Of a DNA stretch of 64,000 nt, positions 1 to 64,000 are shown piece by piece (within the stretch, counting starts at the first letter, position 1; each line of letters opens with the position of its first letter). The position numbers and the translations under genes are program-made. Origin of the DNA: Haliotis asinina (lineage: Eukaryota; Mollusca; Gastropoda; Lepetellida; Haliotidae); the NCBI RefSeq assembly GCF_037392515.1, contig NC_090288.1, forward strand, positions 57,273,673-57,337,672, given 5' to 3'. A model generated the notes under the pieces. The model did no database searches, was not told the DNA's origin, and saw nothing but the letters and a program-made list of their open reading frames with translations.

Positions 1-227
1 CACCACCTCCACCCTCTTCCTCTGGTTTGATAATTGCTGTGTATCAAAATCCACCTTGACAATACTTAGGTCATGGTATTAGTCAGTAATATGCTCTCTG
101 TAAATCACTAAATACGAGTATCGGTGACAGCATCTATTTTTCCAGTTTCACACTGCTGGCTCAACATGACATAGAAGGAGTAACGCTCAGAGCAGTGTAG
201 CAATCATTCCACATGTCTCCATTTCAG

Positions 228-317
228 TTTGCACATTTGATAATGATACAGAAAAGGCTGGGAAAAGAGATGTTTCCACTGATCGAGCAAGCATACTACC
301 CCAACCACAAGGAAATG
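228..317 (+). CDS. Syn: Synapsin exon: [20 protein letters not shown]... (domain C)
   Basis: Acceptor atttcag at 221-227, donor gtgagt at 318. It encodes 30 codons in phase 0, ending in YYPNHKEM. It matches the vertebrate stretch VFAQMVRLHKKLG...FPLIDQTFYPNHKEM of domain C. The next coding exon is 21.8 kb away, and TIMP lies between them. Confidence 0.95.
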
Positions 318-3300
318 GTGAGTAACCTCTGGGTGAGTTTCACATCTTCTCCTTCTCTTCTCTAAAACAAGAGGAGCTGCAGACCACCTCCCTCCCTCCA
401 CACATCACCACAGATACTCCACTGCAGCCACAATACTACTTTGTGAGGAGAGTACAGTTCGTAGAACAACACTATCAATCTGTTTACCCCAAGCTTTCAC
501 ACTGTCACTTGGTGAAAATGTTCAAATTCAAATTCAGAAATCATCAATTTGTGAAATATTGTCACAGTGGTATTTTATATTACTTTAAACTAAAATGGTA
601 TTTTATGTTACTTTAACATTTATAAGTGCCACAAAAATGTATTTTTCTTTACTTATAATCACAACCTCTGCATTTTGAAAATGTATTTTTATTGCAACTT
701 AGTGTTGATTTCATGAGAAAATTGAATGCCAAGTTTGTGCTATGTCTGAGTATCCTGAATTGTGATTGGAGCTGATGTTTCTGTACAAACTGGCATTGTA
801 GTTGCAGCCTACGTATGTACAGTAGTGTGATGGAAGGAGGCTGGTGGCTGCAGCTCTCGCTCAGATTACAGCCACAACCCCAAGAGAGCTTATTTCCGTA
901 ACAGTTTATGTTTCATGAAATGCAGTATAACAAAGACCCTTATTTGTTTTAATAAGTTTTAGATTCAATTATGTTCAAAACAAAATATGTTTTTTTAGCA
1001 AGTTAAATTTCATTTTTTCTTTTCCCTCACTGGAACCAACGGTTTTTGTGGGCAAATGTGATGGTTTCTTGTCCAATAGTTATGGTCTTTTTTTCACGTG
1101 TGGCAAATGACACAATGACTACCTCTCATCTGACACTAACTGTCACTTAGTGAAACTTCCATACAATCCTTAAGCAGGCTTCAAAAGGCTTTGACAAGGC
1201 TTCAAAATTCACTAAAAGCCATTGTAATACCCCTGAGTTGAGTAAGCATTATTACTTCTTCTTGAAAATATATACTGAAAGGCCAAAGAAATGTTGTAAG
1301 TATCAACAGTGTAACAGTGTGAACCAATGTTTTTTAATATATACCACTGAATATAGTCAAGTTTGATGAAATCATGAACAGTTGTAATATAACCTGTTTA
1401 ATCCAATAAAAATTGTTTGGGATTGAGGTTAGAAATGTTTTTTATTTGTGGAAAAGGAAGAGTTGACACAAACACAACATTGAAATCTAGGTACATGGGC
1501 ATCATGCATGCACTCAGACATAAATTGCCAGCTGAATAGCAACCATTAACTTGTTTTCTGAACACAGTAGCTATGGCTAGGTTAACGTGAGATCAACAGC
1601 AAGCCATTTGGACGTCTACACAATCTTACGTTTCTTTTGCCTTTCAGTATGTATATACTATAAATCATGAAATCAATGTGAGCATTTTATTAGTGCAGAA
1701 AATGCATCTTTACTCTTCTTGCACTATTACAAAGAGGCATTTCCATCTGACCAAGTCTACGTTTGACAACTTTAAGACAAAAAATGTTAAACTCTTGTCG
1801 TCTTTATTGTCTTAGGTTAGCATTCATCACAAGAATACAGAATAGTACCACAATTTAGACATCTCTCATAAAATCAGTTGACAAATGAACACTAATTTCC
1901 ATGACGGTAATTGATATCCATTGGCAAATTACTAATATGTAACAATAATGGAAGTGTTGAGACTACACATTACACCAAAAGAGGTGACTCCCTGTTTACA
2001 GGTATCTCAGGTCACATGTAATTATCACTGGTTACAATCACTGGTCATTGTTTAAGGTCACTCAAGCACATCAGCCAGACCACACATTTTCCAATCACGC
2101 AGGATTATGTCGCGATCATTGCTCACCTTTGAAGGGTTTCAAATCAGATTACATTTGTTGTCATAAGACAATGTGTAGAAAGCAAATCACGTAATCAAAC
2201 ATGACAGCATAATCAAAACATCTTCAGCTCATATCCAGTTATTACATAACAACCCCAATTCAGGTTATTTGGTACATAATAAGTGTAAAAATTAACATCA
2301 AAGATGTCACAATGTCACGGTTTATCATCAACACAGATTTCTCCGCTCACATTGATTTCATGACACATTTTTTATTAGACCCTCACACTCGCATTAAATT
2401 TGTGATGCATTATTTTCATAATAATATATTATAATAATATATTGGGGATAATATGTTTTTAGGGTACTTGTTCCCAGAACACAAAATGCTTTACGTTCAG
2501 AACACATAGGTAGAAAATATCATGTATGAAATGTAGATGTATTTGCATGAAACACGCAGGTTTTTGCATTAATGAAGAAACTGAAGATCAATCACTTGAC
2601 TGTGATTCTTCAAAGGCATTTAGAAGTTGGCGTAGCAATGCAGGACAGATTTTATGGATAGCAACTTCTTGAATTTATTTTATGACGTTTTGGGACTTAT
2701 CCTAGCCCCCTCATCAGGTTGAGCTGAACTGAACCAGTTCAGTTGACCTTCCAGTTGAGCTGTCAGTTGAGTTGAGTTGAGTTCAGCTCAATCTGATGAG
2801 GGGGCTAGGATAAGCCCCAAAATGTCGTAAAATAAATTCAGGAAGTTGCTATCCATAAAATTTGTCCTGTAATCACTGGATTGTCAAATCTAGACCCACA
2901 TACTTCATACACTGCTGTATTATGTAGGTCAAGTGTGTGTTGCCTTAAACAGACAAAAAAGCTGATAGAATGAAAAAACTTTTTATTTTAGCTGGTGATG
3001 TGAACATGGGAAATGGAAAATGTGCACTGGTAGGAAAATGGGTTTGATCATAGCATGGTATGAGACATGGATAGTAATGTCTGGAGAGTAGAGTTGTGTC
3101 CATTATCAAATTCCGATATACTACGGTGGTGAGGGTATGATCGTACCATCAACCACTTTAGATGCTTTTTAGATGTTGACTGGTCTTTAAAACATATTTT
3201 AACAATGTCAGCACCTTCTGGGTAATATCTAATAAAGGTGACTTTGCAAAGCACTGAAGTTGAGCTACAGATCACCATTGGTGTTTTCTCATCATAGTAT

Positions 3301-6300
3301 ATATTGGTGTATTAACATGAAATATTAATTTTGTTTTCATGTTGTAAACTTTTATGTCATTGCATGGTCCAATGTTATTGTTACATTGAATGGCATATCC
3401 TTGCATGATGCCATGAAATACATGTAATAAAGGTAATGCCCCTGTCTTGTATTGTTATATTGAATGACATATCCTTGCATGGTCCCTTGAAATAGTTAAA
3501 ATTATTCGTCTGTCTTGTCTTGCTCTTAGAGTGGCATATCCTTGCATGATCCCATGGTATAATCACCCATATTTCCCAACACATCCTGTGGGCTGAAATA
3601 TCCTTGCAGGATACCAAGATGACATCAACACGTTTTCCCTTTCATGTGAAACTGACATATATATCCTTGCATGTTCCATGATGTGCCAACATTATTTCTA
3701 TAACATGTTTCATATTGATTGATACATTCTTGCATGATACATTGATATAATTAAGATTATTTCTATATCATATGTTTCATACTGACTGACATTTACTTGC
3801 ATAATGTCATGATCTTTGAAGACAATTTCCTTCTTATGCCACACTTACTGACATATACCTTGAATGATACCAAGTATTATTAGGACTAATTCCATGTTAT
3901 TTCATACTGACTGCAACATCAGAGTATGATAACTTACATGCCATATACTAATACACTGCTTGCCGTATACCAATACCTTGCATGCCATATACTAATACAC
4001 TGCTTGCCGTATACCAATACCTTGCATGCCATATACTAATGCACTGCATGTCGTATACCAAAACCTTGCATGCCATATACTAATACACTGCTTGCCATAT
4101 ACCAATACCTTGCATGTCATATACCAAGATTATTACCATATTGGTACCACATGTCCTTGCATGCCGTCATGATGCCAAGGTCATTTCTTTTTGTTGTGAT
4201 ATTGGTATATAATACCAACATTATTTCATGGTTATTTAATATAGTCATGGTTATTTTATATACTTCCATAGTACATAGTATGAGTAGATATAGCCAAGCC
4301 CTATACAAAGATATTATTTTGAGACTTAAAGACCGTTATTTCTTTAAGGAATGTCTAAATTTAGTGTTGTCATGCACTGCTTGTTGATGTATTTCAGCAT
4401 GACCATGACGATTTCTCAAGCTTTTAATATTTAGGCTGATTCATCCATTTATGATACCAAGTTGTCTTGACAATCATATGCTATGGAGACGTGTTTGAGT
4501 ATAATATGAAAATCAATCACAGATGTATCTTTGCATGATGTTAAGATTATTTTTATTATGAACAATGCATTATGGACAATATATCAATGCATTATGGACA
4601 ATATATCACTGCATGATGCCAAGGGTATTTGTGTATCATGTGTTATAAATAAATACAAGTATGTCCTTGCATTATAAATATATATATATCCTTGAGTGAC
4701 ACCCATGATTATTTTTGTATCATCTGTTTTAAATAGATATATGTATGCAAAGATTATTTCTGTTCCAGAATTTATGGACACATATAACCTTGCATGGTGC
4801 AAAGATATCATTTCCACATCATGATTGATAAACCAATATACACTTTGTTGATGCCAGACTTTGTCTCTTACATGATATATATAGTGATTGTCCTTGCATG
4901 ATAGCGAAAATTCATTATCATGTAGTATGATGCTTTGCATACTTTTTCATATTTCTTATGATTTTTAGTAAACATATTTTGATCCAACATTGTTACTAGT
5001 CAAAGCTCTCTTGGGATTGGGTGTTATTGTAATATATAATCACTTGAGTTGTAAAAGATCAATATTCTTAACAAATAGTTATCTGTTTGGAGTTGAGAAG
5101 CAGAGAAACAACCATTGTTTGGGCAAACTCATTACTACGTGTACCTCACAATTTTATGTGTTGTGGCAGTTTAAACTTAGCACATCTGGTGATTTGTCTG
5201 TAACAAAGTCAACCATTTATGGCATGTTCTTACAAACACATACAACAAAATTGGTTTCTTTATATTTTTCGTATTTTCAGTATTTATTATTTCATTTTCA
5301 ATATTTGAATTTGATTATTCCTAGTAGCTTCAGAAAAAGGGAGATAATTCTCTTATGAATAGTTTCACTTTGGATTAGAAGTATTTTTCAGCTTGGTTTG
5401 AATGTAAACTAGCTCTGTGGTAATACTATTATGTCTTTGTAAATATTGTGATTTGATATTTTTTATCTTGCTTGTTTTTAGTTCATTATTTCACAATTAA
5501 GAGATAAACATAGTGTTTATTCAATTTAGATGTTTTGATATGAAGATTAAAACTGTAAGTTTTGAAATCAAACACGACAGCTTTAGATTTTGATTTTGAA
5601 GATTAACATAGTTGAATCTTTGTTTGAAACATCTAAATTTAAGACACTCTGTGTTTATTTTCCTTCTACCATGACAGAAAATGAATCCTTTAGCTAATGC
5701 TGATATAGTTAGTGATGAGGAATACGTTATGCCTAATACTAGTTGGGTGTATTTTTAAAAAGCTGCTTTCTCTGATGAACAGTTTTGTATGTGTCTGTTT
5801 AGTTGATTTACCAAAGTCATATCTCAGCATGTGGTTGATTTATAAACCCCAACCATTATTTTTACCATATGTTGTACTGACAGCTTTTTTAAGGCAATAA
5901 AATCACATAAGCACTTATCCGGTAAGCATTATTCAAACCTACATCCATGAAGCAAAGGAACCTCAGTGAGATATTATTCTAAAGTGCACACCTTTATTTA
6001 AAAGTCATAAAGTTCTGAAAGTCATTCAGAGAGGAAGTCCTATCATGATGATGTCATGTCACGTCATGGCATGTCATCGAGTAGGATCAAAGGTCAAACT
6101 GTGTTCATGTTGCTGAGTTTAGTCATAGGTATGTGTCTTCATCATGTTTCCACCAGAATTACATTCCTGGTGTCTCCTGCCATGGTGATGCTGGAATATT
6201 GATGAAAGTGGTGTAAAACTAAATTCTCACTCACTCACTCACTCACTCACTCACTCACTCACTCACTCACTCACTCACTCCATCTGAATTCTCTTGTCGC

Positions 6301-9300
6301 TCTTGCTGTAATAAGCTTAGATTCTGTGACTGAGAAGTTTTGAACTTTTTCATCAGAAAAATCAGCATTTTGATACTTTGGTTTTCGAAAGAAATGCTGC
6401 TGAATACTACTGGTTTCTTTTGTGGTAAGGTGTTCACACAATCGGACTAGATCATTGTCCAATACAGATTAAACACCTCAGGTATACAATGCAGAAATGA
6501 GATTCTAAAGTGTCATGGTAGAATGTTTATTTTGACTTATTTGATGCTAAATGTCATGACATTTGTCGTTTTATCTTTTCTATTCTAAATAGAATATTGC
6601 CTTTTTCACTTTTATTACAAGTTTGATATTTTCATGCCAGTTTTAATATGAGCTTTTATATTTACTTTTATGATAATCCTTATTTATTATACATATGATG
6701 TACATTTACAATCAGGTCTTTGAATGTCATTTAGAAGTGAAAATACATAAGAATGAAGATTTTTTATGGATATCAACTTCTTTATGAGAGAACACAACGT
6801 TTCGGAGTTAATGCTTACTCCTTCATCAGGTGATTGAGAAAGGGATACAGAGGTGTATTTATATGTACAGGTAAAACAATAACAAAGTAACAAGTGGAAT
6901 GAGTTAACGAAAGCTAGTATAAACAAGCACTGATAGGAAGCCGATAGTTAAGATAACAATGATGGAAGCCAATGGTAATGCATTACAGTTGATGATTGGG
7001 GATAAGGATGGAAGCCAATGGTGATACATTACGCATGATAGGATGATGTACATAACACACGATAGGGGGTGAGCATGTTACATGAGGGTTGGTGATGTAC
7101 AAACACAAGTATGTACTCGGGTAGATAGGCTATACATGAATTACATAGATAGAATGTACACAGGTAGATGAGATTAATTTATCAATAAGTCCCAGGCACT
7201 TGGTAGGTACACTCCTTGGTCGCGGTTGATGGCTGGTTTCTGTCTCCGGATCTCGATGGCCTCTTGCAGTTTCCTTTGGCGCCAGTTGTTGTTGTTGGTA
7301 GATAGTATCCTAGTGTCCTCCCATCGAATTGAGTGTTCTTGAGAATGTGTTCAGAGATGGCCGATTTCTGGTCGAGTTTCCTGACTGAGGTCTGATGTTC
7401 CTTCATTCTGGTGTTGATTGGTCTCAGCGTTTCTCCAATGTATAGGTCGCCACAGTTGCAAGGGATCTGGTAGATGCATCCTCTCGGATTAGGGTGTTCA
7501 CAGCTGGGTCCTTTACCAAAGGCGACCTATACATTGGAGAAACGCTGAGACCAATCAACACCAGAATGAAGGAACATCAGACCTCAGTCAGGAAACTCGA
7601 CCAGAAATCGGCCATCTCTGAACACATTCTCAAGAACCCTGAACACTCAATTCGATGGGAGGACACTAGGATACTATCTACCAACAACAACAACTGGCGC
7701 CAAAGGAAACTGCAAGAGGCCATCGAGATCCGGAGACAGAAACCAGCCATCAACCGCGACCAAGGAGTGCACCTACCAAGTGCCTGGGACTTATTGATAA
7801 ATTAATCTCATCTACCTGTGTACATTCTATCTATGTAATTCATGTATAGCCTATCTACCCGAGTACATACTTGTGTTTGTACATCACCAACCCTCATGTA
7901 ACATGCTCACCCCCTATCGTGTGTTATGTACATCATCCTATCATGCGTAATGTATCACCATTGGCTTCCATCCTTATCCCCAATCATCAACTGTAATGCA
8001 TTACCATTGGCTTCCATCATTGTTATCTTAACTATCGGCTTCCTATCAGTGCTTGTTTATACTAGCTTTCGTTAACTCATTCCACTTGTTACTTTGTTAT
8101 TGTTTTACCTGTACATATAAATACACCTCTGTATCCCTTTCTCAATCACCTGATGAAGGAGTAAGCATTAACTCCGAAACGTTGTGTTCTCTCATAAAGA
8201 AGTTGATATCCATAAAAAATCTTCATTCTTATACATTTACAATGTAAAGTAACAGTAGCAGTTTTAGACATGGTGATTCACCTTCCTTATATTTAGGATC
8301 TTAGCTCTGGCAACTGGATGAAACAATGCATACTCCATTATACTTCATTTCAAAATTACATATTACAAATTTATCTAAGTAATAAGGAACTGATAAGAAA
8401 TTAAGCTTAACACCTAACACCAGGATTTACGTTTTCTGGATCGAATGTATACACTGTCTTTGTCAAATTTGTAGTTAGATAGGATAGGATATTGTAGGGG
8501 TAGATAGATAGAGTATTGTAACTTAGCTAGGTAGAATATTAGAGTTAGATGGACAGGGTAGAGTATTGTAGACTATATAGGTGGAATATTGTGGAGTAGA
8601 TAGATAAGGAGAGTATGGTAGAGTAGCTGGGAAGGGTAGAGTATGTTGGATAATATCAACCAAACCAATGTTACTGGTATCCAGGGAGATTAGAGACAGA
8701 TTGAAGCAACCTATTTTAGATAATATGCAGTAACATATGATTTTACACTTGTAAAGAATAGATAGCAGGTAGTGTACACATCATATGGGCTCATATTTAT
8801 GTGTAAATCTTGTATGAAATATACACTGACATGAAAAAATTATATGTTGGATAATATCAACACATGTTATTTTGTGGTATGATAGACCAAACCAATGTTA
8901 CTGGTATCCAGGGAGATCAGAGTATCTGTCAACACAAAGAAGGTTCTGCAGACTGAAGTTGTTAGAACATGTTGCTTGGTTTTCTTTGCCTGACACTTGT
9001 CAGTTGAGGGACAAGCAGGGAGTGGTCATATGTTGCCTCATACAGTAGATACCTCCAAACATACACTCTCACAAATAACACTCGCACACACAATCACACA
9101 CACATACACACTGACTCTCTTTCTGTCTCTCTCTCTCACACACACACATATACCCTTTATCGATAGTCTTTCATTTTCTCTCACATATACACTGTCTCTC
9201 TCTCTCTCTCTCTCTCTTGTGCGCACACACACATACACACACACACACACTCACACCTCAATAGTTTCATGTAGTTTATGTTTCAAAAGAAAGTAAAAAA

Positions 9301-12300
9301 TGTTTATGAAAAAATAGTTCAACTTTATTCAGCAATATGTTTCATTCACATACTGGTTTCTCTTCAAATGGCTTCAGAATGAAACAAAATATTGAATTCA
9401 ACATATCACGCACACAGCTAGAAAAATATCGAACTGCTGTTACTTAAATGACCTTTTCTTATTTTGTTCAAGATAAAGATCACAGATCTTCATACAGGAT
9501 ACTTTGATTTCTGCTCTAAATGTTCGCATGGCAGGGCATAAAGATGATTTGAAAAGCCAATTTCAAGTCATTACAAACTTCATCATAATGTGGAAGTCTT
9601 TTATTTGAAAACATATTTTTATGATGAGATGAATGTTTTACAAAGAATCATCAAAGAATACTTTTTCCATCATTTCAAATATTTGTGTCTCTAAATCTGT
9701 AAAAACAGGAAATTTTGATCCATATGACATTTTGTTTACAGTTAACAAATATTTTTAAAGAAGTTTGTACTGATTTCAGCTGACATTTCCTGCAAATTCT
9801 CATCATGCAATGCAAGTAATGATTGGGTAATCAGTGACTGCTCTCTTCAGTCAACTTCTGTCACGACACACTTTGTTGACATGACACATGAGTATGTCCT
9901 TTGTTCCTGCATTACTCATTCAAAAAGCAAAGGGTTGTGTGATATAATCAATCCTTTCGTTATATACACACTTCATCCATACACAGCCAGTAAATTAGTC
10001 AGACCACTTGACCAACACATCAACATGTTCACAGTCTTCAAGAGTGTATTGGTTGGTGCAATGTCTTCATGAATAACAAGAGAGTAGCACATTCACCTTG
10101 TTGACAAGTCCAGGTTTCTGTCTGTTACACTGGCATTTAAACCATGATGCCTTTCTTGGCATTTAAGGTCATACAGGGTAACTGATGTTGATTAACCAAG
10201 CACTGCAGGTCTTGTATCCGAATGGCTTATCAACATGTCAGGTTTGGAAAATTCCGGATCATGCGTCTTTCTGGCTTTGTCAGCCATCTCCATGACAGAG
10301 CAATATGATCACACAACTCTGTCCATAATGAACCATCTTCCATGACTTTGCCTGCAAGAGAACAGATTCTTATAGACATACATATTAATTACAGATAGAT
10401 TTGATCCCAGGAACAAGATTCAACTCAATAGATCTGTGATAAATCAGGACCATTGTAGGCATGAAAAAGTGACAAACTGAAGGAGGGAGATCACAAAAAC
10501 ATATTACAACCTAAGTCAGGGAGGAGCATGAAGGTGCTAAAATTAATTTGAAATGAAATGTGTGATTTTAAATTAGGTTGTTATGATACTCTCCCTCATC
10601 TTTTCATATGGCTATTGTCTTAGAACTATTTACCTGCTGACTGTTTTGGATATATGAAGATATGGTCAGTGGTATTCATCGTATAAAACTAGAAATTTCA
10701 TATTGTCGATAATTATCAGTTAAATTAAGGGTTGTCGTATCACATATTCAACTTCCAATCCAACACGTACAAAATCTTATTTCCTCTTTTCATAATTCAG
10801 GTTTTTTGTTATCAATTATTTTATCTATCTCTGGGATGGTGGGATAGCCTTGAGGTTAAAGCACACTAAAAACCTCTGTTTAATTTCCCCACATTGGTAG
10901 AAAATGTGTGAAGTCTGTTTCTGGTGTCCCCTGGCGCGATATTGCTGGAATATTGCTAAATGTAGCATAAAACCAAACTCATTGTCAATGAGAGTAAATG
11001 GGATGCAGTTAAAATTATGACATGATAAACAAGTCTTACCTGTAATAAAGATTGGTCTTTGTGGCCGTGGATGCTCTTGTTCATATGGTGATGGTCTACC
11101 AGGGTTAATGCCACAGAGTCCATCACTTGCCCAGGAGTTGACTGTGAGCTCTGTCTCATTGGACAGGAAAAGTGGAATCTGAGGAAAAACATGCATGCTT
11201 ATACAAGATATAAGATATGAGTGTTGCAACATCAGCCAATCAAATTAAATACATTTATTTTATTCAGAAGAGGGTGAGAGCATAGAGTGAGTAAACTAGG
11301 GTAGGGTGAGTAGGAAAAGGTAAGGTGAGTTGATCAGGGTACAGTAGACAAGGGTAGAGTGAGTAGAAAAGAGTAGGGTGAGTAGACAAGGGTAGAGTGA
11401 GTAGATAATGGTAGGGTGAATAGACATAGGTAGGGTGAGTAGACAAGGGTAGGGTGAGTGGACAAGAGCAGGGTGAGTAGACAAGGGTAGGGTGAACAGA
11501 TAATGGTAGGGTGAATAGACATAGGTAGGGTGAGTAGACAAGGGTAGGGTGAGTAGAAAAGAGTAGGATGAGGAGACAAGGGTAGGATGAGTAGATAATG
11601 ATAGGGTGAATAGACATGGGTAGGGTGAGTATACAAGGGAAGGGTAAGTAGACAAGGGTAGGGTGAGGAGACAAGGGTAGGATGAGTAGAAAAGGATCCG
11701 GCAATAGACAAGGGTAGGGAGAGTAGACAAGGATGAGTAGAAAAGGATAGTTTGAGTAGACAAGGGAAGGATGAGTAGATGAGGGTTGGGTGAGTAGACA
11801 AGGATAGGGTGGATAGACAAGGGTTGGGTGAGCAGAAAAGGATAGGGTGGATAGACAAGGGTAGGATGAGTAGATGAGGGTTGGGTGAGTAGACAAGGAT
11901 AAGGTGGATAGACAAGGGTTGGGTGAGTAGAAAAGGATAGGGTGGATAGACAAGGGTAGGATGAGTAGATGAGGGTTGGGTGAGTAGACAAGGGTAGGGT
12001 GAGGAGGCAATGGTAGGGTGAGTAGAAAAGGATTGGGTAATAGACAAGGGTAGGGTGAGTAGACAAGGAGAGCTTGAGTGGACAAGGCAAGGGGCAGTAG
12101 ACAAGGGTGAGTAGAGTGAGTAGACAAGCCTAGGGGAAGTAGACAAGGGTGAGTAGAGTGAGTAGACAATGCTAGGGTGAGTAGAGTAAGGAAGAGCGTA
12201 TGAACATGTAGACTAAGGTAGACTAAGTAGAGAATGACAGGATTGCAGTAAGGGACAAGATAGGAAAGTGCAGAAGCATCGGTCACCTGTACTGATTCAG

Positions 12301-15300
12301 ATGTAACCAAAGAGAAATATCTGTTCAGCAATGGCTTCCTAAGTTACTAGAGAGGTTTCTCACCTTGTATGTGTGAACGATTTGGAGAGTGAAGGTCGAC
12401 CTGGCACTGTGTCCTTCATTATCAGTGGTCCAGTTGGATGGGATAGCCTTTACCACTGAAACAATATATCCAGTCAGTGACAACATAGCACATTTACTGT
12501 TGAAACAATATATCCAGTCATGGACAACATAGCACGTTTACTGCTGAAACAATATATCCAGTCATGGACAACATAGCACGTTTACTGCTGAAACAATATA
12601 TCCAGTCATGGACAACATAGCACGTTTACTGCTGAAACAATATATCCAGTCATGGACAACATACCACTTTTACTGCTGAAACAATATATCCAGTCAGTGA
12701 CAACATACCACTTTTACTGCTGAAACAATATATCCAGTCATGGACAACATACCACTTTTACTGCTGAAACAATATATCCAGTCATGGACAACATACCACT
12801 TTTACTGCCGAAACAATATATCCAGTCATGGACAACATACCACTTTTACTGCTGAAACAATATATCCAGTCAGTGACAACATACCACTTTTACTGCTGAA
12901 ACAATATATCCAGTCATGGACAACATACCACTTTTACTGCTGAAACAATATATCCAGTCATGGACAACATACCACTTTTACTGCTGAAACAATATATCCA
13001 GTCATGGACAACATAGCACGTTTACTGCCGAAACAATATATCCAGTTATGGACAACATACCACTTTTACTGCTGAAACAATACATCCAGTCAGTGACAAC
13101 ATAGCACGTTTACTGCTGAAACAATATATCCAGTCATGGACAACATAGCACGTTTACTGCTGAAACAATATATCCAGTCATGGACAACATAGCACGTTTA
13201 CTGCCGAAACAATATATCCAGTCATGGACAACATAGCACGTTTACTGCTGAAACAATATATCCAGTCAGTGACAACATAGCATGTTTACTGCTGAAACAA
13301 TATATCCAGTCAGTGACAACATAGCATAAGAAATATACATTTACTTAAATGAGAAAGTTCAATCCCAAATATAACACATTTAATCACTGCTCTAAACTTC
13401 AAACTGGTTTTCCTTACAGTAAAGGATGCTGAAGATATAAAGAGAAAAACAATATATTTGTTTATTTCTTGAGTTTAGAACTGGATATTTCTTGATGTAA
13501 TTGAGGATGTTTGATGGTCTGTTGCATTGAATGTCTCTGGTTTTTGTGAGAGGGTAGGTATATTTCCAAATCAGGCTGAAGTATTATGACTGTCTAAATT
13601 GAAAAAAGATATTTGGGATCATTCAATTTCCTGTCCTGTCCTAATGCATTTTTTAATTCATTTATGTCAGAGGAGTACACAAAGCATGTGATCTAGATGA
13701 CCAGTTCTCCATTTTTGTGTGGAAGCCATTGTGCCTGAATGGGTTAAGTCACTGACTTTACTGGTGAAGTGTGATATATATAACATGCTTAATCATTACT
13801 CTGAAATTTAAACTGACTTTATGTTAAGTATTATGGTTGCTTGAAGTTGTAAAGCAAAATGTAAGGAAGTTGCAAAGCAAAAAGTAATGAATTTGCTGCT
13901 GTTTGATATGGCTGTGTTTCTGCAATATGGTGATAGTCTTCAATTAATCAAGTTTGTATCAGACTGGGGTCAATATCATGAATATTGATATATATGCAGC
14001 TGATATGACATGCAGTCACAGACTTCACAGATTTAGTTGGCTTGGTTTTATACATATACAGCAAACAAACTTCAATCAAGGCACTAATTTCATTGCAGCA
14101 TAGTTTCAAACTCTTACCAAAATCGGCTCGACAGAAGTAGTCCCTCAGAGGCTGGAATTCACACATACACCCCTCAGTTTCCATGACAACTGACAGCATT
14201 GCCATCACAAACAGCACAGCTGGTGAAAACTCCATTTTGCTGGAAATACAAAACAAAATTGTCTTAAAATTCTGACTCCTTAAGTTAATTACACTCAGGT
14301 GTCAGCATTTTGAATTATGAACATCAGTTGGACAGAGCTAATTCTTTTTCATGTTTTACGAATCCTCTAGTCATATCTTTTCAGAGCCTTGAGCAAGCAC
14401 TTGTTGCTTGGATATGTGTGCTGTATAAATATGTTATAGTAAATAATAATAACAAATCTTTTCAATAAAGAGTAAATAAAAAAAAAGTCCCTCCACTATA
14501 AAATCTTGGAGTTTTTATTGGCAAAAAGTGAAAACTTACAAAAGACATCATTGTTCTTGTACTTTGCCTCATTTACACTTCATAAATTGCCAAGTATTTT
14601 AGCATTTAAAAGGAATACTACTTTTTTTTGTCTTTTTAGCCCCTCCTGCCTTTAGGTTTTCTGAGGACCAAACTCCATAAAACAAGAAATAAAATTGGAC
14701 TGGCCTTCAAATTGAAACACATCCGATGCATACAGAAAGATACATGATCCATGAACACTACAACTGTGACAGATTTATATGCCATGTGTTCATTAGTGGC
14801 TATTTCACTGTGAGATGACTAAGAGTGGTTTGATATTTTGAACTGTTGTTAATAGTAGACAACCTGGATGCAGTTTTAATATCAATTATCAGTTAATGAA
14901 ATAACTTTTCAATCAAGATGAATATTTGATTAAACAATTTGAAGAATGGAAGAAAGTTACCATTTAGGGTAACCTTAAACTCACAAACTTTAAACATTTC
15001 ATATTCAGACTGAAAGTACAATATAGATATGTATGTATAACATGTTGTATTTTACTGAAAACCGCATGGTGGAGAACTTCATTTTAAAAAACCCAAAACA
15101 TTTTAAAGTGAAATAAATAGAAGATTCCAACAACACAAGGTTATCTCAATTTTTGTGTTAAAGAAAATGTTGTAATGATTTAAGGAAGTAAATTGACACG
15201 GTAACATACATACCTTCTGTCGAGTGAGTGTCCAATGTTTCACTACCACTCAACAAATCAGGCTCAGTATTTATAATCCTGGTATAGACAGCAGCACTTC

Positions 15301-18300
15301 CTTGGTCACATCAACGCCCACCTTCCATGCCCTTCCATTGTGTACATCACATATTTGCGTATGTGGTATTTGAGAGGGGTTGGGGGGATGGCTGTGGTTG
15401 GTTGGGAAGTCTCGGAAATGTCCTAGTGCATTTCAGGAGGGTTAAGAGGATGAATTGATGTACTTCAAAATGAAATTTATTTGTACAAAAGGTTCTGCTT
15501 CATGTCATATGGATATATATGTGTAGTGCAAAATGACCATGAAGTTTTTAAAAGGGTATGTGTAGAGTTGTGAAAAAGTAAGTGTATAATATAATAAGCA
15601 AGTAAATATTAGTTTTTATCAAACTTTAATTCATGACGGTCATGTTTTGTACATAAGTACATGTGAAGCCCATTTCTGGTGTTCCCCACAGTGATGATGC
15701 AGTGTAAAACTAAATGCACTCACTCCAACTTGATTTTTCGCGTTCTGACCCACAAGAAAGAGTAATATTTCTTATAGATATGGTCTGGCATTATCCATTT
15801 CTTATGCCATTTCAGTTTTCTCTAAGATCCCATATGAAAGGTTTTGATTGCATTTCAAAGAGCTTACATTTTAGTTCATTTATATAAAAATAAATGATAT
15901 TAAAGATATTGATAAGACTCAAGTTTGATAGTTGTTAAAGGAATTGATAATATATTCGACATATTATTTAGCAGTCTCACTGAATGATTAAAATGTTTAC
16001 ATCTTCAACTGATGATACAAATCTGTTGTAATTCTAAGTATGATGTAGAGCCTCTAAATGAATGCGGACACAGATCACACCGTATCAGGTCAAGTGACGT
16101 TATGTGCCTGGTGGTAATACTGTATGGCTTCACAACGGACACCAGCAGCTTCCTGTCCACTATGTTTTGTCTGTCATGATGTAGGATGGAGTTATGAACA
16201 TCATAAGTGTGTCATGTTGGGATGGAGTTGTTGACTGTTGCAAGTCTGTGATGATATGATGGAGTTATTGACCATTGTAATTCTGTGATGATATGATGGA
16301 GTTATGAACATCATAAGTGTGTCATGTTGGGATGGAGTTGTTGACTGTTGCAAGTCTTTGCTGATACAGTGGAGTTGTTGACTGTTGCAAGTCTGTGCTG
16401 ATATGATGGAGTTGTGAATGTAGTAAGTCTGTGCTGATATGATGGAGTTATTGGCCATTGTAAGTCTGTGATAATATGATGGAGTTATTGGCCATTGCAA
16501 GTCTGTAACGATAAGATGGAGTTATTGGCCATTGTAAGTCTGTGATGATGGGATGGAGTTATTGACGATTGTAAGTCTGTGATGATGGGTGGTGTTGTCG
16601 ACGACTGTAAGTCTGTGATGATATGATGGAGTTATTGGCCATTGCAAGTCTGTGATGATAAGATGGAGTTATTGACCATCGTAAGTCTGTGATGATAAGA
16701 TGGAGTTATTGACGATTGTAAGTCTGTGATGATGGGTGGTGTTGTCGACGACTGTAAGTCTGTGATGATAGGATGGAGTTATTGGCCATTGCAAGTCTGT
16801 GATGATATGGTGGAGTTATTGACCATTGTAAGTCTGTGATGATGGGTGGAGTTATTGACCATTGTAAGTCTGTGATGATGGGTGGTGTTGTCGACGATTG
16901 TAAGTCTGTAATGATAGGATGGAGTTATTGGCCATTGCAAGTCTGTGATGATAAGATGGAGTTATTGACCATCATGAGTCTGTGATGATATGGTGGAGTT
17001 ATTGACCATTGTAAGTCTGTAACGATAAGATGGAGTTATTGGCCATTGTAAGTCTGTAACGATAAGATGGAGTTATTGGCCATTGCAAGTCTGTAACGAT
17101 AAGATGGAGTTATTGGCCATTGCAAGTCTGTAACGATAAGATGGAGTTATTGGCCATTGTAAGTCTGTAATGATGGGATGGAGTTATTGACCATTGTAAG
17201 TCTGTGATGATGGGATGGAGTTATTGACGATTGTAAGTCTGTGATGATGGGTGGTGTTGTCGACGACTGTAAGTCTGTGATGATAGGATGGAGTTATTGG
17301 CCATTGCAAGTCTGTGATGATATGATGGAGTTATTGACCATTGTAAGTCTGTGATGATGGGTGGAGTTATTGACCATTGTAAGTCTGTGATGATGGGTGG
17401 AGTTGTCGACGATTGTAAGTCTGTAATGATAGGATGGAGTTATTGGCCATTGCAAGTCTGTGATGATAAGATGGAGTTATTGACCATCGTAAGTCTGTGA
17501 TGATATGGTGGAGTTATTGACCATTGTAAGTCTGTGATGATGGGTGGAGTTGTCGACGATTGTAAGTCTGTAATGATAGGATGGAGTTATTGGCCATTGC
17601 AAGTCTGTGATGATGAGTCTGTGATGATATGGTGGAGTTATTGGCCATTGCAAGTCTGTGATGATAAGATGGAGTTATTGGCCATTGCAAGTCTGTGATG
17701 ATAAGATGGAGTTATTGGCCATTGCAAGTCTGTGATGATAGGATGGAGTTATTGACCATCGTAAGTCTGTGATGATGGGTGGAGTTATTGACCATTGTAA
17801 GTCTGTGATGATGGGTGGAGTTGTCGACGATTGTAAGTCTGTGATGATAAGATGGAGTTATTGGCCATTGCAAGTCTGTGATGATATGGTGGAGTTATTG
17901 ACCATTGTAAGTCTGTGATGATGGGTGGAGTTATTGACGATTGTAAGTCTGTGATGATGGGTGGTGTTGTCGACGATTGTAAGTCTGTAATGATAGGATG
18001 GAGTTATTGGCCATTGCAAGTCTGTGATGATAAGATGGAGTTATTGACCATCATGAGTCTGTGATGATATGGTGGAGTTATGACCATTGTAGGTGTGTGA
18101 TGATACGATGGACCTGACAACCATCATAAGTCTATGATGATAAGATGGAGTTGTTGACCATCATAAGATTGTGATGATGCATGGAGTTATTGACCATCAT
18201 AATACTCTGATGATAAGGTGGAGTTATGACCATCATAAGGATGTTATGTTGGGATGGAGTTGTCCATCTGTGAGTTCTGAATGTTGTGAAGAAAATTGCT

Positions 18301-21300
18301 GTCTGCAATGAGAAGATGGAATTAGAAAACCTGTCTGCAGTGAGGAGATTGAATTACAAACATTGTTATTCTGTGATGGAAAGATGAAACTACATTGTTA
18401 GTCTGTGATGGTGAGATGGAAATGCAAACATTGTTAGTCTGTGATGGTGAGATGGAGTTACATTGTTAGTCTGTGATGGTGAGATGGAGTTACATTGTTA
18501 GTCTGTGATGGTGAGATGGAGTTACATTGCTAGTCTGTGATGATGAGATGGAGTTACATTGCTAGTCTGTGATGGTGAGATGAAATACAAACGTTAGTGT
18601 GTGATTGCGAGATAGAATTACATTATTACATCTATAGATCTGTCTCCTACAAGGCTCTTATTATTTGATCCTTGTGAACGTACCACAAACAACGCCTGTG
18701 ATGCTGAATGCTACTTATTGTTGAAAGTATTATGTACACTTATGGTTACTTCTGAGAAAATGACAAGGAAATTATTGAAATAGTTTTACTTCAACAGGAA
18801 TTATAGTGGAGCCATATATCCTTGTGTATGATCTGAGGAACTGAGGAGGAGGAGAGATTGTATGCTGTTGTGTAGCTCCCACTCACTACATTATCCCCCC
18901 ACACTGCCTGGAGACAGCTACATAGTGAGGAAGTAGGAAGTGGGTTTATCAACCACAAAACATGGCTGAGATGCAGTCCTTCTTGAGATAATATCAGCAA
19001 GTTGGTGTTAAAGTATATATGATGTATAAAGCTGTTCTGTCAATCAGTTCACATGGAACCAAAAGTGTATTTTCATAATTTCTAAGGTTTTAGATCTGTT
19101 CATAGATAGTAGTATGTGCAAAGGAGATACCGTGGCCAAAATCATTAATATTAGCCCTGATTACTTTTGGTTTGCCCACACCATACTTGTGCTCAACACT
19201 TTCATCAAGGTCAAGGTCATTTCATACTTTCCACCCACATTAAGTTGAATTAAACCAAAAAGTTCTTTTATAGTGGAAACAGGATGAAGACAGATATATC
19301 TGAAAATGTTTCTGTTCCTCTACAAAGTCAAAACAAGAAGCAAGAATAGACAGTTTTAGTGCCAGGAGGAGAGGAATGTGTAGCACGTGCATGTAGACAC
19401 GTTTATGAGAGACATCACTCCTTTTCTGGAGTGTGGGAACACAAACATACAGGATGTGGGCACATGCATACAGGATATACTCATATATCTGCTGGTGCAG
19501 GATATGACAAGTATCTTGTCTAACATCGCAGTATGTAGGACATCGAGTATCTGTGCAGTAGTATTATATTACTTAGAATGGTTATAATTCTCGACATCTT
19601 GTGAATGCATCAATACACAATACATCCAGCTCAGAGGCAAATGTGTAGGCCTCAGCAGCCTGTATATTTGATGGCAGGAGACACCATTGTTGATGAGAGA
19701 CAGACACTACTGTTGACAGACTGATGCCATTGTTGATGAGAGACAGACACTACTGTTGACTGATGCCATTGTTGATGAGAGACAGACACTACTGTTGACA
19801 GACTGATGCCATTGTTGATGAGAGATAGACACTACTGTTGACAGACTGATGCCATTGTTGATGAGAGACAGACACTACTGTTGACAGACTGATGCCATTG
19901 TTGATGAGAGACAGACACTACTGTTGACTGATGCCATTGTTGATGACCATCAGTCATCACTTTTGGTGACATGCAGACAACACTGTTGATGACAGGCAGA
20001 CACCATTGTTAGTGACATGCAGACAACACTGTTGATGACAGGCAGACACCATTGTTGATGACAGGCAGATACCATTGTTAGTGACATGCAGACACCATTG
20101 TTGATGACATGCAGACACCATTGTTAGTGACATGCAGACACCATTGTTGATGACAGGCAGACACCATTGTTAGTGACATGCTGACACCATTGTTGATGAC
20201 AGGCAGACACCATTGTTAGTGACAGGCAGACACCATTGTTGATGAGAGGCAGACACTACTGTTGACTGATGCCATTGTTGATGAGAGACAGACACTACTG
20301 TTGACAGACTGATGCCATTGTTGATGAGAGATAGACACTACTGTTGACAGACTGATGCCATTGTTGATGAGAGACAGACACTACTGTTGACAGACTGATG
20401 CCATTGTTGATGAGAGACAGACACTACTGTTGACTGATGCCATTGTTGATGACCATCAGTCATCACTTTTGGTGACATGCAGACAACACTGTTGATGACA
20501 GGCAGACACCATTGTTAGTGACATGCAGACAACACTGTTGATGACAGGCAGACACCATTGTTGATGACAGGCAGACACCATTGTTAGTGACATGCAGACA
20601 CCATTGTTGATGACATGCAGACACCATTGTTAGTGACATGCAGACACCATTGTTGATGACAGGCAGACACCATTGTTAGTGACATGCTGACACCATTGTT
20701 GATGACAGGCAGACACCATTGTTAGTGACAGGCAGACACCATTGTTGATGAGAGGCAGACGCCATTGTTAGTGACATGCTGACACCATTGTTGATGAGAG
20801 GCAGACACCATTGTTAGTGACATGCTGACACCATTGTTGATGAGAGCCAGACACCATTGTTGATGACAGGCAGACACCATTGTTAGTGACAGGCAGACAC
20901 CATTGTTGATGAGAGACAGACACCATTGTTGAAGAATAGAATATAACACAAAACAGAATCTCTGTGCAGTTGAACTTGATACAGATACAATCACATACCG
21001 CAAAATAAGCAGAGACTGAGTATGGTTTTACACCATCTATATTACCATCTTTGGCACCAATATCGCAATGGTGGGACTCTCAGACACTGTACCCATGTGT
21101 GGAATCGAGTCTTGAGTGACAAGCAAACACTTTAACATCAGGCTGCTGCACAAAATTTAAAATGCAACGTGTGCGTCCTTTGACAAAATAAAGTTATTGC
21201 ATGAGTTAATTGCTAGCTATGGTGACAGGCTTTATACAATATACATGTACATGACTAATAAGAGCTGCAATCACTGTTAGTTTGCCGTTTTAACATCAGT

Positions 21301-24300
21301 TAAACAAGCAGCAAGTCACACAAACATCCATGTTGCCATTGCTAAGATTGTTTAAGTTATCCAACCTCCACTTCACCAACCTCCACTGTTCTGTAGATGG
21401 AAACATATCACCAGTGTGCATTGTAATCACAGGATACTTGAACAATTTGGCAAAATCTATTTTATCCAATATTCCAATATTCAGAAAAGACAACAGTAGG
21501 CAAATCTTTGAAAAAGAAGGTTATATGGAATACACCATCAAATGTATTTGATTCTTTCCAAAATCAGTATCATTTTGTTGTATGAACAATATACAAACTG
21601 AAACATGCTTCAATAATATTAATATATATTATTAAATACTCAAATACAGTGTTTGTCCATTTTATTCAATGGTTTATTCGATAGAGCATTACTATTGTTT
21701 TTACTCTGTGCTTCACAGTTATTAATGGTATTACACAAATATTGCTCCGACTGGTGTCAGTCTAGTGTGGGTATCCATGTTAAATTGCTGCATGGTATCT
21801 GACGGGGCCAGTACTACAAACCTGGGTTCCCTCCAGCCTAATACACACATGTAGACATGTCACCTATATAAGTGCAATAATCTTGAACACATTTGTGGCT
21901 GAACATGGGGATATAAACTAATGGCATACTTACGATGTCATTTCGCTGACAAGGGATAGTCTGTTTGGTCATGTGACCAAGATTGCCATCCTTGGATCAG
22001 AAGCTTCGTAGTCGGAATGCAAGCATGGATATATGTCAGAAAATGTAACTCATGTTTTGAATGTGAAGTAATGCACATCAGTAATTGTGTTCTTTTCTTC
22101 CAGATAAAAGTCTGTTATTGGGATGTTTTTACCATTTTTGTATGTTTCAGCTCATAACGCCAAAGTTCCCGGTGGTTGTGAAAATAGGCCACGCCCACTC
22201 AGGCCTGGGAAAGGTGAGATACAAAAAAAACCCTTGCCTTCAGAATTCATTTCTTTACATCTAACTTCTCTTGAAATAGCTGAAAATAACATTAGATTTG
22301 TTATTGCTAATTAGTTATATTTATCTGTTAACTGATGATTTGGTATCCAAAAAGCAGCCTTGGTACTGTAATATTTGAGGGTATGGTATAAATTTTGAAA
22401 TCAAGCTTGTCCTGGAGTACATCATTTCATGGTAGTGTTGAAACAAAATAATACACGCCCCTGGTTCATACACTTTCATATTTGATAATATCATGCGGTA
22501 AATCAATTATCAATATATAATAGCACTCAACTCTTGCTAGAGTTATTTTGATCATCAAATTGGAAACAGTATCAGTGTGGTGATGTTGCAGAAATGATTT
22601 AAAAGATAACATTTTATTGACTTTGTTTCGGATTTATTTCAAATTTTCTAGACTCCAGAATTCTCAGAGCAGAGTAACATCCCTTTGGCCATGCTAGAAA
22701 TATGTCATAGTAAGTTTGACTGTTCATGGTTTTAGGTTTTAGGTAGTGTTAGAATTTAGAACCAAATACACAGTGCGATATCAGAGAACTTGTGGTGAAC
22801 GATTATTGACTATAATTGAAATATATGCATTTTTGATGCAATCACAAATTTTAATTTTTTAATTTTAGTTTTATCTAATTAATGTTCTTATGACTAATAC
22901 TGTCATGCAATGAAATGCAATGATGTCGCTAGTATTGTAATTAAACAATAAAAATGGTTAAAATTTTACAGTGTGCACATAGCTTTACACTGTGGAGTGC
23001 ATGTTTGTTTGTAAATATTTGTCCAATTTAATGGCTAGTTTACTTCATTCAGTTGTTTCATACTAACACAGCAAAATTCTCATATATGTTTTTTGCAATG
23101 GATAATCATATTCAATCCTTCCTTCTATTGAGTTTCTATTATTTTCGATCATTAGAAAACCACCAGTTTTAGGTCTTCATGCAGAATACAGAGCTTTCAG
23201 CAAGGTAGTAACATTTAAGGCTTTCTTCACATATCACTCACAAATCCAGTGATGTGACTGAAATACTACTTCAACTCAGCACACTCACTTTCCAAAAAAC
23301 AGACGTATTTAAAAAAAATGTATACCACTGTAAATATCCCAATATCTGTATCAAAAGCTGAAAAAAGCAAATGTGAAAAAGCAACAAAGCTGTTGTCTTA
23401 CAACTGCATTACTGTCACTACCAAAGTCGATTGTGAAGATTAATTGGAAAAACTATTGAATGGAAGAGCAGCTCAATAAGGAACGTGTGTTAGAATCTAA
23501 AAATACCCAAATCAATAATCAATAGTTATCGTGTTTCTTTTCAGACATTGCTATCGATTTATATCTGTGATGGTCAAAATGCAGGAGTTTTGAATCAATA
23601 AAACCATGTTATAATATGAATCAGTCACTCATGAACTATAGATGATGCTCATTGGTTCACAATGATTCAAGCCTCGTCTTAACATATACCTGGTATTAAG
23701 CTGAAATTTTCTTTATTCTATTTCAAGTTTATCCTATTCATAGATGTATAATGTGCACAGTATATGTGAGAAATGTTTGGGAGGCATACTTGAAAAGCAG
23801 TTTTTGGTGTTTTTCTCAAAAGTTTAATCCCAGTTTCTGCAGTGTCTTTTACTCTATTGCTGTCAAATATTCCCAGCTTCTGACTATAGATCAGCTGTGA
23901 TAGGTTCATACTGGTGGTAGGTTCATCCCTGTAGAATGTATTGTAAACTACGCAAAGTTTATGTGTAACATATTCTTAAATATACTACTATGGCTTCATT
24001 TTTTAATAGATCCCAGTACCAAGATTTCTAGCTTTCAAGAAAAAAATTCACTGGATTTTAATGAATGTGTAACTTCTGGTAGAGCATGTTCCTGGGTTGG
24101 ATAACTAGTGCTCAATCCATTTCATATTCGAATAAATGAATATGTTTTAAACAAAACAGTTCAAAGAATGTACAAATTCAGAATTTTTACATTTGTTTTC
24201 ATGCATGCTCCTTCTATACATGGCATGAGTTTTACCACTCGTTTACAACAACTACAATAATGAAAGGATAAAGGATATTTTTTACGTTCCAAAGTCTTGT

Positions 24301-27300
24301 GATTCGAGGTTTGAACTCTTCACTCTTGAAAAATTGCAATGCAATGATGCAAGTGATGTGGAAAATATTATTTAAAAGGAGGCATTTTTTTTAAAAAAGG
24401 TTTACATTTTAGTTTTACATTTGGTTTCTGTTCGGAAGAAAAAATATTATTCTCAACATCAAAATGTGATGGGTTAAATGGCTGGATATTGAGACTTAGA
24501 CAGGCTATTTTCTAAGTCCCTTAAATAATTCTGAAAGTTTGCAATCTTTCTTTGTTGGTAATGGTCATCTGTTAATCTCATGGTCATTCTAGGTTTGACC
24601 TTCTGACCACAGCAGCCTATACTTCCTGTAAGAGGTTCTATGGATTGTCTGGTACAGAATCAATTATTTACATACCCGCACCATATAGCTGGAATATTAC
24701 AGAGTGTGGAGTTCAACAACAAACAGACAGACAAACTGTAAGAGGTGATGAAATGGGCCAGTGGTGATTTGTTTTTTATACTCATGATATCAATCACTGG
24801 ATTGTCTGGTCCAGACTTCTTTACAGACCACCATCATATAGTTGGCATATTGTTGAATGTAGGAACCAAGGATAAAAACACACAAAATGCTCAATATAAT
24901 TTTAGAATATATAAATCGAAGACATCAATGGTGTTACTTTCGTTATATGGATGTTACAGTTGTTCATCATTTGGATGCAGTAGGGGAACATAAATAAGGG
25001 TTATTATACCAAAGACATTTATAAGTAATTACTATCATTTCTGACAGCTGTCAGCCCCTCTTTTTAACCAATTACTGCTCTGTTATTGCCTAGGTGAAGA
25101 TAGACTCTCCTCATTCATTTCAAGATATAGCGAGCGTGGTGGCCGTCACTAAATCATATGCCACTACTGAACAGTTTATTGAAGGCAAATACGATATCCA
25201 TGTTCAGAAAATTGGAAACAATTACAAAGCCTACTTGTAAGTTCTCCAGTGTGTGTTTTCCATGACTGTTTTTTATCACCACCAGATGTTAAAGATGGAA
25301 GAATCAAATGTCATTTCATAGCATTCACATATGAACAGTTATTTTAACAATTTTGACAACTTGTGAAAATTTTAAAAATTTTGAACAAAAATTTCATCAG
25401 ATTTCTTTTATTATATTGACTAAAATATAGAGACATGATAGGACGTTTGGTGCTTCCATCTTTCCTTTTTGATCCGATTGGTGCACCTTTGTGACAGAAG
25501 TTGTGCAGTATGTTGTGGATGTGTGATGGGATAATACAGCCCTGTAATTTCAACCTTGTCATCAGTATGTATAAATTTTTATTTCATTATCTCTCAGACA
25601 TTTGAAACAGGTCAATTTAAAATGATAGTTCATTCATGAAATTTTCTTTGGCTTTAATCCAATACTGAATATTGACTTATATGTTGACTTGTATGAGTTA
25701 CAGGTCTGTTACTTCCAAAACGGCATCACATATCCCAAGAGCTTTTCCCAAGTTTTGCATGGGTGCATGGGATTTTATTTCATTATTTTGCCTTTTACAT
25801 CCATATGCCTTCTCTCTGCTCAGGTTAGACTAGGCAGCCATTATGATTTTCAAGACATAGCAGGGGTGGTAGCTGTTACCTCCTGTTATTCCACAACAGA
25901 ACCCTACATTGACAGCAAATACGACCTTCACATTCAGAAGATAGGCAATAAGTACAAGGCATTCATGTAAGTCCCATGACTGTTTGACCTAGTTACATGG
26001 TGAAAGGGCCTGACCTTTATGTAACCTTGACCCTAAAGTGACCTTGTTTTGATATTAATGCACAATGTATGGGCTTTAACTGAATATGTATTCTGTTTAT
26101 TGGTTATTTTTGCATGTAAGTACAGCATGGTTTCTTTGATTTCAAAGCACAAATTAAAGGGAAAGTAATGTATAAGATAATGTAATCTGTATTTTACAGT
26201 ACATTACAATATCTGTCATGTTTGTTAAAACATATGGGATGAAACGAAATTGTTGGTTAAGGGGACTAACTCCATTGTAAAGGAAAACAAACAACCTATG
26301 ACATACATAAGTAGACCTACATGCAGGTGGGATATTGAATTAGTGATAGAAATTAAGTTTCCATTTCTATTTTTTATATTTCACTCACATATGATATTTA
26401 GCTAAATTCTTTTCTTTAATACTTTTTGTGGTATGGTGTGGTGGCTTAATGGGTGAAACATCTGCCTGGCACACTGAAGGCATGGGTTTGATTCCCTCAC
26501 ACAGATACAATATGTGAGACTCATTCCTGGTGTCTCCCACCATGTTTTTGCTGCCACATCGCTGAAAGCACAGGAAAACTGAACTCAATCCCTAATACTA
26601 TTTGTACACTTTTTTTATCAGTTTTTATATCATCAAAATATATTTGTTTGTGCAAGGTATTCAGTTTAACCTTGATTTTTTTTAACAAAATGGTACATGT
26701 ACTTTCATGTTATGCTGGTAATAGAGCTGTGTGAATAATACAATCATTATTACACTATGTAACATTTTTTAACATTTTCCTACATTCAATTGTCATTTGG
26801 GTATTTCTGTTACTATATGCAGACTAAGTATTTGTCAGTCATTCATTCCTGACATAAAAGCTAAAGATGCATGATAATTATGACAAGGGTCAAGGTCGGT
26901 CACCATTCTAGCTGCCTGTTATTGGTGTGGTCCCTGAATGCACTGTGTAGCAGTAGTTCACATAGCTTTGTTGGACAGAATACAGTCATCATTGTGGTGC
27001 CACTAGACTAGAGGAAGTTGTTTGTCAGTCAAACACTTGACTGTAACCTGTATAAATGGTATTTACTTCTGATAACATTCACCATCCATCTAAATCTTTG
27101 ATGGCTTGTAACACTATTAGTTACAGTTGGGTAGAAACATAACAAATTATCTGGTATTTGTGTTTTTGAACAAATTCTGGATAAAGTAATGGGTATGATA
27201 ATGATGTTACCGTGATTCCCAATTATAACGTTTCAAATAATATCAAATGCATGCCGCATCTTAAGTGCATGAATGTCACACAAATTCTGATAGATGACAA

Positions 27301-30300
27301 TACATGCTTGCTTTTATTCACCCCTGTCACTTAAGGATTCTGAAACAGGAAATCCTTAGAAAAGCAGCCAATCTGCTATGCTTGTCTTTCTGTTTGCATC
27401 CTCAGGGCAGAAGATCCTCTGCCCCCTGTGCTTTTACCTGTGAGGTCCTCAGGACAGACTATGTCCTGTACTCTATGCCTGTCTTGCCATGGGATTCTTA
27501 GGGAAGAACATGTCCCTTCCTCTGTGCTTGTCTACCAGAGGAATACTTAGGGTAGAATAGGTCCCCTTCCCTCTAAGATCATCTCTCAGTGAGATATTCA
27601 GAACAAAATATGTCCCCTGTTCTCCATGCTTGTCTATCTGTGGGATACTTAGGGTAGAGTAGATCTATCCCTTTCCTCTAAGCTTAACTCTCTGTGAGAT
27701 CTTCAGGACAGAATCTAGGTTACTAGTCCTCTACAATTGTCTTGCGATGGGATCCTCAGGGCAGAACAGGTCCACTTTCCTGTATGCTCATGTAGGGCCG
27801 AATAAGCCCACAGCTCCACATGTTTTCCACTTTTTGGATTCTGGAGAAGAACAGACCCTTGGTAGCCAGTGATGTATGCAGACTTATGGCTATATATTAC
27901 ATCATGTCATCGGCATGAGAATTGATATAAAGCAATTATGAGCAGAGTAAATATTGAAACTCAGTTCCATATAACATGAATATGCTCCAGGATGAATATT
28001 GCTGACGTGTGAGGAGTTACCTCCCCTTTACAAGGTTCAAACTGGAGCATGAAAAGTACAGGTGATGTCATCTGATTGTTACATCATAGTATCCTATGAC
28101 ATTATAATTTGTATCAGAATTTCACTTCAGCAATATCTCCTAGTGATCCCACAAAGGCAGATTCTCTTGTGAATATGAGATGATAATTCAAGGTGTTATT
28201 AATGGCATGACAAAATTTGGGGAGATTAACAGTATCATTAACGATATTAAATTGTATGATGAATGTCATTATACAAATAAATTTGTAACGGCTCTTTCTT
28301 GAGCAGAGGCAATAGTACATTGCTGCTGTTGTTTGTTGGTTTGTTTATGTAATTGTTACTTCTCTGTTTCACAGTTGCTATGGTAATGCATCATCACTAT
28401 CATCAATCCCATTGTCCGTCACTGTATTCATATTCAACTGCACACGTGTTTAATCCTTTCAACATCAATGTGTTTGCATGATCTGCTGAGACTTGGTTCA
28501 TCGCTTTTTTCTCACCCAGATTGATTTCATATGATGAATATTTCCTATGCCTCAGTTTACTGAATAATAAATGTTATAAGATAGATGTTATGACAAATGA
28601 TCCTGTAATATCATCAGTGTAATGTCAAAAATGGTTACGGTAATGTCGTCTGATATTTAGCAATGATGACATTACAATAATGTCTTAAATAATGTTCATA
28701 ATTATGTCACGTTTTCATGTTATTTGCAGTTTTAGTAAGTGTCAGTTTATGTAGAATATTTTTTGTAATAGTTCAACCGAAACATATATAGTTTATTGGA
28801 AGTATCACAAACTTGTTAAAACAGTTTCTGCATTGTTTATTAATTTAACCCGAAAATGTTTCCATTGATAACTCCAGTGACAAATAGAGATTAAAGTTGC
28901 ACAACAGCGGATGTGTGTACGTGTCATCCAGTGTACATGGGATTAGACCAGTGGCGCATTAATTAAAACTATCTATTAGATAAAGCCAGTCTTGTGTAAA
29001 CTTTTTCTTCAAGTACTGAGTGCAGCATTGCTGTGATGGTTTCACTGTGCCAAGTTTTGTTTATCTGAACACTGCTTCCACTAACCAAGTGTTTCCTGTC
29101 TCCAGGCGGAAGTCTATATCAGGGAACTGGAAGGCCAACACAGGATCAGCCATGTTAGAACAGATTGCCATGAATGAGAGGTGAGGGATGTGTAATGTAA
29201 GATAAAACCAATGTTTGAAATACTTACCTGTCCGACCACCAAGATGTTTTTTTTCAACATGGACTGCCAGTTTCTCAAATTCACTTGCCCGACCGTCAGA
29301 TTAAAATTTAGACATGTATATGAAGATATTCCTGACATTTCAGGATTATAAGCCATTATTAATTTAGTTGTAAAATTAAGTGATGAATTCCAGTTGGAGA
29401 ATAAACTACACCGCTTGTAAATTTAAAGGACAGGTAAGTTTTGGTCAGGGCTGGCAAGTTTTACATCAAACCAGCCCTGTGGTCTGGCTGAAATTTTTAG
29501 GAGCTTCCTAATCCTGATATAAAAAGTGCTATTAGGTGATTGGTGGAGATTGTTAACAAAAACAAGCTGTTGGCATACTACACCTGCAATTTTATGCCTA
29601 TAAATGTAAGGTTGGTTGGCATGACAACAGATTGCATGCATTCTCTGAGTAGATTCAAATTATGGTTACATTAATGCATTTGTCCATAGAGTAGGTTCAG
29701 TATTTGGGTGTATGCCCTTTGTTTAGATCAAGACATGTCAGATGATGTGTCTGTTCTTTGTGTAGATTCAAAACATGGGCAGATGAATGTGCAGAAATGT
29801 TTGGAGGTTTGGACATGGTGGCCGTGGAAGCAATACAAGGCAAGGATGGGAAAGAGTACATCATTGAGGTGAGATTATCATAGCAGTTCAATAATCAATG
29901 AGATTAACTCTTTAAGTAATTTGAGTGAGCTAACATTTTGTACAGGTAAGATTTCAGCATATCATTTAAAAACCTACAACTCATTTATAGAAGTAACATT
30001 GGATTTTCCAAACCAATGACAAATCTGTGGCCAAAGGTGAGTTGGACTGTACAGTTCTGATAATATCCAATGAGCAAGTGTTTATTAGTCACCATCAAGT
30101 AGTGATAATGCCAAGTGTTGCATGTATCTTGTCCACCATGAGCAGTCATTACATACAAATGCAAAGATATATTAGTTTTTCACCTGAAAAACATAGGAAG
30201 ATGTTATATTAGTGACAATATAGAATTATGTTGGACACTTTCTTCTTCTGTTAGTGATATGTATCAAATTGGAATTGTCATGCACATGCCTGCAATAATA

Positions 30301-33300
30301 CTCTGTGATTTCTGAGGCCATTCTGAACATTGTAACCTTGATTGTACAACCTCTTAGCAAGTGTTACCTGATGTTCTGTGGATGGAAGAGCATTGTAGAT
30401 TGTGTTTCATATGTGAAAAGAGCTGGAGGGAGAGAAATATATTGCTTGATAGAGGATGATGTGAGAGTGCATCATGGTCAGTGGATGTTATTCAGTTTGA
30501 AATTTGTACATTTGAGTACATACTAACCATCAAAATTTCATACTCACTAGTGTAAATATAGCCACTGAATTCAGGCAACTGTTCTGAAATAAATATTGCA
30601 AAATATTCCATTCTGTAGGTAGTATATTAGAAAGACCCGTGTGTTGTATACTAGATAACATGGTGGTAACTTGTGGAACACTTTCTGCAGGTGAATGGGT
30701 CATCAATGACCCTGCTGGGCGAGACACAAGAGGAAGACCGCAGACACATAGCCGAGCTGGTCCTCGGCAAAATGCAGATCTACTGTCGACCCACGCCAAC
30801 AATGAGGTAAGTCGAAGTGTGCAGTAGTGGGAGGAGAGGAGGATAGGGTTATTTAGAGGGTAAGGGTCATCTTCTGTATTGTTGGGGATCACAATAATTA
30901 AATGGAAAGCATGTACTGGCTACATGCCTGTGTATTTTGTTGGCAGCAAGACGTCAAGTACAGGAGGACTGATGCACTACGCTATGAACGGCAGCCAGGG
31001 TCCCACCCCACAGATGCCACCACAACAGCAGCAGATGCAACAGAATCAGCAGATGTCCCAGATACAAGGCAACAAGTCAGTGGCAGGAAACTGACATATC
31101 TTTGTAACTCTAATTGGTGTATGAAAGTAGTGCATATTGTGTCTTTCAAACATTTTTCAAACCGAAGTAAAAATTCACATAATAAAACAAAATAGCTTCA
31201 GCAAGTTTGGCTGTCAAACAACACTTTTCCAATGAACTGATTAGTGATTGCAGTTCCTAAATGCACAGGAAAAATATGGTTTCTCAAGCTCTTGCAAGCA
31301 TATTGACTCCAGACTTTGGGATCAGATCTCCTCTCATCCTGTACTTCTCAAGGGCTTACATTTCTAAACCTACTGTAGTCCATGAATCACTAGCTTGCTT
31401 CTGGTCACAAATTACCCACCCAATTTCCATAAAAAGGAAGAGGTCAAGTAAGGTAGCTAGTCTTTCCTAGAATTCAAATGTACCATTGGTTTTTAAAGAC
31501 TGGAACATCCTTACTCAAAAGATTATGCAAATCAGTGTCTTATAGCAAACTTTCTTGATCAGAAAAAAAGTACTGGTTGTCATACTGTTGATATTGTGAA
31601 TAAAACAAAGGCTGGTTTGTAACTCACATTCTGATTGGTTTGTTTCATTGATGAAGGGGCAGATAATTTGAGATAGTAAGTGGGAATGGATCAAGAGGTT
31701 AATGCAGGTTTATGCCAGCCATGGAGATATAGAGGATAGTTTCCCCAAACAACTCCCTCATGTTCCCTGTGTTTATTTAGTCCACAGGGAAATCCTGCCA
31801 ATGCCAGAGGACCAGGAATGATGCCAATTGGAGGTCAAGGTCAGATGGGTTCCTCCCCCATGCCGGTGCCTCAGGTTGGACGAAACCAAAGCATGGATGA
31901 AGAAGACACGATGAAGAACTTAAGGAAGACATTTGCAGGTGGGTGTCCTGTCCATCAGTGTAATACTTTAATTTGCTAGTTGGCCATCAGTGCCTGCTTC
32001 TGCTGCAGGCATTGAAATTTATAGGCCCTAAATGAAATCTGCAGGCCCAATTTGTTGCTGTACTCAGTTTCAAACTGTTTCTAAAAAGTCAATTAGCAAA
32101 GCCTGTGGAGCAGAATTTACAAGTTTATTTATTTGTTGAAGCCATTGTTGACATTCATTGTGCAAATAGCTTAGATATCAGGAAGCTAAACTGTTATCGT
32201 AACATGATGGATCATGGTTGATTTCTGAATGTTAATAAAGGAATAAAACATGGAAAAGATTACAGTTAAGAAAAAATAATTTACTGAAGGCCACAAGGGC
32301 CTGCAAATATGTGGAACTGCCAGCCTGATAAATTAGCAACCAGTGCTGGTCCAGCATTTATTTCAAACACTACTGTCCTGGGGTTGCTACATGATCCAAA
32401 GTTAGGAAACTCGTATTTTGGAAGAAGCGTTAATAAAAAGACAGTAAGAGGCGACTAACAGGATCGAGTGGTCAGGTTCACTGTCTTGGTTGACACATGT
32501 CATCATATACCTGACCGATGCTCATGGTGTTGATCACTGGATTAATATGTTTGGTCCAACTTGAGACCCATGAAGGTCCAGGGTAGAATAGACCTTCAGC
32601 ATCCCATGCTTGCCATAAAAGGCAACTATGCAAGTCATAAGAGGCAAATAATAGGATCGAGTGGTCTGGCTCGCTGACTTGGTTGACATGTCATCAGTTC
32701 CGATCCATGCTCATGTTGTTGATCACTGGATTGTCTGGTCCAAACTCTATTATTTACAGACCACCACCGTATAGCTGGAATATTGCTGAGTGTGGCGTAA
32801 AACTAAACTCACTCCCTCACTTGGTCCCACTTGATTATTTACAGACCAACGCCATATGACTGGAATATTGCTGAGTGCGGCATAAAACTGTACTCACTCA
32901 CTAATAAAAAGGCAGACACTAAACCATGGTGACTGGAAAATAGGTCAGAAACATTACTAAAAGTTGGCCACAGTACCAGGATCCTCACAGAAACAGCATG
33001 TGCTGTGAAAAGGGCCCTTGTCTGAGAAGGGGAAACAATCGCAAGGGATGGGCTCATTCAAAATCAATGTCTTTCATTTCCCTTTCTTACCCCGTATGGT
33101 TTTGGTGACCCATTCATGGGTCTTTTCAAATGACTTCTGGTACCTCAGTATTGTAGCATAAGTGGCATGTAATGGATGGGTCATCAGATGTCGATCATTG
33201 CTCACAATATTAATCACTGGATTCTAGTTTGGGTTCAGTCACAACAACAAACAAAAACCCACGTAGCCTCAACCCTAAAACTCCCAAAACATTCTGCAGC

Positions 33301-33385
33301 TATTAAACACAGGGGCTATCATATTTTATTACACTTATGCATTTCCTCTGTTTCTTTGTTGACAGGAATCTTCGGTGATATGTAA
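228..33385 (+). CDS. Syn: Synapsin, 3' part of the gene (5' exons lie left of the window)
   Basis: Synapsins coat synaptic vesicles, tether them to actin and to each other, and bind ATP through the ATP-grasp-like domain C. Nine spliced positions join in phase (298 codons plus TAA at 33383-33385). In order: [31 protein letters not shown] (phosphate-binding lysine and glycine-rich loop); an FQDIA...KYD block; [46 protein letters not shown]; a linker rich in Q, P, M and G; and [19 protein letters not shown], which matches the conserved C-terminal domain E. All junctions have GT/AG sites. Domains A/B and the start of C are missing because the window opens in an intron. The first intron in the window is 21.8 kb and contains the TIMP gene on the other strand. 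A long 3' UTR follows. Family assignment rests on remembered vertebrate synapsin sequence and is very secure. Confidence 0.96.
318..2641 (+). other. Synapsin intron, first part
   Basis: AT-rich, with no exon or recognisable element. An AT-repeat patch lies at about 2420-2445. Confidence 0.6.
2642..2868. mobile_element. Foldback element related to the Penelope-like terminal sequence
   Basis: Arms 2642-2729 and 2780-2868 are imperfect reverse complements joined by a GTTGA-rich spacer. Each arm contains 'ttatggatagcaacttc', the same signature as 'ttatggatatcaacttc' at the ends of the 6.7-8.2 kb Penelope-like insertion. The right arm has CTGATGA (2793-2799), a 6-bp stem GGGGCT/AGCCCC and then AAAAT, a degraded hammerhead core. 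It is probably a small non-coding derivative. Confidence 0.65.
3380..4935. repeat. Degenerate tandem repeat with 'catatccttgcatgat' core
   Basis: The core 'tgacatatccttgcatgatccc' and close variants recur roughly every 55-110 bp through 1.5 kb. Inside it, 3934-4110 is a cleaner 44-bp array ('ccttgcatgccatatactaa...' x about 4). Small open frames here are by-products. Confidence 0.75.
4936..6149 (+). other. Synapsin intron, no feature seen
   Basis: AT-rich; the short open frames have no codon or domain support. Confidence 0.55.
6150..6281 (+). repeat. SINE-like 3' fragment with (TCAC)n tail
   Basis: The body 'cattcctggtgtctcctgcc' through 'gctggaatattg' to 'gtgtaaaactaaat' is followed by a clean (CTCA)n run at about 6224-6280. 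It shares its body with the tRNA-headed copies at 10.83, 26.43 and 53.56 kb. Confidence 0.7.
6790..6850 (-). ncRNA. Hammerhead-ribozyme-like motif, left arm
   Basis: On the - strand CTGATGA is followed by a 5-bp stem GGAGT/ACTCC with an 8-nt loop and then GAAAC. This is the core order of a type I hammerhead, with one extra A between the core and the stem. Penelope-like elements are known to carry hammerheads in their terminal repeats. Cleavage activity is not shown. Confidence 0.55.
7521..7805 (+). pseudogene. GIY-YIG endonuclease piece of a Penelope-like element (right arm)
   Basis: An open stretch of about 95 codons from [20 protein letters not shown] to the stop at 7803-7805, with the GIY-YIG-type motif, conserved R, H and E positions and the NRDQGVHLP end. 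It is the terminal part of the element's protein only; the reverse transcriptase is absent. Confidence 0.75.
8130..8195 (+). ncRNA. Hammerhead-ribozyme-like motif, right arm
   Basis: CTGATGA at 8150-8156, stem GGAGT (8158-8162) with ACTCC (8171-8175), GAAAC at 8176-8180. It is the mirror copy of the motif in the left arm. Confidence 0.55.
8480..8660. repeat. GATA / 'gagtattgta' imperfect tandem repeat
   Basis: Units 'gatagatagagtattgta' recur with 25-45 bp spacing. Next to it, 'ccaaaccaatgttactggta' occurs twice (near 8660 and 8886), which marks a local duplication. Confidence 0.55.
9060..9256. repeat. CA and CT microsatellite cluster
   Basis: Alternating (CA)n and (TC)n runs, with (TC)n near 9196-9217 and (CA)n near 9225-9250. 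Open frames on both strands here are low-complexity artefacts. Confidence 0.9.
9324..10229 (-). other. Probable TIMP 3' UTR with candidate poly(A) signals
   Basis: No other gene is visible here. On the - strand AATAAA occurs at 9605-9600 and 9329-9324, giving a 3' UTR of roughly 0.6-0.9 kb. Which signal is used is unknown. Confidence 0.4.
10230..10351 (-). CDS. Timp: TIMP last coding exon: [16 protein letters not shown]...NLTC stop
   Basis: Acceptor gttctcttgcag at 10352, stop TGA at 10232-10230. It carries the fifth and sixth cysteines (LWTELCDHI and FPNLTC) and aligns to DGKMHITLCDFIVPW...GCEC of TIMP2, stopping at the domain boundary. Confidence 0.9.
10230..14235 (-). CDS. Timp: TIMP-like metalloproteinase inhibitor, N-terminal domain only
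   Basis: TIMPs are secreted proteins that block matrix metalloproteinases: the amino group and carbonyl of the first mature cysteine chelate the catalytic zinc. Four coding exons on the - strand (14235-14118, 12455-12364, 11178-11040, 10351-10230) join in phase into 156 aa. Residues 1-22 are a signal peptide ([17 protein letters not shown]...). The mature chain starts [13 protein letters not shown], the TIMP C-x-C motif, followed by [42 protein letters not shown] and FPNLTC-stop. Six cysteines fit the three disulphides of an N-TIMP domain. The vertebrate-type C-terminal domain with six more cysteines is absent. The gene lies inside a synapsin intron on the opposite strand, as in flies and vertebrates. 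It is expected to be transcribed from a TATA promoter at 15.27 kb. Family assignment is strong; single-domain status depends on no further exon being spliced in before the TGA. Confidence 0.92.
10831..10985 (+). repeat. tRNA-headed SINE-like copy
   Basis: The head 'gggatagccttgaggttaaa' resembles a diverged A-box region, followed by a B-box-like 'ctgtttaatttccc'. The body is 'tgtttctggtgtcccctggc' and the tail 'gctggaatattgctaaatgt' to 'aaaaccaaactca'. It lies in the last TIMP intron. Confidence 0.65.
11040..11178 (-). CDS. Timp: TIMP coding exon 3: ...[11 protein letters not shown]...FITG
   Basis: Acceptor gtttttcctcag, donor gtaaga at 11039. It is 139 nt, phase 0 in and phase 1 out. It carries the fourth conserved cysteine (SDGLCGI) and the strand before the GK motif (vertebrate SSAVCGVSL...YLIAGK). 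A proline-rich insert ([15 protein letters not shown]) lies between them. Confidence 0.9.
11267..12190. repeat. 19-bp minisatellite in a TIMP intron (all three - frames open)
   Basis: Unit 'agggtgagtagacaagggt' and variants, roughly 45-50 copies. Nineteen is not a multiple of three and the unit has few stops on the - strand, so long overlapping frames of about 264, 270 and 355 codons ([15 protein letters not shown] type) appear. These are artefacts. On the + strand each unit contains GTGAGT, a 5' splice-site match; on the - strand the array is pyrimidine-rich. Confidence 0.93.
12364..12455 (-). CDS. Timp: TIMP coding exon 2: VVKAIPSNW...[10 protein letters not shown]
   Basis: Acceptor attgtttcag, donor gtgaga at 12363. 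It is 92 nt, phase 1 in and phase 0 out. It corresponds to the VIRAK...YEIKQIKMFKG strands of vertebrate TIMPs. The exon's acceptor is the first unit of a 44-bp tandem array (12452-13327). Confidence 0.9.
12452..13327. repeat. 44-bp minisatellite built from the TIMP exon 2 acceptor
   Basis: About 20 copies of a 44-bp unit ('gctgaaacaatatatccagt' plus 'catggacaacatagcacgtt' plus 'tact'). The unit at the exon edge contains the true TIMP acceptor (attgtttcag on the - strand), and every other copy repeats that acceptor-like string. Two variants alternate (cagtgac and catggac; tagcacg and taccact). Confidence 0.93.
13328..14117 (-). other. TIMP intron 1, non-repeat part
   Basis: AT-rich unique-looking sequence with no further exon seen. 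Confidence 0.5.
14118..14235 (-). CDS. Timp: TIMP coding exon 1: signal peptide and CMC motif
   Basis: ATG at 14235-14233 lies 4 nt after an acceptor (tgtatttccag), so a noncoding exon lies upstream. The donor is gtaaga at 14117. It is 118 nt, phase 1 out. It encodes the signal peptide, then [17 protein letters not shown]. Confidence 0.93.
14242..15207 (-). other. TIMP 5' intron
   Basis: The interval lies between the noncoding exon donor and the acceptor before the ATG. No other feature was recognised. Confidence 0.5.
15214..15245 (-). other. Timp: TIMP 5' noncoding exon (inferred)
   Basis: On the - strand the sequence ...ctcactcgacagaag is followed by a good donor gtatgt at 15213-15208. 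It lies about 30 nt downstream of a TATA box and about 1 kb upstream of the acceptor in front of the TIMP ATG. The 5' end is an estimate from the TATA spacing. Confidence 0.6.
15268..15275 (-). promoter_or_regulatory. TATA box of the TIMP promoter
   Basis: TATAAATA on the - strand, with a predicted start near 15240-15245 and a splice donor at 15213. The position fits an independent promoter inside the synapsin intron. Confidence 0.6.
15645..15728 (+). repeat. SINE-like 3' fragment
   Basis: 'gtgaagcccatttctggtgt' followed by 'gtgtaaaactaaatgcactc', the body and tail of the tRNA-headed family. Confidence 0.6.
16184..18262. repeat. 37-bp minisatellite, about 55 copies
   Basis: Unit 'agtctgtgatgataagatgg' plus 'agttattgaccattgta'. 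Variants (ggtggtgttgtcgacgattg; ggccattgcaag) are interspersed and form higher-order blocks. Many units contain GTAAGT (or GCAAGT) on the + strand, a 5' splice-site match. It lies about 1 kb upstream of the TIMP promoter. Confidence 0.95.
18375..18600. repeat. 32-bp tandem repeat related to the 37-bp array
   Basis: 'ttagtctgtgatggtgagat' plus 'ggagttacattg', about 6-7 copies. It shares 'agtctgtgatg' and 'gatggagtta' with the preceding array, so it is probably a shortened offshoot. Confidence 0.85.
18601..19640 (+). other. Synapsin intron, no feature seen
   Basis: Unique-looking AT-rich DNA between two tandem-repeat regions. Confidence 0.5.
19665..20935. repeat. 23-bp minisatellite with a 506-bp higher-order duplication
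   Basis: Basic unit 'gacaggcagacaccattgtt' plus 'gat' or 'agt' (23 bp), with a second variant 'gagagacagacactactgtt'. The distinctive string 'catcagtcatcacttttggt' occurs near 19950 and again 506 bp later. 506 is 22 x 23, so a block of 22 units was duplicated. Confidence 0.92.
20936..22150 (+). other. Synapsin intron, last part
   Basis: No exon or element recognised. It ends at the acceptor of the exon at 22151. Confidence 0.5.
22151..22213 (+). CDS. Syn: Synapsin exon: [21 protein letters not shown]
   Basis: Acceptor gtttcag at 22144-22150, donor gtgaga at 22214. It has 21 codons, phase 0 at both ends. It carries the VVVK lysine that contacts ATP phosphate in mammalian synapsin and the flexible GHAHSGxGK loop. 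Confidence 0.96.
22214..25093 (+). other. Synapsin intron before alternative exon A
   Basis: AT-rich, with no further copy of the alternative exon found by eye. Two SINE-like fragments lie at 24639-24725 and 24786-24866 (listed separately). Confidence 0.5.
24639..24866 (+). repeat. Two fragments of the second SINE-like family
   Basis: Both read 'ggattgtctggt(c/a)cag', then '...ttacagaccaccatcatat' or the equivalent, then 'agctggaatatt'-like ends. This is the same family as the full copies near 32.6 and 62.9 kb. Confidence 0.65.
25094..25236 (+). CDS. Syn: Synapsin alternative exon A (domain C)
   Basis: Acceptor tgcctag, donor gtaagt at 25237. It is 143 nt (47 codons plus 2 nt). The peptide starts [18 protein letters not shown] and ends [10 protein letters not shown](L). 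It keeps the vertebrate-like core [13 protein letters not shown]. The same frame and length are found in a second exon 587 nt downstream. Because 143 is not a multiple of three, using both would break the frame, so one of the two is expected per transcript. Confidence 0.95.
25824..25966 (+). CDS. Syn: Synapsin alternative exon B (domain C), homologous to exon A
   Basis: Acceptor ctgctcag, donor gtaagt at 25967. It is 143 nt with the same phases as exon A. The peptide starts [18 protein letters not shown] and ends [10 protein letters not shown](M). It retains the vertebrate-like pieces [16 protein letters not shown] and final Met, but has TSCYSTTE where exon A has TKSYATTE. There is no stop or frame break, so it looks functional. 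Confidence 0.93.
26428..26592 (+). repeat. tRNA-headed SINE-like copy
   Basis: The head 'gtggcttaatgggtgaaaca' (A-box-like) and 'gggtttgattccctcacac' (B-box-like) are followed by 'cattcctggtgtctcccacc' and an 'aaactgaactcaa' tail. It is the best-preserved tRNA-like head in the window. Confidence 0.75.
27370..27840. repeat. Degenerate 65-70 bp tandem repeat
   Basis: Units of the form 'ggatcctcagggcagaacag' plus '...gtcccctttcctctatgctt' plus 'gtct' recur about seven times with strong divergence. Confidence 0.65.
29106..29180 (+). CDS. Syn: Synapsin exon: [19 protein letters not shown]...
   Basis: Acceptor tctccag, donor gtgagg at 29181. It is 75 nt. The first G completes the split codon left by exon A (TT+G, Leu) or exon B (AT+G, Met). 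The peptide contains [18 protein letters not shown], nearly identical to the vertebrate segment. Confidence 0.96.
29766..29868 (+). CDS. Syn: Synapsin exon: [20 protein letters not shown]...
   Basis: Acceptor tgtgtag, donor gtgaga at 29869. It is 103 nt and completes the Arg split in the previous exon. It encodes [20 protein letters not shown] and then YIIE, a strand and acidic residue of the ATP-grasp active site region. Confidence 0.95.
30691..30806 (+). CDS. Syn: Synapsin exon: [18 protein letters not shown]...
   Basis: Acceptor tttctgcag, donor gtaagt at 30807. It is 116 nt, phase 0 in and phase 2 out. It encodes [20 protein letters not shown] and then ELVLGKM, the end of domain C (vertebrate GSSMPLIGDHQDEDKQLI...ELVVNKM). 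Confidence 0.95.
30947..31075 (+). CDS. Syn: Synapsin exon: [11 protein letters not shown]..., Q/M/P-rich linker
   Basis: Acceptor gttggcag. The donor is inferred as gtcagt at 31076, because it gives the phase (2) that the next exon needs. It is 129 nt. The peptide is rich in Q, P and M ([15 protein letters not shown]), typical of the disordered region after domain C. If the donor is skipped, the frame runs to a TGA at 31092-31094 after five further codons, which would make a short isoform without domain E. Confidence 0.85.
31781..31938 (+). CDS. Syn: Synapsin exon: G/M/P-rich linker and start of domain E
   Basis: Acceptor gtttatttag, donor gtgggt at 31939. It is 158 nt. It encodes [20 protein letters not shown] and later [25 protein letters not shown] is a basophilic-kinase-like site (RxxS), and the end is the conserved domain E helix. 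Confidence 0.92.
32361..32905 (+). repeat. Three consecutive copies of the second SINE-like family
   Basis: Copies near 32440-32560, 32575-32820 and 32821-32905 share 'gttgatcactggattgtctg', 'tatttacagaccaccaccgt' and 'agctggaatattgctgagtg', ending 'taaaactaaactcactc'. They sit in the last synapsin intron. A weaker piece follows near 33165-33230. Confidence 0.75.
33366..33385 (+). CDS. Syn: Synapsin last coding exon: IFGDM stop
   Basis: Acceptor tttgttgacag. The exon completes Gly and encodes IFGDM, then TAA at 33383-33385. Vertebrate synapsin I ends LRKSFASLFSD; here the end is LRKTFAGIFGDM. The exon continues into the 3' UTR. Confidence 0.92.
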
Positions 33386-36300
33386 GAAGAGGAACTAGTC
33401 TTACACAGCAGTATGTCGTTAGTCCACCAGGCATACATGAAGAAAAGCCCTAGACAAACTGTCACATTTACACTGCAACAGTCCTGCAATGGTGCTGCAA
33501 CAGAGCTACAATGGTCCTGCAATAGTCTTTTGACAGAACTGCAACAGGCATACAACATAATCCTTCAACAGATCTGCAAAGGGACTTCAACAGTCCTTCA
33601 ACAGACCTCAACAGACCTGCACTGGGAAAACAACAGTCCTATAACAGACCTGAACAGACATTCACTGGGACAACAACATTCCTTGAAAGGACCTGCAATG
33701 GGACTATGTCACAGTCCTTTAACAGACCTGCACCGGGACAACAGTCATTGGCACAACAGCCATTCAAAAGTGCTGATTCACAAGTGTTCAGCCTGTGCTG
33801 CAGTGCACAGGAACAGCTCTGTTGGAGCACTGCACTGGAACTGTCACTGTGCTGCAATACCGCTGCATCAGAGCCTGCAGATTATCTGATCTTCAGTGTA
33901 ACAGTTGTGTTAGACTAGCATGTATTACTGATGTAGTCATATAGTCCATGGATATCCTCAAAGTTGTATTTTTTCAAATGTTTTCATTTCATCTGGAACC
34001 TTTGTGGTAACTTTATTATAATGCAAACAAACAGTTCTTGCATATGTAGGTGAATACAAAGGATGAGATGAAAATGGTTATTTGAAAGGTGAACTTTAAG
34101 GCTCCCTTCAGATACAAACTGATCATGTAGTATAGAATCTCTACAGTTTTGAAGTTGTTGCAAGATGTAATCTTTACGTGGGGGCTGTCTCAGCCCTTGT
34201 AGAACTGATCAATATGTCAACATTCCATATGGATTAGCATAGTCACACAATTTTACTGGGTTTCTCCCCATCTTGCTGTTTCTATACTGTAACCTGTTAC
34301 AGCTTATTTGTTACAAAATTCAAATTCTAAATCGCATCTTTGAAGGAAATTTTCCTTTTGCATGTAATTAGTTCCAGGTGAGCTACATCATGTAAGTTCT
34401 TTCCAAGTAGTGCGGAATGTTGTAGCGATGTCTTGCAATGGTCAGACATGGTTTTATTGTGAAAGCTTGTGATATTATCGTGAAAATGCGTCAAATGTGA
34501 TGCAGTGATATCAAAATATTGCTGCATTCCTGGCAGAAAATTGTTGTGAACCTAATGAAAGAACTTATAAAATGTAGTGCACATAGCTGATCAGAAACCA
34601 TGGCAGGTCATGTGATACCATCTAAACAGGATTATTAATTTTGTTTATTCCTCAAGGCTCAAGTTAGCTCAAATGTATTTACAGAACTTCACTTCAGACA
34701 ACATCTCTTCAATGTGTATGGATGTCAGTATGATAATTGTGGATGTGTCTCTTAGAGGAATACATTCTTGATCAAGGTGCTTCAATTGACGTTTATTTGA
34801 ACTAGAATTGTTATGTCTTCACTGTAAAGTTTAAGTGTGAAGGCAATGGTGAAGTAGATGAACGTATGGCGTAGGCGTACACCAGCTCCACGTGTGTAGG
34901 TGCAGTATGTGTTACACATGATGCTGTAGTGAGTATCAGTTACAACTAAAATCCACCCCTAGTATTCCTGAGACACAGATGGAAATCTCATGTTAGCATT
35001 TGCAAATGAAGGTACATATATCTTGTGATATTACTATGCCATCTTTGTGAAAGCTTTCTTTTCTTGAGGTCCATAAACTTAACATGATATATTATTATCA
35101 TTGTATAGATCATTTGAGAAAGTATCATTTTGAAAAAATGAATTATCTTTTCCTTCCATCAGTTATATAATGTAATCCCATTTACTGGTTTGAGGTACCT
35201 GTAGGATTGATCTGGAAAGTCTTCTGTTATAGTGTAATAGAGAAATTAATATAATCTACATTATCCATCAACTTTTAAGAATTGTCAATAAAACAAGTCT
35301 TTAGGCAGACCTTATATTGTTGAAACAGTTACTTTGATAAGGCAGTAGTAAAACTGATCATTTTGTGAACACCAATATTCTTGAATTCTCAACTGCTGAT
35401 TCAAATTTGCTTATAATGATTTATAAATACTGGTCAGTTTTGTGAGGTAAAATATGTTTTCTTCAAAGAACATAACTACTACGTCCATTAACAATAAACA
35501 ATTAGGATTTTAGTTTCCTAACTGGCATGGTTTAGTGATATACAATTACATGATTACATTTGTGGCATATGAACCGTACTAATCAATTGCTCAGAGATCC
35601 CACCTTAAAACATGTTGAGTCAGCAGTAGTACAGGGGAGTTAACTCTTGCAACGCCCCACAGAAAAAGGCTTTACTGTAAAAGACACGTGGAAAGATTCA
35701 GAGTTAATAAAAGACAAATATGTATGAAATCTAATTAGTTTTTATGAATCTTATATTTAATCAAAAAGCAGTTTGTTTCCTTGTATCTTGAATTGAACCC
35801 TGCAGTGTATATAAACATGCTAATCTTTGCTCATAGAACTTATATAGAAGTTGACTAGGATTAGATATATGCAAAATAGATACTTCAGTTGTCTGCATTC
35901 ACATGTTGTATATTCTGATTCGAGATATTTTGTAAATATTTATGTGGTCATGTGCATTTTATTTCATATGTCATCTTTTCATAATCAATTTTCATAATGA
36001 TTTCTTATCTCCTAATGTAGTTGTAGACAGCACTAGTTGTAACATTAGATGCTGAGAGTAAGAACCATTGGTGTTATTAACACACAGCGTAAGTGTTGTC
36101 ATTTCAATAATAAATGTGTAATTAAGTAGTAATTAATATTCGTTTCTTATTTTTGTGGACTCTTGCAATAAATTTTTTCGAACATTTTGTGCAAGAAAAC
36201 TTTGGAAACCCTCACTACTTATCAGAGGAAGTGTTTACTTGAGGATATTCATAATTATTTATTGTATCATTTAGCAACATTCTTAAACATGAAAAGAATT

Positions 36301-37268
36301 TGCTTCCAGCAATGATGTGAACATTTTGGTTTCACATTTAAAAAAGTTTCTTCACCTTTTCTTTAATTTTCTTAATATCTTTATGATAAAAATTGAAAAT
36401 TGGTGCATTAATGCAGATATTTGTTACAGAATCATGTTTCAGAGTTGTTGCATACATGTTTTAAAATTGTTTGAAATAAGTTTGTCATAAAACAAAAATG
36501 AATTGCAACAATGTGTTAGATAATAAATATTAAGCAATGTATGTAAACAGTGTTACATGTTAGGAGGTCACTGCAAGGTTCATCTTCATCCTTCATCTGT
36601 GTAAAGGTCAAGGTCAGTAGCCACAGAATCCTCCACGACTCCCAGTATCGCTTGTCCATCCATAAGCGTCAAACATCACCTGATCCTAAACAAAATTTGT
36701 GAAGGTACTCCATAAATAATGACATAATATCACAAACTACTTAAATATGTTTCTGTATAATTTTGTTACAGTTTATTTGCAAATAATGTCAAAATCTGAT
36801 AATGAAGGTTTCACCGTTGCATGTCATTGTCGATGTCTTAATAGAGGTTAGACTACTTAATAAGCTGAACACCCTTGTAATATTTGAGCCTCTAGATGTT
36901 TCATTTTTAGCTGTCCAGTTGACAAGTTATGCAAACATTTGACCAATTTTCATTTCAACTTTGTGTAAATAAGGAAAGATGGTGTCAACGACTGACAAAG
37001 TTGATGAGTGTTTTGCTCTGTTTTAACAGCATGTGTTATTTTTGTATGAAATGTGTTGATACAGTATGTATTAGTACTGAGTAGTGATTGCTTTCATATT
37101 GTGTTAAATACTTCCTGCTTTAAAAGTGTTCCTTAGCTAGAGTTATGTGATGTTTCCAGTCTTCTCATAGAGTTTGCAAAGCATTCCAATTGAGTGTTTC
37201 CATGGTGCAAGGTGTTCCCGGAATGCTGTTGTGCTACTTATTCACAGCATTAGTTGTTGTTGTAGAGT
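33386..37268 (+). other. Probable long synapsin 3' UTR, then intergenic AT-rich DNA
   Basis: No gene is recognisable. The stretch directly follows the synapsin stop and has many AATAAA signals on the + strand (for example 35287-35292 and 35493-35498, and further ones near 35705, 36112, 36172 and 36523). I cannot tell which is used. A glutamine-codon-like repeat patch at 33470-33870 is listed separately. The open frame over that patch (33413-33889) is most likely a by-product of the repeat. Confidence 0.5.
33470..33870 (+). repeat. Degenerate CTGCAACAG / GACCTGCA repeat in the synapsin 3' UTR
   Basis: Short units of the form 'ctgcaacagtcctgcaatgg' and 'ttcaacagacctgcactggg' recur at irregular 15-30 bp spacing. 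Because the unit avoids stops, open frames appear on both strands here, but no known domain is encoded. Confidence 0.65.
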
Positions 37269-37635
37269 GCATGTAGTGTTACATTGAACCAGCGTTATCT
37301 GAAGTGTGATCTGTTTCCCCAGATTAACTCACTATCATGATGCAACCATTCTATTATTGCATATAGTGTTACATTAAACCAGCGTTATCTGAAGTGTGAT
37401 CTGTCTCCCCAGATTAACTCACTATCATGATGCAACCATTCTATTATTGCATATAGTGTTACATTAAACCAGCGTTATCTGAAGTGTGATCTATTTCCCC
37501 AGATTAACTCACTATCATAAGGCAACCACTCTATTATTGCATATAGTGTTACATTAAACCAGCGTTATCAGACGTGTGATCTGTTTCCCCAGATTAACTC
37601 ACTATCATAAGGCAACCATTCTATTATTGCATATA
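37269..37635. repeat. 90-bp tandem repeat, four copies
   Basis: 'gcatatagtgttacattaaa' begins a unit at 37269, 37359, 37449 and 37539 (period exactly 90), with a partial start at 37629. Copies differ at only a few positions, so the expansion is recent. Confidence 0.95.
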
Positions 37636-40600
37636 ATCCTGACCAGTCATTTACATCCGAACATTAATTCTGGCAAAAAGTCAAAACTTCAGGTCATCAT
37701 ACTAATTTAAGTACAAATGTACCTTTTAAATGGAATATGTCAAATGAAATATTGAAACTCGGGTGTCCTGACTGACTTGACACTACCTGTAATGTTACTA
37801 GTGTTAACAATCTGCCATAATGGTTACAGGTGATTTAACACAGAGGAAACTAGAGCATGCTTTCAACATATCATACCCCATCACAATCATCAGTTATTCT
37901 AAGTATTAAACAATATATTCCATAATATTCCGAGTGTCTACAGACCTTTAAGTATTGACAATGGTTGATCTCAGTCAAATGATTAAGAACAATGAAAAAA
38001 ATTAATAATGTAGTTAAATTCAAATTAAATTCATTTTGTAACCACAGGTATATAATGTTCTTAATGTTACGATGTGGGTATCACTCTCAGTCAGTAGGAT
38101 GACTGCATACTGGTGTATTCTACTTTTCTTGATAGAGGTGACTTTTTGTACATAAGTTGTTATCGTTGCTTTGTTATTGTATAATATATACATATCCATA
38201 CTATGTAACAGTTTTGTTTGTTTTGGATTATATGTTTTTATGTATATGTTTACTTTTTTACAATCAGAAGACAATATACATCAATATGGTCACAAACGAT
38301 ATTGAGTATGCACATATCTGTGATGTAACATTCCTTGATTGTGAAGACAAACTATACAAGAATAGTATCAAAACTGGTAAATGTTTTCATTCCCCCAAAG
38401 GTCACAAATAATATCAAGTAAATATCAAAATATCAAAAATGATTTCATTTGTTTAGGTATTGACAGTGGTGCTTAGGTTTATTCATTGTCCATCCATTTT
38501 ACATGTTAACACAGAATACTATTCTGTGGGTAGTCCTAGAACATTCCCTGTGATGTGTTGCGAAGTGTTTCAATGTAATAAGGTCACATTATTCGAAGGT
38601 TTACCTCTTTACTTATGTACATTCCATTGTCAAATAGTTTGGAAAATTGTGTGACATTGTTAAATGAAAAAATGATAAAATGAAAACATCGGAATAAGCT
38701 CAAAGAGGATATCAGAGCTGAATGTTGTTATCATGTTTATAAGGTACCTCTTTGATGACTTTGGCACTGTCCAGGCCACACTATTTACTCCATGTTTATT
38801 TGGTGTTTACGATGTAATAACGTCCAATGACGATGTGTTCAGCGATGTCCATGTAGTGAGTCTTACACAGGATCAGGATCAAACATTGTATACAGTTACT
38901 GAGAGAATATTAACTGGCTCCAAAGCACAAGGTGTCCCCGGTAACAAAGATATGAAAAGGCAAGGCAGTTGTTCTCTGGAACAGATACAGGCACATCTGG
39001 TACATGTCAAGTCAGGGAATTGCATCAGGCATAGTATTGTACATTGCCTCTTTGAGTGGCAGTATAGAAGCTGGGAAATTCAAAGTGATGAGCGTTATGG
39101 ATAACAACTTCATTTATACCAGAGTGTGATGTTTTGATACAGATTCTTTTGCTGCTGTCAAGACGGAATGTCAAGGGTACAAGAATCCATGTCGAAATGT
39201 TTCCAGTTTGTGAAATTGGCCAGTGATGTAGCAAAATCGGAAATTTATTTCACAAGTCTGTCATAGAATGTTTTGAAAGCTATATTAAAGCTTTGTATGG
39301 TATAACAACTGAATGAGTCTAAATTGTTACAAGCCCAATACAAATCATAAATGTTGTTTGTTTATTCATTACAATCAAGGGTTCAAAGGCAATTACAGTT
39401 ACAGCGTCTATGCATCTGCATTATGGGAAATTGGAGGTGACATATAACTTCATATGCTCGTATTTCGATAAAACATTTTGTGATTATGATATAGTTATCA
39501 ACTGTGAAAAGCTTCAATCAATTTTCATCCTCCACTCAAGAATTATCTAGAATGCACAATGTATAATACTCTTATCATTGATTATACAGTTATACATCAT
39601 GTCTGTTGAAGATCAATGCCTCAGTTATTGTTGATAATCCTCCCAAAAATAATATATACCATTCATATATGTAGGGGATATTGGATTGACAAGATTGATA
39701 AAATGCAAATGATGAAGCCAAGGAGGAAACAGATGATGAAGAGAATTGGAGGGAAATGTGACACTTAGTTTCATTCCTTTAGATATGTTTCATCTGTTTG
39801 GACACATATATTGGGTTTTTCATATGCATTGGCTAATGGTATGCTCACAAAATGGAATGTCCCCTACTTTTGTTTAATGGCATAGAAAGTGTAATGTTTC
39901 TAATGTTTAATGTTATGTGGTGTCAGTAAGTGTTAAAAGCAGGGTTCCAACAAGGGTAAGATTACAATGTCATCCAAGATGTGTAAGGGTGATGTGTTAG
40001 GGAATGACATAAGTGCATGACATCATGACATCATGACATCACTACGTAATCACATTACTGTCAGTGTTGATGACCGTTACTGTTTTCCTGTGATCAATGT
40101 TGGCTTCTAGTCTCCCACCATTATGTGTATATAATAGGTTTATGAAGAGCTCATGGTGCCCTGGCACAAGGATGTTGTGTTTTTGAGTTTTAAGCTAGAC
40201 TGTTACACAAACCAGCCGTCTCTGTTACCATGTGTGTTGAACTTGAAATGACAAATATTAGCCCAGCAGGACTCAGTCTGGAGATCAATAACCAAATGGG
40301 GATATGTGAACACAGCCGTAATTTTAGTGAAGAAACACCACGCCGAGATTAACCTCGTGACTCTCATACCTGTTTATGTTGAAATGTATTAATGTTATGA
40401 TTTGTACATACCACCGATTAGTTACAGTTTGACTCAAGATTCTATTTTTAGTTAATTAGTGAATAAACATGGGTGTATTTTTTAATTCAAAGTTTTAAAT
40501 CGTAGTGACGGTATTACAATTGTGATAGACGCATTTCACTACTTTTGACTGGAGTGAACTCATATTCTGGTTCTTTATAGAGGTAGTTTAGTTATGCATG

Positions 40601-42010
40601 TTGTGTCCAAGAAACTTTCTTCCGTTGCGTTGCATTGCGTTGTGTTGCGTTGCGGGGTTTCCCCCACGCCCCGAAAGGCCTGCAGGTTCACCAATACGCT
40701 GCATGTTCACCGCCATCGCTGAAAATATTTGCCATGGAAAGAGGTTAAGAGGTTGACACCGAAGGATAATAAATCATTTCTTCTTACTCCTTTTTGTGTT
40801 TTCAGTTCCTCTGTCAATTATGGATGTTTATCTGTTAATGGCAATTTCGTGAACGTTGCCAGTTACCTAGTATTGATGTCTACACCCCTCTGATGTCGAT
40901 CTACACCGACATGATATTGTTATGTTTGATGTGCATGTGGATGAGGTTGTTAATTGAACACACGGACGTATTTACAGAGAAAGAAGCAGTTTATTTACAA
41001 ACACTGTTTTGACAGATGACAATCACTGCTGCTTAAAGTATGGCACATAATGGAGGTTTGAGTGCGCGGGTTTGGGTCTGGGATAAGGTTAGACCTAGGC
41101 CAAAGCCTGGGTCTGTTTCTGGGTCTTCACAGCATATAATTCGCTTCTTGCACTGGAAAATTTGGAGAATTTTACTATTCGTTTAACAAGAATGTCATTT
41201 CAATAATAGTATTGGTGTTGTGTTTTAAGACTGGTTAGTAATGCGCATATACATCAATTAAATTGAATGGAAATATTTCATGAAACAATCTGAGTTTCTA
41301 CCTAGCTGAGCCTCTGGTCCAAAAGGGTTGCTCTTCAAAAAAGAAAACTGAATGGAAACATTTCAGGAAACAATTTATGTTTGTCACTTTACTGGTACAT
41401 TTGACCTGTAACATCCTGGACGTCTGGACATGGGACAACGAGTAATGCCAGAAATAACAGCTGATATTCTTGCACATTGTATGTGTACTGTTACTTTCGG
41501 CTGTATCTGTCTTATTGCAATACCTTTCCAACCACAAGCGATTAGACTTAAAGCTGCAACTGAACGAAGCTGGTATTTACACTATCACGCGATTCTGAAA
41601 TATAACAATTGCACAAGGGGGCGCCCATCGAATTGATCCTGCATACTGTGTAATACGTACTCAAGCACTCTAATCGAAAAAACATGCGCATATAATATAT
41701 TCTATAGCGATAGAGTGAAATGAACCAATATAAATACAGGAACGAATCTCAATAACAAATCCAACTTCTAATCACTTCATCTTCAGAATTCAGGCGAATT
41801 TAATGTAGGATTCAGTTTTCAAATATACGCCCTGGGGACCCATTCGGTAAGTTAAAGAAATGGTTCGTCCTGATCATATCTTTATGTCTGTGCTGCCCAC
41901 TGGATAATGTACGGGTAACTGTACAGTTAAATAATACCGTGTAGTTTACAATAATGTACAGTCATAACGTATTCCAGTGTAAGAGATATTTGTTTCAGTT
42001 ATATATACAA
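37636..42010. other. Intergenic DNA, no gene seen
   Basis: AT-rich. The open frames at 38157-38411, 38733-39104 and 41430-41636 have no domain or splice support. 39095-39145 resembles the Penelope-like terminal signature ('ttatggataacaacttc'). Confidence 0.45.
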
Positions 42011-42162
42011 GTTAAGGGTGAGTGAGTAAGGTTTGACGTCCTTTAAAGCTGTAAACCCCCGGGACTGCCGAAAAGGGTATTCACACATTTCACTCATGTG
42101 GGGATTGGAACTTGAGCCTCTAGCGCGACGAGCAAACGCTTTACTCACCACCCGTACAACTT
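42011..42162 (-). repeat. tRNA-headed SINE-like copy
   Basis: On the - strand the head is 'gtgagtaaagcgtttgctcg' and 'ggctcaagttccaatcccca' (B-box-like), with a body ending 'gacgtcaaaccttactcact'. It lies just downstream of ninjurin 1. Confidence 0.6.
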
Positions 42163-42315
42163 TCAAGCATTTGTCTGTCAATTTGCAATGTAACAGGTTC
42201 GAGCCTACTGTGAACATGGTACTAAAAGTTTGTGTGATAGTTTGGATACAAATAATAATTAGAATAATTTTAGTAATAATTTAATAACTCCCTACATATA
42301 TATGTTCAAAGCGTA

Positions 42316-42321
42316 TTTATT
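42316..42321 (-). terminator. Candidate poly(A) signal of ninjurin 1
   Basis: AATAAA on the - strand, about 415 nt after the ninjurin 1 stop. Confidence 0.35.
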
Positions 42322-42735
42322 TATATCTATGGTTAACTATAGCCAAATATGCGAAATTCGAATCTCAAAATATGTTGATTTCCACTAACGCGCCTGGCTC
42401 TTTCCACAAATAAAACAGACGGATATGAAGGTAGTTAATGTATAGAAAAAGGCATTCACACAGATCTGTGCAGAGCCGCACAGACCACTAGCCCTACGAC
42501 ACAAACAGGTCCTTCTGACGTAATGGTCGCTGGATATTCGTATATCTTGTAGTGTCATCGATGAAACGACGAGAAACAAGGCCGGGATATTAAATGATCG
42601 TGACGAAATCTCTTGAGAAATCAATCAAGATGACAATTCAATAAAGACGACACTTTGAAAATAATCAAATCTTTCAACAAGTTTCGAACTAAAACTTTTG
42701 TGTCAGTCAAGTTAGTTTGGTTACCAAACCGTCCA

Positions 42736-43188
42736 TTAGGCCATCATTTGTGCCCCGGATGTGACCTGACCAAAGATGCTCTCAAGGTCCATCTCTTGTG
42801 TCGTCGCTGACGGCACGTTCGTATACACCAACTCATGCCCAGACACCTTTATCCCGAACGCCGAGATGAAGACGTTGATGACGGTGATGAAGAGGATCAT
42901 AGCCACACTGATATTGTTCATCACAGTTGTCCGTTTCTGTGCCTCACCTGTCCGCGCCTCCATATTGCCGAGGATGATGATGATGACGCCCACGCATATT
43001 TGCAACGTCACCGACAGCCCGATGAGCACTAACTGTGGCACGTACAGGACGTCGCGGTGACTGTCCGGCGTCTGTAACAACGCCTTCAGCTGGGAACCGT
43101 TGGCAAGAAGCAGAGCAATGTCCAGCATGCCTTGAGCGACCGTCTTCCGGGTCGTGTATGTCTTAGAGGCTAACACCGTCTGTCCAGA
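42736..43188 (-). CDS. Ninjurin 1, large 3' exon
   Basis: Acceptor tcattacag; 453 nt including TAA at 42738-42736. It holds the whole ninjurin domain (RKTVAQGMLDIALLLANGSQ ... NVFISAFGI) and a tail ending SGAQMMA. Confidence 0.95.
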   Translation of the reverse strand, partial: SGQTVLASKTYTTRKTVAQGMLDIALLLANGSQLKALLQTPDSHRDVLYVPQLVLIGLSVTLQICVGVIIIILGNMEARTGEAQKRTTVMNNISVAMILFITVINVFISAFGIKVSGHELVYTNVPSATTQEMDLESIFGQVTSGAQMMA

Positions 43189-43783
43189 CTGTAATGACAG
43201 GAACAGAAATACACATATTTCTGGTGGATATGATAAATAAACTATACAATTATTTGTATTTATCTTTGATGGTTCATAGAAAACTATTAATGTCAAAAGT
43301 CACTAAATTATTAAAATTAGTTTGAAATGACCAAGAAATTTAAAAGACCTTTAAGCATGTAAATATTTTAATGGGTTATCATATACATTTTTTTAATAAA
43401 CAAAAATGTCAACATGTAAAAACAGTAACAGCCATGTTTTTACCTGTCAAGCAAGTACGTGTACACAATTGTATAACATGAATGTTTGAATGACCTACTT
43501 TTAAAGATATTTACATGTATTTCCCGTCTAAACAGAATGACTCCAAACATCATGGCACTTTAAAAACCTGCTATAACGCAACATATCTGTTTAAAGCTAC
43601 TATCTACCCCAACAACGTGAACTCCGAAAACAAAACGTGTGATTTAATACATGTCTCTCCCATGTCATCAGTCTCTGGCTTGACATCGACATAAAATTGC
43701 ATATAAAATTGTCTATGCATATGTTTACTATATGCAACCCGCCAGCAATATTGTAGAGTGGCGTGTGTTTGTGTGCGTGCGTG

Positions 43784-43834
<51 letters not shown>

Positions 43835-46710
43835 TCATGTGTGATGCATAAATATATTCATTTTCGTACCAATATGAAATTTATACTGGTATTGTTTTCA
43901 TGACCGTAGAAGTGCCCAAGGTGCAAAGCTGATGACATGAACTTTAAAACGCCCCCAAAACAAACAACAAAATCAAAGCTCTCTAACCAATATCGACATA
44001 TGTAATATATATACTTTATTGTATTCGTCGTTGTATAAACCCAAGGTGTATTATGTTACATCGGCTTGCCTTGCTTTTCCATAGAATTCCCCCAGTTTGA
44101 GGCGGTAATGCTGTGTCAGTACAAATTGCTTTCGTAATGTATATCATAAACCCACAAATAACATCTTTATTTGAACAAACATCGTGTCTTTGATTCGGTT
44201 CCGTTTGTTCTTTGCAAATGTTTAGTTTTTCTCTATCTAAACTTTTGAGGAAAACGGATCAACTGAGAGAATGCGTTCATCCAAATACAGTATAAAATAT
44301 GGGGGGATATCTGCTTCTAACCATATTTTTTACACGATGGCGTCTGGACGTCGACAGAAGATGGACACACTTCTCAAATATGTTGTCTGATCAAAGGCTG
44401 AGGATATGCTTCATCCCACTGTCAACTGTAGTTTTTAGGTAACATTTCAATCCACCGTAACCAACGAACCACAGGTGGACCCATTTCCATCTCTAGGCCC
44501 ACACATTCGGAGATCTTTGAAATTCCCTAAACAGATCTAGACACAAAGGCTTTCAGGGTTTCACAAAGGTTGAACATTCAAGGACGATTGGTCGCAGTGG
44601 ATTGTAAACCCTTACATCTCTTACATACTGATTGCTTAAACCATCGTTACACCAGATCAATGCTTAAACCCCCGGTCACATATGATCAGTGGTTAAACCA
44701 ACGGTCACATAGGGTCAATGCTTAAACAAGTGGTCACATTGGATCAGTGATTAAACCACCGGACACACAGGATCAACGCTTAAACCATCGGTCACACAGG
44801 ATGAACGCTTAAATCATTGGTCAAACAGGGTCACAGCTGATTTTTCCGTTTTGTAGTCAATCACTATGGATCTCTATATCATCGACAACTAAGAATCAAC
44901 CCTTGTCAACCCTTTTGTTTCGTGAGCAGGGGCTGTTATAAATGTCCATTGTACGTTGAACAAGTGCATCTAATCCCGTCTGTGAACGCTTTAGAAACCA
45001 GATTACCCGAAAGTACTACAATTATTGTTAGTGGGGAAGACAAGAAGCTATCTCCATCTGAATACAGAGTCTGCCACGGTGTAAACCAGGTGCGTGTCAG
45101 CACAATATTTGAAGAAGCTTGAGCTGAAAATCTGTAAGAGCCAGAGGACGCCTTAACTCACAAATCTGCCAAAACTTTATCGCTACTGCACGTGCTGGCG
45201 GACAACAAGATGTGTAAGCCATGGCCCAGGATGTTCTTGGAGGCCTAGGGAACTTTAAACGGGTGATCATAACATAATGTGATTCGCACTATGACTCTGC
45301 ACTATGGATATGGTTTTATCGCTTTAATGCTTATGACAGCTACAAATAACAGACTTCTTCCCATGGTACTAATGAATCTCTTCTAGGGGAGTCCATTATA
45401 CAATACACACCATAAGAAACATACTCTTGCGAATTTCTATCAAACAATCATGAATGGGTGAGTTTAGTTTTACGCCACACTCAGCAATATTCCAGCTGTA
45501 TGGCAGCGGTCTGGAAATAATCGAATCTGGACCAGACAATCCAGTGATCAACAGCATGCGCATCGATCTGTACAACTGGAACCGATGACATGTGTCAACC
45601 AAGTCCGCGAGCCTGACCAACCGATCCTGTTAGAAACCTGTCACAAGCATGGCAACCATTTTATGGCATAAAAGACCTATTTACCCCGGATCATAACGGG
45701 TCTCATGAATCGTGAATGTTTATTGAATTTCAATGTAACATATATATGCACGCCCATTTTAACTTCAATTTGTGTTTCTTTGTCTGTGCCTGTGGGTGAG
45801 ATAGAGTGTGTGTATGTTTGTTAATTGTTTTTGCTGCTCTAACCAATATCCCGGCTATATCTGGAGACCAGACAATCAGTGATAGACATCAGGAACATTG
45901 ACTCTGCCATACAGTAACGTTACTAGTGTTACGAGTGTGTATTTTCTGTATATTTTTGTTATTAATTAAGTAATAATTATTATTGGGTCACAGTGTTTAG
46001 TGTTTTGAATATTAAATATGATGGGTCACATTTCGTTTTAACAGCTGGTCAACACTTTTATGATTCTGGTTTTCGGAATTTATCTGCTCCTAGTTTTCGA
46101 TGTTCACTTCCGGGATACTGTTTCGAGACCATTCTACAGTGTTGACGATGTTCGTTTGTGCCCGAACTTTCGGGAAGTGCCTAAATATCTGTATAAAGGC
46201 TGGTAGCCGTGTTGAGGGGGACACTCACACTCATTTACATCTCTGCCACGCTTGAAATCCCGTCAACGCCAGACCTACATTATCTGCTGTCGCACCGATC
46301 GCTGACATTCTGCCATAGTTGATTCTCTCTCACGCCAAGACTTTGGTGCGTTTGCTACTATACATATTGTGCGACCCACTGACTTAGATTTTGTTTCTCT
46401 TGAATTGTACCTGAAATCTGCATTGTTATATTGACTTGTGACTTTGTCTACCTTGCTCTCACTGCATAATAACAGAATTTTGAACGTAAACGAACTGTCT
46501 CTGTTCTGTTTTGCTGGTTTACAAGGGGATTTCTGAAATAGTTTGTCACGGTAAATTCTTAACCGTAACACTAGCCTGACTTACCGTTGTCTGTGTCTGT
46601 GTCTGTCTGTGTCTCTGTATGTCTGTCTGTCTCTCTCGTTCTGTCTATGCCCGAGGTAAAGTTACTAGCCTGACCACCCGTTGTGTATGTCTGTGTCTGC
46701 CTCTGCCCCC

Positions 46711-46786
<76 letters not shown>

Positions 46787-49442
46787 CTGAGCGAGTTAAA
46801 ATATGTCTACATGTTACTCAGTGCCCGAGATATATTCTTTGCTGACGTCAAAAGTTTAAGTACAAATATCAATCCTTTCCATTTCCCAATATAATGTTCT
46901 TGCCAAGCGTCGGGAATATGTTTTTGTGTGAACTGAAAAAAAATAACATCTGAACCTTTCCAATATATCCTTTTGTCAGTCTCCTCTTCCACTATTTTAC
47001 TTCATTTTTTTCACAACAACAACAAACTCGTACAAAGTCTTATAAACATCCGTGTAACGGGAACGTTGGAACAAACCTTCTGGTTTTTTTTGACTCCGCG
47101 TGATTTCGATTTTCTTCAACACTGTTTGCGGCTGAATTTTCACGATTCCTACTAGATTCCCTGGCTGATGTTAACCAACAATACAACATTTTCATCATTC
47201 CTCTCATCAAGTGACACATGATACAGAAGACGGAGTATGGCGAAGCAACAGAATCAATACTTCAAGCACCAGCGAAAAGGCCTTGTGTATTTGCAGTGGA
47301 ACGCTGGGAGGGTAAAAACACTGGTGATGTCATATTTACAAACAGCCGGTTCACGGTGGTGTAAAACAACGATCGGCCTTTCCCGGCGTCCCTGTTAAAC
47401 ATGTATTTAATCGTATGGCACATGAAGTAGAAATGTTTGATGGTGGAAAGAAATTGTTGAAGTCAACGTGGAAAGAAATTGTTGAAGTCAACGCAGTGTG
47501 TTGATAAGTCGCTCAGAGATCATATATTCCATTAATGTGATTTTTGGCCGCAGGTTATTTGATTTTGTTTTGTTTTAAGAAATAGCTAAATTAACGAGAA
47601 ACATGTGAAAGTAATTGCTGATTAAACTGTTTTCTGAAGCAAGAACAAGTGGTTTTAACCTGACTTTGAGCAATAACACATGGCGTCTAACACAAATTTC
47701 ACATTTCTTATCCCCTATGGAAACTGAACCCAGGCCAACCTAACGCACGTGCCATACGTCATCCGTATTATAATAGATTACACGTTTGGAATACATTCCC
47801 AATTTTTATTTTGTTTACATATATTTCCAAATATTCATTCAAGTCATTTAGTCGCCTGGTCTAACTTGGGAATCGAACCTGTTCCTGGTGTTACAATGAA
47901 ACCACGCAGCCACATCCGGGAATACTGACGATGCTCATACGTACCACACGCAAGGTAACCTATTGGCCTATTATTGGCTGTAAAAGTGACTGAGAAATTA
48001 TATGTGAAATACTCTTCGTCTTGAGTGAAAACATATATTTCAGGCTTTAAGACATTTAAGGAAGTAGTAAGCAGCCCCACGGGCGTCTACTGTGCTCTCG
48101 TTCGTGATAATCTGTTTCTTCAACCATGTCTATCAGAATTTCTGCCAGGATAGACAAAGCCCAATCATACTACTCTGTGGTAAGCTTTAGGCGTATAGAT
48201 GATCTGACATGGATCGATAATGATTCGACTGATTTACATAAACACACGTTCATACAGAGAACCAGCGAGATCGCCACATTTGTTACTTAAATACCATTAT
48301 ACCATCGAGACACTCACAACACTGTTGCAAGTGGAATGACTATATCTTACCAGTGAGCTTTCACTTGATGTGTTATGTTCCCGCAGCAATTGTGTCTACA
48401 TTTCACAGCGGTTTAGATAGAAGCGGGCATGCTCTTTCTATCAAAATTACAAAGTGACTTTTGTTCATATACCTATTGATCAAGTTTTTAGATCGGCATT
48501 GTTGAAGTTGGTGAGTCTGTGATGAAGCATGCAGACCGATCTATGATCTATGCAACAAACAAGAAGTTGTTTTCATAACCTTCTATGCTTCATCGTGAGA
48601 TCAAGGTTTCAATATTCAAGCCGTCAATAATGTTTATAATGTGTTATTGTAGACTAGGGGAAGACGATTTGAGGTATCACTAAAGATTTGATTCAATTAC
48701 TTTCGTTTCACTTGCTCCATATGTATTTGATGACGACGACCAACCCCACCCCTCACCCTCACCCTCACCCCCACTCCTTCACGCCTGTGAATTTGTTTGA
48801 GTCATTTCAGCTATGACGCCAAAATATTTGTAAATGCCCTGCTACCTCACTGCATTACCAAACAATATATATTCTTATAAAACAAACGCTTCTCTTAAAC
48901 TAATCCTCGTTACCCATGTCCTTTATATTTCTTTCTCAAATAATGAAACTTATTTAAGTGTTTACTACATATTTATGTAAGTGTTTCAGTCTGTTTGAGA
49001 GAGACAAGGTTTGACATCGACGTCGCACAAATCTTGGATTATGAACTAGAGGAAAGTTAATCTCACAGGAGAAATTTGATGATCTTTAAGGATGAACAGC
49101 TAGTGACAAGTACATGTCATTACCTCGCAGCTAATAAGCCTCTGGCATGGTAACCGTTTTAACATTTATAAGATCGTTCCCAAACCTTTATCTTAACGTA
49201 CGCTACATTTAGCAAGCTTGATGTTGATTAAAGTTGAAATGTGTCAGATAACTATCAAGTTCCTATATTTATGATTGTTATAGATATTACAACCCATTAT
49301 AGCACAATGAAACAAACTGTATCCTGTATACACGTACACAATTACACAGTCGTCGCCGATTGCTGTTACTGACTAGTTTACTTACTGTATTCGACTTTCG
49401 TCTGTTCGAGGTGCCCGCTTCTACGTTGCGTTCTGGAGCCAT
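42736..49442 (-). CDS. Ninjurin paralogue 1
   Basis: Ninjurins are small two-pass plasma-membrane proteins; they mediate adhesion, and mammalian NINJ1 oligomerises to rupture the membrane of dying cells. There are two exons on the - strand: 49442-49386 (MAPERNVEAG..., 19 codons, donor gtaagt) and 43188-42736 (acceptor tcattacag). They join in phase 0 to give 169 aa. The large exon shows KTYTTRKTVAQGMLDIALLL, an NGS sequon and SQLKALL (amphipathic helices). Two membrane segments follow ([20 protein letters not shown] and NISVAMILFITVINVFISAF). The C-terminal tail is about 35 residues, longer than in its two neighbours. The 6.2-kb intron is rich in repeats. A poly(A) signal AATAAA lies at 42321-42316. 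It is the left-most of three same-strand paralogues. The large exon is certain; the first exon rests on its ATG, donor, phase and matching gene layout. Confidence 0.9.
43776..43832. repeat. (GT)n microsatellite
   Basis: Near-perfect GT repeat inside the ninjurin 1 intron. Confidence 0.95.
44634..44836. repeat. 29-bp tandem repeat, about seven copies
   Basis: Unit 'gcttaaaccatcggtcacac' plus 'aggatcaac', with moderate divergence between copies. Confidence 0.8.
45453..45700 (-). repeat. Full-length copy of the second SINE-like family
   Basis: Reads 'gagtttagttttacgccaca', 'gcaatattccagctgtatgg', 'ggaccagacaatccagtgat', 'gtgtcaaccaagtccgcgag', 'cctgaccaaccgatcctgtt' and ends near '...ataacgggtc'. 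It is a reference copy for the fragments elsewhere. Confidence 0.8.
46709..46790. repeat. (TC)n / (TG)n microsatellite
   Basis: A long CT run ending in a short GT run. The open frame across it is an artefact. Confidence 0.95.
49386..49442 (-). CDS. Ninjurin 1, 5' coding exon (inferred)
   Basis: ATG at 49442-49440 is followed by 19 codons (MAPERNVEAGTSNRRK...) and the strong donor gtaagt at 49385. It ends in phase 0, as the large exon needs. N-terminal ninjurin sequence is not conserved, so support is structural. Confidence 0.65.
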
Positions 49443-52400
49443 TGCAAGTTTAAGTGATAATGGTGACCGAACCACGAGGAATAAACCCCAAACCATGATA
49501 GTTTAGCGATTAAGCATCGCTCACTTCAGCCTAAACAACTACAAATAAATTAAATCAGCAACCCAATTATTTTCGTCATTCAAAGGGAGACAACAGCTGA
49601 TGATAAAATATTTACTTTTCGTTGCAAACTGAAACAACAAGTGCATGTACACAGTCGCTTTGTTTAGACTACTGGAGAAATCCCGATAAACACATGAGTA
49701 AAGAGAGGCCAAACATGAAAACCATATTGTATCACGCGACGCGACGACTTGTAAAGATGTTAAAATGTGATCGCTAAATACACTGCAAGTCTGCAAAACC
49801 GCAACACTTTAAGCTTGCTATGGAAGGAGCGAGGCGTACATTCGTCAACCTTGTGTTATATCTAGGAAAAAAATAAAAGGATATTTATCTACACGACATG
49901 AGACCCTGAGACTGTTTTGGTTAGACTTTCCTTACGACAAAAGGTATTAGCTGCCTTTTTCGATACATATGTGTGTGATTGCACTTTTCCGGCTGATGAT
50001 TTGGTTCTTTAGAATGTTAGGCTTCTAGCTGTTCTCGTGTGTGAATAAACATTACGTCATTATGGAATGTGATATCGATATTCGGTTAGATTTAAATAAA
50101 CTCAAAATCAAAATAATAGGCGAAAACTGTTTGGTTTTTCCAAACAAATAGCCAAATATGCAAAGAAAAGACAAGATTTGGCGAAGCTTATGAAATCGAT
50201 GCGATGAATAATGTTAGAAATAAGTATTTATGCAAGTATCTGAAATTCGAAGACATGTCTTTGGAATGAGTGTGTTAGGATATAAGTTGCATTGCCATAA
50301 TTTTAGTTATATTGTGACAATGAAGGCTAAACCAAAACAACAAAACAAAAAACGAACTTAGATGATGTAAATATCGGTGTCCAAAAATTACAGACTTACG
50401 TTTAAAACTATCGAGTGGCCATAAAACAATATTTCAGTGCACGACAATTATGAAAACGGGCTATGGATCGCTGGCAAATAGAGGTATATCGTCATACTAG
50501 AAACATTGGAGACTTACCCTACTTTAGCGTTCTCCCTAAAGCATGCTGTATGTACATCATCCGTTCCATAGGGAATTAAAATATCATATATTCAGATTGA
50601 CACTTTTGTTTGTAATTCCTCCATCACAAATTAAGGGATACAAAATGGATGATATTTACCATTCAACATAAAATCATCGAGTGTATTGAGAATGGTCAAT
50701 ATGGCAATGTTTCATCTTAACGTGACCTCTTCAAATCCAGATTGACAACACAAGCACTTGTGACAAGTAGTTCAGCTTGATGTAACATGTTCAGATCTAC
50801 GTGCATGTTCCACATAGTTTGCATTAGATCCCTGATGTAACTTCTAATGATTGTCTTGCAGTTTGTGTAGGGGATGAGAAGTGATGTCACAGATTTGTTG
50901 GGTGCTGCTTTAGCATGTTGCTCGAGTTTCTGACATGGCTGGGTAACCAGCAAAATACGATGTCGTATCTGCCAGTACCAAAACCATCAAATAATTCAAG
51001 AACTTCAAATAAAAGTGGATGTTTAAATATTATGTTGTACCGGGAGACTCTAACTGTGTAGATTATCCCAGGATTTACATAGTCCGAGGACACGAGAGAG
51101 AATAGGAAAATAGGACGACCTCTGTGTATGTAAAGTGGTTATTTACATATCATATAGCTGTTAAATGGAGCTGTCATTTGGTAATATTAAAATATCATTC
51201 GAGCATTAGCAACTGTATCCCCATTATTGTAGCCATTTGTGAAAACCTGAGTTGTAGATATCTTTGGTCTTTTGTAGTTCATTATCTTTGGTCTTTTGTA
51301 GTTCAGTATGGTCTTTTGTAGTTCAATATCTTTGGTCTTTTGTAGTTCAATATCTTTGGTCTTTTGTAGTTCAATATCTTTGGTCTTTTGTAGTTCAATA
51401 TCTTTGGTCTTTTGTAGTTCAATATCTTTGGTGTTTGTAGTTCATTACCTTTGATCTTTTATAGTTCAGTGTCTTTGGTGTTTGTAGTTAATTACCTTTG
51501 GTCTTTTAGTTGATTATCTTTGATCTTTCGCAGTTCATTAGCTTTGATCTTTTGAGTTCAGTATCTTTGGACTTTTGTAGTTCATTATCTGTTTTCCTTT
51601 TAGTTCATTATCTTTGCTCTTTTAGTGTTGTTGGTGAATAGGTTTGATTGTTTCAGATTGTTTTAAGTTAGTTATTGTTTGGTCCACATCTGGTCTTAGT
51701 AACTGACATGGCCGAGAAGAGAAAAGACGAGATGGAGCTATATTATTAAACCCAATTATATCGAGATATATCACATTCAAAATATTGGAACAGCTGGTGT
51801 ATTTAAAAGAGGATTAAAAACACTATCAGATGCAGGATTGGATTCAGTAGAACGTGAATTACGAAACATACTGCCAAGATAAATTAAGACGGCGCAGGTT
51901 TAGTGAGGGTTCAAAAACCCCCACTTGTAAACCACAAATTGGTTATGTTCTGAAGGCTCCATTTAATTATTCTAAACTGCTTAACAAGTTCCTACAAAAA
52001 TGGTGTTATCAAGTATAGAATGGGCCAGGCTCTCTACATCGGGTGGGGGTTTTGCTTATAAACTCCACTTGCATGAGGTGGAAACAACCTGTAATATATT
52101 ATATGCCTTCTAACGACTATGTTTCATATTTGGACGAAAGATCAATAGCCGAATACCCAAGGCTTTGGCTTCCTCAATAACTGTAGTTGGGCGACCATCT
52201 AGAATTAAGCATCGGGTTCTTGTGATGGTTATAATTTTGGCAAAAGTAAATGCGGATAGGTTAAAGTTTACATTTTGGAAATTTGAATCCATTTTCTAAA
52301 CTTAATTTAATATTTATCACAACTCCAGTTGCCTTTTAGTAGTATGCATGTTTTTGCGACAAGAAATGTTAAAGTTATCCTCAAACAGCGATCCATCAAT

Positions 52401-53560
52401 TGAATCGTTTACCACCTTTGATAAACAATATTTCATTATGGTTAGTAATGTGATTGTGGGATCCCTGATAATGATGACAAGACTGGGTTAAATCACCTGT
52501 ACCTGAAATGGCCTCTTGTCATTTAAAAACTGAAGCAAACGTCCCCGCGATACCAAATTGTGTAAATCGCTTAAACTCACAAATTTCCATGCAGTGTTTT
52601 CTCCTAAATTCTGGGGTTTTTTTTAAATTGTGTTACTTCTGACAAACTATTTCAAATGCACTAAATGGTACTTCTGTTTTTACTCAGCTGGCTTGCAGTC
52701 ATCGTGGATCCATGGTGTTTGGTGTTTGTATGGTTACAACTGAGGAGAACCTAGGGATTAACTCATTAGCAGTGTTATTAAGTTCGCGTTTAAGTCTCTA
52801 AAATCCGTGTTTCAAATAAGGTCCAATAAGCATTTTTGTTAAATTTTATCTTGTAGATGAGAACATGAGAAGGGTTCTCAGAGTTTCGTATTGTAATGTC
52901 ACCAAGGTCTTTGTCATCTAAGTCGTCGTGCATTGACCATTCATATTCATTCAGTAGGTTTGAGACTGTAACTGACAGACCATGAGTTGAGTATGCGTGG
53001 CAGGATATCAATATGATTTTGAACCAGTGTTATTCATTCTCCCTTTTGGAAAAAACGATTCACTTGTTCGTTATAGAGAATCATATGTGAAAGGCACGTA
53101 CTTTCGCACATCACTGTGAAACATTGACAAATTTTTGCATGTATTTATGACGTTTGTCGATGGCAGGCAGATATGCTCATCGTTTCCTGAACATCTGGTA
53201 TAATAACTATTTGTCGGAGCTGTACAATATGCTCATATGGATGATAAGGGGTGTCGTCGCTCTTTTTTACTCTCTCGTGGACACTCTCCTTCACTCGTAT
53301 CTTCACGCGTTACTGACAGACAGCAAGACACTTTCACTGTCGGATTAAAAATGTGATTGCAGAATGATGTACAAGAACAGTTTCTTCATTCAATTATTAA
53401 TTTATATAAACGAAAATATTCCAAGGCAATTTCAGAATAAACCGGTTCGATGAGGTCATTTCCAATATGTAACGAACCAAATGTGAATAAGATAACGGAG
53501 GCAACATGCCAAATAAATACGAAACATAGTCGTACGGCTACTCAAATCATAATGAATGAT
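49443..53560. other. Intergenic DNA between ninjurins 1 and 2
   Basis: No gene recognised. It holds the 24-bp array at 51258-51620. The upstream side of ninjurin 1 (49443-49600) shows no clear TATA box. Confidence 0.45.
51258..51620. repeat. 24-bp tandem repeat
   Basis: Unit 'tatctttggtcttttgtagt' plus 'tcaa', near-perfect for about eight copies and then degenerating to the right. Confidence 0.93.
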
Positions 53561-53815
53561 GGGCTGTGGGTACTCTAATGGTTAAAGCGTTCCATTGTCA
53601 TTCCGAAGACCCCGGTTCTATTCCCGATATGTGTACAATGTGTGAGGCCCATTTCTGGCCACCCCTTCCGTGATAAAGCTGGAATATTGCTAATGTGACC
53701 TAAAACCATCTCACACGAGTCTATGCCCCCCTTCTGGATAATCACAAAAAACTTAATCTCTGTTAAATGTTTAAATTAAACTCACTCACTCACCTACTCA
53801 CTCACTCGCTCACTA
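53561..53815 (+). repeat. tRNA-headed SINE-like copy with (CTCA)n nearby
   Basis: The head 'gggtactctaatggttaaag' (A-box-like) and 'ccccggttctattcccgata' (B-box-like) are followed by 'cccatttctggccacccctt' and 'gctggaatattgctaatgtg'. (CTCA)n follows at about 53780-53812. Confidence 0.75.
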
Positions 53816-54204
53816 ACTCGACACAAGCACAAAAGATGCGATACGGTATCACTGGGTTGCAGGTAATGCTGTTGAAACCTTTTACTATTTTTACCAATTT
53901 TCCCAAATAAACATTCAAGGAAACAAGATCACTCACAAAAATAAGGGCTTACAGTGTATACACATGTAACCATAAACGGTTATTGCCAATGCTCAAAATA
54001 ATTTGCATTAATATGCCTTCATACTCATCCGGAATCCGATCGATTGTTTATGAACATAACAATGTCTATAGTTTTCTCTTGCCTCTTGTGTGACATTCGT
54101 ATGTACATTTCTGACAGCTGAATGGTCACATGTTTGAAAAATACACTAAAACTCATAGTACCTTAATGTTCTTGATTTGCTAAGTATCACGTCAAGGACG
54201 TGTC

Positions 54205-54573
54205 CTAAACTGGCGTTGTGTATTTGATACCGAACGCCGTAATAAACACATTGACTACGGTAATGAACATAATCAAGGCCACCGAGGCATTGTTCAAAGA
54301 GTTGGCCTTCTTCTGTTCCTCTTCAGTTTTCACCTCCATCGTTCCCAGCACGAAGATGATGATGCCAGTGATGACCTGCAGTGCGATAGACACCCCCAGC
54401 AACGACAACGTAGTGTAGAAGAAGCTGTTACGGGCGTCTCCTTCGGGAAGATCCAACAGTGCTTTCAACTGGGTTGCGTTTGCCATGAGAAGGGCGAAGT
54501 CAAGGAGTCCTTCTGCCACCGTCTTCCTTGTCGCGTAAGCTCGCTTTGTGTACCCGGGTGGTACATCACCAAT
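54205..54573 (-). CDS. Ninjurin 2, large 3' exon
   Basis: 369 nt including the stop, exactly the same length as the large exon of paralogue 3. It contains the complete ninjurin domain. Confidence 0.95.
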   Translation of the reverse strand: MGDVPPGYTKRAYATRKTVAEGLLDFALLMANATQLKALLDLPEGDARNSFFYTTLSLLGVSIALQVITGIIIFVLGTMEVKTEEEQKKANSLNNASVALIMFITVVNVFITAFGIKYTTPV

Positions 54574-56403
54574 CTGAAGAGACAGAGAGTTAGTGGTAGA
54601 TATCAGCTTGTACACCTTGTTTGTTTGTTACAATATTCCAGCTATGTGGGAGCGCTTGGTAGGTATTGAAGACTGATAAGCTTCGTGACCCAAATGAAAC
54701 AGGATCAGCTTTGTGAATACTTTTGGTGGTTTCAAAACGTTCGGTGTAACTAACTGCACGTCGGGGGAATGGGGAATTGTTTGGTGCATGAGTGAGAGAG
54801 TGAAATTAGTTTCAGTCTGCACGACGATTTTGTTACCAGAGGCCAACTTCTTACTGTGTATGTTGTTAAATAAAATAAGATTTGCGTTTATCTGAATATT
54901 GCATTGATATATATCTCAGTGTTTTCAATCAACCGATTAATTAAGTAAAGATTTGATGCTGTCAAGTAGACAGTAAACAAACCAGTCGTGGCGTATCGTG
55001 ATCTACAACATGAAAACTGGCGTTATATATCCACCCGTTAAGGATATATATCAGCATGGACAGCTAGGTAAATATGTGTGTGATACGCCCCTGATACATA
55101 CCAACCACGGTACGTTGTTACCTCAGCCTCAACACATGCAGGCAACTGTAATCTGTTACTTTCAGTCATGAAACCCTCAGGTACAATGCACATACAGAGA
55201 CAGCTAATCTACGAAAGCCACTAAAATTATTTGAGACTTGTAAACTAATGCAACTGGACTCGGTCGTCACAATATCTGTTGACTTATCAAGAGTGACACA
55301 ATTTCAAAAATATTGACAAACAATCCAGTGATCAGCAATATGAGCATAGATCTACGCAGATGGGATACGGTGACATGAGCCAACCAAGTCAGCAAGCCTG
55401 ACCATCTGATCCGTTAGTGGCTACTTAGTTGCTAAAGACCAATTCTAGCCCGGATCTTCACGGGTAGAGCTGGAAATGTAGCATCCATGTTTCACATTAA
55501 GACCTAACTAACAACGACTAAGAGTGACAAAACTGTATGCAGAAGACGGATCTGACTGTCTGTTCGACCTGTATCATCACGGTTTGATTTTAACAGGTCA
55601 ATAGGACAATCCGATAAATATGTAGAGAAACAAACAAACAAGGACCGCATTTAATCGCCTAAATGACATGTCCCCAAACGTGAAACAGATGTTATCTTTC
55701 AGGAAGTCTAGCATCTGTTATATTGTATAATCTGCACACTTAACAACTAAAATATACATTACTACTAAAATATACATTACTACTAAAATATACGTTACTA
55801 CTAAAATATTCATTACTACTAAAATATTCATTACTACTAAAATATACATTACTACTAAAATATACATTACTACTAAAATATACGTTACTACTAAAATATA
55901 CATTACTACTAAAATATTCATTACTACTAAAATATTCATTACTACTAAAATATACATTACTACTAAAATATACATTACTACTAAAATATACATTACTACT
56001 AAAATATACATTACATCTGAACTACCAGATACGTTATATATGTTATGGTACTAAAAGACACATTACTATGCTCGTATATATGTCAAAGAGAGAATGTGGA
56101 CAGCGATCATATCCTTACCTTCAGATATCACGGTGTGAAAATGTATACAAACACTTCGGCAACATATAAACCAAACATTTGGATGTTAGACATAGTATAC
56201 CAGTATGCGCTACTCCCACTTATTTCACAAACCTGTCTCGTGTCAAGACAGCCAAATCTCTCGAGTTTGTTTTGGTCAAATGCAATATGTTTAACTTATA
56301 CAGACACTGAATGTCAGTTCAGGTATTACAGAGAATCCCAGAATTCCGAGCGTTGACGTACCTTCTGATCGCCTTGCAGATCCGGTGCTCCGACTGTTGC
56401 CAT
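54205..56403 (-). CDS. Ninjurin paralogue 2
   Basis: Two exons on the - strand: 56403-56362 (MATVGAPDLQGDQK, donor gtacgt) and 54573-54205 (acceptor tctcttcag). They join in phase 0 into 136 aa. The protein reads YATRKTVAEGLLDFALLMAN, then ATQLKALL, a first membrane segment (LSLLGVSIALQVITGIIIF), an EEEQKKA loop, and a second segment (NASVALIMFITVVNVFITAF) ending GIKYTTPV. The NAT sequon sits where NINJ1 has its glycosylated NAS. The intron is about 1.8 kb and contains an 18-bp tandem array at 55742-56018 and a SINE-like fragment. Assignment is strong for the large exon and good for the first. Confidence 0.92.
55313..55475 (-). repeat. SINE-like fragment in the ninjurin 2 intron
   Basis: 'acaatccagtgatcagcaat', 'gccaaccaagtcagcaagcc' and 'ttctagcccggatcttcacg' match the second family; the 'taaaactaaactc' end is missing. 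Confidence 0.7.
55742..56018. repeat. 18-bp tandem repeat, about 15 copies
   Basis: Unit 'attactactaaaatatac' with acg/ttc variants. Because 18 is a multiple of three, one - frame is open as a 6-residue repeat (MYILVV); this has no coding support. Confidence 0.95.
56362..56403 (-). CDS. Ninjurin 2, 5' coding exon
   Basis: ATG at 56403-56401, 14 codons (MATVGAPDLQGDQK), donor gtacgt at 56361. Phase 0 matches the large exon. Confidence 0.75.
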
Positions 56404-58106
56404 CAGGAAATCATAAGAATATTATCTAAATTCCGGACAGGTTTTCTTCCACAGTGAACCTCTTCAACTGACTTCTTGATTTTGAATTATTCTCAGTGGT
56501 TCAAAATTTCACACGAAAGAAACCTTGTTTCAGATCAATAAGGCGACATTTAACAGATACACTCCTGATCTTACGAGGTGATATCACAGATTGTTACACC
56601 CTGTCGCTAAATACAGGCCTGCTAAAATTACACATTACATGCAATGTAAAGCTTCAGTTCGAAACTGTTGAAAGTGGGCGAGATAAAACTGTAAATCTGG
56701 GGTAGACTTGACCTGTTTACACCCCTCAGTGCCCTGCTGATAACACAGATTTATATGAACAATTCTCTTGCAGGGCAAAGTGTTGTCATAAATTTCTCCT
56801 TTATCAGATTACGTGTTGTCGTCTTCATCGATCGTGGCTGCGGTGGTGTATTTTTGTCAAACACTGTCATGTGTTATGCTTCTACTGATGGTGAGGTAAC
56901 CATGATTATCACGTGACAGGTATTTTTGGGTTTCGTCATCAACTGAAGGCATTCCTTCACTCAATGTGAAACTTACAACGTGACCCTCGGGAGGTTACAC
57001 CAAACCAAAAAGTAATAAAACACTTGTACGTTGGTCCAGCTAAAGGGATCATGGAATAGACAACGCGTTAGTAACAGACTGGCAGTATGATGTACAGTTT
57101 GAAGGACTGGAATGTCTCTCAGTCGACTAACATTATCTCTCAGCTATTTTGGTAATTCAAAATTTTATAATGTTTAACATTGTTGTTTCGTTTGTTGTTC
57201 CTGGAATGTGATGTATGGATCTATGATCTGAATCGCCAGTCATCGTCCTCTGCAATTTTTTTGTTTGCTTAATTTGTTTCCAGGCATATAAATTTAGCTG
57301 TAATATTGCTAAATGTTGCCGTAAATACAAATAAAAAACAAGATTGTTTAACGCAAATTATGTGGCGACAATACGGAAATATCCCGTCCTGACCAGACAA
57401 CCCCATGATTGATATCATGAGAATCGATCTGTACTTTTGTTATACGGTAACATTCATCAACCAAGTCAGCGAGCCTGACCACCCGATCGTCTCTTACGTC
57501 GAAGATCAGTTCTAATCCGAATCTCCATGGACGCACAATGCTAAATCTCCTTGCATTGTCTGAATACAGCAAAACATTCAAGCAATGTGTCGGCACAAAA
57601 CACATCAATGGGTGATATTATGAGCACCACTAGGAAGCAGGTATATTATTGGCTGGTGAACGTCACGCTCTGCTATATTCCAGGCATCAATAATAATAGC
57701 GTATAGACAATACAAACTACTGAGTGATTAACAACCCGATCCATCTAGTCGCCCCGTATGGCAATCAAATGTACATGCAGCAATTTGAGCGTATTTACCT
57801 TAGCCCATAAACAATGCAAATAACACATGTAAATGATGCTCCTTCCATGGCCAATCTCATTCCACTGATCCAACCCAAAGTTTGCCCTCTTGAAGTAATA
57901 GAAGAACAGGAATATTTCTTACTGGGCTTGATTATTCGTCTTGATGTATTGCTTTTACCGTGATATGTAACCCGTGGTTTCATTCTTTGTTGAATTTGGT
58001 AAAATTTGTAAAATTACACGAGATCTCAGAATTACAATTCAGATAGGCTAATTGGTGAAATGTTCCACAAAGCTGACACCAGTTCCCATTTCACTGTATG
58101 TAATGT
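56404..58106. other. Intergenic DNA between ninjurins 2 and 3
   Basis: No gene recognised. It contains a second-family SINE-like fragment at about 57379-57540 (- orientation) and a weaker one near 57640-57760. Confidence 0.45.
57379..57540 (-). repeat. SINE-like fragment
   Basis: 'ccagacaaccccatgattga', 'catcaaccaagtcagcgagc' and 'ctgaccacccgatcgtctct' match the second family. Confidence 0.65.
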
Positions 58107-58112
58107 TTTATT
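58107..58112 (-). terminator. Candidate poly(A) signal of ninjurin 3
   Basis: AATAAA on the - strand, about 525 nt after the ninjurin 3 stop. Confidence 0.35.
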
Positions 58113-58637
58113 CAATGTACACATTCAAACGAGAATTATGCAAAAGAGATGTATGAATTAAAATAATACAATGTATCTTTTAGCAATGAGATATTACTTA
58201 ATTGAAAACAAGACCACATATTTCATCAGTCATTATAACCCCGACTGGTATGAATGACCTACAGTTCCTGCTGATACGTATGCCTGTATCTGAAATCCAG
58301 TGGGTTCTATCTTGGCATGATAATGTGAAATTGATGAACATATACAGCATTTTAGATATTGATTAATTATTTACATGAGATTCATATATGAATATACATC
58401 ATATCGTCCATGGAAGATATTATTGTGAAACTGAACATACGAGTGTATGAATCTTGTTCATATCAAGAAACTGAAAAATGAGTACACAGCGTTTTAACTC
58501 GTGAACATATTCCATTTAACGTCGATGTACATACGGACCAGCTCAAACTCGATTTCATCTGATATGCACTTTCCGACTATTAAGAGGTCAACATGCCCCG
58601 ATTATTGTCATGTCTCAAGATATCTTCATTGTATGTG

Positions 58638-59006
58638 TTATTCTGATATGTCCTCAGTAAACGTGATCCCGAATCCTGTTATAAAGGTATTGAGGAAGGC
58701 TATAGTAGCAATGAGACCGATTGATACATTGTTGAGTGTTTTAGCCCGCTTCTCATCCTCCTCGGTATCAGTCATCATCGTCTCCATGACGTACATGATG
58801 ACTCCCGTCACTAAATGCAGCAGCAGGGACAGCCCAAGCATCACCACCAGCGGCCAGAATGTCCACGTCCTCTGCTCAGACGGTACCTCGAGAACTGACC
58901 TCAGCTGAGACGTGTTGGCTAGTAACAGGGCTAAGTCAAGGAAACCTTTTGCCACCGTCTTTTTTGCTGTGTACGAATGGGAGGCCAGGTGAGGCGGTAG
59001 GTCCGT
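58638..59006 (-). CDS. Ninjurin 3, large 3' exon
   Basis: It contains the full domain: KKTVAKGFLDLALLLANTSQ, then two hydrophobic segments. The NTS sequon is in the conserved position. Confidence 0.95.
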   Translation of the reverse strand, partial: TDLPPHLASHSYTAKKTVAKGFLDLALLLANTSQLRSVLEVPSEQRTWTFWPLVVMLGLSLLLHLVTGVIMYVMETMMTDTEEDEKRAKTLNNVSIGLIATIAFLNTFITGFGITFTEDISE

Positions 59007-59623
59007 CTGCAACGAATGAACGTGTGAGCCTACTCAACGCTAAATGTTTCTAATAGAAAAAGGAAGTTAACAATGTAGATGTAGAGAGTAAGTGAGTGAG
59101 TGAGTTTAGTTTTACGCCGCTTTTAGCAATATTCCAGCAATATCACGGCGGGGGACACCAGAAAATGGGCTTCACACATTGTACCCATGTGGGAAGAGAG
59201 TAAGTAAACATGACAACCTGTTTATGTGAAAACTTAGTTCTGTTTGAAATGTAGCATACAAGCGGTATATCGGTTGTCGCAATATCCACGTACAAGTAAT
59301 AGACATATGTGAGATCAACATCAGAGAATACCCAGTTTAAACTGTCCAGCAAGATATATTTCATTGGGTAACAGGCAAACAGTGGTAAACAAAAGCGTGC
59401 TCTTCCTTCACTTCAAAATGCTTGTCATAAAAATGAACGGCGGCAAATACACCGTTTGTAAATCATAAGGCGTTAGTTTGATTAACAAATATCTGCATTC
59501 TGTGATAAATTACACTCGTCTTACAGCTGATCAACATAGGCACTACGTACCATTCTGCTGCCGGGGTCTGTGTACACGAGTCCAGCTTGGTATTGATCGA
59601 TCGTCTCATAGTAGGATCTTCCA
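58638..59623 (-). CDS. Ninjurin paralogue 3
   Basis: The large exon 59006-58638 (acceptor cgttgcag, 369 nt) encodes TDLPPHLASHSYTAKKTVAK, then GFLDLALLLANTSQLRSVL, two membrane segments (LVVMLGLSLLLHLVTGVIMY and NVSIGLIATIAFLNTFITGF) and the end GITFTEDISE. An upstream exon ending at a gtacgt donor (59551) supplies ...QYQAGLVYTDPGSRM in the matching phase. This could be coding, with an acceptor near 59624 (ctctctacgcccag). Alternatively the protein may start at the Met that forms its last codon, giving 123 aa. A different ATG in that exon (59609-59607) is out of phase. A poly(A) signal AATAAA lies at 58112-58107. The ninjurin assignment is firm; the start is not. Confidence 0.88.
59090..59195 (-). 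repeat. SINE-like 3' part in the ninjurin 3 intron
   Basis: 'gagtgagtttagttttacgc', 'agcaatattccagcaatatc' and 'gggcttcacacattgtaccc' are the reverse of the tRNA-headed family's body and tail. Confidence 0.7.
59551..59623 (-). CDS. Ninjurin 3, upstream exon (start uncertain)
   Basis: Donor gtacgt at 59550; possible acceptor ctctctacgcccag at its 5' end. In the frame that matches the large exon it reads GRSYYETIDQYQAGLVYTDP and GSRM, and its last codon is ATG. It may be an internal coding exon or 5' UTR ending in the start codon. Confidence 0.5.
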
Positions 59624-59903
59624 CTGGGCGTAGAGAGTCACACTCCTTTGTAACACCGACTAGCAAACACGGGCACGAAATCTGTCACTGACGTCTGTCA
59701 GGTTGGAGTTACAGGGATATTTATGACGCGGTAAAAACAAGTCATCGGTTGTTAGGTATTGAAGACTGATAACCTTCTGACCCAAATAAAAAAGGATCAG
59801 CGTTGTAAACTTAATAATTACGCCCAGAGGTTTCAAATATTCGGTTTATCTACACACTGCACGTCGGCTGAAAGGGGAATTGCTTAAAGATGCATCAGAG
59901 ATT

Positions 59904-60145
59904 GAGTGAGTTTAGTTTTATCCGCAATCAGCAATATCCTAACTATATATCGGCGGTGTGTAAACAGCCGAATTTGGACAATCAAGTGATCAACAGCACG
60001 AACGTTGATCACACAACTACACAACTGGGATACGATGACGTGTCAACCAAGTCAGCAAGCCTGATCACCAGATCACGTTTGTCGCCTCTTAAAACAAGCG
60101 TGGGTTACTGGAGATCAGTTATAACCCGGATCTTCACGGGTTAAC
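59904..60145 (-). repeat. Second-family SINE-like copy, nearly full length
   Basis: 'gattgagtgagtttagtttt', 'cagcaatatcctaactatat', 'gtgtcaaccaagtcagcaag' and 'ttataacccggatcttcacg'. It lies upstream of the ninjurin 3 5' exon. Confidence 0.75.
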
Positions 60146-62870
60146 GTTCCATCAGCAATTTTACAGGTATTGGCGGTGAGACAATTATCAAGTGTACCAT
60201 CCAGTATACAGTCTGGTGGATGCCGAATGTCATTTGGAATATCTGCGTGCATTCGACTTGCCGCAGTCATTTTCTCTGTACAGAGAAAAGATGTCTTTTA
60301 AAGTAATATTGACTGATCTAAATATAACTATATTGAACTATATATTGAACAATTATTTGAATATTTTAAGATGATTATCGCTGTATGGATGAGTTCATTG
60401 AGGTACATCGAATTCCAGAACTATATCTGATGTAAAACAAATACTACTTAAAGCTATATCTGATTTGCCATTAACAAGGGATAACAACTTCAGTGTAATT
60501 CATGAACTGAGAACCAATACTATGCAGGAATCTTCATGAAATAGCCATTTGAAATCAGTCATACTATCAGTAAACGCTTGAACGATGCTAAACTCTTCTA
60601 TACAACTAATGCTTTCCAGCATAATAAATAAGCAAGGCGACATTTCTTATTACAGAAGTATTGTTTAAGGACATCTATATCTTGAAATGTGGCAAAGAAT
60701 GGTCTATATAAAACGTGCCAGAAATGTTTTAATGCGGAAAGAACTGAATGCAGTCAACACTAAAAGAAATTGATACTTGTTTTTAGTATATCAATTATCA
60801 CACATATTACGTAACCTGTGATGTCTAGGTTTATTTGTGTATCTATCTGTTTTAATATTAGGTGATGGGAACCACAACAACACATTTACTAATGTTAATT
60901 ACACTAACATACGGAAAAAAACGTTAACACGTTAAAAAGAGAATATGAATAGGTTATAAGGTTTAGAACTTGATGATAGGGGGTTATGCCATGATGAGAC
61001 ATATGCTGAGCCCCGATCATAAATTCAAAGAGGAAAAAAATTACGCTACTAATATACTGTCTTTGCCATAAGTAATAACTGTTTTACCATAGCTAGCATC
61101 TAACAATAACAAGTTAGAGCCATATTTTTGTTTCACTGCACATACAGTTCTTGCTCATCGTTTCGGTTAGGGAGAGCATAAATTAAAAATGATCTCAAAC
61201 AATCTTGCCTTGTACGTCTGTTGCCGCTTCTACATTCCCCGTCGAGAAGTATGTCCCTGGTATCAGATCCCAAGTCTGCGTGTCAAGAGATGCGTGTTTC
61301 CAACAGCCGGAGTCAGGCAGTGCAATCGTTAGTATTGCAGTGCTTTCATGTGTTTCCATTCTTGGGAATCTATGCTATCCCAGTTGTTACAGTATACCTG
61401 TCTAGCTAGTAGCCAATCATCATACCATCATACCATAGAAGGATGCGTTTATGATATAAGGATAGATGAACATACTTCTTCCCTTCCAAACACCTTCCCG
61501 ATTTATAAGAATTGCCACCTGTCTAGATGTCTAGATCATTTGGGTATGTTGAATCTGTGTCAAGATATTTGTAGATAGAATTAATCGCTTGGACATATTT
61601 CCTTATTTTGATTCAGAGCAGAAACTCACAGTCGTGCCTATGGAGATGAATGGCCAAACATGCAATCCCTTAATGTTACATAGATTGTATCGATGAGGAA
61701 ATCTAGAACATTGTTATCTTTGGACAACATTTAGATGTCCCTGTAAAAACAGATTACTGTATACAGTTTTGTAATAATGGTTTTCGGGTCGAATGTTTTG
61801 GCAGCAATCCTGAAGACAAAATGAACCAGATGCATATAACCTTAATTCTGCAAACATATTTGTTACAGCCATACACAAGTTCTACCTATCCAGGTCAAAC
61901 GCACTCATAGGATGGTAGCTTACAACTTTAACAAGGTCCCGGTACAAGAGACGAACATTACCAACTGATGCAATTGATACTCGTCAAGAACTGCGATATC
62001 TTCAGCTGCTACTAAATATTTTTGTATGTTGTGATGTGTTGTAATAAAACAGTACGTTTTCATGTCACCATATGCGTGACGAAACATTTTGTTAGCAGTG
62101 CTAATATCTTTAAATTATATCAGAGACACTTATTAACAGCTGGTCTAATGAATACTTTAATGATGTGCCGCGAATCGTGAGTCAAAGAGTCTACTACAGT
62201 AATCTACCTTCATTTGTTGGCACTGAATCGCAGGTTTCTATATTGTATTGTTGTATACAGAAATGTATTGCTGCGTGCTAGTGTTACGGTTCAAACACTT
62301 ACTGAGATAAACACGTGAGCAAATATGGTCATCAACATTGTCAACATGTTCACAACAGCACAAGCAGTACCTGGGGAGAGTGACATGTTTGGTTTCTACC
62401 CTGTCATGGCATTTCTTAATCATGATTACATGCTTACGACGAACGTTATTAACCTTTTTGCCATCAACATATGGACCCTGATATCCAACTCAAATGCCTT
62501 TGAGAATGTGTTCTGAAATATAGAAACATTGTCCAAATGATTGATCTGAGAACTGTGATTGAGCCATTGCTCTGTTGGATGTTTTAGTGGCCCGTGCACA
62601 CTATGACCAGATGCAAGTTTCAAGGGGAATAACCCCTAAACCAAAAAGCAACAAAAGAACAATACAATAACTATTGATCATATTCTTCAACATTTGAAAC
62701 CTCTCTGAAGAACCCTGTAACTCTGGATGGTAAGCACAAGACGTAAAATGCTCAGTACCCAACTAGTACACCAGAGAGCAGGGGAGCAGAGATTGTTAAG
62801 AGGCGACAAAGGTGCACCCCTTCACAAAAATAGACCCCGCCAGTTGTGAAACGGTTTTGCAATGCACTAG
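60146..62870. other. No gene seen
   Basis: AT-rich DNA. The short open frames at 61205-61578 and 62325-62516 overlap on several frames and show no recognisable domain. Confidence 0.45.
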
Positions 62871-63125
62871 GTTGAATAGGTCTCCATCAACCCATGTTTG
62901 CTACACATGACAGCTATGCTTGTCGTTAGAGGCGACTAACGGGAAACAGTGGTCAGGCCCGTTGACTTGGTTAACATGTCATCGGTTTCCAGTTGTGTAG
63001 ATCGATGCTCATGCTGTTGATCTCTGGATTGTCTGGTTCAGACGCATTTATTTACAGACCGGTGCCATGTAGCTGGAATAAAAGATAACTCACTCATTCA
63101 TTCATTCACTCACTCACTCACTCAT
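62871..63125 (+). repeat. Second-family SINE-like copy with (CTCA)n tail
   Basis: 'gcttgtcgttagaggcgact', 'gttgacttggttaacatgtc', 'gttgatctctggattgtctg' and 'atttacagaccggtgccatg', then 'agctggaata' and a (TCAC)n tail. Confidence 0.75.
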
Positions 63126-64000
63126 TAGTATTCCGTTGACCAGGTCAAGCTGTACATAACTTCTTGAAAAACCAATCACAAAAAAGTTTCGTCCTGATCA
63201 GACTGAACATCATCTGGCAAATAACTAAGGTGAAACGTGAGAAGATACTGATTACCATACTTAGTCTTAGAGGACCAACACAATCAATGATAACGGAAAG
63301 GTTCCACAAAAGTTGGTACAGGTTTTAAAGGAGTGGTAGGGATTTTCTGACACCCGGAACTAGGAGACAGTCAAGAACACCAACGTTTACCCCACTAGAA
63401 ATCAGATCTGAAGTCAAATTCACAAAATGGAAAGAAGCAGAAGAACTGCCTATGCCCTGAAGCCAAATATCCGAGTTCACCCATCAGAAAAAGGCAAAAT
63501 ATCCTTCAAAATCAAAGCCAATACCACCTAACATTTGTGAGAAGTACTGAATTGATGTGTGATCCGCAGCCATAAACTTAAGCTGCTATTTTCGGACTTT
63601 GCAGGAAGAATATCAGGAAATCCCCACACAGTTCCTCCAGATTCTGATCTATTTGATGAAACCACAGATGCCAAGCATCCATTAATGCTAATGGCTGTCA
63701 CACAGGATATTGACTGCTGTGTCACCTTGACATTTCTGCACATGGCATTTGCTACATCCCACCACGTGCTTGTGTCATTGAGAGGATTAAAGATTTTTTT
63801 CATATGATTTTGAGACGACCCCCGACTACCATCGCATGCAGTCGATTAAAACTTCATCTAAACATAATCATGGGTGATTGGTCTATCAGTCACCACTCAT
63901 GACACCTGCGAGTTCTTTATTGTTATTTCTACTAGTCGACTGAAAGCCTTTTCTAACTCTCAACTAAAACAATCTTGACACAAATGGCGCAAGATATCAT
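63126..64000. other. No recognisable gene
   Basis: Both strands are open for about 80-90 codons near 63528-63807, but neither translation resembles a family I know. It could be a fragment of a transposon or exon; I cannot decide. Confidence 0.35.

Follow-up and report, generated by a model that had tools for sequence, protein, structure and literature searches.

The synapsin gene of Haliotis asinina carries two adjacent homologous exons, 7A and 7B, which are quite probably an old tandem duplicate. One of the two would be taken into each mature message, giving synapsins with different edges of the nucleotide pocket. That each exon is used is suggested by the genomic sequence. The plus strand of the window, i.e. 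the whole stretch of 64,000 nucleotides that was analysed, carries the 3' part of the gene. The exons were located by their splice sites and by tblastn, for which domain C of a vertebrate synapsin II served as query; they are numbered as in mammals.

228..317, plus strand: synapsin exon 5, 90 nt, FAHLIMIQ...YPNHKEM (tblastn and splice sites)
22151..22213, plus strand: synapsin exon 6, 63 nt, equivalents of Lys269 and Gly276 (tblastn and splice sites)
25094..25236, plus strand: alternative synapsin exon 7A (exon A), 143 nt (splice sites, Synapsin_C match)
25824..25966, plus strand: alternative synapsin exon 7B (exon B), 143 nt (splice sites, Synapsin_C match)
29106..29180, plus strand: synapsin exon 8, 75 nt, equivalent of Lys336 (tblastn and splice sites)
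29766..29868, plus strand: synapsin exon 9, 103 nt, equivalents of Glu373 and Glu386 (tblastn and splice sites)
30691..30806, plus strand: synapsin exon 10, end of domain C (tblastn and splice sites)
31781..31934, plus strand, approximate limits: synapsin domain D/E exon
33366..33385, plus strand, approximate limits: last synapsin coding exon, end of domain E (IFGDM, then stop)

The gene and the age of its paired exons

The genome-wide search with Synapsin_C (PF02750; eight candidates scored) gave six matches in 1.14 Gb and 159 contigs. All six were exons of one gene; therefore a single synapsin gene was found rather than a pair of genes. Three more exons lie upstream, beyond the window, and the first exons were not found in the 40 kb searched upstream of it. 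Exons 5-10 spliced with either alternative exon matched PF02750 with 3.2e-94 and 4.3e-93 (314.7 and 311.0 bits, nearly equal). By alignment and numbering, the equivalents of Lys269, Gly276, Lys336, Glu373 and Glu386 are all in the shared exons 6, 8 and 9; for this, Lys337 of synapsin II (PMC10933366) was taken as Lys336 in the numbering of rat synapsin I.

The surroundings of these exons have features of their own. Intron 5 contains long tandem repeat arrays (window 11283-13326, 16177-18628 and 19668-20932). At window ~6690-8244 near-identical inverted copies of one coding stretch are present; two of its reading frames were tried and had no Pfam match, and the stretch is reminiscent of a GIY-YIG nuclease of a Penelope-like element. 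Downstream of synapsin, three coding stretches of the ninjurin family are on the minus strand (42739-43299, 54208-54627 and 58641-59033; PF04923 with 9e-31, 9.4e-32 and 7.1e-25). Rfam had no match in the window at gathering scores. Antisense in intron 5, on the minus strand, are TIMP-like pieces at window 10233-10358 and 14122-14169. They matched PF00965 with E = 0.0064, or 3.2e-4 when the two pieces were joined, both below the curated cut-off. A TIMP gene nested in reverse orientation within the synapsin gene is described for most animals examined (PMC2825198).

A sequence-only reading of this DNA had proposed a pair of homologous 143-nt exons, 587 nt apart, in the same phase and without stops, which was confirmed. 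Each exon is directly preceded by AG and directly followed by GTAAGT, and each is open in frame 0 only. Exons A and B are identical in 94 of 143 nucleotides and in 29 of 48 residues. The differences are distributed over the three codon positions as 11/48, 10/48 and 28/47; dN is 0.26 and dS is saturated, beyond estimation (NG86). When 48 changes in 141 positions were placed at random into exon A, the frame stayed open in 21% of the trials and none of 20,000 kept at least 29 of 47 residues identical. The introns flanking A and B are dissimilar, with 25% and 33% identity over 100 nt (ungapped).

As single exons, A and B matched Synapsin_C with 2.8e-19 and 2.9e-18, and their best matches among solved vertebrate synapsins were 7.8e-19 and 1.9e-17. 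Identity to vertebrate synapsin II, 33/48 for A and 32/48 for B, places both within the range of the shared exons (exon 5, 22/30 or 73%; exon 6, 17/21 or 81%; exon 8, 20/24 or 83%; exon 9, 23/35 or 66%; exon 10, 16/29 or 55%). Compared with four vertebrate sequences from solved structures, A is identical in 33 or 34 of 48 residues (synapsin III 29/46) and B in 28 to 31 of 48 (synapsin III 27/46). The divergence of A from B is about that of B from the vertebrates and is larger than that of A from the vertebrates. This pattern would fit either a very old duplication or an increased rate of change afterwards.

Taken together, saturated synonymous sites, the bias to third positions, the neutral trials and the dissimilar introns argue that the duplication is old, as the earlier reading had suspected, and that both copies were held as protein-coding. 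Decay of the duplicate, a possibility raised at the same time, was not seen: the frames and splice sites of both exons are intact. In bacterial/archaeal and viral contigs a second exon in relatives was not confirmed, as expected for an animal gene.

What the exon swap may change in the protein

Aligned to solved synapsins, the span of exons A and B equals residues 280-327 of rat synapsin I, and the exon for these residues would have been duplicated in tandem long ago. The rat numbering is supported by the equivalents of Val372, Glu373, Glu386 and Val387, which fall at the published positions (PMC9678998). The 19 residues which differ between A and B are spread through the exon and include 306, 307, 309 and 310; at 305-310 the sequence is EQFIEG in A and EPYIDS in B. 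Staurosporine docking assigned the hinge region of the ATP site to Pro306 and Ile308 and matched Glu305 to a kinase pocket residue (PMC2922380). All three hinge residues, Glu305, Pro306 and Ile308, fall within the swapped exon. Residue 306 of human synapsin III is Ala; thus Pro appears dispensable at this position and a non-Pro hinge is tolerated. Tyr301, Src site 8 (PMC6817820), is kept in A and B in differing sequence contexts. Differences between the two proteins may be expected at the ATP pocket edge (305-310) and near the Src site.

It had been suggested that the swap tunes ATP or Ca2+ binding. As to ATP, a change at the pocket edge is possible. The Ca2+ ligands are unlikely to be changed directly because Glu373 and Glu386 are in the shared exon 9, which the swap cannot touch. 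More generally, the residues for ATP-phosphate, Ca2+ and the tetramer would be unchanged between the two forms.

The idea that each exon kept a different half of the ancestral signature failed. The motifs on which it was built are there: SVVxxTKxYAT in A, and DFQDIA, EPxIDxKYD and the final Met in B; FQDIA is kept in A too. Among the 35 residues invariant in the four vertebrate sequences from solved structures, A keeps 28 and B 25; 22 are kept in both and 4 in neither. Split at 305/306, the first half retains 14/18 in A and 12/18 in B, the second 14/17 and 13/17. The losses are spread through both exons.

Would such proteins behave differently? Conservative exchanges (K/R, I/L, F/Y, E/D, V/I) account for many of the 19 differences, and K269, K336, E373 and E386, the residues for ATP, Ca2+ and the tetramer, are in shared exons. 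From this one could argue that the pair is real and used while its products are functionally equivalent, the choice being a matter of relaxed splicing between two acceptable exons. We consider this rather unlikely, if the best of the alternatives. Saturated divergence points to two copies which were both held for long, and octopus Syn8.2, possibly a product of the same switch, was reported from gonads, not from brain (PMC6817820).

We favour exons which give distinct proteins. The switch might then shift nucleotide affinity or exchange and, in turn, the balance of dimers and tetramers and the clustering of vesicles. Synapsins bind ATP tightly and are similar to enzymes that use it; the role of the nucleotide is still debated. 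Two versions of the ATP pocket in one otherwise identical gene product would offer a clean test of the role of the nucleotide in vesicle clustering.

Predicted use of one exon per message

The earlier reading had noted that inclusion of both exons would shift the frame. Indeed, splicing of 6-A-B-8 leads to a stop starting at the eighth base of B, and skipping of both (6-8) leads to a stop inside exon 8. The spliced forms 6-A-8 and 6-B-8 are both open in frame. By frame, A and B are a well-supported predicted pair of the mutually exclusive kind, and each mature message would take either 7A or 7B. Messages with both exons or with neither meet an early stop, and we infer that they are then removed by nonsense-mediated decay.

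A stop upon double inclusion is also what a poison exon would provide. One exon would then be the regular one, and the other would mainly serve to lower synapsin output when its added inclusion shifts the frame, its coding sequence being a relic. Of the eight donors scored with a simple matrix, that of exon A is the lowest, at 3.2 compared with 4.6-7.7. A poison exon does not need a conserved protein, however, and here both exons are constrained as coding sequence, with third-position bias and saturated dS, and fit Synapsin_C about equally well. We consider a poison exon unlikely.

How, then, is one of two coding exons selected? Three devices of exclusion were considered. Both exons have GT-AG splice sites of the common type with GTAAGT donors, at variance with U2/U12 incompatibility. 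The intron between them is long, which disagrees with a spacing clash; 587 nt is above the minimum intron length required for splicing. Therefore, the choice is explained neither by a clash of spliceosomes nor by too little room. Competing RNA pairing of the Dscam type between the three introns, with 400 nt of each outer intron used, was also rejected: of 30 shuffles, 7, 16 and 4 did as well as the best duplexes. Presumably the exon is picked by a cell-type splicing factor, not by a spliceosomal clash. Two elements may serve as leads, and as leads only, to regulators of exon choice:

25291..25463 (arms 25291-25319 and 25435-25463), plus strand: strong hairpin predicted within the A-B intron (folding)
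25756..25769, plus strand: two TGCATG motifs, 68 and 60 nt upstream of exon B

The hairpin is long and imperfect and starts 54 nt past exon A. Its folding z was -4.4 for 25286-25470, a segment selected for its arms, and it has no second copy within the window. The TGCATG motifs we take to be of the RBFOX type; 0.8% of the 100-nt stretches of the window have two or more such motifs, and the pair upstream of B was picked after looking. Among PTB-like tracts, one CTCTCT is present upstream of exon B (counted without a null).

The same gene also provides a view of exon duplicates with a different fate. Upstream of the intact exon 3 (L007:1137-1228), BLAST detected five partial tandem copies of the start of the exon:

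L008:9638-9681, partial copy of exon 3
L008:9729-9788, partial copy of exon 3
L007:712-779, partial copy of exon 3
L007:829-918, partial copy of exon 3
L007:983-1036, partial copy of exon 3

Over the matched part they are 75-87% identical to exon 3, and most include the acceptor region. None of the five matches the end of the exon or its donor, and four soon reach a stop when read in the frame of exon 3. The copy at L007:983 is open across the 30 codons read, but past its start it has no likeness to the exon. These broken copies indicate that exon duplicates in the synapsin gene do arise and decay, unlike the A/B pair, and they give an impression of how an unselected duplicate in this gene looks. 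The five partial exon 3 copies make it evident that exons are often duplicated here, and one might regard the second exon 7 as just another neutral copy, young or unused and bound to decay; yet the dissimilar flanking introns, the saturated synonymous sites and the intact frames and splice sites make this very improbable.

A second donor at exon 5 and synapsin isoforms of other molluscs

Protein variants similar to those expected from exons 7A and 7B have probably been seen already in sea hare and octopus. The connection starts at exon 5, which ends with GAAATG, followed by GTGAGTAACCTCTGG and then by a second GTGAGT.

318..332, plus strand: possible longer form of exon 5 (15 nt more), from a second GTGAGT donor at 333 in addition to that at 318; VSNLW would be inserted

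Use of the second donor would add exactly VSNLW, in frame and midway through domain C. When the window is translated in all six frames, VSNLW occurs once, at this donor. Octopus Syn8.2, from ovary and testis, carries five inserted residues, VSNLW, centrally in domain C; it also has substitutions that Aplysia 8.2, Helix, Loligo and mammals share (PMC6817820). Among open-licence PubMed Central texts this paper alone contains the letters VSNLW. Most likely, the match reflects an old donor shared with the octopus. Given this match, the other feature of Syn8.2, its substitutions, is likely the result of the A/B choice. For Aplysia, one gene is reported to give four synapsin variants; they differ in the N-terminal and the central part, by two insertions and 'one possible substitution' (PMC2825198). 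The link to the isoforms of Aplysia and octopus was drawn from the text descriptions rather than from compared sequences. By further extension, one of the two forms might correspond to the Syn8.2 type of octopus gonads and Aplysia.

The earlier statement that no description of the pair is known is doubtful, since substitution-type synapsin variants were reported for Aplysia (PMC2825198) and octopus (PMC6817820). Titles and the starts of abstracts of the papers that searches of open-licence PubMed Central listed contain no description of the exon pair itself. Probably, the A/B pair is the source of isoforms which had been cloned before from other molluscs. The apparent novelty lies in the genomic layout, in the evidence for age and constraint, in the corrected location of the differences and in the likely source of VSNLW. 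The pair thereby would tie the reports on sea hare and octopus isoforms to a concrete gene layout, including the likely origin of VSNLW.

A wider proposal is tentative, and we consider it possible rather than probable. In molluscs, two splicing choices, the VSNLW donor and the exon 7 swap, may be linked and very old and may together yield a distinct synapsin which is partly non-neuronal. With the nucleotide pocket remodelled, the response of vesicle clustering to ATP would not be the same in nerve terminals as in secretory cells. Splicing would then have reached what vertebrates did with three genes.

How does the pair compare with known systems? It is a switch of a known kind, and a well-made example of it. 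With mutually exclusive tandem duplicated exons (PMC9741552) it shares homologous neighbours, of which one enters each message, and the tuning of one region of a protein. From this class it does not differ in kind, only in gene and domain. The docking-type RNA pairing of some mutually exclusive exons was not found for A/B. The Aplysia californica variants 11.1, 2.1, 7.1 and 8.2 likewise come from a single synapsin gene; the section that describes them does not state their genomic origin, and they can be likened to A/B by description only (PMC2825198). Octopus vulgaris Syn8.2 combines domain C substitutions with VSNLW, which in Haliotis could be made by the second exon 5 donor. It was presented as substitutions plus an insertion, not as an exon pair, and the main text is without the word 'exon' (PMC6817820). 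Mammalian SYN1-3 belong to the same gene family, with TIMP nested in reverse orientation. They vary mainly at the C-terminal end, with extra exons in SYN3, and a swap in the ATP domain is not among the variations described there (PMC2825198).
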